Shown in pieces: positions 1 through 39,840 of a stretch of 39,840 bases of DNA. The translations under genes and the position numbers were made by a program. The stretch lies in the IMG/VR virus record IMGVR_UViG_3300021364_000058, positions 1 to 39,840 of that record. One strand, 5' to 3'. How positions within the stretch are numbered: position 1 is the stretch's first letter; the number at the start of each line of letters is the position of its first letter. This stretch comes from a virus. The notes beneath the pieces were generated by a model. It was not told the origin of the DNA. It saw only the letters and a list, made by a program, of their open reading frames with translations, and did no database searches.

Positions 1-272
1 CTGGACTTCATCTGACGAGATGCATTAGTAATGTCAGGGGTGTTAAGACCAGTACCTTGGCAGAACAACTTCATGCCGCCGCCGGAACCAGTAGACTCAA
101 TAACAGGAGTATTGAAGTTCGAGTTTTCACCAAACGATTCTGCTACAGCAGAAGCAAATGGGTATACCGTAGATGAGCCGACAATTGAAATCGTGCCAGC
201 TCGGTCAGCGTGTGCAACACCTGCGGCGATTAAACTCACAAGTGCTACAACGCTAGTAATAAATGCTCTCAT
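1..272 (-). CDS. pstS: Phosphate ABC transporter substrate-binding protein PstS (N-terminal part; runs off the window)
   Basis: Only the first 90 residues are present; the gene continues past the left edge. It starts with a signal peptide ([18 protein letters not shown], cleavage likely after AHA) and then reads [28 protein letters not shown] and [10 protein letters not shown], the phosphate-binding N-lobe of periplasmic PstS. PstS captures inorganic phosphate in the periplasm and hands it to the host PstCAB transporter. An AAAGGAG ribosome site lies 7 nt before the ATG. It follows the Pit-type permease gene after 22 bp, so the two are probably co-transcribed. Phage pstS is known from marine cyanophages and other marine phages as an auxiliary metabolic gene. 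Confidence 0.93.
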
Positions 273-294
273 TTTTTTCTCCTTTAAAAGAACA

Positions 295-1239
295 TTAAGT
301 AAACAGGCCGTGTATAGCAATTACGATACCTACGCTTGCTGCGAGACCAATCATCATTTTGAAGAAGTCTTTACCGACCAGAGGAAACACTGAACGGAAT
401 TTACGCTTTTGCGTAAACGTAGCAATCGCAAGTTCGCGACCTGTTAGAAGACCAATAAACACCCAAGTAGTGCTCATTGGAATATCGTTTAATTCTTTGA
501 AGAACCAAAGAATAATAAAATAGAATAAGTCAATGATAGTAGCAGAACGTACATAACGAGTATTATGTTTTTCTAACACGACAGTTTGTATTTTACCACC
601 ACGTTCTCTAAACATCCAAAACAATCCGCCTACAAAAATGACAGAAATTGCAAGCATCATTTCTACAGGTATTTCTCTTGGCAAGAACACAGCAATGTTA
701 GCCATATCATGACTCAGCCATGTATACCATAAAAAGCCTGTTGTAATCCATTGTCCAACTATCCAGTATTTTCTATGTTCTTCTTTAACTGGATTTGATT
801 CGTCAAGCAGTTTGCTAATAATAAACCAAATACCGTAAGCTGACACAGCAGCAATTGCATAACCCATAATTGATTTCATTAGCATCTTTTCTAGAACAAA
901 CGTACTAGCAAAAGCTGACAATACTAAGAATGAAGTAGATACCGGAACACCAAGTCTAGTTAGTACAAGTAGTACTGCCGGAGCTAATGCATGATACCAT
1001 TGAATTTCCTGAAAGGGAATTTTGTTTAGGCGGCCATAGGAGATATCACCACCGTTAACATACCATCCATACCAGATAGTAAAAAGGAGCACTGCTGACG
1101 CAGCACCCCACATTAAATAACGATTTGTTTTTTCGTTTGAAGCAATCCATGTGCCAAGAGTCTGAACAGAATCGTTGGCAATCACAGAATAAGATGCTAG
1201 TAGAAATCCCACCACCATCCAAATTGATAAGTAGTCCAT
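295..1239 (-). CDS. Pit/PHO4-family inorganic phosphate permease
   Basis: This is a 314-residue polytopic membrane protein. It shows the duplicated signature of the PiT family: [12 protein letters not shown] with [13 protein letters not shown] in the first half, and [13 protein letters not shown] with [15 protein letters not shown] in the second. PiT proteins import phosphate or metal-phosphate with H+ or Na+ across the inner membrane. At 314 residues it is shorter than usual cellular members (roughly 400-500), with a short central loop. It lies directly upstream of pstS, giving a phosphate-acquisition pair. A ribosome site GAAAGG precedes the ATG, and a late-type TAAATA hexamer lies 57 nt upstream. 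Family assignment rests on motif reading only; transport has not been shown. Confidence 0.78.
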
Positions 1240-1296
1240 TTTTTACCTTTCGTTTGCAGGCTTGTCCCCTGCGCTTACTAATTGGTTATGCAAATC

Positions 1297-1302
1297 TATT
1301 TA
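1297..1302 (-). promoter_or_regulatory. Late-type TAAATA motif for the phosphate genes
   Basis: Minus-strand context ACTAAATAG, 57 nt upstream of the permease ATG and just after the terminator hairpin of the preceding operon. It matches the core of the T4 late promoter TATAAATA. No TTGACA-type -35 was seen. Confidence 0.45.
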
Positions 1303-1318
1303 GTAATAGATATAAAAT

Positions 1319-1336
1319 AAGGCGTAAAAACGCCTT
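1319..1336 (-). terminator. Hairpin terminator of the 14-gene early operon
   Basis: Minus strand AAGGCGT, loop TTTT, ACGCCTT, then ATTTTATA. It overlaps the stop codon of the 72-residue gene. The U-tract is interrupted, so efficiency is uncertain. Confidence 0.6.
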
Positions 1337-1553
1337 ACATTAGAACCAAAATTTTTCTGCCTTTTTTATCTTTCTCAAAACGACCATAATAACCTAAGTT
1401 ATCTTTATCGTCCATTTGTTCAAGAGATTCTAGCAGCATTTTCTTTCGTAGGCGGGCTGGTACATTTACAGCAGCATTAAGACTCACTTTACCATAAACC
1501 ATATCTGCATTCTTAACCAGTTTTTTAAATTCTTTTAAATTGTATCTAATCAT
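1335..1553 (-). CDS. Small phage protein of unknown function (72 aa)
   Basis: The last gene of the early operon. It is a basic, mostly helical 72-residue protein with no recognised domain, no signal peptide and no membrane segment. Its ATG overlaps the stop of the preceding gene (ATGA), so translation is probably coupled. Its end overlaps the operon terminator. Confidence 0.7.
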   Translation of the reverse strand: MIRYNLKEFKKLVKNADMVYGKVSLNAAVNVPARLRKKMLLESLEQMDDKDNLGYYGRFEKDKKGRKILVLM

Positions 1554-1822
1554 GTTACTGGTATGTTCTCCCCGCCTGTTGTGGTTACCTTGGTAACATT
1601 TGCATAACGGAAACTACGCCACGCTTGTTGATTTGTATCCCATACTACAAGAGTGTCCCCTTCTCGTTCTTCTGTAAGTTTTTCAACTACTTCTTCAGGC
1701 AGTCGAGTTTTATCGAGTGTACAGTTCATTACACGTTCGTCGCCATTAATTTTATTAAAAGTAACAATTAATTCATTATGCCGTAAAAAAGTTAACAGTG
1801 ATTGTTTAGTAGGAATAGTCAT
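1550..1822 (-). CDS. SH3-barrel / WYL_2-like phage protein (DUF2693 type)
   Basis: A 90-residue soluble protein. The C-terminal half, VVWDTNQQAWRSFRYANVTKV, carries the W-D-x(5)-W-R-S-F-R-Y pattern of the small phage SH3 beta-barrel family once called DUF2693. The N-terminal KQSLLTFLRHNELIVTFNKING is also typical. The biochemical role of the family is not established; a nucleic-acid-binding barrel is plausible. ATGA overlaps on both sides show it is translated as part of the operon. Confidence 0.7.
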   Translation of the reverse strand: MTIPTKQSLLTFLRHNELIVTFNKINGDERVMNCTLDKTRLPEEVVEKLTEEREGDTLVVWDTNQQAWRSFRYANVTKVTTTGGENIPVT

Positions 1823-1992
1823 TCATTTTCTCCGTTGTCTGTTTCGCCCCAATATTTGAAAAAGATAGCAAGGGTACACCAAACATTAATAATTAAACCA
1901 ATAAGCCCCATGAATCCCACAAGAATCGGTGTTACCACAAAGACACTCAAAAATAACACAATCCACAGTTGATTACGAATGCTCATAGTCAT
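1819..1992 (-). CDS. Small membrane protein (57 aa)
   Basis: It begins MTMSIRNQLWIVLFLSVFVV and consists mostly of two hydrophobic stretches (about residues 9-24 and 27-49) followed by an acidic tail, so it is probably an inner-membrane hairpin. It overlaps both neighbours by 4 nt (ATGA at each end), which is the main evidence that it is real. Function is unknown. Confidence 0.72.
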   Translation of the reverse strand: MTMSIRNQLWIVLFLSVFVVTPILVGFMGLIGLIINVWCTLAIFFKYWGETDNGENE

Positions 1993-2183
1993 AGTTCTAC
2001 CTCATTTTCAAAATATGCATCCCAAAATAGTTTTGCGGCTGCTTTCATCAAGTCTGGATTAACAAGTATAGCAGGCTTGCTTGTTCCGAGTTTATTAGCA
2101 GCAAATACAGCAATACGATATTGAATATCATCGTATGCAAATTCGCTCATAGTGTCATATGTGACAGTGTTAGCATCAATCAT
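1989..2183 (-). CDS. Small acidic phage protein (64 aa)
   Basis: A 64-residue soluble acidic protein with no recognised domain. It overlaps the genes on both sides by 4 nt within the early operon, implying translational coupling. Function is unknown. Confidence 0.68.
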   Translation of the reverse strand: MIDANTVTYDTMSEFAYDDIQYRIAVFAANKLGTSKPAILVNPDLMKAAAKLFWDAYFENEVEL

Positions 2184-2410
2184 CGTGTTGTCCTTACTTC
2201 GTATGTTCTTGGGCCTTCGGTAGTAAAATCCAATCCTGCCATTTTACCTTGATAGTGACTGTGTTTTGGATTCCATTGTAGCCTTATTTTGTTACCAGCA
2301 ATTGCTACAGTTAACATCCTATGCTGCTGAAGATCAAGAACTTCGGCCTGTTGTGTGCGATCTGTATCAACGCAATACAATTCGCATATATTTTCAAATC
2401 TAGTTGACAT
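2180..2410 (-). CDS. Small phage protein (76 aa)
   Basis: A 76-residue soluble protein, predicted mainly beta-stranded, for example QQHRMLTVAIAGNKIRLQWN. No family was recognised. It overlaps the small membrane-protein gene upstream by 11 nt and the next gene by 4 nt. Confidence 0.68.
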   Translation of the reverse strand: MSTRFENICELYCVDTDRTQQAEVLDLQQHRMLTVAIAGNKIRLQWNPKHSHYQGKMAGLDFTTEGPRTYEVRTTR

Positions 2411-2534
2411 TTATGTATTCCACCAAAAACCAAAATAGAGGGTTAAACATAAGGTAGGTAAACACTGCATAAAATAGTACAGTGCAAGCTACTGCATACG
2501 AAGTGTATTCAGCTATTTTGTTCAAGTACTTCAT
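2400..2534 (-). CDS. Small single-span membrane protein (44 aa)
   Basis: It begins MKYLNKIAEYTSYAVACTVL, and residues about 13-38 form one hydrophobic span. A GAGG ribosome site lies 6 nt before the ATG. It overlaps the neighbours by 11 and 26 nt. Function is unknown; its position in a tight operon supports expression. Confidence 0.62.
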   Translation of the reverse strand: MKYLNKIAEYTSYAVACTVLFYAVFTYLMFNPLFWFLVEYINVN

Positions 2535-2676
2535 GTATTGCCTCATCTATTTCGTTAACATTAATAGGGTGCTGAAACAACCCAATTACAACTTCCTTAA
2601 TTTTTTGTTTATTATAACGCATACTAGGGTAGCTGTCAATCACATCTTTAACTGCTAGTTTAATTATTTCTTCCAT
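2509..2676 (-). CDS. Small phage protein (55 aa)
   Basis: A 55-residue helical protein starting MEEIIKLAVKDVIDSYPSMR. A good AAGAGG ribosome site precedes the ATG. It overlaps both flanking small genes. No domain was recognised. Confidence 0.65.
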   Translation of the reverse strand: MEEIIKLAVKDVIDSYPSMRYNKQKIKEVVIGLFQHPINVNEIDEAIHEVLEQNS

Positions 2677-2806
2677 TTTTAATCCTCTTGAGTATAATTT
2701 TACCTACATCAACAAACCATACTCCTAATAGCCCAACACCCATTGCCGAGAAAATCAAAAGCATTGTAAGGGCAGTAAAATCATGTACTTGCCAACCGTT
2801 AAACAT
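2660..2806 (-). CDS. Small single-span membrane protein (48 aa)
   Basis: It begins MFNGWQVHDFTALTMLLIFS, with one hydrophobic helix (about residues 12-32) followed by a basic tail, which suggests a cytoplasmic C terminus. It overlaps the end of the aldolase gene by 8 nt and the next small gene by 17 nt. Function is unknown. Confidence 0.62.
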   Translation of the reverse strand: MFNGWQVHDFTALTMLLIFSAMGVGLLGVWFVDVGKIILKRIKNGRNN

Positions 2807-3602
2807 TTGCAAAAATATCATGGATATCTTTCAGTAATTCTTTTGCTTCATTAGGAGCACGTTGAAAAATATTACGTCCAACAATCATACCTAAGCCGCC
2901 ACCGTAAGCAATATCTCGGGCATCGTTCAGTACATTGTCTCTAGCAGTTTTTGCTCCTCCCGAAAACAGCACAGGTATCCCACAGGCTGCTTTTACAATC
3001 TTTTCTACGTCTTCCGCTTTGTTGTAGTTTCCTGCAGGCAACTTAACTTTGATCACTGTCGGCTCTAGTTGAGCAGCAATGTAAGCAGCATGCATTGTAG
3101 TTTCTAAACTTGTAGGATCAAAGTCACCGCCTCTAGGATAACTCCATAAAATACATTTTGTGTAAACAGGTGCAATATGTCTATAGCGCCATTCTGCAAA
3201 TTGTTCAATCATTTGATTTTGCATAGGAGCTCCAGGATATATAGTAAAACCTGCTCCGCCAAATTTAATTGCTGACTGTCCGTACCTAGCTTGCATAGGC
3301 GTAGCATCTTTGTTAAGATTGTTAGCGTGATTCATTTTTACAATCACATTGTCTTTTTGCTCGGGATACTTTTGAACTAAAAGATTTGCTACACGGTAAG
3401 GCAATGCTGTAGCGCTTACAAGCCCTTCATTTAACAAATTATTGATGTATTCAATTTGATAATTTACATCTAACATTTCAGGATGATCAGTATCAAGAAA
3501 TGCTGCCTTAGGTCCATGCTCTACACCTTGATCAATAGGAAGAACAATAGAATATGTGTCTTTTGCTGCAAAGTTGTCATCGCTTAAAAATTGGTGTTTC
3601 AT
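2799..3602 (-). CDS. fbaB: Class I (DhnA/FbaB-type) fructose-bisphosphate aldolase
   Basis: A 267-residue TIM-barrel aldolase of the DeoC/FbaB group. Motifs in order are VLPIDQGVEHG (Asp24), GGAGFTIYPG, WSYPRGG (Tyr155), TVIKVKLP (Schiff-base Lys, probably Lys187), VLFSGGAK and GGGLGMIVGRNIFQR (phosphate binding). The Asp, Tyr and Lys match the catalytic residues of archaeal-type class I aldolase, so it is probably active. It cleaves or forms fructose-1,6-bisphosphate in the cytoplasm. The start at MKHQF is chosen because AAAGG lies 8 nt upstream; a GTG/TTG start further upstream would add nine residues. T4-like cyanophages instead carry the transaldolase-like TalC, so this is an alternative carbon-redirecting gene. 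A related sugar-phosphate or DKFP-type aldolase is possible. Confidence 0.82.
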   Translation of the reverse strand: MKHQFLSDDNFAAKDTYSIVLPIDQGVEHGPKAAFLDTDHPEMLDVNYQIEYINNLLNEGLVSATALPYRVANLLVQKYPEQKDNVIVKMNHANNLNKDATPMQARYGQSAIKFGGAGFTIYPGAPMQNQMIEQFAEWRYRHIAPVYTKCILWSYPRGGDFDPTSLETTMHAAYIAAQLEPTVIKVKLPAGNYNKAEDVEKIVKAACGIPVLFSGGAKTARDNVLNDARDIAYGGGLGMIVGRNIFQRAPNEAKELLKDIHDIFANV

Positions 3603-3616
3603 ATACTTTACCTTTA

Positions 3617-4009
3617 CTAATCGCCCCAATCAAACAGATCTTGTGGATCTCCGAAGGCTCCCATCGTGTTATTTAACTTAGGTTTATTTTTCTTTGAAGA
3701 ATTTTGTTTTTTTGGTTTTGTAGTTTGTGTTGACGAAAGTCTAAGATGGTTTACTGCATCCTTTACACGACTAGGGTATTCTCCTAAAAATGTACCAGCT
3801 TCTAAGTCGTCTATAGAAATATATTCTTTATGCCAATGACTAATATCTTCCCAATTATCTAGCATGGTTTTGGCCATTTCGTCGAATAGGCTATCACTTA
3901 AAATAGCATCGTCTTCAACATAATAGGCATATGCAGCCATCAAGTACCACGGCACGAGCATACTAACATTTGCATCGCAAATTTCTTTTGCACGTTGGTC
4001 AAATAACAT
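3617..4009 (-). CDS. Phage protein resembling the Ia region of NAD-dependent DNA ligase
   Basis: A 130-residue protein. The part LMAAYAYYVEDDAILSDSLF recalls the 'YY..D.P..SD..YD.L' pattern of the N-terminal Ia domain of bacterial LigA, which binds NMN. No adenylation or other ligase domain follows, so it cannot be a ligase by itself. The C-terminal third is Lys-rich and low in complexity and ends in the acidic DLFDWGD. AGGAG precedes the ATG. It lies between tilS and the aldolase gene in the early operon. The assignment is by motif only. Confidence 0.5.
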   Translation of the reverse strand: MLFDQRAKEICDANVSMLVPWYLMAAYAYYVEDDAILSDSLFDEMAKTMLDNWEDISHWHKEYISIDDLEAGTFLGEYPSRVKDAVNHLRLSSTQTTKPKKQNSSKKNKPKLNNTMGAFGDPQDLFDWGD

Positions 4010-4010
4010 T

Positions 4011-4625
4011 TTAGTCTCCTACTTCAGTAAGTACTTTCTTGCGAACTACTTTATGGAGACCTGGGTTGACCCGCAATGCGTGTGGCATAAGTTCATGCCG
4101 AATATAGTTACGCATGTATTTTGTATTTGTATTACTTGGGTCTTCTATAAAATCAACTGAATACTTTTCTGCCCACTTGTAAAACTGTTCTTTTGTGTTA
4201 AGTCTGAACGGGCGAATAATTTGCTTGCGCCGATATGGTACAATCTTACCAGTACCATGTAGCGAGCTCCAAATCCAAGTTTCAACACAATCGTCTAAGT
4301 GATGCCCAGTAACAACTTCAATATCTAACTGTTGAGCTTGTTCATCAAGCCACTTGTATCGTTCTTTACGCCAATGCTCTTCTGTACTTGTGCCGTTTGG
4401 TGCTCGAGGATCTGCAATTTCACCAATGCACAGTTTTAGATTATTGTCGTCGGCGTGTTGTTCTAAAAATGCTTGTGCTACGTCGCCTGTAGTAGTGCCG
4501 TGATTAAAGTACAGCAAGGTCACATCGTGATTGTTGCTAAGGAAGTCAGCAATTACCATAGAGTCTACGCCGCCACTGCAAGCAATAGCAATACGGCGAG
4601 AGATGTGACCTTGCAGTTTAAACAT
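4011..4625 (-). CDS. tilS: TilS-type tRNA(Ile)-lysidine synthase, catalytic domain only
   Basis: A 204-residue PP-loop ATPase. The P-loop SGGVDS is at residues 17-22. It is followed by EEHWRKERYKWL (the RxxRY segment), GHHLDDCVET (about 107-116) and FIEDPSNTNTKYMRNYIRH, the tRNA-lysidine synthase signature. TilS attaches lysine to C34 of tRNA-Ile(CAU) so that it reads AUA. It is much shorter than E. coli TilS (over 400 residues) and lacks the C-terminal tRNA-binding domains. No tRNA gene was seen in this window, so a host tRNA or a phage tRNA elsewhere would be the substrate. Its start overlaps the preceding stop (TGATG). Confidence 0.85.
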   Translation of the reverse strand: MFKLQGHISRRIAIACSGGVDSMVIADFLSNNHDVTLLYFNHGTTTGDVAQAFLEQHADDNNLKLCIGEIADPRAPNGTSTEEHWRKERYKWLDEQAQQLDIEVVTGHHLDDCVETWIWSSLHGTGKIVPYRRKQIIRPFRLNTKEQFYKWAEKYSVDFIEDPSNTNTKYMRNYIRHELMPHALRVNPGLHKVVRKKVLTEVGD

Positions 4626-4795
4626 CAGGGATTCAACACTTCTTCATAATGTTCACGAGCTTCGAGCATAAGTTCAAGTTGTACTGTATTATCATTTTGA
4701 CGACAGTCTTGAATCTCGTCGTTAATACTTTGCCAAGCTTGTTCCATTTCATTTACAATAGGCTCTTGCAGCAATTCGTAATATTGTTCACTCAT
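4625..4795 (-). CDS. Small acidic phage protein (56 aa)
   Basis: A 56-residue helical, acidic protein starting MSEQYYELLQEPIVNEMEQA. The start is chosen for the AAAGGAG site 7 nt upstream; an upstream in-frame start would overlap the HNH-like gene far more. It overlaps tilS by 1 nt. No family was recognised. Confidence 0.68.
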   Translation of the reverse strand: MSEQYYELLQEPIVNEMEQAWQSINDEIQDCRQNDNTVQLELMLEAREHYEEVLNP

Positions 4796-5261
4796 GTAAT
4801 TCTCCTTTACGTCCATCATTGTTAAGAACTGTTTTGTACCAATGACAGAAAGAGCAATATGCATTTGTATTTTCTTTACTGTTGCTACCGCCATCGGCTT
4901 TTCTAAAATCGTGATCGCCGTGGTTATAACGACGCTTTACTTCGTGTTTTTGTATATCGTCGAGATCTGCATCAAAGTAGTCTTTGCATTTTTGCCAGCG
5001 TGGATCTTCATTTACATCCTGCCCGCAACATTCACAAACATCCGAACGATGAAATGTATGCTCACGTCCAGTACGGCCATATCCGCCGTACTGAACTTGT
5101 GCTACTTGATGTTCTCTACAGTATAAGTCGTGACCGGGTCCTTTGAAAAAAGTAATTAACTCGTCACAACCGGGCATTGTGCAACAGCGACTTTCTGCGA
5201 TGATACGTTTACGTTCGAATTTACTTTTCAAGTCGTCAATTGCAACATCGCGAAAGCTCAT
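4788..5261 (-). CDS. HNH-like zinc-binding protein
   Basis: A 157-residue protein with three Cys/His clusters: CCTMPGCDE with YCREH, CECCGQD, and a C-terminal RYNHGDHDFRKADGGS..N..YCSFCHWYKT. The last resembles the D-H-I...GG..N....C..CH..KT core of HNH endonucleases. A structural zinc role is clear; nuclease activity is only inferred. The ATG overlaps the preceding stop (TAATG). It could act with the upstream DGQHR protein on nucleic acid. Confidence 0.55.
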   Translation of the reverse strand: MSFRDVAIDDLKSKFERKRIIAESRCCTMPGCDELITFFKGPGHDLYCREHQVAQVQYGGYGRTGREHTFHRSDVCECCGQDVNEDPRWQKCKDYFDADLDDIQKHEVKRRYNHGDHDFRKADGGSNSKENTNAYCSFCHWYKTVLNNDGRKGELHE

Positions 5262-6400
5262 TACCAAAGATCCTTTTCGCCTGGCGTAAAGCCGTTATTA
5301 GCACGATAAGTAGGAACTGCTCGCCCCAAACTTTTTGTAATTTGTGCATTAAAAAACGGCAAACCGTGCGTAGGTTGCTTCTGCATAGATGGCTCTTGCC
5401 ACGCTGACTGCGGCTGCTGCTCATACCAATTTTCATATGCAGTTTCGCACTTAGCCCAGAACGCACCAGTAGGCGAAAAGTTAGCATCAAACAACCCAAG
5501 ATTCATATCAGCTAGATCGTAAATATAGTTATCGTCTACATCAATACTTTGCATTTCTGCAAGCATGAGCCATGACATCAGCATATAGATCTCTTTAGGA
5601 TCAACTGCACGCTGTTTACGGATTGCACTCCAATACTTACCAAACTGTTCTACTACTTCTGGCGATGCTTGCATAATCTCTTGCATACGTGAAATAGCAC
5701 CAATTTCTTTAGTATTATCAAACTTTTCAGCAGTAACAAACAACTTATGCTTTTCTAGCATCTGTTGCTTGCGTTCTGCTTCGAGCCAAATAGGCTTTTC
5801 GCTGCCATCAACTCGTACACCGTAAATCATTTGTTGGAAGACGTCAATAGCATCTAGTGGCAGCTTGTCTTCTCCGTTAAGACCAATAAAGTTTTCACGA
5901 ATCTCTGCTTTAGTGCTTACATCATACACTACAATAGGCACATCAAAGTCTGCAGGGTTTTCATAAAACACCATTGTACTTAGAATATACAACAAGATAG
6001 CAGTGTGTTGACCGTCCCATGCTACATAACGTCCAGGACGATTTTCGTCTACATAACACTGAATAGGCATCACTTTTGTTGCTTTGAAGTCAGCAAGCAT
6101 TCTAAGGACATGATTTAGATTGAGAAGACGTTGCATAGTCACATCAATCTCAATATCACTTAGTTTGGCAGTAAGACTACGACAAAGGCGTTTTTGCACA
6201 TCGGCAATAGTTTCAAATTCCGGATGACGTCGACGAAACTCACGACTCATCATACGAAACTCAATAGCTTCGCTTTCTCCAACAAAGCTATCAAAACGCT
6301 CTGCTAAACCTACAAAGTGGCTTTCACTCTTTCCATATTGCAAGTTCCATTGATCTGCGTAAGATCCGTTAGACGGTTTAATCATAAAAGAATTAGACAT
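5261..6400 (-). CDS. DGQHR/ParB-fold-like phage protein, first gene of the early operon
   Basis: A 379-residue soluble protein. The segment RYVAWDGQHTAILLYILS (about residues 123-140) matches the 'DGQHR' motif found in ParB/sulfiredoxin-fold DNA-modification and partition-related proteins. A conserved-looking ENFIGLNGEDKLPLDAIDVF follows, like the 'F..iN....L......' segment of those families. The C-terminal third is Gln/Pro-rich. It is the first gene after the consensus early promoter at 6436-6464, so it is probably made immediately after infection. Enzymatic activity is unknown; an NTPase or nuclease of the ParB fold is possible. Confidence 0.6.
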   Translation of the reverse strand: MSNSFMIKPSNGSYADQWNLQYGKSESHFVGLAERFDSFVGESEAIEFRMMSREFRRRHPEFETIADVQKRLCRSLTAKLSDIEIDVTMQRLLNLNHVLRMLADFKATKVMPIQCYVDENRPGRYVAWDGQHTAILLYILSTMVFYENPADFDVPIVVYDVSTKAEIRENFIGLNGEDKLPLDAIDVFQQMIYGVRVDGSEKPIWLEAERKQQMLEKHKLFVTAEKFDNTKEIGAISRMQEIMQASPEVVEQFGKYWSAIRKQRAVDPKEIYMLMSWLMLAEMQSIDVDDNYIYDLADMNLGLFDANFSPTGAFWAKCETAYENWYEQQPQSAWQEPSMQKQPTHGLPFFNAQITKSLGRAVPTYRANNGFTPGEKDLW

Positions 6401-6435
6401 TTTTTCATCTCTCTATGTCTGTTAACTGTGTATAT

Positions 6436-6464
6436 AATATAGCAAGTTAATCAGGAGATGTCAA
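6436..6464 (-). promoter_or_regulatory. Consensus early sigma70-type promoter of the 14-gene operon
   Basis: Minus strand: -35 TTGACA (6459-6464), 17 bp, -10 TATATT (6436-6441). The start of transcription would fall about 30 nt before the ATG of the DGQHR-like gene. The -35 lies just past the infA stop. Confidence 0.82.
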
Positions 6465-6465
6465 C

Positions 6466-6687
6466 CTAATATCTATAGGTAATTCTGCCTTTGGTCATAT
6501 CGTAGACACTGAGTTCTATTTTTACTCTATCGCCTTCGACTAATCTGATTTTGAATTTTTTGATTTTTCCACTTGTATAAGCAGTAACAAGATGTTCGTT
6601 ATCTAACTCAACACGAAAGAATTGATTAGGTAGCATTTCGGTAATTGTGCCGTCTACCTCTATTATATCATCTTTATTCTTTCCCAT
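6466..6687 (-). CDS. infA: Translation initiation factor IF-1
   Basis: A 73-residue S1/OB-fold protein, the same size as bacterial IF-1 (72). It reads [40 protein letters not shown] and [19 protein letters not shown], matching bacterial IF-1 over its whole length, including the SGK and the final KGRI..R. IF-1 occupies the 30S A site and sets initiation fidelity together with IF-2 and IF-3. It is the last gene of a unit with an AbrB-like protein, overlapping it by 14 nt. Carriage by a phage is unusual; with the phage bS21 and TilS it suggests control of host translation. Confidence 0.93.
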
Positions 6688-6865
6688 CTATTTTTTCAAG
6701 GATGATGGTTCCTTGGTCCCCCGCTAGTATTTTCAAGTTATCTCCTGGTTTCAAATCCATTGCTTCGATAAGTTCAGGAGGGAGTACCATGTTTGTTTCT
6801 CCCTCGCTGTTCTTTTTAAAAATATCTTGATATTTATACTTTTTCTGTTCTGTTTTGTTTGTCAT
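6674..6865 (-). CDS. AbrB/SpoVT-like DNA-binding phage protein
   Basis: A 63-residue protein. The C-terminal part [20 protein letters not shown] with ILEKID follows the swapped-hairpin AbrB/MazE fold (P-x-E-l..L.pGd.l.i). The N-terminal [15 protein letters not shown] is typical of versions in T4-like marine phages, so the long start is kept. An internal Met preceded by GAGGGAG could give a shorter form of about 38 residues. It is probably a small transcriptional regulator. Confidence 0.65.
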
Positions 6866-7013
6866 TAACTATATCTGCTGCTAGAGCCTGTATCTGATCT
6901 AAGCAGTGTTTTTTATTATAAGGCTCTAAGTTTGCATCATGCTGTTTTACATACCTCGCCAAGTCGTCCATTGCTTTGATTTTTGTGATAACTTGGTCGA
7001 TACTATGTAACAT
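6834..7013 (-). CDS. Small helical phage protein (59 aa)
   Basis: It starts MLHSIDQVITKIKAMDDLAR and is highly charged and helical. A clear AAAGGAAAAATC leader precedes the ATG. It overlaps the AbrB-like gene by 32 nt. No family was recognised. Confidence 0.65.
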   Translation of the reverse strand: MLHSIDQVITKIKAMDDLARYVKQHDANLEPYNKKHCLDQIQALAADIVNDKQNRTEKV

Positions 7014-7026
7014 GATTTTTCCTTTC

Positions 7027-7563
7027 TTATGTTCGTTTCAAGTATTCAATAATATTTTCAGGTGATGTTTCTCCGTAAGGATCAAAATCTTCACCTTTGT
7101 TGTTTATACCTGGTTCTACCCACATATATTCAATATTGCCATCGTCGATGATCATAGCATAACGCCAGGACCTTTGTCCAAAGCCTAAATGATGTTTGTC
7201 AACAAGCATTCCCATCATTCTTGTGAACTCGCCGTTTCCGTCTGCAATTACTTTTACGTTTTCAATTTCTTCACGTTTAGCCCACGCATTCATTACAAAG
7301 CTATCGTTGACGCTTATGCAAAATATCTCATCAATTCCTAAATTTCTTATTTGGTCATAGTTTTCCTCAAAGCCTGGTAATTGCTGTTCAGTGCAAGTAG
7401 GCGTAAAAGCGCCAGGTAATGAAAACAAGATAACACGCTTGCCGTTAAAATAATCGCTAGTTGAGATGTCTTTCCATTCCCAGCCTTTACGTTCGCTCCA
7501 TGGAGCGTCTGGATTGCTAGGTACTCTAGTTTTCCATACACAATTAGGTATTGTTTGACACAT
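7027..7563 (-). CDS. Peroxiredoxin (Prx5/glutaredoxin-dependent type)
   Basis: A 178-residue thioredoxin-fold peroxidase. PGAFTPTCTEQQLPGF places the peroxidatic Cys at residue 57 in the invariant P-x(3)-T-x(2)-C motif. Further family motifs are CISVNDSFVMNAW, ADGNGEFTRMMG and GFGQRSWRYAMIIDDG. It reduces hydrogen peroxide or organic peroxides in the cytoplasm. Prx5-type enzymes are often recycled by glutaredoxin, and this phage encodes one (15435-15665). A weak upstream promoter is possible (GTACAA / ATTATA on the plus strand, 15 bp spacer). Confidence 0.9.
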   Translation of the reverse strand: MCQTIPNCVWKTRVPSNPDAPWSERKGWEWKDISTSDYFNGKRVILFSLPGAFTPTCTEQQLPGFEENYDQIRNLGIDEIFCISVNDSFVMNAWAKREEIENVKVIADGNGEFTRMMGMLVDKHHLGFGQRSWRYAMIIDDGNIEYMWVEPGINNKGEDFDPYGETSPENIIEYLKRT

Positions 7564-7617
7564 ATTTTAAATATTCCTTATATAATAAATTATATATCTA
7601 TGCTATTGCGTACAATA

Positions 7618-9153
7618 CTATTTTGTGGTCCAATGGAAGGTCGCTGTCTGCGGATCAGTTGCTGTGATGCTTAACCCTTTTGCAGGTAGCACAGTACCAG
7701 AACTTATTTTATCAACAAAATCTTCGCCTGAACTTATAATGGTAAAAGTTCTAGTAGACTTGTTAATTAGCATTATGTGGTCAAAGCCATCTGTAGTTTT
7801 ATAGCTTTCGTGTTGGATAAATGTTATTGCTTTCATCAAGCCTTCGTAGCTCAAAGTAACGCCTTCTGGAGTTTGATTTACTGCTGCATCTATTAGGTTT
7901 TCATAATATTGATCTGTGCGTGAGCCTCTTACTTCTTTATAGTTACTTACTAGCTCTTGTATAAGATCATGCAAAAACTGCACTGAGTCATTCTTTGAAT
8001 AACCCGCAGCATTTAAACTTCTTTGATAATTGTCGGTACCACTTTTAGTAATACCACTTACAATACTTTTTCCTTTAAGGTCGCCTTTTCTGTGTAATTG
8101 ATTCATTACTTTCCAAAGCTTATTGTGTTCTTTTCTAAGCAGTCTTGTTACTCCAGCATGGGCAGCTTTTCCTGGCTGAATCTGTGTGCCGTTCAGTCTC
8201 CCGCCTGTTGGTGCTGTACCTTTTTTATAGTTGCCGCCTTTGATTTCATATCCTTGCCCGTCTATAATTAGGTCGCCTTTTTCTTGCGCTTTCTCTGTCG
8301 GATCACCTAGGGCAGCAAGTGCTAATTCACCTGGTCCAACATTACCCCCAGTTCCAGCAGGCATGCTGTTTAGAAGATCATTTATAATTATATTATATAC
8401 GCCTTTGTGTGTTGGATTTACATAGTCATCGATAGAGCCATGACCGCCTTCTGCTCTAACTAGATTAATCATGTTTATGACTTGACCGTCAGCGGCAGCC
8501 CTAGCAAATTCTAAAGCTTCTTCTTGTTTTAGTTCACCTGTTTTAATTTTTCGTCTAAACAAAGTATCAAAAAGATCCATAAGAGTATTTTGAGTCTTTT
8601 CTCTTGTTTTCATTTTCGATATTTCGTTTTTTGTAAATCCTGCATCTTTATAATTTGGAATTACAAAACCGTCTATTTTTTGTGCAAGTCTCGCTAGCTG
8701 TGCATCAATTGCATTCATAAATTTTACAGCGTCTGCTTCTGCTGCTGCTCTGCCTTCTGCTTTTGTTTTTTCAAATGCACCATCTACAGTAACTCTTAAT
8801 TTTGCAATAGTGTCTCTGAAAGCGCCGACAATAGGATCACAGTTAGGAACTTCGTCGCAAATCATTTGTATTTTATTATTTAATTCTTCAATAAGGGTAT
8901 ATGTTGCAACATCTTCAGTGATGGGGTCGCTAACTAAATTACCGCTTTCATGTTTGTCATGATGAACTTTATTTAATATACTGCTAGCTTTGTTAATCAT
9001 CGCCTGTATCAAACCCTTTGTTTTGATTACAAGGCTTGCATCTGTTTTAGCAGCAGTGTCTAGCTCTTTTTCGATAACTTTTAGATCAGTTTCAATTTGA
9101 TTTTCTGCTTGTTCTAGTAAAAATCTTGGTGTTGAAAAATCTGTGAATTTCAT
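7618..9153 (-). CDS. Large phage protein with a PD-(D/E)XK-like core and a capsid-targeting-like N terminus
   Basis: A 511-residue soluble protein. Residues 20-160 are largely coiled coil. The centre reads GPGELALAALG (about 273-283) then KGDLIIDGQGYEIKGG (292-307), with Asp294, Glu303 and Lys305 spaced like the D...E-x-K core of PD-(D/E)XK nucleases. A Gly-rich GRLNGTQIQPGKAA follows. The N terminus MKFTDFSTPRFLLE/Q fits a capsid-targeting peptide with an (L)-L-E cleavage site. A late-type motif lies 19 nt upstream. A packaged nuclease-fold virion protein is an inference; otherwise function is unknown. Confidence 0.6.
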   Translation of the reverse strand: MKFTDFSTPRFLLEQAENQIETDLKVIEKELDTAAKTDASLVIKTKGLIQAMINKASSILNKVHHDKHESGNLVSDPITEDVATYTLIEELNNKIQMICDEVPNCDPIVGAFRDTIAKLRVTVDGAFEKTKAEGRAAAEADAVKFMNAIDAQLARLAQKIDGFVIPNYKDAGFTKNEISKMKTREKTQNTLMDLFDTLFRRKIKTGELKQEEALEFARAAADGQVINMINLVRAEGGHGSIDDYVNPTHKGVYNIIINDLLNSMPAGTGGNVGPGELALAALGDPTEKAQEKGDLIIDGQGYEIKGGNYKKGTAPTGGRLNGTQIQPGKAAHAGVTRLLRKEHNKLWKVMNQLHRKGDLKGKSIVSGITKSGTDNYQRSLNAAGYSKNDSVQFLHDLIQELVSNYKEVRGSRTDQYYENLIDAAVNQTPEGVTLSYEGLMKAITFIQHESYKTTDGFDHIMLINKSTRTFTIISSGEDFVDKISSGTVLPAKGLSITATDPQTATFHWTTK

Positions 9154-9172
9154 ATGTAAACTCCGTATGCAG

Positions 9173-9178
9173 TATTTA
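9173..9178 (-). promoter_or_regulatory. Late-type TAAATA motif
   Basis: Minus-strand context GATAAATAC, 19 nt before the ATG of the 511-residue gene, with GGAG between. Confidence 0.55.
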
Positions 9179-9185
9179 TCGAAGT

Positions 9186-9488
9186 TTAATCATTATCCAT
9201 AGTAACGTCTAACTGAAATCCTGAATTGTTACTAATTAAAACGCACTCTAGAATTTTTTGTTCTGCTACTTCAAATGTGTAATTACCCACAGCAGCCATA
9301 CCTTCACGTTCTATTTCTTCAATACATGATTCTGCACTTTCATCTGTATGATGGAAAATACCTAAAAGTATTTCTTTTACTAGATTTCTTGGTGTAGTAT
9401 CGTTGTCAAACACATAAACCTTAAACTTAGAAGGAATAGGAGGGTTAGTTGAAATAGTTTCGTTAATGCTCACTTTTGCTTTAGTCAT
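9186..9488 (-). CDS. clpS: ClpS-like Clp protease adaptor with an altered N-degron pocket
   Basis: A 100-residue protein with the ClpS core: KFKVYVFDNDTTP, LVKEILLGIFHHTDESAES and GNYTFEVAEQKI. ClpS docks on ClpA and delivers N-end-rule substrates to ClpP. Against E. coli ClpS from memory, Asn34-Asp35 are replaced by Asp28-Asn29, Met40 by Arg34 and His66 by Glu60. The residues that hold the substrate alpha-amino group and form the pocket are therefore not conserved, although the fold and the ClpA-facing helix look intact. It may redirect or block host ClpAP. It lies behind its own late-type motif and upstream of the terminator of hsp20's unit. Confidence 0.82.
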   Translation of the reverse strand: MTKAKVSINETISTNPPIPSKFKVYVFDNDTTPRNLVKEILLGIFHHTDESAESCIEEIEREGMAAVGNYTFEVAEQKILECVLISNNSGFQLDVTMDND

Positions 9489-9505
9489 TGAATGCCTCTT
9501 TTAAG

Positions 9506-9511
9506 TATTTA
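9506..9511 (-). promoter_or_regulatory. Late-type TAAATA motif for clpS
   Basis: Minus-strand context GCTAAATAC, 17 nt before the clpS ATG, immediately downstream of the hsp20 hairpin. Confidence 0.55.
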
Positions 9512-9521
9512 GCTACAGGTG

Positions 9522-9541
9522 AAGGGGGATTGCTCCCCCTT
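9522..9541 (-). terminator. GC-rich hairpin after hsp20
   Basis: Minus strand AAGGGGGA, loop GCAA, TCCCCCTT, an 8-bp perfect stem. The U-tract is short on the minus strand. It lies between the hsp20 stop and the clpS late motif. Confidence 0.65.
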
Positions 9542-9547
9542 TTATTA

Positions 9548-9994
9548 TTACCCATCAATCAGATTGGGTTCGGTGATTGCAATCTTTTTAGGTTGCAGTT
9601 CTTCTGGTACATAACGCTTCAAATGAACGTTAAGCATACCCAGTTCAAGTGATGCACTTTCTACTTCAATATGGTCAGCAAGAGTAAATTCTCTAGTGAA
9701 ATTGCGTGAACCAATACCTTTGTGCAAATAGTCTACTTCGCCGTTAGTTTCTGGTGAAGCACCTTGTACTGTAAGTACATTTTTTTCCAAAGTAATATCT
9801 AGATCAGCCATACTGAAACCTGCAACAGCAACAGAGATAACAAATTCATCGTCTGTCACTTTGACAATATTATATGGCGGATATGAAGTAGTTTTTGAGT
9901 TCTCGAACACTCTGTCCATTTCACGGAACATTCTATCAAAACCAATAGTTGCACGGTGGAGTTGTGGTAAGTCGAGAGTAGTGTATCTTGTCAT
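9548..9994 (-). CDS. Hsp20-family small heat-shock protein
   Basis: A 148-residue alpha-crystallin-domain chaperone. NIVKVTDDEFVISVAVAGF, LDITLEKNVLTVQG and FTREFTLADHIEVESASLE then GMLNVHLKRYVPEE match the crystallin strands, including the G-x-L (GML) motif. A short IxI-like tail (KIAI) follows. It binds unfolded proteins to prevent aggregation and is very common in T4-like marine phages, where a role in virion assembly is suspected. The start MTRYTT is chosen for AAAGGAG 8 nt upstream. Its promoter carries both early and late elements (10050-10080). Confidence 0.93.
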   Translation of the reverse strand: MTRYTTLDLPQLHRATIGFDRMFREMDRVFENSKTTSYPPYNIVKVTDDEFVISVAVAGFSMADLDITLEKNVLTVQGASPETNGEVDYLHKGIGSRNFTREFTLADHIEVESASLELGMLNVHLKRYVPEELQPKKIAITEPNLIDG

Positions 9995-10020
9995 TTTTAT
10001 CTCCTTTATAAGCAAGATAT

Positions 10021-10050
10021 AATAGTGAGCCCTTTTCGGCGCTCACTATT
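10021..10050 (-). repeat. Hairpin at the 5' end of the hsp20 mRNA / terminator of the guaC operon
   Basis: A 10-bp perfect stem, AATAGTGAGC with GCTCACTATT, around a 10-nt loop. It lies downstream of the TATAAATA element, so an hsp20 transcript would begin almost directly with it. It could also end guaC transcripts, but the U-tract is poor. Confidence 0.65.
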
Positions 10051-10080
10051 ATTTATACATGGAATCACAGCGTTTGTCAA
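10050..10080 (-). promoter_or_regulatory. Superimposed early and late promoters for hsp20
   Basis: Minus strand: TTGACA (10075-10080), 17 bp, TATAAATA (10050-10057). TATAAA serves as a sigma70 -10 at ideal spacing, while the whole octamer is the exact T4 late promoter. The -35 overlaps the guaC stop codon. Confidence 0.72.
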
Positions 10081-11201
10081 TTCCCGATAGTATTTTTTTC
10101 GTATACTGCATTGTGTGTTTGTGTGCAACGCACAAAGGTTGTACACTTACTAAGTTGCTTGAGGGTTTCTGCTCCTACATACGTGCAAGTGCTTCGAATA
10201 CCGCCGAGAATATCTTGTACGGTATTTTCTACTGGGCCACGGTAGGGCACAAGAATAGTACGACCTTCTGACGAACGGTAATCTTTGAGCCCGCCAAAGT
10301 GCTTTTTGTTTGCAGTTTGACTACTCATTCCGTAGAACTTACGAAACTCTTTACGTTCGATAACCGGCTTATAAACTTCGTCTTCTTTCATATAGTAATA
10401 TTCGTTATTATGCACGTACTTAAAGATTTCTTCGCCGCCGCCTTCGTCGTGGCCAGCTAGCATCCCGCCGAGCATTACAAAGTCTGCACCCGCAGCAAAT
10501 GCTTTGGCTACATCGCCTGGAGTCGTACAACCACCATCAGCAATAATATGTCCACCAAGACCATGAGCAGCATCGGCACATTCCATGACTGCAGAAAGCT
10601 GCGGATATCCCACCCCAGTCTGAATCCTAGTAGTGCAGACGCTACCAGGACCAATACCGACTTTGATAATATCAGCTCCATTTAGAATTAACTCCTGTGT
10701 TTGATCTGCTGTAACTACGTTACCAGCAATAATAGTTTTAAAAGGATAAGTTTCACGTAGGTGTCTAATAAATTCTACAAAACGTTCTGTATAACCGTTT
10801 GCTACATCTACACAAACGAATTGCAATTTGTCTAAAACTTTTTGATGTACTTGCTCAAGTTTATCCAAATCAGCATCACCGATACCAATACTCATTGCCA
10901 CGTAAGGCTGCGGTTCTGAAAAGAAATCGGCCAGTTCTTCTGCTGAGTAAGTCTTTACCAAACAAGTAAACATTTTATGGTTGCTCAAAGTACGAGCCAT
11001 TTCAAATGTTCCCACACCGTCCATGTTAGCAGCCATGATAGGAACGCCGTTGTAATCATAGTCGTTAATACGAGCGCCTTTTGCACCTACAAAATTGTAG
11101 CTACGCTCCATAGTAACATTTTTACGAGAAGTAAGACGGCTACGCTTAGGACGAATCAGCACGTCTTTATAATCTAGTTTTACATCATTTTCTAAGTGCA
11201 T
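10077..11201 (-). CDS. guaC: GMP reductase
   Basis: A 374-residue (beta/alpha)8 enzyme of the IMPDH/GMPR family without CBS domains. [20 protein letters not shown] contains the catalytic Cys189. Also present are [45 protein letters not shown] and [10 protein letters not shown], and a C-terminal flap FYGMSS with [10 protein letters not shown]. The CTTR-IQTG and GCTTPGD reading fits GMPR rather than IMPDH. It deaminates GMP to IMP with NADPH, letting guanine from degraded host nucleic acid re-enter IMP and adenine pools. It is translationally coupled to rpsU (1-nt overlap) and lies at the end of an early operon starting near 14343. Confidence 0.92.
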
Positions 11202-11461
11202 TAGAATCCCCGTTGGGCAATATCTTTTCTAAGTTTTTTAAGATGTCGAGCACGACCAGCAGCTTTTTCACGTTTGCGCACCTGACTGGGTTTAATAAAT
11301 TCTTTACGCTGTCTAAATTCTTGGATAATGCCTTCTTCTTGAACACGCTTTTTGAACCTACGTGCTGCTCCACCAAAGTCATTATTTTTTACAACAACCT
11401 GCATGCCTTTTTTGTGTAACACTTCTCTGGCATAAGATTCTATATGTTTATTACGGGACAA
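11201..11461 (-). CDS. rpsU: Ribosomal protein bS21
   Basis: An 86-residue basic protein. [37 protein letters not shown] and [19 protein letters not shown] align with bacterial S21 over its full length; an extra 17-residue N-terminal segment precedes the core. bS21 sits near the anti-Shine-Dalgarno end of 16S rRNA on the 30S platform and exchanges readily, so a phage copy can change which mRNAs are initiated. Phage bS21 has been reported in SAR11 myophages. It overlaps the upstream gene by 11 nt and guaC by 1 nt. Confidence 0.95.
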
Positions 11462-11834
11462 TTAAACCTCCTATCTTTTCAATTAATTGGTCATAACTAT
11501 ATAGCTGCTTTCTACTAAGCATAGTATAAAATACATTGTTACCTTGTGTCAACCAGTATGTATTTGATTTAGATAAAATATATCCATCAATTACTCTTAC
11601 TTGTGGATCAGAATTATCCATATCGTAAAACACAAGATTACTCTGATCGATACATGACATAAGCCAATCAGGATCATGCTCTTGCGGCTCATACATATAC
11701 ACTGTGATATTTTCATCCACAGTTTTTAAATACTCACTTAACAAGTTTTTCACTTCTGCTCTAGGATAAATCAAAAGCAGTTTGATACTATCATCATAAA
11801 TCTTGTCAGGTGGTGTCGCTACTGCGATTTCCAT
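11451..11834 (-). CDS. Conserved-looking phage protein, unknown (127 aa)
   Basis: A 127-residue acidic protein with alternating strands and helices, for example IKLLLIYPRAEVKNLLSEYL, SNLVFYDMDNSD and YWLTQGNNVFYTML. It resembles a Rossmann-like or receiver-type layout but lacks a diagnostic motif. It overlaps the large membrane-protein gene by 29 nt and rpsU by 11 nt. Function is unknown. Confidence 0.6.
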   Translation of the reverse strand: MEIAVATPPDKIYDDSIKLLLIYPRAEVKNLLSEYLKTVDENITVYMYEPQEHDPDWLMSCIDQSNLVFYDMDNSDPQVRVIDGYILSKSNTYWLTQGNNVFYTMLSRKQLYSYDQLIEKIGGLIVP

Positions 11835-13533
11835 TTCTTATTTTGTTCCAAATTGAATTTTCGTTTTGTTCATCGTTTTGTTTGTATTCATAGTGTTCAG
11901 GATCCCACGGAAGATAATCAATTTTTTGTCTTAGGTAAGCAGTCTTATATTCCTTCAAAGTGTTATCAGGATGTTCTGCTTTCCATGCACGTTTATTTTG
12001 GTTCCAATTATCGTCATTTTCTTCTAAGTATTCTATCTCTTCAAGAGTTAGTCGTTTTGATTCTGCCGATGATCCTATAATTTTTTTTTTGTGATGTGCT
12101 TCTGCAAATTCTTCTAAAGGAATAGGATTGCCATCTTTGTCATATTCTACTTCAACTTCATGAACCTGTACGCTGGGTTCTTTGCCTTCTTCTTTCTCAA
12201 CTGCTTCTTCAAGACTGTCTTGAAAATCAGAAAATAGACTGCCTACGTGCGGATTTACTTCTTTTGCTTGAACTTCATCATCCGAATCACTGATCTCCGT
12301 TGTCTCATTGACTTGGTCAATAGTTTCTTTGTTGTCTTCTTCTTCATTTAATTTTTCAGTTTTTTTTTGAGCTCTGTTTTCTCTAGCAAAGTTAAAAGTA
12401 TACTGAGATGCAATAAGCAATAGAACTGCTAGCGGATCAAACACAAAGATAATAATAACAATTACCCAACGCACAGCTTCTTCTAAAAGATTCTGTGTTG
12501 CATTTTCTCCATATATAAATTCTGCAATGTATCGAATCGGTCCAACTTCGGCCTCTAACTTGCGATACTCACTTTGTAGTTCAAATTTTTCATCAGTAAG
12601 CTTATCTATTTCGTCGCTCGCTTCATTGATACGCACACGCTGCTCGGATATCAATGCAGATAAGTTTGCTTGATCACTAGTTGCAAGTTGCTCACTGTAA
12701 GTTGTAATTAATTGATTAGATCTATCAATTTCCGCTTGAACACTACTTCTAATTCTGTCAATTTCACGTCTTGCATTTGTAACAATTGGATCATTAGGTA
12801 CAAACTCAAGTTTTGTAAGTAACTTTGATCTATCTTCTGCTTTTGCTTCTTGCCATTCTGCTGCTGCTCGTTGACTACGTGTACCCCAACGTCCGTCAGC
12901 TGACACACCAATCATAGTTTGTGCAAGTGCAATTTCACCGTTGCTCAAATGTCCTTCTAATTTGACAAGTTCTGCATCAATACGAGAAATTTGATCTTCG
13001 ATGCTTTGAGACTTACTGGCGATAATTGCCTGTTGTTCGTCGATTTGTGGTTGAATTCTTGCTAGTGCAGCATTGATACGTTGCTGCTCAACTTCAATTT
13101 GATTTTGAATGTTTTGCTGACCTGTAGAACCAGTGGTTTCTAATTGAGTAATACGTTGATTTGCTGTATCAATGATGCTTTGTTCAGCTTGAATTTTCAG
13201 TTCAAGTCTTTCAATCTGTGCAAAACTTTGATCACTTGCTGCTGTTTGTTCAATGTGAGCTTTTGATAAAAAACCAAAAATACCCATAGAAGTAATGAAC
13301 ATAAGCACAAACACTGCACTAGACAAATATAGCTTCAACCACCAAGTTGCCCTGCCCCAGTAATTATGTAGCCACACTGCTGTTACAAGTTTACCTACCT
13401 CTAACACTACGCCCATAATAATAATAGGAATAGCTGCCGCTGCAAAGATTGCAACCAAGCCTGCAACAGAATACCAAATTGCAACCGAACTAATACTAAG
13501 TGCCGTAATTAAAACTAAAATTCCAAACCACAT
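11806..13533 (-). CDS. Large coiled-coil membrane protein with a peptidoglycan-binding-like motif
   Basis: A 575-residue protein. Three hydrophobic helices lie in residues 1-90 (1-17, 21-50, 66-88) and another span at about 352-376. In between is a long coiled coil (95-345) rich in Gln, Glu and Ile. At 199-228 the coil is interrupted by IALAQTMIGVSADGRWGT..SQRAAAEWQ, which matches the 'Q..LGV..DG.WG..T..A...FQ' pattern of PG_binding_1 repeats. The C-terminal 200 residues are acidic and cytoplasmic-looking. It may span or brace the envelope. The ATG is only 4 nt after a TAAATA hexamer and lacks an SD. Confidence 0.65.
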   Translation of the reverse strand: MWFGILVLITALSISSVAIWYSVAGLVAIFAAAAIPIIIMGVVLEVGKLVTAVWLHNYWGRATWWLKLYLSSAVFVLMFITSMGIFGFLSKAHIEQTAASDQSFAQIERLELKIQAEQSIIDTANQRITQLETTGSTGQQNIQNQIEVEQQRINAALARIQPQIDEQQAIIASKSQSIEDQISRIDAELVKLEGHLSNGEIALAQTMIGVSADGRWGTRSQRAAAEWQEAKAEDRSKLLTKLEFVPNDPIVTNARREIDRIRSSVQAEIDRSNQLITTYSEQLATSDQANLSALISEQRVRINEASDEIDKLTDEKFELQSEYRKLEAEVGPIRYIAEFIYGENATQNLLEEAVRWVIVIIIFVFDPLAVLLLIASQYTFNFARENRAQKKTEKLNEEEDNKETIDQVNETTEISDSDDEVQAKEVNPHVGSLFSDFQDSLEEAVEKEEGKEPSVQVHEVEVEYDKDGNPIPLEEFAEAHHKKKIIGSSAESKRLTLEEIEYLEENDDNWNQNKRAWKAEHPDNTLKEYKTAYLRQKIDYLPWDPEHYEYKQNDEQNENSIWNKIRNGNRSSDTT

Positions 13534-13537
13534 ACTA

Positions 13538-13543
13538 TATTTA
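13538..13543 (-). promoter_or_regulatory. Late-type TAAATA motif abutting a start codon
   Basis: Minus-strand context GGAATAAATATAGT then ATG. The hexamer ends 4 nt before the ATG of the 575-residue gene, so a transcript starting here would be leaderless or nearly so. Confidence 0.35.
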
Positions 13544-13549
13544 TTCCAT

Positions 13550-13825
13550 CTATTTGTACAAAACTGGAAACTCTTCTTTTAAAAGAGCTTGCAATTTATC
13601 TAAATCTTCATATGTCATATTTTCTCTATCATATCCTAAACGTTTCATTTCGTCTAATAATGCTCGACGGCGTGTATTTTCTCTTTGGACATAAGCATTG
13701 TGATAAAGTTCTTTCACCTTACTGAAAATATTTTTGAATACATTCGGAAACAAAAAATACGCTCCGATAATCCAAGGCAACAATGTAAAAATTATCGTAA
13801 TTATTTCTATAGCTAAGGTAATCAT
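13550..13825 (-). CDS. Small membrane-anchored phage protein (91 aa)
   Basis: The N-terminal hydrophobic segment (MITLAIEIITIIFTLLPWII, about residues 1-27) anchors a charged helical domain (about 35-91). It lies between two co-oriented genes and overlaps the upstream one by 4 nt. No family was recognised; its position before the coiled-coil membrane protein suggests a shared envelope role. Confidence 0.65.
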   Translation of the reverse strand: MITLAIEIITIIFTLLPWIIGAYFLFPNVFKNIFSKVKELYHNAYVQRENTRRRALLDEMKRLGYDRENMTYEDLDKLQALLKEEFPVLYK

Positions 13826-14094
13826 GATCTAGTATCCTTACGCTCATGTGGTTTAAGTTCTCCAGGAAGAACATATCCTAATTCTTCTTCAACTTCATCT
13901 TTGGCAACAGTGTTGTCTTCGATCCTTTCAACAAAGAAGTCTTCAGTCAACCAACGTAGATCATTGGTTTCGACTGATCTAAGAAGTACATCGCCAAAAG
14001 TGCCTTTGCGCTTTTCAACAACGAGCCACTGTGTGCCGTGTTGCTTAATCCGTTGCTTGCCTTTTTTAGTACGTCCGGTTAAATGGTAAATCAT
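13822..14094 (-). CDS. Phage protein of unknown function (90 aa)
   Basis: A 90-residue soluble protein, basic at the N terminus (IYHLTGRTKKGKQRIKQHG) and acidic toward the C terminus. No domain was recognised. It overlaps its neighbours by 4 and 1 nt in the guaC operon. Confidence 0.65.
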   Translation of the reverse strand: MIYHLTGRTKKGKQRIKQHGTQWLVVEKRKGTFGDVLLRSVETNDLRWLTEDFFVERIEDNTVAKDEVEEELGYVLPGELKPHERKDTRS

Positions 14095-14282
14095 TAGTCA
14101 ACCTCTTTTAACACGTCAAGAAGGGGCATATGTCTCTTCGACATTTCAACCTCTTTAATAAGAAATCGAGTATCAGGATTCATTTCTTTTAGAACCATCA
14201 TCAGTTCAGCAGCATTACCCGGACAGGTTTCTTTACTTACAATTTGCAACCAAGAAACATTCACTACCCACCATTCAGTCAT
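14094..14282 (-). CDS. Small phage protein, first gene of the guaC operon (62 aa)
   Basis: A 62-residue protein starting MTEWWVVNVSWLQIVSKETC. An AAGAGG ribosome site lies 7 nt before the ATG, and the consensus early promoter lies just upstream. No family was recognised. Confidence 0.65.
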   Translation of the reverse strand: MTEWWVVNVSWLQIVSKETCPGNAAELMMVLKEMNPDTRFLIKEVEMSKRHMPLLDVLKEVD

Positions 14283-14311
14283 TTGTATAACCTCTTTGCT
14301 TTTGTTATGGT

Positions 14312-14343
14312 ATTATAGTAGCACCACTAGGCTGAGTTGTCAA
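14312..14343 (-). promoter_or_regulatory. Early sigma70-type promoter of the guaC-rpsU operon
   Basis: Minus strand: -35 TTGACA (14338-14343), 17 bp, TACTAT (14315-14320), which overlaps a TATAAT (14312-14317). The -35 overlaps the stop of the upstream gene. Confidence 0.75.
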
Positions 14344-14723
14344 CCTCTGCGCATCTTAGAAATTTCAGCAGCGTCTTCTTGGCTGAACACAGGAACCATA
14401 TTGCTCTTATGCATAGTAGCAATTCCAAGCAGCTTACGGGCACCATTGTATGTTTTTGGCTGTGCAGGAGCTGCATGGCCGCCAGCACCTGTGCCCATAC
14501 TTGGTGATTTATTGCCCTGTCGTTCGTGACTGCGATCACGCTCAAATGGAAGTGTGTTGACTGGCTTCTTTTTGCGGGACTTTAGTTGATCGGGGTGTGT
14601 GCCCATCTTGCGCAGCCATTTGTCATGTGCTACTGCTGCTTCACGATCATTTTTAGTAAGACCACGTGTCTTACGATTCTTAGTGTTAGTGGTATTCATA
14701 CCACGTACAAGATGCATAGTCAT
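14340..14723 (-). CDS. Basic phage protein, unknown (127 aa)
   Basis: A 127-residue, Lys/Arg-rich, probably largely disordered protein. The C-terminal segment YNGARKLLGIATMHKSNMVP then SQEDAAEISKMRR looks conserved, as in short proteins of marine T4-like and podophages. Function is unknown. Its SD (AGAGGAG) is part of the 3' arm of the hairpin at 14727-14770, and its promoter lies inside that hairpin. Confidence 0.7.
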   Translation of the reverse strand: MTMHLVRGMNTTNTKNRKTRGLTKNDREAAVAHDKWLRKMGTHPDQLKSRKKKPVNTLPFERDRSHERQGNKSPSMGTGAGGHAAPAQPKTYNGARKLLGIATMHKSNMVPVFSQEDAAEISKMRRG

Positions 14724-14726
14724 AAA

Positions 14727-14770
14727 AAAACTGCTCCTCTAACTGTTTATTAGTATAAAGGAGCAGTTTT
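14727..14770 (-). terminator. Terminator hairpin containing the next gene's -10 and SD
   Basis: Minus strand AAAACTGCTCC, 22-nt loop, GGAGCAGTTTTTTT. The 11-bp stem with U-tract ends the outer-membrane-protein transcript. The -10 of the following gene lies at the edge of the loop and that gene's GGAG SD is in the 3' arm. Confidence 0.82.
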
Positions 14771-14780
14771 AAAAAGTCAA
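14752..14780 (-). promoter_or_regulatory. Early promoter nested in the terminator
   Basis: Minus strand: -35 TTGACT (14775-14780), 17 bp, -10 TATACT (14752-14757). Transcription would start in the hairpin loop and so lack the 5' arm. Confidence 0.72.
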
Positions 14781-14792
14781 TTGAAATTTATT

Positions 14793-15188
14793 TTAGAATG
14801 ACCACTTTGCGCCGATTGAGGTAGCTGTACGGTCTAGGTCAGCATCAAAGTCTGTGTTGCTGAAAAGTACAAGTCCGTTAGCCATTTCGTATGATACGCC
14901 AATGCTTACGCCAGACATTTCATAATCAAAATCCCAGTCATCGTTCTCAAATCCTACAGAAGCGTCTAAGCTTAGGTCCATTGGTAGAGCAGCAGTTGCA
15001 CCAAGTGTTGCAGCCATTGTTCTGTCACCACCGAACCAGTCGCCAGCTACAGTAGCATCTGGAGTAGTTGTGTATTCAAAACTAGCGTATGGAGAAATCA
15101 TGCTTCCGCCGCCTAGTTCCTGTGCACTTGCTGCACCTGCTACAGTTACAGCCATTGCTGCTGCTGTAGTTGCGATAATAGTTTTCAT
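14793..15188 (-). CDS. Mini outer-membrane beta-barrel protein with signal peptide
   Basis: A 131-residue protein. A signal peptide (MKTIIATTAAAMAVTVAGAASAQ) is followed by amphipathic beta strands and an acidic composition (FENDDWDFDYEMSG, NTDFDADLDRTATSIGAKWSF). The final residue is Phe, the outer-membrane assembly signal. A mature chain of about 108 residues could form six to eight strands, smaller than most porins. It may change the host surface, for example for superinfection exclusion, or act in lysis. A GGAGGG site precedes the ATG, and two late-type motifs lie upstream. Confidence 0.75.
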   Translation of the reverse strand: MKTIIATTAAAMAVTVAGAASAQELGGGSMISPYASFEYTTTPDATVAGDWFGGDRTMAATLGATAALPMDLSLDASVGFENDDWDFDYEMSGVSIGVSYEMANGLVLFSNTDFDADLDRTATSIGAKWSF

Positions 15189-15209
15189 AGGTTTTCCCTC
15201 CGTTTTAAA

Positions 15210-15226
15210 AACTAAATTATTTAGTT
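15210..15226 (-). repeat. Inverted repeat in the leader of the outer-membrane-protein gene
   Basis: AACTAAAT-T-ATTTAGTT, a near-perfect palindrome containing one of the TAAATA hexamers (15218-15223). It may be a leader hairpin or an operator. Confidence 0.4.
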
Positions 15227-15235
15227 AGTGTGTGT

Positions 15236-15241
15236 TATTTA
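15236..15241 (-). promoter_or_regulatory. Late-type TAAATA motif for the outer-membrane-protein gene
   Basis: Minus-strand context GGATAAATAAC, 47 nt before the ATG. A second hexamer (ACTAAATAA, 15218-15223) lies 29 nt before it. Confidence 0.55.
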
Positions 15242-15259
15242 TCCGATTTACAGTCGGAT
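15241..15259 (-). terminator. Weak hairpin at the end of the nrd operon
   Basis: Minus strand ATCCGA, 7-nt loop, TCGGAT. It immediately follows the stop of the H1-like gene and overlaps the next late motif. There is no U-tract, so it is a candidate only. Confidence 0.4.
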
Positions 15260-15435
15260 TATATGTCTTTTTTATGCTCTTGTATTTCTTTTCGGCGTTC
15301 TTTTGTTAGTTTAAAAAGTTCGCCTAATGCCTTTCTTGCCCTTACGGCTGCTGCCTTTACTTGTTTTTCTTCGAATAATTCTGCCTCTTTGATATAATTA
15401 TTAAACTCTTGTACAATCTGTTCATGTAAATTCAT
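15259..15435 (-). CDS. Small histone H1/Hc1-like basic protein (58 aa)
   Basis: It reads MNLHEQIVQEFNNYIKEAEL, then KAAAVRARKALGELFKLTKE and RRKEIQEHKKD. The segment A-x-R-A-R-K-A-L-x-E-L...R-K-E-I-Q-E matches small phage proteins labelled histone H1-like. Nucleic-acid binding is plausible from its charge but not shown. Its ATG overlaps the glutaredoxin stop (TAATG), so it is the last gene of the nrd operon. Confidence 0.72.
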   Translation of the reverse strand: MNLHEQIVQEFNNYIKEAELFEEKQVKAAAVRARKALGELFKLTKERRKEIQEHKKDI

Positions 15436-15665
15436 TATGCCTGATCCTTAAAAAAATTATTTAGTTCAACATATCCTCCGATTAATTTATCATCGATAAA
15501 AATTTGTGGAAGTGTTTTTGCCTCAGGTACTGCTTCTAGGAGCTGCTCCCGGGTGTGTGTTTTTCCTATTTTGTTTTCAGTATACAATATATCTTTTGAC
15601 TGCAATAATTTTTTTGCAGATTCGCAATATCCACAATGGTCTCTACTCCATATTACAATGTTCAT
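15435..15665 (-). CDS. grx: Glutaredoxin
   Basis: A 76-residue thioredoxin-fold protein with the dithiol active site CGYC (Cys11, Cys14), the cis-Pro motif TLPQIFID and the glutathione-binding GGYVEL. It reduces disulfides with glutathione. In the nrd operon its probable job is to re-reduce the C-terminal CEAC pair of NrdA; it could also recycle the phage peroxiredoxin. Confidence 0.93.
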   Translation of the reverse strand: MNIVIWSRDHCGYCESAKKLLQSKDILYTENKIGKTHTREQLLEAVPEAKTLPQIFIDDKLIGGYVELNNFFKDQA

Positions 15666-15677
15666 ATTTTGTCCTTT

Positions 15678-15968
15678 CTACGGCAAGGCAATGCCAGTTG
15701 TAGAGCTTACATACTGTTTTGCTAAATCTTTCTCAGTTTTTACAATACAGGTAATGGCACTGCTTTTCAAAGTAAATTTACTATCATGACTAGCGCTAAA
15801 CATAAACGGACCTAGACCTAAGCCTTGTCCTTGCATGATTAGCATCATTGGCTTTGATAGTGTCACACCATCTGCATTTTCACTATCGAATCTGCCAACT
15901 ACTTCTTCACCACCGGTGAGCTTTAATGATACAGTGTCACCAGTTTTGTATGGTGTTTCGATTAACAT
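15678..15968 (-). CDS. Sm/LSm-like small barrel protein, unknown
   Basis: A 96-residue protein. The opening KTGDTVSLKLTGGEEVVGRF followed by VTLSKPMMLIM has the strand pattern of an Sm-like barrel (a G..V...L..G....G.... start). No second Sm motif is clear, so this is a fold guess. It sits between nrdB and grx, with its ATG overlapping the nrdB stop. Confidence 0.6.
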   Translation of the reverse strand: MLIETPYKTGDTVSLKLTGGEEVVGRFDSENADGVTLSKPMMLIMQGQGLGLGPFMFSASHDSKFTLKSSAITCIVKTEKDLAKQYVSSTTGIALP

Positions 15969-17071
15969 TATAATTTAAATCCTTTTAACATGTCATTATT
16001 TACGTCTTGTTTAATACCGCCTACAATATATGATTCTACTTCTGTCTCCTGCGGCGCTACTTGTAGTGTGTTTGAGCTTAACCAATGCTGTGTCCACGGT
16101 AGCGGATTTGTGTTAACTGGTGCATCGAAAATTGCATTGTATCCAAGTGCCTTGAGTCTGCGATTAGCAATGTATTCTACATACTGATGTAACAGCGTTT
16201 GATTAAGACCGATCATTGAGCCGTCCTTAAACAAATAGGTTGCCCATGCTTTTTCCTCGTCTACACATTCTCGCCACATATCATAAACTTCTTCTTCGCA
16301 CTCTTTCGCGATGTCTACCATTTCTGGATCATCTTTGCCTTGAGCCCAAAGTTTTAAAATATGCGTAGTTAATGCAAGGTGCTGGGCCTCATCCCGTGCA
16401 ATAAGACTAATAATCTTAGCACTTCCTTCCATGAGCTTTAATTCACCAAAACCAAAAGTACATGCGAAAGACACATAGAAACGCAAACCTTCTAAGATGT
16501 TTACATTCATCATTGCCAAGTAAAGTTTTTTCTTAACTTCATGCATAGACCCTTTCTTGTGATGGAACCAATTATCACTTGCTTCATTAAATGCATCGTA
16601 GTTTTTGGTAACTGATACTGCACGTTCAATAATTTTATCATCTTCGAGGATTGTGTCTAGCACTTCACTTGGATCGCTGTAGATATTTTTCATAATGTGC
16701 GTGTACGAGCGACTGTGAATAGTTTCAAAAAAGTCCCAAGTCACAATACAGCCTTCTAGCTCAGGAATACTAACATGAGGCAAGAAGCTAAGACATGGTC
16801 CGCGACCTTGTACACTATCTAGCAGAGTTTGATACTTTAGGTTAGCTGTAAAAATATGTTTTTGCTCTGGCCTAAAGTTTGCATAGTCTGCTCGATCTTT
16901 TTGCAAACTGACTTCTTCAGGTCTCCAAAAATAACCAAGCATAGTTTGGTTAAGTTTATCAAACACAGGAAACTTAAATACATCATAGCGCTGGGTATTT
17001 TGTTCAGCTCCAAAAAACATATTTTGTTTTGTGAAATCAACTTTCTCTTGATTAAAAACGGTTTTACTCAT
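15968..17071 (-). CDS. nrdB: Ribonucleotide reductase class Ia, beta subunit
   Basis: A 367-residue protein carrying the diiron-tyrosyl radical cofactor. WDFFETIHSRSYTHI holds the first Glu-x-x-His and the radical Tyr. FGFGELKLMEG and ISLIARDEAQHLALT give the second set of Glu and His ligands. Together with NrdA it makes dNDPs for phage DNA synthesis. The start MSKTVF overlaps the nrdA stop by 4 nt (ATGA) with GAGG 10 nt upstream; an ATG three codons earlier is possible but too close to the SD. No intein or split was seen. Confidence 0.96.
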   Translation of the reverse strand: MSKTVFNQEKVDFTKQNMFFGAEQNTQRYDVFKFPVFDKLNQTMLGYFWRPEEVSLQKDRADYANFRPEQKHIFTANLKYQTLLDSVQGRGPCLSFLPHVSIPELEGCIVTWDFFETIHSRSYTHIMKNIYSDPSEVLDTILEDDKIIERAVSVTKNYDAFNEASDNWFHHKKGSMHEVKKKLYLAMMNVNILEGLRFYVSFACTFGFGELKLMEGSAKIISLIARDEAQHLALTTHILKLWAQGKDDPEMVDIAKECEEEVYDMWRECVDEEKAWATYLFKDGSMIGLNQTLLHQYVEYIANRRLKALGYNAIFDAPVNTNPLPWTQHWLSSNTLQVAPQETEVESYIVGGIKQDVNNDMLKGFKL

Positions 17072-19380
17072 ATTGCGCATGCCTCACACATTTCGTCTTC
17101 CTCTGGAAGATCTTCTAAAATTATATTTTCTTCGACTTTCGATTCTTCATCTGTAATCTCAGACGGATCAACTTTGTAATCATAAGTGTTTTGATAGTAG
17201 CTTGTCTTCCAACCTAGCTTGTAGGTAGTTAACAAGTCTTGCATCATTACACTCATTGGTACTTCATTGTCCTGATACTGTATTGGATTATAACTCCAAT
17301 TTGCAGAAATTGCTTGATCAAAAAACTTCTGCATAGCAGCAACAATCTTTATGTAACCCTCGTTGCCTTTCATATCCCAAAGCAAAGTATAGTGTTGCTT
17401 TAGTGATTGATACTGTGGCACAATTTGCTTTAATGGCCCTTTTTTACTTTTCTTAACGCTTAAATATCCACGTGGCGGTTCGATGCCATTTGTTGCATTA
17501 CACACTACACTTGAACTTTCACTTGGCATTTGAGCACTCAGTGTAGAATGCCGCAATCCCCATGTTGCAATATCTTCACGTAGTGCATCCCAATCGTGTC
17601 GTAGATCTACGCCGCCGATTGCTTCGTCGACGTCTTGTTTGTAAGTATCAATCGGAAGCACGTTATCTGCATATTTTGTGCGTTCGAAATATTCACACTG
17701 GCCACGTTCTTGTGCAAGTTTGTTTGATGCCTTAAGCAGATAGTACTGGAAACTTTCGGTAAGTTTGTCTACAAGCACTGCTGCTTCATTATCTTCATAA
17801 CTAACTTTATTTTTTGCAAGGAAGTGGGCAAGCCCTACATAACCAATACCTAGTGAGCGACGTGCTTTAGTGGAAATTTCTGCTGCTTGTACTGGGTACT
17901 TTTGGTAATCAATAATCTGCTCCAAAGCTCTTACTGCAAGATCGCAAAGATCTTCAAGATCGTCTAGTTCTTTGATAAGCCCAACGTTTATAGCGCTTAA
18001 AATACAAAGTGCAATTTCGCCATCTTTATCATCGATATGATCTAAAGGTGTCGTAGGCAATGTAATCTCTTGACATAAGTTACTCATATAAACTTTGTCT
18101 TTAAAAGAACTATGTGTGTTTGCGTGATCTACATTCATAATGTAGATACGTCCGGTCTCAGCTCGTTCCTTAATTAACTCACTAAACAGTTCCATTGCAG
18201 GAACACGCTTTTTCGGAATAGAACGACTGTTCTCGTATTGCTGATAAAGTTCTTCAAACTCGTCAGGATCGCCAAAGTAAGCTTCGTAGAGCCCTGGAAC
18301 ATCATGTGGTGAAAATAATGTAATATCTTCTCCGTTCAGCAGCCTAGTGTACATTGTCCTGTTGAGTTGTATACTATAGTCCAATTTTCTTACACGACTG
18401 TCTTCTGTGCCTTTGTTGTTTTTCAACACAAGTATATCTTCAATCTCTTGATGCCACAACGGGAAATGAACAGTAGCACTACCTCCTCGTACTCCGTTCT
18501 GTGTACAACATCGTACAGTAGATTCAAACTTTTTTAAGAACGGAACCACCCCAGTGTGCGCAACTTCGCCGCCGCGGATTTTACTGTTGACTCCACGAAT
18601 TCTACCAGCATTAATCCCGATACCAGCACGTTGAGCGGTATAGCGGCCAATAGCCATATCACTAGAGAAAATGCTGTTGAGAGTGTCATCACTATCCACA
18701 AGCACACAGCTAGCAAATTGACGTATTGGCGTTCTAACCCCTGCCATAACGGGTGTAGGAATGTTAACTTTGAATAGAGAAATTGCATCATAGTACTTCT
18801 TTACATATTGTAAGCGCTCTGCTTTAGGATAATCAGCAAATAGTGTTGCTGCAATCATCATGTACATAAACTGTGGCGTTTCAAAAATTTCCCCAGAGGA
18901 TCGATCCTGTACTAGGTACTTATCAACTACTTGTCTTAGTCCTGCATATGTAAAGTTTTCATCACGTTTGTGATGGATATAAGAATCTAATTTATCAATC
19001 TCTTCTTGACTGTACATTGACAAAATTTCGCGATCGTATACACCACGGAAAATATTTTTCTCAATGATTTGACTTAGTGTAATAGTTTGGTATCCGCCAA
19101 ACACTTGCTTGTACAAGCCGTAAGATAGTAGTCGTGCTGCTGCATATTGATAGTTTGGAGTTTCAAGATTTATAAGATCGCTAGCGCTTCGTACAAGTAC
19201 TTCTTGTATCTCTCCAGTCGACATACCGTTATAGAATTGTATGTTTGCATTCATTTCAATTTGACTACTACTGACACCAGCTAGTCCATTACATGCTTCT
19301 TCTACAACGAAGTGAATTTTGTCGATGTCGAGTGGTTCTCGAGAACCATCACGCTTGACAATCATTATATCTCGATTCAT
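17068..19380 (-). CDS. nrdA: Ribonucleotide reductase class Ia, alpha subunit
   Basis: A 770-residue catalytic subunit. Residues about 5-95 form the ATP-cone (VKRDGSREPLDIDKIHFVVE). Active-site elements are ASCVLVD, GGSATVHFPLWH, SNLCQEITLPTT (thiyl-radical Cys), LCILSAINVG and SESSSVVCNATNGIEPPRG. The C terminus ends CEACAI, the redox Cys pair served by glutaredoxin. It reduces ribonucleotides in the cytoplasm. It is the first gene of an nrdA-nrdB-Sm-like-grx-H1-like operon behind a consensus early promoter, with TTGGAG as the ribosome site. Confidence 0.97.
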   Translation of the reverse strand: MNRDIMIVKRDGSREPLDIDKIHFVVEEACNGLAGVSSSQIEMNANIQFYNGMSTGEIQEVLVRSASDLINLETPNYQYAAARLLSYGLYKQVFGGYQTITLSQIIEKNIFRGVYDREILSMYSQEEIDKLDSYIHHKRDENFTYAGLRQVVDKYLVQDRSSGEIFETPQFMYMMIAATLFADYPKAERLQYVKKYYDAISLFKVNIPTPVMAGVRTPIRQFASCVLVDSDDTLNSIFSSDMAIGRYTAQRAGIGINAGRIRGVNSKIRGGEVAHTGVVPFLKKFESTVRCCTQNGVRGGSATVHFPLWHQEIEDILVLKNNKGTEDSRVRKLDYSIQLNRTMYTRLLNGEDITLFSPHDVPGLYEAYFGDPDEFEELYQQYENSRSIPKKRVPAMELFSELIKERAETGRIYIMNVDHANTHSSFKDKVYMSNLCQEITLPTTPLDHIDDKDGEIALCILSAINVGLIKELDDLEDLCDLAVRALEQIIDYQKYPVQAAEISTKARRSLGIGYVGLAHFLAKNKVSYEDNEAAVLVDKLTESFQYYLLKASNKLAQERGQCEYFERTKYADNVLPIDTYKQDVDEAIGGVDLRHDWDALREDIATWGLRHSTLSAQMPSESSSVVCNATNGIEPPRGYLSVKKSKKGPLKQIVPQYQSLKQHYTLLWDMKGNEGYIKIVAAMQKFFDQAISANWSYNPIQYQDNEVPMSVMMQDLLTTYKLGWKTSYYQNTYDYKVDPSEITDEESKVEENIILEDLPEEDEMCEACAI

Positions 19381-19400
19381 AACTGCTCCAAATTTTTATT

Positions 19401-19429
19401 ATTATAGTAGGTATTCCGCCAAAAGTCAA
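19401..19429 (-). promoter_or_regulatory. Consensus early promoter of the nrd operon
   Basis: Minus strand: -35 TTGACT (19424-19429), 17 bp, -10 TATAAT (19401-19406). The transcript would start about 15 nt before the nrdA ATG and include TTGGAGC. Confidence 0.85.
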
Positions 19430-19468
19430 TATTATTTTGTTGGTATAATATGTATCTCGAATTGGCGT

Positions 19469-19482
19469 AGTGTTATAACACT
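19469..19482. repeat. 14-bp perfect palindrome upstream of the nrd promoter
   Basis: AGTGTTATAACACT, centred about 47 bp upstream of the nrdA -35 and 27 bp past the fibre-gene stop. Its arms run in the opposite order to the NrdR box (ACACTATATATAGTGT type). It may be an operator or a weak terminator. Confidence 0.45.
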
Positions 19483-19502
19483 GCTTAATGGGTTTTGTGA
19501 AA

Positions 19503-21134
19503 TTATTTTATCAATTCTACAGAATATCTAAACTTACAACTTCCTAATAGATCGTTTTTTACGCCTAGTAAAATTGTTTCGTCTGAGCTATCACCGTTAA
19601 CATCTGTAAGTGTTGCATTAAACAAGAAATCTAATTCTTTGTTTGCATCACCTTCGTAGTCGTAACTGTCACTTATCCTTACAGTATTAGATACTCCATT
19701 ACAAGTAACACGAAGTTCACCCGATCTAGTGGCACTAAAGTCTAAACTGTTTAGATGATAGCGAATTTTAAACTGCTGTGCTTCAACACCTGTATCTGCA
19801 GGAAGTCTAAGTCTTGTTACATAGGTACTACTTGATCCTATTTGTCGTTCTATATAATACCTGCTGGTATGATTCACACTACCTTGAATCTCATTTATGT
19901 ACGGGTAACCTACGTAGGTGTTATCACTGAGAATTTTTGATCTAGAAAAGTAATCATTTATGCTTGCATTACCTGCAATATCAAATCGCAAAACAGGATG
20001 TGCTGCTTCATAATCAGCGCCGTGATTATTTCCTACAAATTCAAACGTGTTTTCTTGGCTCACATTATCGTAACCAAACTTAAAATAAATTGCCTGCTGA
20101 CTTACGTCCTTAAATGTAGAATTTTCAACTTTGTTTTGTATTGCTCCTGTTCTAATACCACTTGACGAGGACGAATCTAAAGTTGAAACTCCTACACCGA
20201 ATCCTAGTCCAACGCCTAAGTCGTAAAAATTACAACTTTCCCAAAGATTAAATTCAGTATCCCAATCGCTGTATACAGCATAAGACAAGTGATCAAATTT
20301 ACAATTAACAAATCTGTTGTTAGTGCTTTTTACACTGGCACTCAAATTGTTTAGAACAATTCCACTATTGGCAGATGTAATACCGTCTGTTGATGACCAT
20401 GCACCTTTAAACTTTACATTTTCAAATATGCTATCTTTACAGCTATCCATTTGTAAAATTGTATTATTTTGCGTAGTTTCTAAATTACAATTACGGAATA
20501 ACAAATGACTGCTTTGATTTGCTGTAGTGCTGGTACTGTGTGCAGCTGGTGATCCAGGGGTGCTGTCTTCGTTTACTGTAACAAAACAAACAGTTTGAGA
20601 TCCTGTGTTTCTAATAACAGTGTTGTCTATACCCTCACCTACTATATTAACATGGGGTGGTAAGTATACAGTATTAGTGATAGTGTACACACCTGCAGGA
20701 AAATATAACACAACTCTGCTCTTTTCCGTGCCTTTAGTAGACGTGTTTAGATATAATTGGTCAACTGCGTTCTGTAACAATGTTGTTACATCTTGTGTGC
20801 TTGTGCCAGTCATACCAAAATCAGCAGCAGAAGCAAAATCATCTAATTTATTTTGCAACGTGCGTTTGGTATTGTCCGTTACGCCTGTTCTAATATAGCC
20901 TAGATCTGAATTGTATGAATACTCATTTGCTAATTGAAAGATATTTGACTCATTTGTTAATATCTGTGTGTTACCAACAGCTGGCGCACCTTCACTAACA
21001 GAACCATTACCTATAAAAAGCTCTTGAGTATCTACAGCCCAACCTAGCTCACCACTTGCTAATTGTGGTAAACCTGAACCTGAATTCTTTTTACCACGTC
21101 TTACTTGTATTTTACTGATCTGAACAACAGCCAT
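19503..21134 (-). CDS. Tail fibre / tailspike-like protein with a right-handed beta-helix
   Basis: A 543-residue virion protein. Residues 1-55 (KIQVRRGKKNSGSGLPQLAS..LGWAVDTQELFIGNG) form the fibre N-terminal attachment domain common in marine phages. Residues about 85-400 read as parallel beta-helix repeats opened by VVLYFPAGVYTITNTVYLPP and NIVGEGIDNTVIRN, the pectate-lyase-like pattern, with Asn-rich turns (FVNCKFDHLSYAVY, VENSTFKDVSQQAIYF). The last 100 residues are a beta domain. It may bind or degrade surface polysaccharide. A late-type motif lies 23 nt upstream. Confidence 0.85.
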   Translation of the reverse strand: MAVVQISKIQVRRGKKNSGSGLPQLASGELGWAVDTQELFIGNGSVSEGAPAVGNTQILTNESNIFQLANEYSYNSDLGYIRTGVTDNTKRTLQNKLDDFASAADFGMTGTSTQDVTTLLQNAVDQLYLNTSTKGTEKSRVVLYFPAGVYTITNTVYLPPHVNIVGEGIDNTVIRNTGSQTVCFVTVNEDSTPGSPAAHSTSTTANQSSHLLFRNCNLETTQNNTILQMDSCKDSIFENVKFKGAWSSTDGITSANSGIVLNNLSASVKSTNNRFVNCKFDHLSYAVYSDWDTEFNLWESCNFYDLGVGLGFGVGVSTLDSSSSSGIRTGAIQNKVENSTFKDVSQQAIYFKFGYDNVSQENTFEFVGNNHGADYEAAHPVLRFDIAGNASINDYFSRSKILSDNTYVGYPYINEIQGSVNHTSRYYIERQIGSSSTYVTRLRLPADTGVEAQQFKIRYHLNSLDFSATRSGELRVTCNGVSNTVRISDSYDYEGDANKELDFLFNATLTDVNGDSSDETILLGVKNDLLGSCKFRYSVELIK

Positions 21135-21157
21135 TAGATTACCTCACCTATATAAGC

Positions 21158-21163
21158 TATTTA
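21158..21163 (-). promoter_or_regulatory. Late-type TAAATA motif for the tail-fibre gene
   Basis: Minus-strand context GATAAATAG, 23 nt before the ATG, with GTGAGG between. Confidence 0.58.
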
Positions 21164-21173
21164 TCAGCTTTTC

Positions 21174-21725
21174 CTAGTTTGCTAAAGGGTTATCCAAAGC
21201 TAATTGTAGTTTAGAGTTTAAGCGATTTTCGAGCTCATTGATTTTTCTATCTGTATCTGCATATAATTGATCTCGCTTAGTATCAAATCTTTGATCTGCA
21301 ATATCAATCATTTCTCGCACATCTGCTTCGGAAGCATTTACACGATTTTCAATTCTATCTACTAGATCTTCCACTCTGCCTACATCATCTTTTAGATCAT
21401 TACGTATGTCTCTTGCATAATCTGTAGCTTGCATTACAGCGTCTTCAGTAGCATCCATTTGTTCTGCAAGCACACTCATCTGTTGCTCTATTCCCGACAG
21501 GTCTGGTGCTACATACGATTGGATCATTTCTTTCATATCCATGTAATCATTATATACTGTAAAAGCGCCATATAAACCACCTACTACGCTAGAAGCAAGG
21601 GCAAATGCTGCCCCTGCTGTAACTGCTGTTACTTTAATACCAAGTATTTTAAATTCTTTATTTTTTAAATTCTCGATACTATCTTCTAGTTGTTCGAGGC
21701 CTTCTCCTAAATCTTTGTCAGCCAC
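21174..21725 (-). CDS. Membrane-anchored coiled-coil phage protein (183 aa)
   Basis: A short N-terminal coil (residues 5-24) is followed by a hydrophobic segment (about 30-55, VTAVTAGAAFALASSVVGGL) and a long heptad-rich coiled coil (60-175). It starts with GTG, supported by AAGGAG 8 nt upstream. It follows the nuclease gene after 12 bp. Function is unknown; structural or membrane-associated roles are possible. Confidence 0.68.
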   Translation of the reverse strand: MADKDLGEGLEQLEDSIENLKNKEFKILGIKVTAVTAGAAFALASSVVGGLYGAFTVYNDYMDMKEMIQSYVAPDLSGIEQQMSVLAEQMDATEDAVMQATDYARDIRNDLKDDVGRVEDLVDRIENRVNASEADVREMIDIADQRFDTKRDQLYADTDRKINELENRLNSKLQLALDNPLAN

Positions 21726-21737
21726 GTTTTTATCTCC

Positions 21738-22172
21738 TTAATCTAGGACTACTTTACCTTCTGCAAGTAGTCTTTCTCTGTTTTTCATGTGTTGTTCTTG
21801 TACGTCATCTTTGCTTTGACCATGATAAGGTACTGCATGACCTTCTTCAATCATATAAGCAGTTACACGTTTTTCGCCAATTAAAAAATCACCAAGAATA
21901 CGTCCAAACTTGCCTTTCATATCTTCGCCGTTTTTTGCTACTTCGGTTTTTAAGACTTGATAAGAACCTTCAGGTAATAATTCTTTCAACCGTTCTTTAC
22001 TTGCTAATCCAAATGCTTTTTCTGTTAAATCTCTAGTTCTTGATTCAGGAGTGTCTATTCCCATAATTCGAACTCGTTCGTCCGTTAGACATACGCCAAA
22101 ACCTAGATCAATATCAACGTCAACTGTGTCGCCGTCAACTACTTTTAAAATTTTTGCTCTATATTGATACAT
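21738..22172 (-). CDS. Staphylococcal-nuclease-like (thermonuclease) protein
   Basis: A 144-residue SNase/OB-fold nuclease. VVDGDTVDVDIDLGFGV carries the calcium-binding Asp, RVRIMGIDTPESR the catalytic Arg and Glu, and KFGRILGDFL the second Arg. The end AYMIEEGHAVPYHGQSK fits the family too. There is no signal peptide, so it acts in the cytoplasm or virion. It cleaves DNA or RNA, possibly degrading host nucleic acid. AAGGAGAGGG precedes the ATG. Confidence 0.9.
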   Translation of the reverse strand: MYQYRAKILKVVDGDTVDVDIDLGFGVCLTDERVRIMGIDTPESRTRDLTEKAFGLASKERLKELLPEGSYQVLKTEVAKNGEDMKGKFGRILGDFLIGEKRVTAYMIEEGHAVPYHGQSKDDVQEQHMKNRERLLAEGKVVLD

Positions 22173-22190
22173 ACCCTCTCCTTTATTATA

Positions 22191-23450
22191 TCAATTATAT
22201 TGGCTTTGCACCATCTCCCTATGCTTTAGCTCTTGTGCTAGACCATTTCGTAAGCCCTGCCTACTGTCAGGAACATACAAATCTTCATACGGGTTTTCTG
22301 ATACATATAACAAGCCATCTGGAACTGTTGCGTTATATGCACTAAACCCTGGGACATAACTCATAAGTGCAAGTATTTGTGCTTGCAAAGCCATTTGTGC
22401 TTCTGCATCTGCTGCCGCTGCTAAATCTTCAGCGAGACTTTTGAGTTTGTCCTTTACTAATTCTTTTACTTTTTCTCTTTTTGAATCATTACCTTCTTCA
22501 TCTAATTCTTCAGTCATTTCTGATTCGTTATCGGTTGACTCTTCTACGGTTGCTTCTATAACAACTATAGGATCAGGCATTGTATTTTGTACAGGTAAAG
22601 CTGCAACTACAACTGTTGTTGAAGATTCTTGTTGCGGAGTATAATTTGGACACAACGGTGAATATTGTGGATCTGCATTACACATGCTGTTAAAGTATGC
22701 ATCTTGGTAACCCGGACATGACATATCATACAGAGGATTCGCTGTGCATTGTGTTGTAAAAAGCTGTTCAGCAAAAGCTTCAGCATAGCCAGGACACGAA
22801 GGATCGGCAAGTGGATCTGTATAACAAGGATTTGCAGAATATATTAGGTTTAATGAAGATGCTCCAGTTGCAAATTCTGGGCCGTAATATCCTGCCCAAT
22901 TGCCTGTATCGTCGCCAAAAGCAGATACTACTAAGTTTCCAAAGAAAGCAGGTTCAAGAAAAGGATCGCCAAAATATGTTGATCCCGAAAACGTTGTCCA
23001 ATCGTATGAACCACTATAGTTGTATGTGTATTGTTTATATAAACTACCGTCAGCGTTATAGATGCTAACTGTAATGTAAAATGGATCAGTGCCAGGCTGA
23101 TCACCAAAAAGATTAGCGTTACCGTTTTTAATGGTCCATGAATATCTATATCCGTCTACTTGTATTCCTGCTTCTTGCAGGGCTTGATTTATTGCTATAG
23201 TTTGCCTAACCACTCCGCCTCCCCAGCCCCAATAAAATGTGCCTCCGCCATAGTTAGGCACGCTGCCGCCACTAGTGCCTGCCCAGCAGTCGACGCCCGG
23301 AGTGCAAGCTGTATAAGACCCACTCCAAGTTCCTGTAAGAAGATTCTCTGTCTCAGATGATTGACTATTAGCCGCCGAGGAAACTAAAAGTGAGAAAAGC
23401 AAGGAAACCAAGTATAATGATTTCACCTGACTCAGGATTTCTCTTAGCAT
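22191..23450 (-). CDS. Secreted Cys-repeat protein
   Basis: A 419-residue protein with an N-terminal signal or anchor (LYLVSLLFSLLVSSAANSQ). Residues 35-200 are Gly/Trp/Tyr-rich beta (GGGTFYWGWGGGVV). Residues about 208-270 hold three repeats of the form N-P-x-Y-x(4)-C-P-G-Y-x(2)-A. An acidic linker, a helical segment and a C-terminal domain follow. Similar Cys-Pro-Gly-Tyr repeats occur in large proteins of marine T4-like phages. The start is placed at MLREIL because GGAAG precedes it; it overlaps the upstream secreted-protein gene by 83 nt. Function is unknown; envelope or virion location is likely. Confidence 0.65.
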   Translation of the reverse strand: MLREILSQVKSLYLVSLLFSLLVSSAANSQSSETENLLTGTWSGSYTACTPGVDCWAGTSGGSVPNYGGGTFYWGWGGGVVRQTIAINQALQEAGIQVDGYRYSWTIKNGNANLFGDQPGTDPFYITVSIYNADGSLYKQYTYNYSGSYDWTTFSGSTYFGDPFLEPAFFGNLVVSAFGDDTGNWAGYYGPEFATGASSLNLIYSANPCYTDPLADPSCPGYAEAFAEQLFTTQCTANPLYDMSCPGYQDAYFNSMCNADPQYSPLCPNYTPQQESSTTVVVAALPVQNTMPDPIVVIEATVEESTDNESEMTEELDEEGNDSKREKVKELVKDKLKSLAEDLAAAADAEAQMALQAQILALMSYVPGFSAYNATVPDGLLYVSENPYEDLYVPDSRQGLRNGLAQELKHREMVQSQYN

Positions 23451-23940
23451 TAGGTTCTTCCTTATCAAACACGATAGCATTTGGTTCGTCTATATCAATC
23501 CACAAGTTTCTTGCATCTTCACCTATTTTTCCATCAATCGGACAAGGAGTTCCGGCATACCACATTGCTTGGAATACTCTTTCATCTTGACAAAGCGCTG
23601 ATACAGCAGCTACCTTCATGCCCATGTCATAAAGTGTTTTAGATAGTTTTAATCTTTCACAATTCATGTCACGCACAGTGCTGCCAGCTGATAGTCCTAA
23701 TATCTGCGTCTGCACAGCGCCCGACACACCTACTGTGCATAAATCGCTATTCGATGCACTTATTGCAGGCGAAATAGCACTAGGCGGCGGTGATGTAATG
23801 GTAGTATCTGATGTTGTAGTGGTTGTAACCGTACTTTCGGTTGTCGACTCTGTAACTATTGGATCTGTCTGTGCATGAGCTACTGATGCTGCACATACAA
23901 AACACAAAGCCACAAAATATTTAATAGCTTTATATGCCAT
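23368..23940 (-). CDS. Secreted/membrane-anchored phage protein, conserved type (190 aa)
   Basis: It has a signal peptide (MAYKAIKYFVALCFVCAASV, cleavage after AHA) and a Thr/Ser-rich linker (residues 25-65). A Cys-containing domain follows, with MNCERLKLSKTLYDMGMKVA and ALCQDERVFQAMWYAGTPCP. The C-terminal hydrophobic stretch IIILGFLAFLTFSFLGG could anchor it. The YDMGMKVAA..LCQDERVF.AM pattern is familiar from T4-like marine phages, but the function is not known. Its late leader forms a hairpin with the AUG in the stem. Confidence 0.68.
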   Translation of the reverse strand: MAYKAIKYFVALCFVCAASVAHAQTDPIVTESTTESTVTTTTTSDTTITSPPPSAISPAISASNSDLCTVGVSGAVQTQILGLSAGSTVRDMNCERLKLSKTLYDMGMKVAAVSALCQDERVFQAMWYAGTPCPIDGKIGEDARNLWIDIDEPNAIVFDKEEPNAKRNPESGEIIILGFLAFLTFSFLGG

Positions 23941-23964
23941 ATCATTCTCCCTATATATGACATA
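23933..23964 (-). promoter_or_regulatory. Translation-initiation hairpin: SD in loop, AUG in stem
   Basis: Minus strand TATGTCATAT (23964-23955) pairs with ATATGGCATA (23942-23933) over 10 bp with one G-U. The 12-nt loop holds GGGAG and the gene's ATG lies in the 3' arm. The hairpin begins 1 nt after the TAAATA motif. Confidence 0.6.
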
Positions 23965-23965
23965 C

Positions 23966-23971
23966 TATTTA
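23966..23971 (-). promoter_or_regulatory. Late-type TAAATA motif
   Basis: Minus-strand context GCTAAATAG, 25 nt before the ATG of the 190-residue secreted protein. Confidence 0.57.
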
Positions 23972-23984
23972 GCGGATCAGTATT

Positions 23985-24668
23985 TTATGCAGTGTTTAGC
24001 TCATAGAATCGGTATACTCTGTCCCACCAAGCATTTTTCCATTCTTCAAACTCATCTGGCCAAATATCAAACTGTTGGTATTCTCCTGCTCGCGAGCACA
24101 TAAAAATATGTCCTTCTTTTATATCAGTGCCATAAATTTCATTGTGTGCAATTGCATAAGCAGTTAATTGTAAAAAGTAGTCTTCAACCCATTCTACTTT
24201 CTTAGGCTTGTTTGTCTGTTTAAAGTCCATAATCGAGGGCTGGCCTTTGTAAGTACCTACAAGGTCAGTTGTGCCAGCATACAGATTAGGAACATACAGT
24301 GCTACTTCTGAGCCCCATATTTCATCTACATCAGTCAAAGCATTCATTTTAATTTCTGTTGCCATTGAGAATGCTTGCTGCGCATAAGGATTGCTGCCAG
24401 GGCTAGGCCATTCGCCATGCTCCACATAGTCCTCTAAATACTTGTGCATTCGAGTACCTACGCCTGCTGCTTCAGTAGTAATTTCTCTAGCTTTTGCTTC
24501 ACCGACTCTTTTACGCCAAGCGATTAAATGAGTTTTGTCTTTTGTAGCATCTAAAATTGTTGTTACACTTGCTACTGCATTACCATCTGGTGTTAAGTAT
24601 TTTCTTTGCCCGTTTACACTGGTTCTATCTATTGCTTTATAATCAAACTTGTTCTTTATTAGTGTCAT
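23985..24668 (-). CDS. PD-(D/E)XK exonuclease of the RecB/Cas4-like group
   Basis: A 227-residue nuclease. GTRMHKYLEDYVEHG, then YAGTTDLVGTYKGQPSIMDF with KQTNKPK give the core (Asp, Asp-x-K). YFLQLTAYAIAH is the QxxxY motif that positions the DNA end. This is the single-domain exonuclease common in T4-like marine phages; it probably trims DNA ends in recombination or repair. It overlaps the NfuA gene by 26 nt, so the two share the early promoter at 24991-25018. Exonucleases with this core sometimes carry an Fe-S cluster; no four-Cys set is visible here. Confidence 0.87.
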   Translation of the reverse strand: MTLIKNKFDYKAIDRTSVNGQRKYLTPDGNAVASVTTILDATKDKTHLIAWRKRVGEAKAREITTEAAGVGTRMHKYLEDYVEHGEWPSPGSNPYAQQAFSMATEIKMNALTDVDEIWGSEVALYVPNLYAGTTDLVGTYKGQPSIMDFKQTNKPKKVEWVEDYFLQLTAYAIAHNEIYGTDIKEGHIFMCSRAGEYQQFDIWPDEFEEWKNAWWDRVYRFYELNTA

Positions 24669-24984
24669 CTATTTCGTCTTCGTCCCAATTATAAAAATCC
24701 ATACTAGAATAAAATGGATCAACATTACTATTAGGATCGTCTTGTGCATCTACTTCTTTAATTTCTGGGATATAATGCATTAACATATTTTCAATGCCCA
24801 TTTTAAGAGTCATAGTGCTGCCAGCACATCCGCTACATGCACCGCCTAGCTCTAGCAAAAGTCTACCATCATTGAATTCTAAAAATTCAATATTGCCTCC
24901 GTGGCCAGCAACTGCCGGCTTGACTTTTTCTTCAATAAGAAGTTTAATCTCTGCTACAATATCGTCGTGGTTACGTTCAGTCAT
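24643..24984 (-). CDS. NfuA/NifU C-terminal-type Fe-S cluster carrier
   Basis: A 113-residue protein. VKPAVAGHGGNIEFLEF and LGGACSGCAGSTMTLKMGIE are the NifU C-terminal domain, with the CxxC that holds a bridging [4Fe-4S] cluster between two subunits. NMLMHYIPEIKEV completes the domain; an acidic tail follows. It delivers Fe-S clusters to apoproteins. The -10 TATAAT is 6 nt from the ATG and there is no SD, so the mRNA is predicted to be leaderless. It is co-transcribed with the exonuclease. Confidence 0.9.
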   Translation of the reverse strand: MTERNHDDIVAEIKLLIEEKVKPAVAGHGGNIEFLEFNDGRLLLELGGACSGCAGSTMTLKMGIENMLMHYIPEIKEVDAQDDPNSNVDPFYSSMDFYNWDEDEIDDTNKEQV

Positions 24985-24990
24985 AATTCT

Positions 24991-25018
24991 ATTATACGGT
25001 AAAATAATTAAAAGTCAA
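24991..25018 (-). promoter_or_regulatory. Early promoter giving a leaderless nfuA mRNA
   Basis: Minus strand: -35 TTGACT (25013-25018), 16 bp, -10 TATAAT (24991-24996), then AGAATT and the ATG. The expected start nucleotide is the A of the ATG. Confidence 0.78.
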
Positions 25019-25024
25019 CTAAAA

Positions 25025-25414
25025 TTAGTCTTCTAGTTGTTTAGCTGCTGCTTGTGCTGCTGCTGGATCATCTTTTGCATCATAATCCTGCATGCGCTTT
25101 TCTTGATCAGCAGGCAAAGTCATTTGCTGATCTGTTTTCAATTCTATTCCGTCCTTATCAAATTGTTTAACAATTTTTTGAATTCGGTTGTCTTGATCGT
25201 ATGCGTTGTTAAATGTATCAAAAGTAAACTGTTGCGCTCCTGCATTCGTCATTAAACGATTTAAATCTAAATTTATCACATTAGGCTTAGGATTTTTAAT
25301 TCCATCAAAGTGAAGATACACAGGTTTTTCATCAGCATCGGCGTTGCCTTGCACAGTCACAAGAATTTGATAGAGTAGATCTGTATTTTCTCGCAGGATT
25401 TCTGCAAAGCGCAT
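25025..25414 (-). CDS. Phage protein with capsid-targeting-like N terminus (129 aa)
   Basis: It begins MRFAEILRE/N, fitting an M-[KR]-x-x-[DE] targeting peptide with an L-R-E cleavage site at residue 9. The rest is acidic with a Gln/Ala-rich helical tail. No family was recognised. It overlaps the next upstream gene by 1 nt and so belongs with the probable virion genes. Confidence 0.65.
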   Translation of the reverse strand: MRFAEILRENTDLLYQILVTVQGNADADEKPVYLHFDGIKNPKPNVINLDLNRLMTNAGAQQFTFDTFNNAYDQDNRIQKIVKQFDKDGIELKTDQQMTLPADQEKRMQDYDAKDDPAAAQAAAKQLED

Positions 25415-26352
25415 TATTTGAACTGCTTTCCGCTGATACCCATATCTGTTATAGCCTTAATTGCAAGGTTAATTTGTTTCTCAGCTTCTGGGTGCTTTTT
25501 CAACATCATTTCAAGCATGTATAACATTTTTGCTCTCATTGCAGGTTGACTTTGAGCTTTTTTTATAATTGGTCTAAGGCCATATGGGTCAGGATTTCCG
25601 TAACCTTCATATGCTTTTTTCTTCTTCTTTTTGCCGTAGCCTTCGCTCATTATAGTGCCAAGTCTACGTGAAAGATCAACTGATTCTCTACGTGTGCGGT
25701 CTGCTGGCTCATCCCCACCGGCTGCGGCAGCAGCAGCACCAAACTCATCGTCTGTAGGTATATCTTCATCACCTGGGCCTTCTATGTCAGCACCCATGTC
25801 CATATCAGGTGCGCCCATTGGCTCTACTGGACCGCCTTCGCCTGTAAGTATACCAACACTTGCAACTAGCTGTTCTCTAGATTGTTCCATTGCAGCATAT
25901 AAACTTTCTAGTGCAGGTTTTACAACGTCTTGGTATTGTTGTGCTGTGTCGGCTCCCATTTCATCACGGATGTCGTCAGCTAGTTCTAGCATAGCTTTAC
26001 TCTGTGCTTCTGCTGTGTCTTCCATCCAGTTAGTAACTTTGTTTACCATGTCTCTAGATGCCATTACTATACCAGCTCTGTCTTCAGCGCCTTCTATTAA
26101 AGCTTTGCGATCTATTATCTCAGCTTCGAGTATTTCTAAAAACAGTTGATTCTTTTGATATACATCTGACTGTGTATAATCAAAATTATTTCCTTCTACA
26201 AGTTTACTTACTTTTTCTTGTAGAGTAGACTGCATTGCTAGTAGTTGATTCAAAGAATACTCGTCTAACTCAACATCAATATTAAATCTTTCAACAAGAT
26301 TGTCTTTTAAATTTGTTAAAGTTGGCTTTTTATTCATATCTTTTATGTTCAT
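25414..26352 (-). CDS. Probable virion or prohead-core protein of T4-like marine phages (312 aa)
   Basis: Residues 5-160 are helical (YSLNQLLAMQSTLQEKVSKL, ASRDMVNKVTNWMEDTAEAQ, ALESLYAAMEQSREQLVASV). An acidic Gly/Ala/Asp-rich stretch with seven Ala in two runs follows (about 175-215). A basic segment with six Lys in a row and a helical C-terminal domain end it (MLYMLEMMLKKHPEAEKQIN). The layout is familiar from uncharacterised structural proteins of cyanophages and SAR11 myophages. A late-type motif lies 24 nt upstream. Confidence 0.68.
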   Translation of the reverse strand: MNIKDMNKKPTLTNLKDNLVERFNIDVELDEYSLNQLLAMQSTLQEKVSKLVEGNNFDYTQSDVYQKNQLFLEILEAEIIDRKALIEGAEDRAGIVMASRDMVNKVTNWMEDTAEAQSKAMLELADDIRDEMGADTAQQYQDVVKPALESLYAAMEQSREQLVASVGILTGEGGPVEPMGAPDMDMGADIEGPGDEDIPTDDEFGAAAAAAGGDEPADRTRRESVDLSRRLGTIMSEGYGKKKKKKAYEGYGNPDPYGLRPIIKKAQSQPAMRAKMLYMLEMMLKKHPEAEKQINLAIKAITDMGISGKQFK

Positions 26353-26376
26353 GGTGCTGCTTCCAATTGTTTAGTA

Positions 26377-26382
26377 TATTTA
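26377..26382 (-). promoter_or_regulatory. Late-type TAAATA motif
   Basis: Minus-strand context GATAAATATA, 24 nt before the ATG of the 312-residue gene; GGAAG lies between. Confidence 0.55.
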
Positions 26383-26790
26383 TCAATTTGTATGTAAAAT
26401 ATCTAACAGTTCAGATACTGCATTATCAATTTTTGCAGTACTTACATCTATTCTTACATCAAGCACAGATTGTGCTAGTGAATCTTTTGATTTCTTGCTT
26501 GCGTTTTTATAAAACAAGCAGTCATTAAAATTCTTATGTATAATATTATCTAATTTTTTTATTTGGAAAAGTTTGTCCTCGTGAGTATTAGATAACTTTG
26601 CTAAAGTAATTGCTGCTACTTTTGAAAATGTCTCAGCTACAAATTTTTTGTTATAAAAAGTTTTATACCCATATTTGACTTTTCTTACGCAAGAACGTCC
26701 TATGTAGATGTTATTTCCTTTTTGATAAGGAATATTGGAAACATCTACGCTATTCAGGAGCTCTTTTAAATGGGGTATGACAGTATTCAT
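26383..26790 (-). CDS. Basic phage protein, unknown (135 aa)
   Basis: A 135-residue Lys-rich protein (NIYIGRSCVRKVKYGYKTFY, YKNASKKSKD) with a mixed alpha/beta pattern. No family was recognised. It overlaps the 77-residue gene upstream by 41 nt in the same operon. Confidence 0.6.
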   Translation of the reverse strand: MNTVIPHLKELLNSVDVSNIPYQKGNNIYIGRSCVRKVKYGYKTFYNKKFVAETFSKVAAITLAKLSNTHEDKLFQIKKLDNIIHKNFNDCLFYKNASKKSKDSLAQSVLDVRIDVSTAKIDNAVSELLDILHTN

Positions 26791-26983
26791 TTCGCTTTAC
26801 CAGTATATGTCCGTCTTCTTTTATTTTATTTACTAGATTTTTACGTTCTAGAGTGTTAAATATGACTTCTTCACGTTCTGTCAAACTGTCGATAGGAACT
26901 GGCAATCCAAGTTTATTCAATAGATCTTGTTCTTCGTTTGATCGTTGAATCTCGTAACTAAGGATTAGTTCGTTGATCTTCAT
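26750..26983 (-). CDS. Small phage protein (77 aa)
   Basis: It begins MKINELILSYEIQRSNEEQD, which shares the M-K-x-x-E start of the putative packaged proteins but lacks a clear (L/I)-x-E cleavage site. The rest resembles a short winged-helix or helical region (PIDSLTEREEVIFNTLERKN). It overlaps the upstream stop by 4 nt. Confidence 0.62.
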   Translation of the reverse strand: MKINELILSYEIQRSNEEQDLLNKLGLPVPIDSLTEREEVIFNTLERKNLVNKIKEDGHILVKRNEYCHTPFKRAPE

Positions 26984-27282
26984 GTGGCTACGCCTGTGGT
27001 TGGTGTAGTAGCAGTAGGCATAGTTTGTGCTGTCGGCGCAGTGGTAGGTGTTGTTTGTGCCGGCTGAACAGCTTTTGAATTTTGTGCTGCTATCACTGCC
27101 TGTGCAGCCTTTCTTTCTTGGCGTTGCAGTTCTGGCAATTCTTCTGTTTGTGCTTTACGTATTTCATCACGCTTGACTCGCACTGCCTCCCTCGCCTGCT
27201 GCAAAGCTGTGTTTGCTGCTAGTACAGGGTCTTGCTCTTGTAGCACATCTTCTTGCTCTTTTAATAGATCTATAACTTTCAT
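26980..27282 (-). CDS. Phage protein with capsid-targeting-like start and Thr/Pro/Ala-rich tail (100 aa)
   Basis: It begins MKVIDLLKE/Q (cleavage-like L-K-E at residue 9). A charged helix (residues 20-65) and a PTT/PTA-repeat tail follow (TTPTTAPTAQTMPTATTPTT). No family was recognised. It overlaps both neighbours by 4 nt. Confidence 0.65.
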   Translation of the reverse strand: MKVIDLLKEQEDVLQEQDPVLAANTALQQAREAVRVKRDEIRKAQTEELPELQRQERKAAQAVIAAQNSKAVQPAQTTPTTAPTAQTMPTATTPTTGVAT

Positions 27283-27536
27283 CTTCTTTTATTCAACCCT
27301 TGTGCTAATCTTTTACTTGCTGGATTAATGCGTTTTGTGCGCTTTGCTCGTCTTGCCATTACCTTGCCTAGTCTTGCTCTAGTAACTTTCATTCGTGCAC
27401 TTCGTGCCACGTTAGGAGCAGCATGGCATGCTGTGGGAGAAGAAACAATGCGTCCGTGTCGCTTTCCACCACTACATCTATATTTACGTACTAAAGTTTG
27501 ACCTTTTCGTCCCCAAATTTGTTTTGCTTCTTGCAT
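27279..27536 (-). CDS. Small, very basic phage protein (85 aa)
   Basis: About a third of residues are Lys/Arg: QIWGRKGQTLVRKYRCSGGK, then RMKVTRARLGKVMARRAKRT and NPASKRLAQGLNKRR. The WGRKG...RKYRC..G.R.GR segment is familiar from small basic proteins of T4-like marine phages. DNA binding inside the head or in the core is plausible, not shown. Confidence 0.7.
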   Translation of the reverse strand: MQEAKQIWGRKGQTLVRKYRCSGGKRHGRIVSSPTACHAAPNVARSARMKVTRARLGKVMARRAKRTKRINPASKRLAQGLNKRR

Positions 27537-27540
27537 TTGC

Positions 27541-27795
27541 TTATCCTAACTGAAATATTAGCACAACTATAGTAGATAACAATCCTGCCATTATAGTGCC
27601 AGAGGCTGTAATAATAGTGCCAATCACAGTTTTATTATTACGCTGTATAACTTCATTTTGTGATTGAATCAATTCATGCACTTTTGTTACACTCTCCTCT
27701 ACCTGCTCTAGTCTACTTTCTAAAAACTCGTAGCGTTGAGCACATAAGTCTACATGCGCTTCTAAATTTTCTTTTTCTAAACTTGTAGTGCTCAT
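27541..27795 (-). CDS. XhlA/holin-accessory-like coiled-coil membrane protein (84 aa)
   Basis: Residues 5-50 form a coil (LEAHVDLCAQRYEFLESRLE, VTKVHELIQSQNEVI) and the C terminus is one membrane span (VIGTIITASGTIMAGLLSTI). This is the layout of the small phage XhlA/DUF7201-like family, sometimes linked to lysis. A late-type motif lies 20 nt upstream and AGGAA precedes the ATG. Confidence 0.65.
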   Translation of the reverse strand: MSTTSLEKENLEAHVDLCAQRYEFLESRLEQVEESVTKVHELIQSQNEVIQRNNKTVIGTIITASGTIMAGLLSTIVVLIFQLG

Positions 27796-27815
27796 TGATA
27801 TTCCTAATGATAATA

Positions 27816-27821
27816 TATTTA
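27816..27821 (-). promoter_or_regulatory. Late-type TAAATA motif
   Basis: Minus-strand context GCATAAATAT, 20 nt before the ATG of the XhlA-like gene and overlapping the stop of the upstream gene. A weak 5-bp hairpin (TCATT/AATGA) would enclose AGGA and include the AUG. Confidence 0.48.
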
Positions 27822-28202
27822 TGCTACATTTAGAAAAAGAATATTCTGTAGTTCATTGTCTTGGGTGTAAAAGCAAGGAATAGCAAATTCCACAGTTTCG
27901 TCTAGATCTATTAAAAAAGGCACTAGATCAAAGTCATTAATTAACATGTCTAATGTAATAGAATCAGGTATGTTAGGTTCAAATTCAATTACCCAAACTT
28001 TCTGTGTGCCTTTGTATCTCGATCCAAATTGCGTATCACAATCTTCGTCTTTTATCAAAAAATGAATGTTTTCAGGATTAGCTCTAAGTCCAATGGTTTG
28101 AATTACTGTGTCGCAGTTATCTTGTTGAAAAGATTCTTTATTATGTCGTCGACGGATACCTGTGTCAGTAATGTCAACAAGGGTTTTTACTTGAAAGCGC
28201 AT
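27819..28202 (-). CDS. Phage protein of the marine T4-like core set, unknown (127 aa)
   Basis: It begins MRFQVKTLVDITDTGIRRRH, followed by VIQTIGLRANPENI and a strand-rich C-terminal half (KVWVIEFEPN, LDMLINDFDLVPFLIDLDET). The reading is familiar from T4-like marine phages, but no function is known. The TAAATA motif ends 4 nt before the ATG with no SD, so the mRNA may be leaderless. Confidence 0.68.
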   Translation of the reverse strand: MRFQVKTLVDITDTGIRRRHNKESFQQDNCDTVIQTIGLRANPENIHFLIKDEDCDTQFGSRYKGTQKVWVIEFEPNIPDSITLDMLINDFDLVPFLIDLDETVEFAIPCFYTQDNELQNILFLNVA

Positions 28203-28206
28203 CAAC

Positions 28207-28212
28207 TATTTA
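28207..28212 (-). promoter_or_regulatory. Late-type TAAATA motif abutting a start codon
   Basis: Minus-strand context CTTAAATAGTTG then ATG; 4 nt separate the hexamer from the start codon. Confidence 0.45.
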
Positions 28213-28219
28213 AGTCATA

Positions 28220-28252
28220 AAAAAAGCGCCACTGTAAAAGTGACGCTTTTTT
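28220..28252 (-). terminator. Bidirectional-looking terminator
   Basis: Minus strand GCGTCACT, loop TTTAC, AGTGGCGC then a run of T; one G-U in an 8-bp GC-rich stem, flanked by A/T runs. It ends the transcript of the 118-residue virion gene. Confidence 0.8.
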
Positions 28253-28272
28253 ATTCAACACAAATAAGCTTA

Positions 28273-28629
28273 TTATGCTACAGTGATGCTTGTTCCTAGT
28301 GTACAAGCTGTGTCTGTACCACAACCATCTAGCGCACCAACTCGTGCAGCAATAGAAGCTGCGTCTGAGTGGCTTGCATCCATAATTAGGTGTACAACAC
28401 CAGTACCAGCGTTTGCACCAAACACTAGTAGTGGGTTAAGTTCTCTTAGAATAGTATCATATACAGAACCATAAGCAGCGTCTACAGCACGTAGGTCAAC
28501 TGCTGTGTTGTCGCCGTTAGATGTAGAACGAACAGTTAGCAGGAAGCTTTGTACCTGGTTTGTTGAAATCAGTGAGTTTACCGCATGGGTACCACCGTTA
28601 GCTGGGGTTACGTCAAATGTTACAGCCAT
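28273..28629 (-). CDS. Probable virion protein (118 aa)
   Basis: A 118-residue Ala/Thr/Gly/Ser-rich, low-Lys protein (FDVTPANGGTHAVNSLISTN, LVFGANAGTGVVHLIMDASH). Codon use looks optimised, and the gene stands alone between a strong late motif with a leader hairpin and a strong terminator. That is the setting of an abundant structural protein. No family was recognised. Confidence 0.68.
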   Translation of the reverse strand: MAVTFDVTPANGGTHAVNSLISTNQVQSFLLTVRSTSNGDNTAVDLRAVDAAYGSVYDTILRELNPLLVFGANAGTGVVHLIMDASHSDAASIAARVGALDGCGTDTACTLGTSITVA

Positions 28630-28650
28630 TTTTTATCTCCTAAAATGTTT

Positions 28651-28669
28651 CAAGATCGGAATGATCTTG
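28651..28669 (-). repeat. Leader hairpin of the 118-residue virion gene
   Basis: CAAGATC, 5-nt loop, GATCTTG: a perfect 7-bp stem about 7 nt after the late motif. It may stabilise the 5' end; the SD (AGGAG) is outside it. Confidence 0.6.
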
Positions 28670-28676
28670 TTAAAAG

Positions 28677-28682
28677 TATTTA
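28677..28682 (-). promoter_or_regulatory. Late-type TAAATA motif
   Basis: Minus-strand context GCTAAATAC, 47 nt before the ATG of the 118-residue gene. Confidence 0.57.
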
Positions 28683-28715
28683 GCAAGATAATAAAAAAAA
28701 CTGGTTTTGACTAAT

Positions 28716-29597
28716 TTATTTGTTAGATTTTTTAATTCTACTGTGTAGAACTTTAAGCTGCTGTATAGCTGTTGGTCCCGCTTGAATAAAGTCATGAATC
28801 ATCTTAATAATAGGCAAATAACTTTGTATATAATTCAGTGGAGAATTAGTGTTTTTGAACGAACGTTCAACAAATTTGTGAGCTAATACCATGTTGTCGC
28901 TGCCTACAAGCATTCTGTAGTATGCCATATCTTTAGTAGATCCTGCATCAAAGTCAGCTTGGCTTATTTCAATTTCTGTATCCCTTACAGAACTTACTTC
29001 TAAACGATTTTTGCCTACCCATCGAGAAAAGTCATCTATAATATCACTAGAGCGTAGTTTTGCTCGAGCAGCAAATAAAAGTTTGGTTACTACTTCTTTG
29101 CGCTGTTGCACAGAAATTTTTGTATAGTTTGCTAGTAATCTACGTATAAAACTATAATCTGATATCTGTGCCGCAAGACTTTTTTGTAGTTCATAAAATA
29201 AACTGTATGAATTTATTTTAGGATCTCTTGGATTATTTTTAATTTGTGTTAGATGTCCAGCAAGTGTTGCGATAGGTAAATGTGTATTACGTCTAACTTT
29301 TTTAGCTGCACCTGGATCTTTCAACTTATCCATTGCTGCGTTATCGCCAGTTACAAAATATATGAAATTGTAAAGGTCAGTATTTGCAATTTTAAACATT
29401 TTATAACCGTTGTAGTCTAAAGTTTTATCTAAATACCTATTAAGAAAATTATCATTTTCATTATCGTATCGCATTACTTCAATAATACATACAGTCAAAA
29501 ACAATTTTTCACAGCAGTCGGAATATGTAAGTGATTTTTGATCACTTTCATTTCGCACCATTCGTGCTTCGTGTATTTCTTTAATGAACTCCATCAT
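28716..29597 (-). CDS. Phage protein of unknown function, last gene of the nucleotidyltransferase operon (293 aa)
   Basis: A helical, basic 293-residue protein. It begins MMEFIKEIHE/A, a possible targeting peptide with an I-H-E site. The middle (KVRRNTHLPIATLAGHLTQI, FIRRLLANYTKISVQQRKEV) and the end (SPLNYIQSYLPIIKMIHDFI) are helical. No domain was recognised. It overlaps the ligase-like gene by 4 nt and is probably made with it. Confidence 0.62.
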   Translation of the reverse strand: MMEFIKEIHEARMVRNESDQKSLTYSDCCEKLFLTVCIIEVMRYDNENDNFLNRYLDKTLDYNGYKMFKIANTDLYNFIYFVTGDNAAMDKLKDPGAAKKVRRNTHLPIATLAGHLTQIKNNPRDPKINSYSLFYELQKSLAAQISDYSFIRRLLANYTKISVQQRKEVVTKLLFAARAKLRSSDIIDDFSRWVGKNRLEVSSVRDTEIEISQADFDAGSTKDMAYYRMLVGSDNMVLAHKFVERSFKNTNSPLNYIQSYLPIIKMIHDFIQAGPTAIQQLKVLHSRIKKSNK

Positions 29598-30787
29598 TTT
29601 ATGCCGCTCAGCTTTTGGATTTGATTTAGCTCAATGCTCTTTGCTTCTCTTTGCACTTGCCTATTAGCAGCAGTGAAACCCGATCTATCAACTAATTTTA
29701 TAGCACCTTGACTATGATCTAACACATATCCTTCGCCGCCCGAAGCATCACCAATTGTCGCTTTAATAGCTGTATTATGTGAGTCAAACTGCTTGATTAT
29801 ATCATTTTTAATTTGCATAATTTGATCTACAATTTTCCACATACCACTAAACGCACTTTGATGCTCAGTAATATACTGTTGAATACGCTGCTGTTTAGCA
29901 GGTGACACTTTGCTAGTGCCTAGCCAATTTACAAAATCAGATCCTAGATTTGTAAGACCGCTGTCTACTTTTCTATTAAGATAGGTATAGAAAATCATAG
30001 GCAGGTCTTTCATCTTTAATCTTGTTAATCGTTCGGTATTCAACATATCGTCGATTTGTGCACCATATTGTGTAATACCACTATTTGCATCATTTACATG
30101 ACTGTCGTTGACATTAGGTGCACGTTCAACAGTTACAGGAGGAAAATACAGTACTTCACCTGTATTCATTTGATTGAGTATACTTTGAGGCACCGTAGAA
30201 TCTTTACCGTCGGGTGTCATAAACCTGTGCACCACTACTCCACTTTTACTAGCTGCTATGTTTTTTCCTATTTCACTCGATGCATCAATAGAGTAGGTAA
30301 CAATATTAGGCGTGAATACAAAGTTACCATTTTGTTGAGGTGGAGTATCAAAATACAGTAGGTCACCTTTTAAATATCCTATTACATGCTGAGGAAAACT
30401 TTTTTCATAAAGGTTATAAAGAGCAGACATCTTACTTGCAAATATTTTTTGTGCTTCTGCGTTATTTGGGTTACGTCTACTAAACATTGCATTTACTGCG
30501 GCAGCGCTTGTGGGCTTACCGTCGTAACCTTTAGCTGCAAAGCCACTTTTATCTGTTAAAACAAAATCACCGTTTTCATTGCGTCCAAAAATTATAGCCG
30601 GCGATCCGTCCCACTTGATAGTAACATCTTTGTGCCTGCCTTGTTCTAAACCTTTTAGCGCATCAACTGCACGAAGTGCACCTTTAGACCCTTCCCAAAA
30701 AATTAAATCTTCTGCGTGTTGTATACGTGCTTCTGCACCTTCATTCAAGGTAAACTTAACATCTTCAAATAGTTCTATAACTTTCAT
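29594..30787 (-). CDS. Ligase-like nucleotidyltransferase (DUF6267-like) with capsid-targeting-like N terminus
   Basis: A 397-residue protein. DVTIKWDGSPAIIFGRNENG (Lys58-x-Asp60-Gly61) resembles motif I (KxDG) of ATP-dependent DNA/RNA ligases. LTDKSGFAAKGYDGKP follows, and near the end GGEGYVLDHSQGAIKLVDR (about 350-368) resembles motifs IV and V. The N terminus MKVIELFE/D fits a targeting peptide. It could seal or adenylylate nucleic-acid ends. It directly follows a Pol-beta-type nucleotidyltransferase gene (TAATG overlap). The ligase link is by motifs only, and activity is unproved. Confidence 0.65.
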   Translation of the reverse strand: MKVIELFEDVKFTLNEGAEARIQHAEDLIFWEGSKGALRAVDALKGLEQGRHKDVTIKWDGSPAIIFGRNENGDFVLTDKSGFAAKGYDGKPTSAAAVNAMFSRRNPNNAEAQKIFASKMSALYNLYEKSFPQHVIGYLKGDLLYFDTPPQQNGNFVFTPNIVTYSIDASSEIGKNIAASKSGVVVHRFMTPDGKDSTVPQSILNQMNTGEVLYFPPVTVERAPNVNDSHVNDANSGITQYGAQIDDMLNTERLTRLKMKDLPMIFYTYLNRKVDSGLTNLGSDFVNWLGTSKVSPAKQQRIQQYITEHQSAFSGMWKIVDQIMQIKNDIIKQFDSHNTAIKATIGDASGGEGYVLDHSQGAIKLVDRSGFTAANRQVQREAKSIELNQIQKLSGIK

Positions 30788-31527
30788 TAGATAGCTCCGG
30801 CTAGTTCACGCAAACGAGTTATATCTTTGCTTTCAGGTAATTGGATACCTTTTTTTGCAAAAGTTGCTTCTGCATCGGCTACTAATTCTCTGTAATCTAT
30901 ACGGTTACGTAGTTTTGTAAGAATTGTTTCTACACTTTCTAAGTCATCTGCTTGTGCATTTGGACCAATTAGGTGTTGCGCAATTTCTTGCGGATTTTTA
31001 GATATCACTTGATTAGACTCTCTATCAATCAAGCCGTTTTGAGAACTCCATTTCATTCCTTGCGCAGTAGCAATACTGCTCATCAGTATTTGCCTGTCGG
31101 CTCCAGAATAAGCTGTACCTTCGTTAGAACCTGCCATACTCCATTTCATCCATTCTGGATCGCCAAACATCAAATCAGTTTGTACATAGCCATTTGACTC
31201 ATCACCAAGAATAGGTGTAAGAAAATGCACACTGATACCTGTCTTACGAATCCATGTTTTTGGATCTTTACCATTCTTTTTACACCAAGCTGCTAATTTA
31301 TTCACAAGTTCATCTTTTGAAACATCTTGCTGATTTACAGCCACATCTAAGTCTCCACTGGTTTCTTTACGTCCAGTAGATCCTAACATAAAATCTTCAT
31401 GTGGTAAACCTGTAATTTGCTCTAGCCATTGTAAAGTAGGTAATACATCTGCTTTATTGATTCTCTGTGTTAATATTCTACCTTCAGGATCTTTGAATAT
31501 GTTTCCGCCTTCATTAAGGATTTTCAT
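30787..31527 (-). CDS. Pol-beta-superfamily nucleotidyltransferase
   Basis: A 246-residue protein. GSTGRKETSGDLDVAVN (residues 49-65) is the GS...R...GD-D motif, with the metal-binding Asp59 and Asp61. The third Asp is probably in YVQTDLMFG (Asp118). Family members add nucleotides to RNA, proteins or small molecules (tRNA CCA addition, antitoxins such as MntA, and others); the substrate here is unknown. The N terminus MKILNE/GG fits a short targeting peptide with an L-N-E site. It overlaps the ligase-like gene by 1 nt and the upstream gene by 14 nt. Confidence 0.78.
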   Translation of the reverse strand: MKILNEGGNIFKDPEGRILTQRINKADVLPTLQWLEQITGLPHEDFMLGSTGRKETSGDLDVAVNQQDVSKDELVNKLAAWCKKNGKDPKTWIRKTGISVHFLTPILGDESNGYVQTDLMFGDPEWMKWSMAGSNEGTAYSGADRQILMSSIATAQGMKWSSQNGLIDRESNQVISKNPQEIAQHLIGPNAQADDLESVETILTKLRNRIDYRELVADAEATFAKKGIQLPESKDITRLRELAGAI

Positions 31528-31774
31528 TTTTGCTTTCCCTTATTGTGCGTTTTAGACTGCGATTAAATTTTTCAATGTCACCTGTTTTCAAAGCATTGAT
31601 AAACTTTTTTTCTAGTTTTACGCCTACTTCGGTGCCATACTGATTGTCTATACGAGACATAAGATTTATAACACTTTCTAAAATGTTTGCAGCTGATGCT
31701 TCTATCATAGAGTCAGGATCTTGACTTCTATAACTTTGTAATTCTTCTAAGATGGATCTTGTCTTTTTACGCAT
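31514..31774 (-). CDS. Small basic helical protein, first gene of the nucleotidyltransferase operon (86 aa)
   Basis: It begins MRKKTRSILE/E and is helical throughout (ANILESVINLMSRIDNQYGT). No family was recognised. Its ATG lies 5 nt after a TAAATA motif, with no SD, so the transcript is predicted to be leaderless. Confidence 0.65.
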   Translation of the reverse strand: MRKKTRSILEELQSYRSQDPDSMIEASAANILESVINLMSRIDNQYGTEVGVKLEKKFINALKTGDIEKFNRSLKRTIRESKNENP

Positions 31775-31779
31775 GCATT

Positions 31780-31785
31780 TATTTA
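31780..31785 (-). promoter_or_regulatory. Late-type TAAATA motif abutting a start codon
   Basis: Minus-strand context GCTAAATAAATGC then ATG; 5 nt separate the hexamer from the start codon. The divergent lipase motif is 12 bp away. Confidence 0.5.
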
Positions 31786-31797
31786 GCTGCTGTTACA

Positions 31798-31803
31798 TAA
31801 ATA
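31798..31803 (+). promoter_or_regulatory. Late-type TAAATA motif for the lipase gene
   Basis: Plus-strand context ACATAAATAG, 24 nt before the lipase ATG. Confidence 0.55.
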
Positions 31804-31806
31804 GTT

Positions 31807-31828
31807 TTGGGAATGGAGGGCAACCCAA
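31807..31828 (+). promoter_or_regulatory. Leader hairpin of the lipase gene: SD in loop
   Basis: TTGGG (31807-31811) pairs with CCCAA (31824-31828). The 12-nt loop carries GGAGGG and the A of the ATG closes the stem. It starts 3 nt after the late motif. Confidence 0.5.
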
Positions 31829-32574
31829 TGCACATGAAATCACTACGGGTCTCGGGAAGAGGCCACGTTCTTGCGAAACTATCTGAGTTTGTTTATCAAG
31901 AACCGGAAGAAGCAGAAAAATTAGTTAAAGAATTTGGTTTTCATACTTTTGAATATTATAACAGAGACGGGGCACAAGCATATAGATTTGAAAGTGATTC
32001 AGATGTAGTGTTTGCATGCCGTGGTACTGAACCAGGTAATTTTAATGATATGCTTGCAGATTTAGATGCAAGAAAAGAAGACAGCGAAACAGTAGGTAAA
32101 GTACATAAAGGCTTCAAACGTGAAGCTGACGACATTTGGGAGATGATTTACGAAGATTTAATTGCTCTCAATGAGGATAAAAGAAACTTATGGTTTACTG
32201 GACACAGCTTAGGTGCTGCAATGATTACTATTATGGCAAGTAGAGCGTGGGATGATGACGCATTGCCAGATCCGCTTGAACTACATACTTTTGGATCTCC
32301 AAGAGCAGGCGACGCAGTATTTGCAGACAGCATGAAAGACAAAACGCATTATCGTTGGGTAAACAATAATGATATTGTTACGATGGTTCCGCCAGCGTTT
32401 ATGGGCTTCAAACATGCAGGTACTGAAAAATATATAAATTCCGATGGTCTTGTAGTAAAAGTAGACTTTGTAAAAAAACTCATAGATCGTTGGAATGGCT
32501 TAATGGGCAACAAAATGGATATGATAAACGACCACACTTGTAGCCTATACGCAAAGCACTGCAAAGCAAATTAG
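31828..32574 (+). CDS. Class 3 (Lipase_3) alpha/beta hydrolase
   Basis: A 248-residue cytoplasmic lipase. VVFACRGTEPGNFNDMLADL (oxyanion region), WFTGHSLGAAMITIMAS (nucleophile Ser in GHSLG), HTFGSPRAGDAVFADS, then WVNNNDIVTMVPP (Asp) and NDHTCSLYAKHC (His) give the full triad. It would hydrolyse acyl esters such as glycerolipids. There is no signal peptide, so a role in lysis would need another export route; lipid recycling or membrane change is also possible. The start at MHMKSL is set by GGAGGG 7 nt upstream. It is the first plus-strand gene. Confidence 0.9.
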   Translation: MHMKSLRVSGRGHVLAKLSEFVYQEPEEAEKLVKEFGFHTFEYYNRDGAQAYRFESDSDVVFACRGTEPGNFNDMLADLDARKEDSETVGKVHKGFKREADDIWEMIYEDLIALNEDKRNLWFTGHSLGAAMITIMASRAWDDDALPDPLELHTFGSPRAGDAVFADSMKDKTHYRWVNNNDIVTMVPPAFMGFKHAGTEKYINSDGLVVKVDFVKKLIDRWNGLMGNKMDMINDHTCSLYAKHCKAN

Positions 32575-32620
32575 TAATATTACTGTAACTTATGCACGTA
32601 ACGCAAAGATCGTTTGCATG

Positions 32621-32647
32621 AAAAGGGGCTATTAAAGCCCCTTTTTT
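32621..32647 (+). terminator. Rho-independent terminator after the lipase gene
   Basis: AAAAGGGGC, 7-nt loop, GCCCCTTTTTT: a 9-bp stem with U-tract. Confidence 0.88.
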
Positions 32648-32662
32648 ATGTTATAGTTGATG

Positions 32663-32668
32663 TAAATA
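32663..32668 (+). promoter_or_regulatory. Late-type TAAATA motif for the small plus-strand genes
   Basis: Plus-strand context TGTAAATAG, 65 nt before the first small ATG. The rest of the 32648-32733 leader is A/T-rich without another clear element. Confidence 0.4.
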
Positions 32669-32733
32669 GAGTTAGTAAAAACTTTTTCTTTCTCTAGATT
32701 TTACTACTAAACTTACAAAAAAGGACTTAATAG

Positions 32734-32892
32734 ATGTTAAACATAGGACGGCTCTTCGAAAAAAGAGCAAGAGACGCTGCCCTTGACCAATATGTAGCGT
32801 TCGAATATGGCAGAGAAATTCGTAGTTTGATGCAAAATGGCATTCCACGTGATACTGCTATTCGTGGAATTCGTGATAGGATTAAAAAGTAA
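32734..32892 (+). CDS. Small basic phage protein (52 aa)
   Basis: It reads MLNIGRLFEKRARDAALDQY, then helical to GIRDRIKK. AAGGAC lies 7 nt before the ATG. It is the first of four tiny overlapping genes. No family was recognised. Confidence 0.65.
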   Translation: MLNIGRLFEKRARDAALDQYVAFEYGREIRSLMQNGIPRDTAIRGIRDRIKK

Positions 32893-32996
32893 TGAAAATT
32901 ATACATCAAAAAATAAAAAAATTTTTAACCCTATTTGAAATGCCTTGGGAAGTAAATTTTCATGGCACAATAATCGGAACTGACAACGATGCGTAA
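32892..32996 (+). CDS. Very small phage protein (34 aa)
   Basis: It reads MKIIHQKIKKFLTLFEMPWE to GTIIGTDNDA. Its ATG overlaps the preceding stop (TAATG) and it overlaps the next gene by 8 nt. It is supported by position only. Confidence 0.5.
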   Translation: MKIIHQKIKKFLTLFEMPWEVNFHGTIIGTDNDA

Positions 32997-33159
32997 ATTT
33001 ATTAAGTCTCTTTTTGATAGACGTTCTGACGAAGAACGTTATTTGGCTAATGCTCATGACATTTATGATCTTGAGAATAGGCAGCAAATGTTGAATAGGG
33101 GAGAAGCTCCTTTTCAAAAATATTATAAAACAACACTAGATGTATGGAACCATAACTAA
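32989..33159 (+). CDS. DUF3563-like small protein (56 aa)
   Basis: It reads MRKFIKSLFDRRSDEERYLA then NAHDIYDLENRQQMLNRGEA. The E-x-Y-L-x-x-A-x-D-x-x-D-L-E-x-R-x-x-x-L pattern is that of DUF3563, small bacterial proteins of unknown function. Gene overlap on both sides supports translation. Confidence 0.65.
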   Translation: MRKFIKSLFDRRSDEERYLANAHDIYDLENRQQMLNRGEAPFQKYYKTTLDVWNHN

Positions 33160-33308
33160 TGAACTCATTTTGGAAAGGCGTTGGCAACGCAATGAAAGCT
33201 GTAGGCGAAGCTAGAGCACGTAGAGCGCTAGCTCGTTATCAACATATACTAGACTATCACGGTATAAGTATTACTGATACGGATAATAAGAATAAAAAAG
33301 GAGCCTAG
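33159..33308 (+). CDS. Small basic phage protein (49 aa)
   Basis: It reads MNSFWKGVGNAMKAVGEARA, then RRALARYQHILDYHG. The ATG overlaps the preceding stop (TAATG). The stop codon lies inside the loop of the operon terminator. No family was recognised. Confidence 0.58.
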   Translation: MNSFWKGVGNAMKAVGEARARRALARYQHILDYHGISITDTDNKNKKGA

Positions 33309-33320
33309 TGCTCCTTTTTT
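33294..33320. terminator. Bidirectional terminator between convergent genes
   Basis: AAAAAAGGAGC, loop CTAGT, GCTCCTTTTTT: an 11-bp stem serving the plus-strand small genes and the minus-strand HNH gene, whose stop overlaps it. Confidence 0.9.
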
Positions 33321-33829
33321 TATATGTACTGCTTCCAACTTTCTTGCCGCAGTTCAAATTTTAATTGTTTCCTTTTGTGTACTAGCTCATAATAATCTGG
33401 CCTATACGGCCGTCGTAACGGACTGACATCAGTCCGACTACCTTTTTTAACATTGCAGCTTTTACATGCAGTTACAATATTAGTCCAATTTGTTTTACCA
33501 CCTTTAGATATTGGCAATACATGATCTAATGTAAGATCATGTTTTGAAAATTCATTCCCGCAGTATTGGCAAGTGTTCATATCACGTAGGTACACATTGT
33601 TTTTTGAAAATCTAGGATGTGTTTTTCGCTTATACATATCTTTTAACATGATCACAGCAGGCACACGAGTTTCCCAACTTGGGGAACTTACAATCCAGTC
33701 ATCATACCATTCTAAAACTGCGCACTTATCTAAACACATATATGTGATAGCTTCTTTCCATTCTACCAAACTCAACGGTAGATATGACAGCGGTCTTGCA
33801 TCGGCATTTAACACTAGAACGTCAGGCAT
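33320..33829 (-). CDS. HNH endonuclease
   Basis: A 169-residue protein. The HNH core is in residues about 83-132: NTCQYCGNEF, LTLDHVLPISKGGKTNWTNI, TACKSCNVKKG, with two CxxC zinc pairs and the catalytic Asp-His. The N-terminal VLVLNADARPLSYLPLSLVE is typical of stand-alone phage and bacterial HNH proteins of this type. It cuts DNA; it could be a homing-type or host-DNA nuclease. It lies alone between a shared terminator and a weak early-type promoter (TTGTAG, 17 bp, TATTAT). Confidence 0.9.
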   Translation of the reverse strand: MPDVLVLNADARPLSYLPLSLVEWKEAITYMCLDKCAVLEWYDDWIVSSPSWETRVPAVIMLKDMYKRKTHPRFSKNNVYLRDMNTCQYCGNEFSKHDLTLDHVLPISKGGKTNWTNIVTACKSCNVKKGSRTDVSPLRRPYRPDYYELVHKRKQLKFELRQESWKQYI

Positions 33830-33889
33830 TTGTCATGCTTCCTAAATAGAAATTGTTAATGCTTTTATAATATACTAGGTTAAAGAAAT

Positions 33890-34558
33890 CTACAACCCCA
33901 ATCCTACAAAATAAGTGTACATATCACGTATACTAGTTGTGCCTAGCTTACCTGCTTGCTGACTCTTTGTAACAGGCACGTCATAGTTTTGATTGTGAAA
34001 TGCTTTCTGCCATTTAGAACCGTTTGGAGAAAACTGAAATGCCTGCATTATAGCTGCTTGTACTGCCGGCTGATATGTTCCTATGTTAGGAAACTTCTCT
34101 AGCATACGATAGCTTTTTGCCCACTGAGGATATACTGCTATTTGCTCATCTAGTGGTGCTGCTCTAAATTCATCAGCAGTCATACCTCCCATTGGAAAGT
34201 GATTCTTGTGTATTTGTGTAGCGCCGTAGTGATTCCCGCTTGGCGACACTGCGGTTGAATCAAAGTTAGACTCCGTTTTTACAATAGCACGCAGAGCGCT
34301 AGGTGCTATACCTAACTCTTTAGCAGCTCTAGCAATAGCTGCTGTTACAACGTCTGGTCGTTGCTTGGGCATTGGAGGTGCGTTACGCCTTGCTACTTCG
34401 GCATCGCCGTCGCCACGTCCGGAACTTTGCGCTGCTCTTGCTGTAGAAGATGCTACTGCTGCATCCATTTCGTCTCTTGCGTCTTGCGGATAAGTATCTT
34501 TTTTACCCCAGGTAAAAGGATTCCACCAGTCCTCGGTTATAATTTCACTGAATCTCAT
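33890..34558 (-). CDS. Lytic transglycosylase (SLT domain) with capsid-targeting-like N terminus
   Basis: A 222-residue protein. It begins MRFSEIITE/D (cleavage-like I-T-E at residue 9). A disordered linker (25-70) is followed by the SLT domain: SALRAIVKTESNFDSTAVSP with catalytic Glu96, GNHYGATQIHKNHF and the PAVQAAIMQAFQF end. It cleaves peptidoglycan glycan strands. With a packaging-type N terminus in a late operon, it is probably carried in the virion to open the wall during entry, or acts in lysis. It overlaps the upstream gene by 4 nt. Confidence 0.85.
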   Translation of the reverse strand: MRFSEIITEDWWNPFTWGKKDTYPQDARDEMDAAVASSTARAAQSSGRGDGDAEVARRNAPPMPKQRPDVVTAAIARAAKELGIAPSALRAIVKTESNFDSTAVSPSGNHYGATQIHKNHFPMGGMTADEFRAAPLDEQIAVYPQWAKSYRMLEKFPNIGTYQPAVQAAIMQAFQFSPNGSKWQKAFHNQNYDVPVTKSQQAGKLGTTSIRDMYTYFVGLGL

Positions 34559-35274
34559 CTTATTCTACCTCTTGTTACAATTGCTAATGCTGCTTTAAAA
34601 ATTTGCCTTAGAGTTCTACCGTTTGGTCTTAGACTTTTATGAATACGTTTTCCTAAGAAGTCTTTTCTATTCAAGTACACATGAGTTCTTATGCCTCTTT
34701 TCTCTGCCATTTCTAACACTTGATCTAATAATTCTAAATCAGGCTGTGAATGTTTCCTTACAACATCTATGTATTTTACATAATTCTGTTTTGTAAGTTC
34801 AGTGCCGTCTTTGTACCTGTCAGGTATATATCCTGTTTCGTCGTATTTTGCAACAGTTTGTATTGCTTCTGTTGGCCATACATGAACTGCTCTAACAAAT
34901 TTTTTAAGACCAATAACAGGTTGTTTGCCTTCTAGGTCTAACCTAGTTTCTAATTCATCGTCGAAAACTTGTCCTAGTGTAAATGGCCCTAATTTATAGG
35001 ACCTACCTGGTGACTTACCTTGTCTAGTTTGCAGTGCTTGTTCTAATTTTTCTTGATTAATTTCAAAAGTAACTGCTCTGTCTAAGAATTCAGTAACATA
35101 TTGATTGCTAGGTGATCTACTAAAACTTATAAAACTATCTTTTGCAACAGGAATTGCATCTTCTACATTTACTTCAAGACCGTTATTGATCAGTATTCTT
35201 ACAGCCTTTTCATAAGTCATAGAGTGATAAAGCAGTTTAAGATCAGACTCGAATACAAATTCTTTACTTCTCAT
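34555..35274 (-). CDS. Phage protein with a possible ADP-ribosyltransferase-like fold
   Basis: A 239-residue protein. It begins MRSKEFVFE/S (V-F-E at residue 9). The core reads LKLLYHSMTYEKAVRILINN, ISFSRSP and AVTFEINQEKL, the 'YH.t....A..Il..G....S.s....Y' layout seen in ART and RNA 2'-phosphotransferase folds. No R-S-E triad is certain. T4 packages the ADP-ribosyltransferase Alt through a similar targeting peptide, which makes the idea attractive, but it is an inference. The C terminus is basic. Confidence 0.5.
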   Translation of the reverse strand: MRSKEFVFESDLKLLYHSMTYEKAVRILINNGLEVNVEDAIPVAKDSFISFSRSPSNQYVTEFLDRAVTFEINQEKLEQALQTRQGKSPGRSYKLGPFTLGQVFDDELETRLDLEGKQPVIGLKKFVRAVHVWPTEAIQTVAKYDETGYIPDRYKDGTELTKQNYVKYIDVVRKHSQPDLELLDQVLEMAEKRGIRTHVYLNRKDFLGKRIHKSLRPNGRTLRQIFKAALAIVTRGRIR

Positions 35275-35549
35275 TATCTGAGTCTTCCGCGACCACCTGG
35301 TAATCTATCTCTTGAACCGTAATCTTTTACAGGTCCGCCATATGTAGTGCTTTTCCTTCTAGTGCCACCTAGCTTAACCCTGCGCCTGCCTATTTTCTGT
35401 GTTTTTTTAGTATCTCTAGCACGAAGACCCTGTGCTTTACAACTTGCTTCAGCACTAGCACCTATAGGAGTGGTTTTCTTGCAAGTATCTTTACTTGCTT
35501 TCCATTCTTCAATATCGTCTTCGTGAATTGTAATATCGACAATTTTCAT
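35274..35549 (-). CDS. Small basic phage protein with capsid-targeting-like N terminus (91 aa)
   Basis: It begins MKIVDITIHE/D (I-H-E at residue 10). The remainder is Arg/Lys/Gly-rich (GLRARDTKKTQKIGRRRVKL, GSRDRLPGGRGRLR), with two Cys at about 23 and 37. It may bind DNA inside the head. The ATG lies 5 nt after a TAAATA motif and lacks an SD. It is first in the transglycosylase operon. Confidence 0.65.
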   Translation of the reverse strand: MKIVDITIHEDDIEEWKASKDTCKKTTPIGASAEASCKAQGLRARDTKKTQKIGRRRVKLGGTRRKSTTYGGPVKDYGSRDRLPGGRGRLR

Positions 35550-35554
35550 ACTGT

Positions 35555-35560
35555 TATTTA
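35555..35560 (-). promoter_or_regulatory. Late-type TAAATA motif abutting a start codon
   Basis: Minus-strand context GATAAATAACAGT then ATG; 5 nt separate the hexamer from the start codon, so the predicted start of transcription is the A of ATG. Confidence 0.55.
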
Positions 35561-35770
35561 TCAGCGATACTTGTCTGCTACATTCTCGTAATACTTTTGT
35601 GGAGAAAGTTTGAAAGTAAGTGCAGATCTTGGACCACGAGTTGTGTTTAGTGACACAACTCCTGTTTTCTCGTGAAATTCTATTTTTGTGATTTTAGCAC
35701 GTTCGTTGTTTTTACCAACTAGTATTTCTTGTCCAAGCTCCAACTCTAAGGCAATTTTTTTTAATGACAT
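35561..35770 (-). CDS. Small phage barrel-type protein, unknown (69 aa)
   Basis: It reads MSLKKIALELELGQEILVGK, then RAKITKIEFHEKTGVVSLNT and a strand-rich end. The short strand/turn pattern suggests an SH3- or KOW-like barrel. The start is set by CGGAGG 8 nt upstream; longer in-frame extensions have no SD. A late-type motif lies 26 nt upstream. Confidence 0.68.
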   Translation of the reverse strand: MSLKKIALELELGQEILVGKNNERAKITKIEFHEKTGVVSLNTTRGPRSALTFKLSPQKYYENVADKYR

Positions 35771-35796
35771 TGTAAAATCCTCCGTTGTAGCACTGG

Positions 35797-35802
35797 TATT
35801 TA
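35797..35802 (-). promoter_or_regulatory. Late-type TAAATA motif
   Basis: Minus-strand context CAATAAATAC, 26 nt before the ATG of the 69-residue gene. Confidence 0.5.
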
Positions 35803-35813
35803 TTGAATTTTTC

Positions 35814-35846
35814 TTGACATAATTTTGTATTGTGTTAAAGTAAATA
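35814..35846 (+). promoter_or_regulatory. Candidate early promoter overlapping a late-type motif
   Basis: Plus strand: TTGACA (35814-35819), 16 bp, TAAAGT (35836-35841, four of six consensus bases), overlapping TAAATA (35841-35846). Either could drive the 60-residue gene. Confidence 0.5.
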
Positions 35847-35874
35847 CAGTTAGAACAACGTTTAGGAAAACACA

Positions 35875-36057
35875 ATGACCCTAACTCATATTGCAATTTT
35901 TGTTGGTGTAAGCGCCTTGGCTTATTTTTTAGGTAAGCTGGATGGTAAAAATCAAGCTACAGAAAACACTGTAGCAAACCTTATTGCAAATGGTTTTTTA
36001 AAGTATAGAGAAAAATCCAACGGCGATTACGAATTAGTTCCTCATCCTGATCGCTAA
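35875..36057 (+). CDS. Small membrane-anchored phage protein (60 aa)
   Basis: The N-terminal span MTLTHIAIFVGVSALAYFLG is followed by a soluble tail (LIANGFLKYREKSNGDYELV). TTTAGGA precedes the ATG, in a small 4-bp stem (GTTT/AAAC). No family was recognised. Confidence 0.65.
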   Translation: MTLTHIAIFVGVSALAYFLGKLDGKNQATENTVANLIANGFLKYREKSNGDYELVPHPDR

Positions 36058-36064
36058 AAAGGGC

Positions 36065-36070
36065 TAAATA
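36065..36070 (+). promoter_or_regulatory. Late-type TAAATA motif
   Basis: Plus-strand context GGCTAAATATT, 19 nt before the ATG of the 96-residue gene. Confidence 0.57.
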
Positions 36071-36091
36071 TTGCATACAGGAGTATGCAAT
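36070..36091 (+). promoter_or_regulatory. Translation-initiation hairpin: AGGA loop, AUG in stem
   Basis: ATTGCATAC (36070-36078), tetraloop AGGA, GTATGCAAT (36083-36091): a perfect 9-bp stem. The SD (AGGAG) is in the loop and the A-U of the AUG closes the stem. It starts at the last base of the late motif. Confidence 0.7.
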
Positions 36092-36380
36092 GAGAGCTAA
36101 AGACCTTGTACGATCAGTACTAGACCTTTTAGATAAATTAGAAGCACACGAAGAACAGGAGCAAGTTGAGATTGTTCCTGTGTCTCCTTGCGAGCAACCG
36201 CCCGAGGGCCGTTTTAAACAGATTTTTTCAATGTTAAACGATCCTAATCGCGGTTACGATAATTCACCAAATGAAATTATAGAACCTGTAGCTAGTGTTA
36301 CAACACATGCAGGCGGTGGAGTAAATGGACCGAAACACCCTGCAGATATTAGGGTAAAAGATCCAAGGGGCTACGAATAA
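36090..36380 (+). CDS. Probable virion protein (96 aa)
   Basis: It begins MRAKDLVRSVLDLLDKLEAH, a helix sharing the M-[KR]-x-x-D start of the putative packaged proteins. A Pro/Gly-rich, acidic, probably extended region follows. It is coupled to the next gene by TAATG. Function is unknown. Confidence 0.65.
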   Translation: MRAKDLVRSVLDLLDKLEAHEEQEQVEIVPVSPCEQPPEGRFKQIFSMLNDPNRGYDNSPNEIIEPVASVTTHAGGGVNGPKHPADIRVKDPRGYE

Positions 36381-36841
36381 TGGCAACAATTAAGTGCAAA
36401 GGACTCACAGGCGTAGTGTTTGATCTTACTGTCACTATGGGATCAACAACAATGAATGGCCTCACTGCACTAGCACAGGCTGTAGAAGGTTCACCTGTAA
36501 CTACTGCAATGTACGGTGATGTCAGAGCTGATAGTGATCCTTCGATCAATCAAACAAATAACGGCAGTGATACCCTTACAGCAGCTGGTATTGCTGAAGG
36601 AGATCTAGTAATTTGTGTTGCTGATCAATCTGGCAATAAAGAAGTCCGTCAAGAATATAGAGGTGCAATTGCTAGTGCTAAACGTAAAGGTTTAGCAGCA
36701 GCAGATACAAACGCAGCATATTATAGAGCAGCAAACACATGGAACAAAACAAGACTTCCTAATCCTTACGAAGCAAATGCTTATAATCCTGATGATGACG
36801 AGAATACCGGAACTCTTGATGCAGGGAGACCCTGGACTTAA
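36380..36841 (+). CDS. Probable virion protein (153 aa)
   Basis: It reads MATIKCKGLTGVVFDLTVTM, then AGIAEGDLVICVADQSGNKE and a Lys/Ala helix. It is acidic and Asn/Gly-rich toward the end. No family was recognised. It sits between two co-transcribed structural-type genes, with TAATG coupling on both sides. Confidence 0.68.
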   Translation: MATIKCKGLTGVVFDLTVTMGSTTMNGLTALAQAVEGSPVTTAMYGDVRADSDPSINQTNNGSDTLTAAGIAEGDLVICVADQSGNKEVRQEYRGAIASAKRKGLAAADTNAAYYRAANTWNKTRLPNPYEANAYNPDDDENTGTLDAGRPWT

Positions 36842-37683
36842 TGCCTAACCACATACCAAACAGCACTAGTTATACACATTCAAATGAACCTAATCAAGTC
36901 AATATCCACAAGGCTATGGATTATAATGCTGTTGGGCAGCCTGTAATTAGAACTGTTGGCGGCGACCTGTACAACAGTATTAACTTGCCTGCTGGATTTG
37001 GCGAAATACACAAGTTTGGTGCTGTGCCTGCTATGAGCCAAAACACTAATGGCACTATTTGGGATGAGAACGATACTGTCTATCCTTGGAGCACTATTGA
37101 CTCGAACAGTGTGCTTACTGTGAGTGTTGTTGAGCCAAACAACGAGAATAACTCTAGCACAGACCTCAACGGCGATTCAGTAGAAATACAAGGACTGGAC
37201 AGCAACTTTAACATTCAAACTGAAACTGTAACTATTTCAGGTTCAAGTGCTACTACAACAAACAACTACAAGAGAATTTACAGAGCAAGATTTACTGCTG
37301 CTAGCGGCTTTGATCCAAACACAAAACGCATACTGATCAAGTCAGGCGGCACCACAGTGGCAAAGATACTAGAGAATATAGGCCAGACACTGATGAGTAT
37401 CTATACCATACCTGCAGGCAAAACAGGTTACTTAATGCGTCTTGATGTCACAGCGCAAGCATCTGCTTCAGGCAGCTTTAAACTGTATGCTCGTGCAAGT
37501 GGCGCAGGCAGTTTTCAAGTAAAACACATTGCTGAAGTAGTTGGAAGCGGTAGTCCTTATCAGTTAGAATATCCTATTCCGCAATCATTCCCTGAAAAGA
37601 CAGACATTGATGCTCGAATGCACACGCTGTCTAACAACGGTAGATATACTTGTACGTTTGACATCTTATTGGTCGACAATTAG
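36841..37683 (+). CDS. Virion structural protein of the T4-like marine type (280 aa)
   Basis: A beta-rich, Asn/Ser/Thr-rich 280-residue protein: VIRTVGGDLYNSINLPAGFG, then SVEIQGLDSNFNIQTETVTI, YTIPAGKTGYLMRLDVTAQA and QLEYPIPQSFPEKTDIDARM. The 'G.D....N.QTETVT..G' and 'IPAG.TGYL' segments recur in structural proteins of T4-like marine phages. A head-decoration or baseplate role is possible. Confidence 0.72.
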   Translation: MPNHIPNSTSYTHSNEPNQVNIHKAMDYNAVGQPVIRTVGGDLYNSINLPAGFGEIHKFGAVPAMSQNTNGTIWDENDTVYPWSTIDSNSVLTVSVVEPNNENNSSTDLNGDSVEIQGLDSNFNIQTETVTISGSSATTTNNYKRIYRARFTAASGFDPNTKRILIKSGGTTVAKILENIGQTLMSIYTIPAGKTGYLMRLDVTAQASASGSFKLYARASGAGSFQVKHIAEVVGSGSPYQLEYPIPQSFPEKTDIDARMHTLSNNGRYTCTFDILLVDN

Positions 37684-37717
37684 AAAGATTTTTTTGCAGC
37701 AATATTACTTTGATGTT

Positions 37718-38095
37718 CTAACCATGAGATACAACAGTTACTAAATCGCCTGTCTCAAGGTCACTTGCGAATGTGAGAGTAGTACCTGATAAAGAAAAAT
37801 CACTATTTTCTCTTAGAAGCACTCCATTAAGATATACATCTATTGAATCAATATCATAAGCAGCCCCCCCAAGTTCTACTGTAGCTTGGCCATCTGTGAC
37901 AGTTGGATATTCTTTTGTACGTGAAGATGCACCGGAGAAACTTGCTATAGTTGTTCCTCCTGGTGTTACGCCATCTGATATCCTAATAGTGTTTGTAATA
38001 GAATCATACCATATCCTGCCTTTTTGGCCGATGCGAGTGTTACCGTCCCCTACATTACGTCTACTTGAAAATATATCTTGTGTAAAGTCTGACAC
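37718..38095 (-). CDS. Short fibre-type protein with one YLNG module (125 aa)
   Basis: The N-terminal half RRNVGDGNTRIGQKGRIWYD then NTIRISDGVTPGG is a fibre attachment-type domain. The C-terminal half IDVYLNGVLLRENSDFSLSG with TFASDLETGDLVTVVSHG is a single copy of the module found twice in the large fibre at 38506-39840. The GTG start is supported by GTGAGG 8 nt upstream. It converges with the structural genes on the plus strand, and no terminator hairpin was seen between them. Confidence 0.75.
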   Translation of the reverse strand: MSDFTQDIFSSRRNVGDGNTRIGQKGRIWYDSITNTIRISDGVTPGGTTIASFSGASSRTKEYPTVTDGQATVELGGAAYDIDSIDVYLNGVLLRENSDFSLSGTTLTFASDLETGDLVTVVSHG

Positions 38096-38105
38096 CGCAG
38101 TTACC

Positions 38106-38378
38106 TCACTGCTGACTTCTCGGATCGCCTACTTCTTGTTCAGCTTCTTCGTAACCATGGTCTGATTGATCTGCTAGCAATTTATCAATCACTCCGCTGC
38201 GTTTTCCGTTTGCGGCTTTTGCAAGTTCTGTATTTTGTTGCAAAGGCGGAGTAAACACAGGATTCTGGTCAAGTTCATCATGATCAGTGTCACTATTGCC
38301 CATATCAATTTCAGGCTCACCGTCCCCATTAATTTTTATGTTTATGGGTATGTTAATTGTAAACTCTCGTGCTCGCAT
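38106..38378 (-). CDS. Conserved T4-like marine phage protein (90 aa)
   Basis: It reads MRAREFTINIPINIKINGDG, then an acidic stretch (SDTDHDELDQ), NPVFTPPLQQNTELAKAANG and KRSGVIDKLL. The 'MRAREF....I.I.I.GDG' and 'NPV..PPLQQ..EL.KA..GK.S.VI' segments are familiar from T4-like marine phages. Its M-R-x-R-E start resembles the putative packaged set but has no clear (L/I)-x-E site. Function is unknown. Confidence 0.72.
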   Translation of the reverse strand: MRAREFTINIPINIKINGDGEPEIDMGNSDTDHDELDQNPVFTPPLQQNTELAKAANGKRSGVIDKLLADQSDHGYEEAEQEVGDPRSQQ

Positions 38379-38406
38379 GATAACCTCTACTGCCTTCTTA
38401 TATCAG

Positions 38407-38412
38407 TATTTA
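38407..38412 (-). promoter_or_regulatory. Late-type TAAATA motif
   Basis: Minus-strand context GATAAATAC, 28 nt before the ATG of the 90-residue gene; divergent from the fibre promoter 18 bp away. Confidence 0.55.
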
Positions 38413-38430
38413 TCAATACCGCCTTGTGCA

Positions 38431-38436
38431 TAAATA
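38431..38436 (+). promoter_or_regulatory. Late-type TAAATA motif for the large fibre gene
   Basis: Plus-strand context GCATAAATAC, 69 nt before the ATG. The leader between is unusually G-rich and may fold (CAACC/GGTTG; GGGA/TCCC). Confidence 0.55.
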
Positions 38437-38505
38437 CTATTACAAACTGTGGTCAACCCGCAATGCAAGGTGGTTGGAGGGACAGGATCCCCGTGGAGAG
38501 AGTGC

Positions 38506-39840
38506 ATGGCTGTAGGTCGTATATCAGGACCGTTACTTAAAGCTAATCTTGAGAGAAACGGTATTGACCTTGCAGTTGAAACCGATCTACTTTATATTGA
38601 CGTCACAAACAACAGAATAGGCGTAAAACAATCTTCGCCTGCGTACACTTTGGATGTAAACGGCACTATTCATTCAAGTAGAATTGAAACAGATTTTCTC
38701 ACTGTAGCGGACAATTATAATATCGGTAATGTTAATATAACCAGCACTGTGGCAAATCTAGAACTTCAACCTGCAACTGCATCTGACCGCACGGTAGTTA
38801 TAGGCGATCTAGAAGTAACAGGCGACATTATTGGTTACAACGATGGCTTTACTATATCAGACGATACTAGTTCAACAATCGACGTTAGATTAAATTCCAC
38901 ACTTAGGCTGACAGACGGCGATGACATGAGTGTTGTAACTAGCAGTGACTCTGTGCATAACATTGTTACTTTTTCAAGCACTAGCACACTAGACTCTGTT
39001 ACGTCACGTGGCAATGCTACAGGCAACGATATTTACGCAGGTGCATTCTATGGAGATGGTTCTAACTTAACAGGTATCAGTACAACTACCAGCTTTGTAG
39101 ATCTTGACGATACAGATGTAGCAGGACAAACTACTAATACCCTTATATTCTTTAACGGTTCAAAATACAAAGAAGCCACCACTGGTGCAGGAGTATCTAT
39201 TGACGGTAACGGAATTATCACAGTAGATGAAGATACTGTGGCAATTGATACGTCTGCATTTATAAACAGTACGAGTAGCACCCTTGCAGATGTTTTGGCA
39301 GATCTTGATAGACTTGGCGTAACTCTAAATGATTACAATATTGAATATCCAACTGTAACAGGCGGCTCAGCTGATGTAACAATTAGTGCAGCACTTGCAG
39401 CAAATGAAATTTTATACGTATATTTAAACGGTGCACTTATGCGTATCAACAGCGACTACACGCTGAGCGGCACAACAATAACATTTGGTGAAACATTAGA
39501 CGCTGCAGATCTTGTTACGGTAGTAGATACAAAGTCAGGTCTTGCTAAAGCTTATGCTATTGAATATCCTGTTGTAACCAATGCCAGCACAAATGTCCAA
39601 ATGAGTGCAGCCTATAGATTAGATGAAATTGCAGTCTATCTAAATGGTATCAGATTAAAAGAAGTAGAAGACTTTTCAGTAAACGGAACTACTCTTGCAT
39701 TCGATAGTCCACTTGTTACAAATGATCTTGTAGAAATACACGTATATAAAAACATAGCTGTAAACAATTCTTATATAAATGAATTCCCCTCAGTGACAGC
39801 TGGATCAGATACTGTTACTATGACCAAAGCTTATAGGTAC
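38506..39840 (+). CDS. Large tail-fibre protein with tandem YLNG modules (runs off the window)
   Basis: 445 residues are present. It begins MAVGRISGPLLKANLERNGI, then DLAVETDLLYIDVTNNRIGV, the standard opening of large fibres in T4-like marine phages. A GDLEVTGDIIGYNDG and AGAFYGDGSNLTGIS region follows (fibre linker repeats). From about residue 285 comes a tandem module of roughly 73 residues (VYLNGALMRINSDYTLSG; VYLNGIRLKEVEDFSVNG), with a third copy beginning at the edge. GGAGAG precedes the ATG. It probably forms part of the host-recognition fibre. Confidence 0.88.
   Translation, partial: MAVGRISGPLLKANLERNGIDLAVETDLLYIDVTNNRIGVKQSSPAYTLDVNGTIHSSRIETDFLTVADNYNIGNVNITSTVANLELQPATASDRTVVIGDLEVTGDIIGYNDGFTISDDTSSTIDVRLNSTLRLTDGDDMSVVTSSDSVHNIVTFSSTSTLDSVTSRGNATGNDIYAGAFYGDGSNLTGISTTTSFVDLDDTDVAGQTTNTLIFFNGSKYKEATTGAGVSIDGNGIITVDEDTVAIDTSAFINSTSSTLADVLADLDRLGVTLNDYNIEYPTVTGGSADVTISAALAANEILYVYLNGALMRINSDYTLSGTTITFGETLDAADLVTVVDTKSGLAKAYAIEYPVVTNASTNVQMSAAYRLDEIAVYLNGIRLKEVEDFSVNGTTLAFDSPLVTNDLVEIHVYKNIAVNNSYINEFPSVTAGSDTVTMTKAYRY

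Follow-up and report, generated by a model that had tools for sequence, protein, structure and literature searches.

Phages carrying translation genes of the kind described here are already known, and the set presented below is a variant of these in one lineage. Huge phages encode IF1, IF3, S21 and tRNA-modification genes, and a takeover of host initiation has been proposed for them (Nature 2020, PMC7162821); a sequence-only reading of the present DNA, which had taken a phage IF-1 together with bS21 to be rarely described, therefore has to be corrected. A phage TilS is not novel either, a 2019 paper having described one in Pseudomonas phage MIJ3 (PMC6892783). The bS21 protein of the Pelagibacter phage HTVC008M is incorporated into E. 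coli ribosomes, according to work cited in PMC9723584 and PMC9976891. Of two further papers searched for these translation genes, PMC13157829 gave no mention and PMC7824862 gave IF3 only.

Three translation genes on an uncultured phage contig

The DNA analysed, all of which is called the window here, is the virus record IMGVR_UViG_3300021364_000058, with a length of 39,840 bases. The translation genes share this one contig with phage genes, namely ribonucleotide reductase (RNR), virion-structural and tail-fibre families and a phage-type exonuclease, whose best matches in the phage collection are PA5oct-like phages. Judged on two genes, the closest cultured phages are of the PA5oct, GAP32 and cyanophage types, and the window probably belongs to a lineage of uncultured large phages with its own translation-support set. 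The coordinates given previously for the three genes were confirmed, and the strand, which had been left out, is the minus strand for all of them: the minus frames are open, while the plus-strand readings contain stops.

4011..4625, minus strand: tilS, NTD-only tRNA(Ile)-lysidine synthetase-like protein, 204 aa, ATG start (TIGR02432)
6466..6687, minus strand: infA, translation initiation factor IF-1, 73 aa, ATG start (TIGR00008)
11201..11461, minus strand: rpsU, ribosomal protein bS21, 86 aa, TTG start (TIGR00030)

All three score above curated cut-offs and are genuine, as had been claimed. IF-1 reaches 106.5 bits with the TIGR00008 equivalog model (cut-off 61.15, positions 1–69 of 69) and covers 64/64 positions of PF01176 (E 7.1e-22); together with the 17 invariant columns in an alignment of 13 phage IF-1s and E. 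coli IF-1, this bears out its description as full length and conserved. The same holds for bS21, which spans TIGR00030 from end to end (53.1 bits, cut-off 28.95, positions 1–58 of 58; PF01165 E 1.2e-14) and has copies of 100% and 99% identity in two other contigs. The phage protein carries an N-terminal extension relative to E. coli bS21.

For TilS, the catalytic domain is indeed intact (TIGR02432, lysidine_TilS_N, 120.5 bits with a cut-off of 93.6; PF01171 E 8.2e-32, positions 2–182 of 182), and it is also the entire protein. Its AlphaFold model has a pLDDT of 94.1, and the best PDB folds are TilS structures, with a TM score of 0.81–0.84 for A. aeolicus TilS. Residues D21, R89, H108, D112 and R176, invariant across 32 phage sequences, align by hand count with the active-site residues D36, R113, H133, D137 and R205 of the A. 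aeolicus enzyme. With the window protein as query, relatives were found at 56 viral loci, and the C-terminal tRNA-contacting domains (CTD1 with or without CTD2) are absent from all 56: every frame ends after the NTD, at most 26 residues past the match. The lengths are 197–219 aa in 54 loci, the partial L060 and L077 being excluded. Since CTD1 and CTD2 are absent, the protein was filed as TilS-like and not as type I or II. A truncated or decaying gene is ruled out by relatives of equal length and by low pN (0.019–0.111, with pS 0.10–0.78, in three pairs under purifying selection). Should the NTD-only protein be active, it would show what minimum of the enzyme suffices to form lysidine, and it would inform the question of how tRNA-Ile2 is discriminated from tRNA-Met by TilS.

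Inheritance and neighbourhood of the set

IF-1 relatives occur at 19 viral loci. Since relatives of bS21, TilS and IF-1 are present in other viral contigs or loci, chance is excluded, and their presence in many contigs rules out an assembly error. The co-occurrence of infA and rpsU, which the earlier reading had proposed to look for in other phages, was found in related uncultured phage contigs, so the genes are not missing from all relatives. Besides the window, 10 of the 45 other contigs searched hold all three genes, a count that includes two probable same-virus pairs (G018/G019 and G053/G054). Of the 9 sequences tabulated, 7 (the window plus 6 relatives out of 8) have rpsU, infA and tilS collinear in this order on the same strand, and the coordinates show it for G066, G076 and G114 as well. 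The order differs in G037 and G042, and of the 80 bS21 contigs fetched, which are fragments, 50 were searched and 9 of these gave IF-1; both observations were counted against the functional explanation given below. Peptide deformylase was found in 2 of 15 contigs.

Purifying selection is seen for infA (five pairs, pN 0.11–0.19, pS 0.62–0.93) and, in the comparison of the window with the L081 contig, rpsU has a pN of 0.005 and a pS of 0.109. The three genes are thus genuine translation genes, co-inherited among related phages, and because their order is often kept and they are under selection, they are probably used to run host protein synthesis for the phage. In a tree of 72 columns with a midpoint root, in which the bootstrap had not settled and many forks are open, a branch supported at 99/91 has the window IF-1 on one side together with 20 other phage IF-1s, so that this phage is unlikely to have captured infA separately in recent times. 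Assignment of a host from the same tree was rejected: Alphaproteobacteria are the nearest bacterial rows by path among the best 80 of the matches listed, in a tree that leaves these forks unresolved.

The genes next to infA and rpsU are the following.

6674..6865, minus strand: AbrB/MazE-like gene, 63 aa (PF04014, 7.2e-07), overlapping the infA start by 14 bases
9186..9488, minus strand: clpS, Clp protease adaptor homologue near rpsU (PF02617, 1.2e-12)
10077..11201, minus strand: guaC, GMP reductase, directly downstream of rpsU (NF003470, 514.8 vs 397 bits)
11451..11834, minus strand: 127-aa, possibly receiver-like protein, directly upstream of rpsU and overlapping it, conserved in relatives
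11462..11480, minus strand: rpsU leader with the SD AGGAGG (duplex -11.4 kcal/mol, the strongest among 59 genes)

Homologues of the 127-aa protein and of guaC are found in 76 and 72 of the 80 bS21 loci, respectively. The model of the former (pLDDT 87.0) gives weak fold matches to a CheY-like receiver (E 7.8e-4, TM about 0.5) and to a nucleoside deoxyribosyltransferase (TM 0.65, E 1.5e-3).

Initiation signals, tRNAs and the likely role of the set

The genome had been described as containing leaderless and hairpin-controlled leaders, a description that we could not uphold. SD-like motifs precede 32 of 59 genes, compared with a background of 6% among 3000 random sites. Folding was applied to three leaders of 61 nt, those of infA, rpsU and tilS, and none of them does better than shuffles (z 0.14, 0.60 and 0.79). 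Since transcript starts cannot be read from sequence, some messages may still be leaderless.

The start of rpsU is less ordinary. UUG with a strong SD is found in 37 of 47 distinct close relatives, while a rough gene caller gives UUG starts for 58 of 795 genes overall. A first comparison (the window and 12 others) gave TTG in 7 and ATG in 6 (G011, G015, G021, G023, G037 and G042), and by inspection the rpsU genes of the nine IF-1 contigs among the bS21 contigs start with TTG, GTG or ATG. For 29 cellular rpsU genes, a script called GTG 14 times, ATG 10 times and TTG 5 times (one further gene had no candidate); on inspection, 4 of the 5 TTG calls fall ahead of the usual N terminus, in genes that ordinarily start with GTG (two) or ATG (two). 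These cellular genomes were chosen for IF-1s resembling the phage ones and are therefore no fair sample of bacteria. The UUG start is neither universal among phages nor exclusive to them; more distant relatives use AUG, and cellular genes often GUG.

No tRNA genes are present in the window, and an array expected beyond its left edge was not found in the near relatives L173 and L174, which extend 1.4 and 2.1 kb past it. Among 15 sequences scanned (13 contigs or contig parts, L080 and L082), tRNAs are present in 9, with a maximum of 28 in one, and were not seen in 6; the arrays of relatives include initiator-like CAU tRNAs. These absences, like the lack in TilS of the domains by which known enzymes contact tRNA, were counted against the explanation below. 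The 59 window genes counted contain 713 Ile codons, 197 of them AUA, and across the window and nine other contigs AUA makes up 26–50% of Ile codons. tRNA-Ile2 is not separable here from elongator tRNA-Met: the determinants given for E. coli in PMC12069591, the pairs C4:G69 and C5:G68, occur in only 1 of 10 non-initiator CAU tRNAs (G042, 139709), and a Burkholderia TilS is described as relying on other elements (PMC12514573).

The explanation that we favour, at a probability of about 0.55 and judging from the sequences compared, is that the set sustains phage protein synthesis in the infected host. Phage bS21 would exchange into host 30S subunits during infection, phage IF-1 would join initiation on the subunits carrying it, and TilS would lysidinylate a CAU tRNA, most likely one encoded by the phage itself, allowing the abundant AUA codons to be read. 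The net effect would be that initiation and decoding on phage mRNAs, many with an ordinary SD, are kept or raised, and this scheme would involve no switch of ribosomes toward leaderless or structured leaders.

Such a switch is what the sequence-only reading had inferred, with IF-1 and bS21 altering the choice of mRNAs in favour of leaderless or structured-leader phage messages. The position of bS21 adjoining the anti-SD is in agreement with it, as are the N-terminal extension of the protein, also noted for huge phages (PMC7162821), and the preference of Flavobacterium ribosomes without bS21 for strong-SD mRNA (PMC9976891). However, the frequency of SD-like motifs, the unremarkable folding of the three leaders and an IF-1 that looks canonical, keeping the 17 residues invariant with E. 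coli, speak against a change of specificity; nothing in the sequence points there, and we consider it unlikely. There is a modest chance that the phage instead replaces bS21 or IF-1 lost or destroyed in the host, as replenishment or counter-defence with specificity unchanged, in which case ClpS could help to remove host bS21. Homologues of clpS are present in 11 of 15 sequences compared, Salicola phage SCTP-2 has clpX (as annotated), rpsU and clpS consecutively, and the authors of PMC9976891 speculate on a phage protease targeting host bS21. The link between ClpS and bS21 is nevertheless one of gene proximity, and in G031 clpS lies near rpsU while guaC and hsp20 were not found there.

IF-1 has RNA chaperone activity, and a non-ribosomal role, for instance as a small OB-fold RNA chaperone or antiterminator acting with the overlapping AbrB-like protein, was also considered. 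In the window, and likewise in 6 of the 12 further contigs with infA (G018, G020, G021, G023, G031 and G053), the AbrB/MazE-like gene immediately precedes infA, but this pairing is absent from the other six: the homologue is 1 kb away in G037 and 10 kb away in G015, and was not found in G011, G028, G034 and G042. As IF-1 also passes the equivalog model and retains the residues invariant with E. coli, such a role is very unlikely. A self-regulated initiation system is quite unlikely. Being made from UUG behind a very strong SD, bS21 would depend for its output on start-codon discrimination; phage IF-1 and initiator-type tRNAs would tune this strictness, rising bS21 would damp its own synthesis, and the CTD-less TilS, with a relaxed, anticodon-centred specificity, would edit CAU tRNAs beyond tRNA-Ile2. 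With its UUG start, phage rpsU lends itself to a simple reporter experiment on whether bS21 is under feedback control. The favoured explanation concerns a natural, compact and co-inherited set, with bS21 and IF-1 in one phage and initiator-like tRNAs in its relatives, on which the idea of initiation takeover can be tested.

Comparison with known phage and bacterial systems

The five presumed active-site residues of the window TilS are shared with bacterial TilS of types I and II. The PP-loop catalytic domain is shared as well, while CTD1 and CTD2 of these enzymes are missing from the window protein (PMC12514573). A short TilS is also carried by Pseudomonas phages MIJ3 and PA5oct, 44% identical over residues 1–201 of 204 (PMC6892783); unlike the window, their records have no IF-1 or bS21 match at E 0.01. 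Other large phages, among them Lak phages, Sinorhizobium phage Phosso and Bacteroides phages DAC16, share with the window a full-length IF-1, with 41–48% identity to the window protein, and with the window bS21 as query these records give no match at E 0.01.

bS21 is shared with Pelagibacter phages HTVC008M and Mosig, and a phage rpsU is common to the window and to the bS21 phages of ISME Commun. 2022 (PMC9723584). The latter are linked to Bacteroidetes, and the text of that paper that was searched contains none of the terms initiation factor, IF-1, IF1, infA or lysidine; in the window, by comparison, the neighbours of rpsU are the possibly receiver-like gene, guaC, hsp20 and clpS. Compared with the huge phages of PMC7162821, the window lineage has an NTD-only TilS and no IF3_C match in 15 contigs, and while the passage on the huge phages lists the genes across many phages, here they form one set in a largely conserved order.

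Translation genes and their neighbourhood

The genes for IF-1, bS21 and the catalytic domain of TilS that the sequence-only reading had named are real, each passing curated cut-offs:

6466-6687, minus strand, IF-1 (infA)
11201-11461, minus strand, bS21 (rpsU)
4011-4625, minus strand, TilS domain (tilS)

Substitution counts place all three under purifying selection. The window (39,840 bases) is a virus record with phage-type families (ribonucleotide reductase, virion-structural and tail-fibre), and a PD-(D/E)XK nuclease that has its top matches in a phage genome collection among PA5oct-like and GAP32/CBB-like phages. Host-like genes of the window encode GMP reductase, Hsp20, ClpS, a peroxiredoxin-family protein, a NifU domain and an Hc1-like protein; searches of its full length returned zero tRNAs and no Rfam family at gathering score. 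At 295-1239 the window encodes a 314-aa membrane-type protein that matches no Pfam family at E 0.01; viral contigs hold at least 597 relatives of it.

Profile searches of 45 related contigs (42 reached via TilS and 3 via bS21, with 14 shorter TilS contigs excluded) detected IF-1 in 14 and bS21 in 15. The co-occurrence of infA and rpsU in other phages, which had been proposed as a check, was thus found: both are present with tilS in 10 of the 42 TilS-reached contigs (G018, G019, G020, G021, G023, G031, G037, G042, G053 and G054), although G018 and G019 look like one virus, as do G053 and G054. Absences carry little weight, since no record among these relatives is known to be complete. IF-1 was also detected in 9 of 50 further bS21 contigs searched (50 of 80 fetched, these being the best 80 of 320), with a TilS match over cut-off in 3 of the 7 tested among those nine, and bS21 in 3 of 15 contigs searched out of 19 found via IF-1. 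Near-identical bS21 genes, with the same neighbours as in the window, occur in two further contigs. In the phage genome collection, queries at E 0.01 matched 36 records for IF-1, 22 for bS21 and 36 for TilS, several unannotated ones of which may be bacterial DNA; the IF-1 and bS21 lists share no record, single-sequence queries of this kind missing distant homologues. Peptide deformylase genes are found at G020:79884-80333 and G112:10244-10693, both contigs also carrying IF-1 and bS21.

The same-strand order rpsU, infA, tilS is found in the window and in six of eight other tabulated contigs (G037 and G042 deviate), and gene positions in G066, G076 and G114 are consistent with it. An AbrB/MazE-like gene (6674-6865) lies directly upstream of infA, overlapping it by 14 bases, and a homologue takes this place in 6 of 12 other infA-bearing contigs. 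Immediately upstream of rpsU, a conserved, possibly receiver-like protein is encoded (11451-11834), with homologues in 76 of 80 bS21 loci, some of them incomplete, where guaC is a neighbour in 72 and hsp20 in 51. In an IF-1 tree of 112 sequences (35 phage and 77 bacterial; midpoint root, few columns), the IF-1 of the window and 20 further phage sequences share one side of a branch with support 99/91; the remaining 14 phage IF-1s, which are more distant, are placed elsewhere, at forks that are not settled. Contig L082, which carries an rpsU of the window's lineage, also has three adjoining genes (15589-17597) resembling, by eye, CsgF, CsgG and a curlin repeat protein.

Initiation signals and the rpsU start codon

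Assuming a canonical anti-SD, an SD-like motif is in place for 32 of the 59 window genes, compared with 6% of 3000 random positions, and the leaders of infA, rpsU and tilS fold no differently from shuffles. This speaks for ordinary SD-led initiation as the probable mode for many window genes, and against the preference for leaderless or structured leaders that had been put forward.

No gene of the window has a stronger SD than rpsU (-11.4 kcal/mol), whose start is TTG; infA and tilS are practically without one (+0.4 and -3.0). Among the best 80 of 320 bS21 loci, the best rpsU start is TTG in 62, GTG in 8, ATG in 7 and none of these in 3. Dropping near-copies (>90% alike) leaves 47 loci (TTG 37, ATG 6, GTG 3, none 1), and in 31 of these TTG is the sole candidate. 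Over all genes of nine sequences, TTG starts were called for 58 of 795 (4-13% each), by a rough caller that failed to pick up the start of rpsU in G020 and in G031. A strict TTG rule for phage rpsU is contradicted by the ATG starts of 6 of the 13 genes first compared, including more distant ones, and cellular rpsU also frequently has a non-AUG start, mainly GTG. The rpsU of Pelagibacter phage Mosig starts with TTG, and those of HTVC008M, Salicola phage SCTP-2 and Microcystis phage Mel-JY01 are annotated with ATG. In three loci (L390, L392 and L394, around 2955-2980), the rpsU frame has no ATG, GTG or TTG at the expected place, and an ATC stands at start-codon distance after AGAGGAG. From the start-codon and SD counts, it is possible that bS21 synthesis tends to be gated by a weak start codon that follows a strong SD. 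Unusual starts are known from the E. coli analogues rpsT (UUG) and infC (AUU). In Flavobacterium, an extended SD gives feedback on rpsU (PMC9976891); no paper naming rpsU with "UUG start codon" was found among the main texts of open-licence papers.

TilS and the tRNAs of relatives

The AlphaFold model of the window's TilS (pLDDT 94.1) has A. aeolicus TilS as its closest structure match (TM 0.81-0.84), and the phage TilS profile ranks the TilS chains of A. aeolicus, E. coli and Geobacillus ahead of other PP-loop enzymes. The five residues which we take to form the A. aeolicus active site are present and are invariant in 32 phage sequences. The protein stops after the N-terminal domain, with at most 26 residues past the match in 56 of 56 viral loci and a length of 197-219 aa, counted from the beginning of the match up to the stop, in 54 (two partial matches excluded), whereas in published TilS enzymes one or two further domains at the C terminus contact the tRNA (PMC12514573). 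By its sequence, the phage protein appears to be TilS-like catalytically, yet, lacking these domains, it is neither type I nor type II.

An ARAGORN scan of 15 sequences (13 contigs or parts of contigs, plus L080 and L082) found tRNAs in nine, with a maximum of 28 in one. The anticodon is CAU in 16, six of which carry A11, as does E. coli tRNA-fMet, and in five of these six 1:72 is mismatched; the remaining ten are without A11 and have 1:72 paired (G-U counted). A11 and the 1:72 mismatch are presumed initiator marks, on general grounds and by comparison with E. coli; none of the six has the full set of three G-C pairs found in the anticodon stem of the E. coli initiator.

Initiator-like CAU tRNAs with A11, by contig and position
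G020:117398
G053:66666
G023:2524
G023:4478
G037:32666
G042:140824

G020, G023, G037, G042 and G053 therefore combine initiator-like tRNAs with bS21, IF-1 and TilS. AUA makes up 50% of Ile codons in G042. This 318-kb phage contig also has an ARAGORN tRNA with anticodon CUA (138544-138617, locus L158), which could be amber-reading.

Possible roles and comparison with known phages

The reading we favour, at a probability of about 0.55, is that the phage supplies these factors itself: its bS21 and IF-1 would join host initiation, its TilS would serve AUA decoding, and the net result would be that phage translation stays high. A serious rival, though unlikely in our estimate, is replenishment or counter-defence, in which ClpS may take part; a ClpS adaptor homologue is encoded close to rpsU both in the window (9186-9488) and in Salicola phage SCTP-2 (L454:258-2146), where the order is clpX, rpsU, clpS. 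That phage IF-1 and bS21 select leaderless or structured mRNAs for initiation receives no support from the sequence and seems quite improbable.

The supply of host initiation and decoding by the phage, as favoured here, would involve a kind of gene that is already known. Huge phages have been reported to carry IF1, IF3 and S21, and the same hypothesis was put forward for them (PMC7162821); a Sinorhizobium jumbo phage has S21, L7/L12 and IF-3 (PMC11242549), and both bS21-encoding phages (PMC9723584) and phage TilS (PMC6892783) have been published. Since the main texts of open-licence papers yielded no case of a conserved phage locus that holds IF-1 together with bS21 and TilS, the locus described here appears to be a variation on these known phage translation genes.

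Follow-up and report, generated by a model that had tools for sequence, protein, structure and literature searches.

A conserved gene set of mostly marine phages suggests head loading of a small family X polymerase core with a DUF6267 ligase-like partner

A conserved set of four genes in mostly marine bacterial viruses suggests that a small gap-filling polymerase and a ligase-like partner are loaded into the phage head. The set (hereafter S, N, L, and C) was analysed in the window, which is the whole of a 39.8-kb virus record (39,840 nt, IMGVR_UViG_3300021364_000058). Our preferred reading, to which we give about an even chance, is that of a capsid-targeted polymerase-ligase repair pair, packaged in the virion and working by fill-and-seal, with DNA a likelier substrate than RNA. 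The parts of such a system are already known, namely viral Pol X enzymes with ligases and phage capsid cargo; within what was searchable, neither their combination nor the capsid targeting nor a ligase-like reading of DUF6267 appears to have been described.

A sequence-only reading of this DNA had noted a Pol-beta-type gene translationally coupled to a gene with ligase motifs, a small basic gene ahead of them and a 293-residue gene behind. These ORFs are all present on the minus strand (Table 1), and the coupled genes, N and L, meet at a CTAATG junction in which one base is common to the stop and start codons. S and N overlap by 14 bases, and L and C by 4 bases (ATGA).

Table 1. Position and properties of the S-N-L-C genes and their associated features in the window
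Feature	Position	Strand	Properties
S-N-L-C set	31774-28716	minus	four overlapping genes
Late-promoter-like box ahead of S	31780..31786	minus	CTAAATA, 11 bases before the start codon
S	31514..31774	minus	small basic protein, first gene of the operon; 86 aa, pI 9.3
N	30787..31527	minus	predicted family X DNA polymerase core; 246 aa, GSTGRKETSGDLDV; catalytic D59, D61, D118
N predicted prepeptide	31510..31527	minus	MKILNE, cut ahead of GGNIF
L	29594..30787	minus	DUF6267 ligase-like protein; 397 aa
L predicted prepeptide	30740..30787	minus	MKVIELFEDVKFTLNE, ends at [LIV]xE
L putative motif residues			K58 (I), K80 (Ia), D142 (III), E352 (IV), K364 (V)
C	28716..29597	minus	all-helical basic protein; 293 aa, pI 9.3
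C predicted prepeptide	29568..29597	minus	MMEFIKEIHE, cut ahead of ARM

Relatives were collected in two scans of viral contigs, one with N and one with L as the query, which yielded 159 loci, and gene order was read with iterated HMMs of all four proteins. The complete S-N-L-C set, in unchanged order and with all genes on a single strand, was present in 109 loci, and a further 35 had S-N-L, all on viral contigs. S lay ahead of N in about 150 loci; C lay behind L in most loci, and behind N in the phages Phosso and Atu_ph07. The bias of anchoring on N was avoided by scanning with the L alignment alone and then looking for N. In the 74 informative loci obtained in this way, N directly adjoined L in 38 and was fused to it in 12 (together 50/74), it lay elsewhere in 3, and it was absent from 21, which counts against a packaged pair. 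Natural N-L fusions numbered 17 in total (615-1094 aa; clustering at 60% identity gives 8 groups), and two of them are three-domain proteins with an extra HxGH nucleotidyltransferase domain, the domain order differing between the two. The key motif residues were invariant or nearly so among diverse representatives of N (45) and L (74), and this, together with the recurrence of the order in 109 loci, places the S-N-L-C arrangement far from chance. Whether the genes stay together in other phages had been raised as a check on the window sequence, and the roughly 110 S-N-L-C loci and the frequent fusion of N with L show that they do so in relatives.

Predicted fold and profile comparison point to N as the core (palm and thumb) of a family X DNA polymerase. 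The protein folded was the natural fusion of locus L119 (55-row alignment), so that the model, in which both domains are mostly at pLDDT > 90, describes a homologue and not the window N itself. The N domain of this model matched DNA polymerases lambda, beta, and mu in Foldseek (prob 1.00, E 3.8e-3), and VIA gave a Z of 10.1 against Pol lambda (rmsd 3.2 over 171 residues), with similar results for Pol beta and mu; the aligned stretch corresponds to Pol beta residues about 139-335, i.e. the palm and thumb. When the N profile was compared with 15 bacterial PolX proteins (hhalign: 77%, E 2e-5), the GS..GDxDV motif, the third Asp, and the thumb motif G.K....GL...EI..L were in register. The N alignment has an invariant G, GD-x-D, and Q-x-D, with D59, D61, and D118 as the three catalytic carboxylates, which supports the nucleotidyltransferase identity first ascribed to this protein. 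In the genome collection, a phage-like N was observed on one 5.6-kb contig of a planctomycete MAG.

The type of nucleotidyltransferase is another matter. Assignments of N to RlaP (profile 0.2% against 18 RlaP sequences, PF10127), to the CCA-adding enzymes (0.6%), and to the MntA/MNT type (1.1% against an MNT-like set) were all rejected; the comparison with CCA and MntA enzymes that the sequence-only reading had put forward thus went against that type, with profiles at about 1% or below. N being a Pol X core rather than an enzyme of the CCA/MntA type, the likely substrate moves from RNA toward gapped DNA. The N profile reached about 1% or less against the ligase set, and the window N had no match of note in Pfam, PHROG, PDB sequences, NCBIfam, or PADLOC. 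Two absences count against a Pol X repair reading: N has no 8-kDa lyase/HhH domain, starting about 40 residues ahead of GS, and the N alignment has no YFTGS motif, so that the sugar choice of N is not predictable. Both features are typical of Pol X but not universal. The Pol X of African swine fever virus (ASFV) likewise has no 8-kDa domain (PMC5330486).

L belongs to the DUF6267 family (PF19782, E=1.3e-37, 130.5 bits vs a curated cut-off of 27), on which nothing was found in the literature that was searchable. We describe L as ligase-like on the basis of its motifs, KWDG (I), TDKSG (Ia), GDLLY (III), EGYV (IV), and KLV (V), which follow the ligase order, with D replacing E in motif III and V replacing the second K in motif V. 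Every motif cited earlier for this protein (KWDG with K58, GEGYVL, and IKLVDR) was found in L; the set is complete, and across the 74 representatives there is little or no variation at the key positions of K-x-D-G, TDKSG, GDLLY, EGYV, and K-L-V-x-R. In the model of the homologous fusion, the motifs sit on strands and loops as expected for a ligase. The nearest motif likeness is to T4 RNA ligase 1, which has KEDG..KSKG and EGYV..KIK at a similar spacing. The L profile remained below 8% against Rnl1, Rnl2, PF09414, and DNA ligases, with nothing convincing past motif I, in a test that is weak because the controls also miss each other (Rnl1 vs Rnl2 only 1.9%, Rnl1 vs DNA ligase 0.2%). The PDB fold lists for the fusion model were filled by Pol X chains matching the N domain, with no ligase among the matches listed, and the BFVD matches of the fusion were mostly unnamed phage proteins, together with the L protein of S-PM2 (annotated as a cytidyltransferase) and one Atu_ph07 protein. 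PDB sequence searches with single sequences and profiles failed to find a credible match to N or L, the C profile likewise found none, and PADLOC and NCBIfam yielded nothing relevant. A standard ATP-dependent DNA ligase is also encoded by several marine contigs of the group and by PA5oct, suggesting that L is an extra, specialised enzyme.

L might instead be another covalent adenylyltransferase, acting in NAD+ or nucleotide metabolism rather than as a sealing enzyme. Such a role would suit the cytidylyltransferase-like domain found near or fused to L in S-PM2, S-WAM1, HTVC008M, and DLP_6, and the additional domain of the two three-domain fusions, as well as the negative ligase profile tests, weak as these are, given that established ligase families fail to recognise one another in them. 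However, the motif order I-Ia-III-IV-V is complete, and the unusual IV-V pattern of L recurs, among 11,376 other ORFs, only in the ligase-like proteins encoded near N in Phosso and PA5oct. Furthermore, an NMN adenylyltransferase might simply recharge a ligase using NAD+. The recurrent HxGH domain of the fusions could either replenish the NAD+ used by L or be a sign of some other chemistry. We consider a non-sealing L to be improbable.

The three isolated jumbo phages with a ligase-like gene close to N are Phosso, Atu_ph07, and PA5oct. The ligase-like protein is encoded immediately upstream of N in Phosso and Atu_ph07 and three genes upstream of N in PA5oct (gp256), and tblastn ties the Phosso protein to those of the other two phages. 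The N of PA5oct is annotated in its record as a structural protein (ESI-MS/MS), and the Atu_ph07 homologues lie inside the CDS 31-76 virion-protein cluster, 29 proteins having been found in virions. Two points count against a packaged pair here: the only N with a mass-spectrometric annotation, that of PA5oct, is one without a prepeptide, and the record for gp256 carries no mark of virion presence. S matches phrog_11854 ('virion structural protein', E=2e-11), and its PA5oct homologue is annotated as a virion structural protein. The model of C is all-helical (pLDDT 85.5), with nothing above noise in Foldseek or VIA and no match in the fold or sequence libraries searched. For both S and C, a helper role, either structural or in nucleic-acid binding, is probable.

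Targeting-like N termini had been noted in the window, and those of N, L, and C proved to carry a conserved site. An [LIV]xE motif stands no more than 8 residues ahead of the conserved domain in 131/138 anchored L sequences (5.5% expected by composition), [LIVF]xE stands ahead of GGNxF in 93/98 anchored N sequences, and [LI]xE is present in 82/90 anchored C sequences, in which E10 is invariant; these counts (91-95%) come from related sequences and are hence not independent events. The N proteins of PA5oct, Phosso, and Atu_ph07 and the L protein of S-WAM1 have no prepeptide and begin at the predicted cut (M-GG/SG in N). In several fusions, [LIV]xE is kept in the linker ahead of L, so that L would be freed in the prohead. 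We infer that these are T4-type prohead-protease sites that would direct the three proteins to the capsid. A protease of the gp21 family was found in all of the 7 reference phages searched; no gp21 homologue (PF03420) was found in the window or in 13 partial marine contigs, all of which are fragments, and this counts against a packaged pair.

The operon had also been called late, in agreement with the box ahead of S. TAAATA was present upstream of S in 120/131 relatives, vs a background of 13.6%, with the consensus [C/A]TAAATAC and mostly at -22 to -28 from the start codon, the window box being only at -11. CTAAATA is the reported late promoter form of the T4-like phage Aeh1 (PMC1524935). The T4 promoter TATAAATA was found ahead of S in only 1/131 relatives, and [C/A]TAAATA was adopted instead.

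These signals could also be read as belonging to a role in assembly, in which the pair would mend or seal DNA during packaging or inside the prohead and would not be injected. The late-type box, the prohead-type processing sites, and the membership of S in a virion structural family are consistent with this. However, we know of no need for Pol X in packaging. Moreover, the T4 proteins bearing such a signal, Alt and the internal proteins, are injected (PMC3012670, PMC5694885; for Alt, also its T4 annotation), and we judge the assembly role improbable.

In the reading that we prefer, S, N, L, and C would be made together late in infection, and short prepeptides would bring N, L, and C into the prohead, where, to judge from the conserved sites, a protease of the T4 gp21 type would remove them. 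Mature N and L would then accompany the genome inside the head and be delivered to the cell along with it. From their families and motifs, N is predicted to fill short gaps or extend 3' ends, and L to be charged with AMP at Lys58 before sealing the nick; gapped or nicked phage DNA would be the likelier substrate, with RNA as another candidate. The most specific form of this proposal, which we hold somewhat more tentatively, is that a packaged Pol X and DUF6267 ligase, matured by the prohead protease (fused forms being cut apart) and injected, mends the incoming genome before phage gene expression. The repair pair first proposed, acting on the injected genome or on RNA, is thus retained in its gene linkage, its motifs, and its targeting-like N termini, which the prohead-type sites of N, L, and C support, and altered in its nucleotidyltransferase, which is now of the Pol X type.

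RNA repair by a packaged pair, with N restoring nucleotides to RNA cut by host defences (e.g. tRNA) and an Rnl1-like L resealing it, as proposed for the pairing of RlaP with RNA ligase, seems unlikely to us, although several observations speak for it. T4 RNA ligase 1 is the closest motif match of L, RNA_lig_T4_1 is the only ligase family that L touches in Pfam (E=0.018, below the cut-off), the Atu_ph07 equivalent of L touches RNA_ligase (E=0.002), and RlaP-RNA ligase pairs are common among jumbo phages (PMC7824862). However, N resembles Pol X rather than RlaP or the CCA-adding enzymes, an unambiguous RNA ligase is encoded separately, at another locus, in both Atu_ph07 and Phosso, and no tRNA genes were found in the window. 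DNA is favoured as the substrate for the first of these reasons, because N shows no RNA-specific feature, and because an analogous fusion, PgVPolX, fills and seals DNA gaps (PMC5537341).

PgVPolX, from the Phaeocystis globosa virus, joins a Pol X core to an NAD+-dependent DNA ligase, and the phage system resembles it in pairing a viral Pol X with a ligase-like protein, also as a natural fusion in the order polymerase-ligase. It differs in that the genes are from phages and mostly encode two polypeptides, L is a ligase-like DUF6267 protein instead of an established NAD+-dependent DNA ligase, N is without the 8-kDa lyase domain, and there are prepeptides with prohead-protease sites and a late operon with S and C. 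In the RlaP-RNA ligase pairs known from jumbo phages, which are proposed to add back bases prior to sealing (PMC7824862), an enzyme of the Pol-beta superfamily is similarly coupled to a ligase (in S-N-L-C, to a ligase-like protein) in large phages. However, N is not RlaP by profile, L is not Rnl1 or Rnl2 by the weak profile test, and S-N-L-C has capsid-targeting signals and the late promoter box. ASFV also uses a gap-filling Pol X with a DNA ligase, and an AP endonuclease, for genome repair (PMC5330486, PMC6344480), but that virus is unrelated, its Pol X has no thumb whereas N has one, and its ligase belongs to a different family. The T4 Alt and internal proteins share the short N-terminal prepeptide, the cleavage motif ending in E, and late expression (PMC3012670, PMC5694885), but this cargo consists of an ADP-ribosyltransferase or nuclease inhibitor and has no polymerase-ligase pair. 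Finally, cyanophage proteins such as S-WAM1 gp79 are in the same family as L (PF19782), but the sampled members adjoin replication genes and a cytidylyltransferase, with no N, and the S-WAM1 protein, unlike L, begins without a prepeptide.

DUF6267, a Pfam family in many cyanophages, thus gains a testable role and is linked to a previously unassigned Pol X-like lineage of phages. The findings suggest that the genome of a tailed phage may be accompanied by repair enzymes on delivery. If true, this would be relevant to phage survival of UV and nuclease damage during entry, and would offer for study a natural polymerase-ligase fusion of compact size.

The family X polymerase core (N), the ligase-like protein (L) or both occurred with further domains or proteins in the related loci (table). 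A HxGH cytidylyltransferase-like domain was repeatedly associated with L (loci L320, L331, L005, L006, L007 and L008), in two cases within three-domain fusions, in which it lay on opposite sides of N-L. In phage S-PM2, this domain was joined to the C-terminal part of L, and in S-WAM1, HTVC008M and DLP_6 it was found near L. It may supply NAD+ to L, as a candidate role. About 60 loci encoded a fifth small protein of ~135 aa between L and the all-helical protein C; it had no match in Pfam and was absent from the window. In L134, L138, L143 and L040, it instead extended L at the C terminus.

A gene related to the class 3 lipase gene of the window was found upstream of the small basic protein gene, and divergent from it, in ~70 related loci. 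A N homologue with a prepeptide was also carried by L169, a 5.6-kb contig binned in a Planctomycetota MAG and, because of this homologue, probably a phage sequence. The window also contained putative host-type metabolic genes (phosphate permease, aldolase, TilS-like, peroxiredoxin, Hsp20, IMPDH-like, ribonucleotide reductase and NifU-like), with functions assigned from sequence reading.

The M[KR] start and early [LIV]xE motif of the operon proteins were also observed in other window genes, which, judging from these N termini, may encode additional capsid cargo.

Features of the window and related loci
Feature	Location	Strand
Class 3 lipase gene, divergent from operon	window 31807-32574	+
SLT transglycosylase, operon-like N terminus	window 33890-34558	-
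Other genes with operon-like N termini	window 34555-35274, 35274-35549, 25025-25414, 26980-27282, 7618-9153	-
Putative metabolic genes	window 295-1239, 2799-3629, 4011-4625, 7027-7563, 9548-10015, 10077-11201, 15968-19380, 24643-24984	
Fifth protein (example)	L037:9828-10235	
Fusion, HxGH domain C-terminal to N-L	L320:2078-5362	
Fusion, HxGH domain N-terminal to N-L	L331:4645-7125
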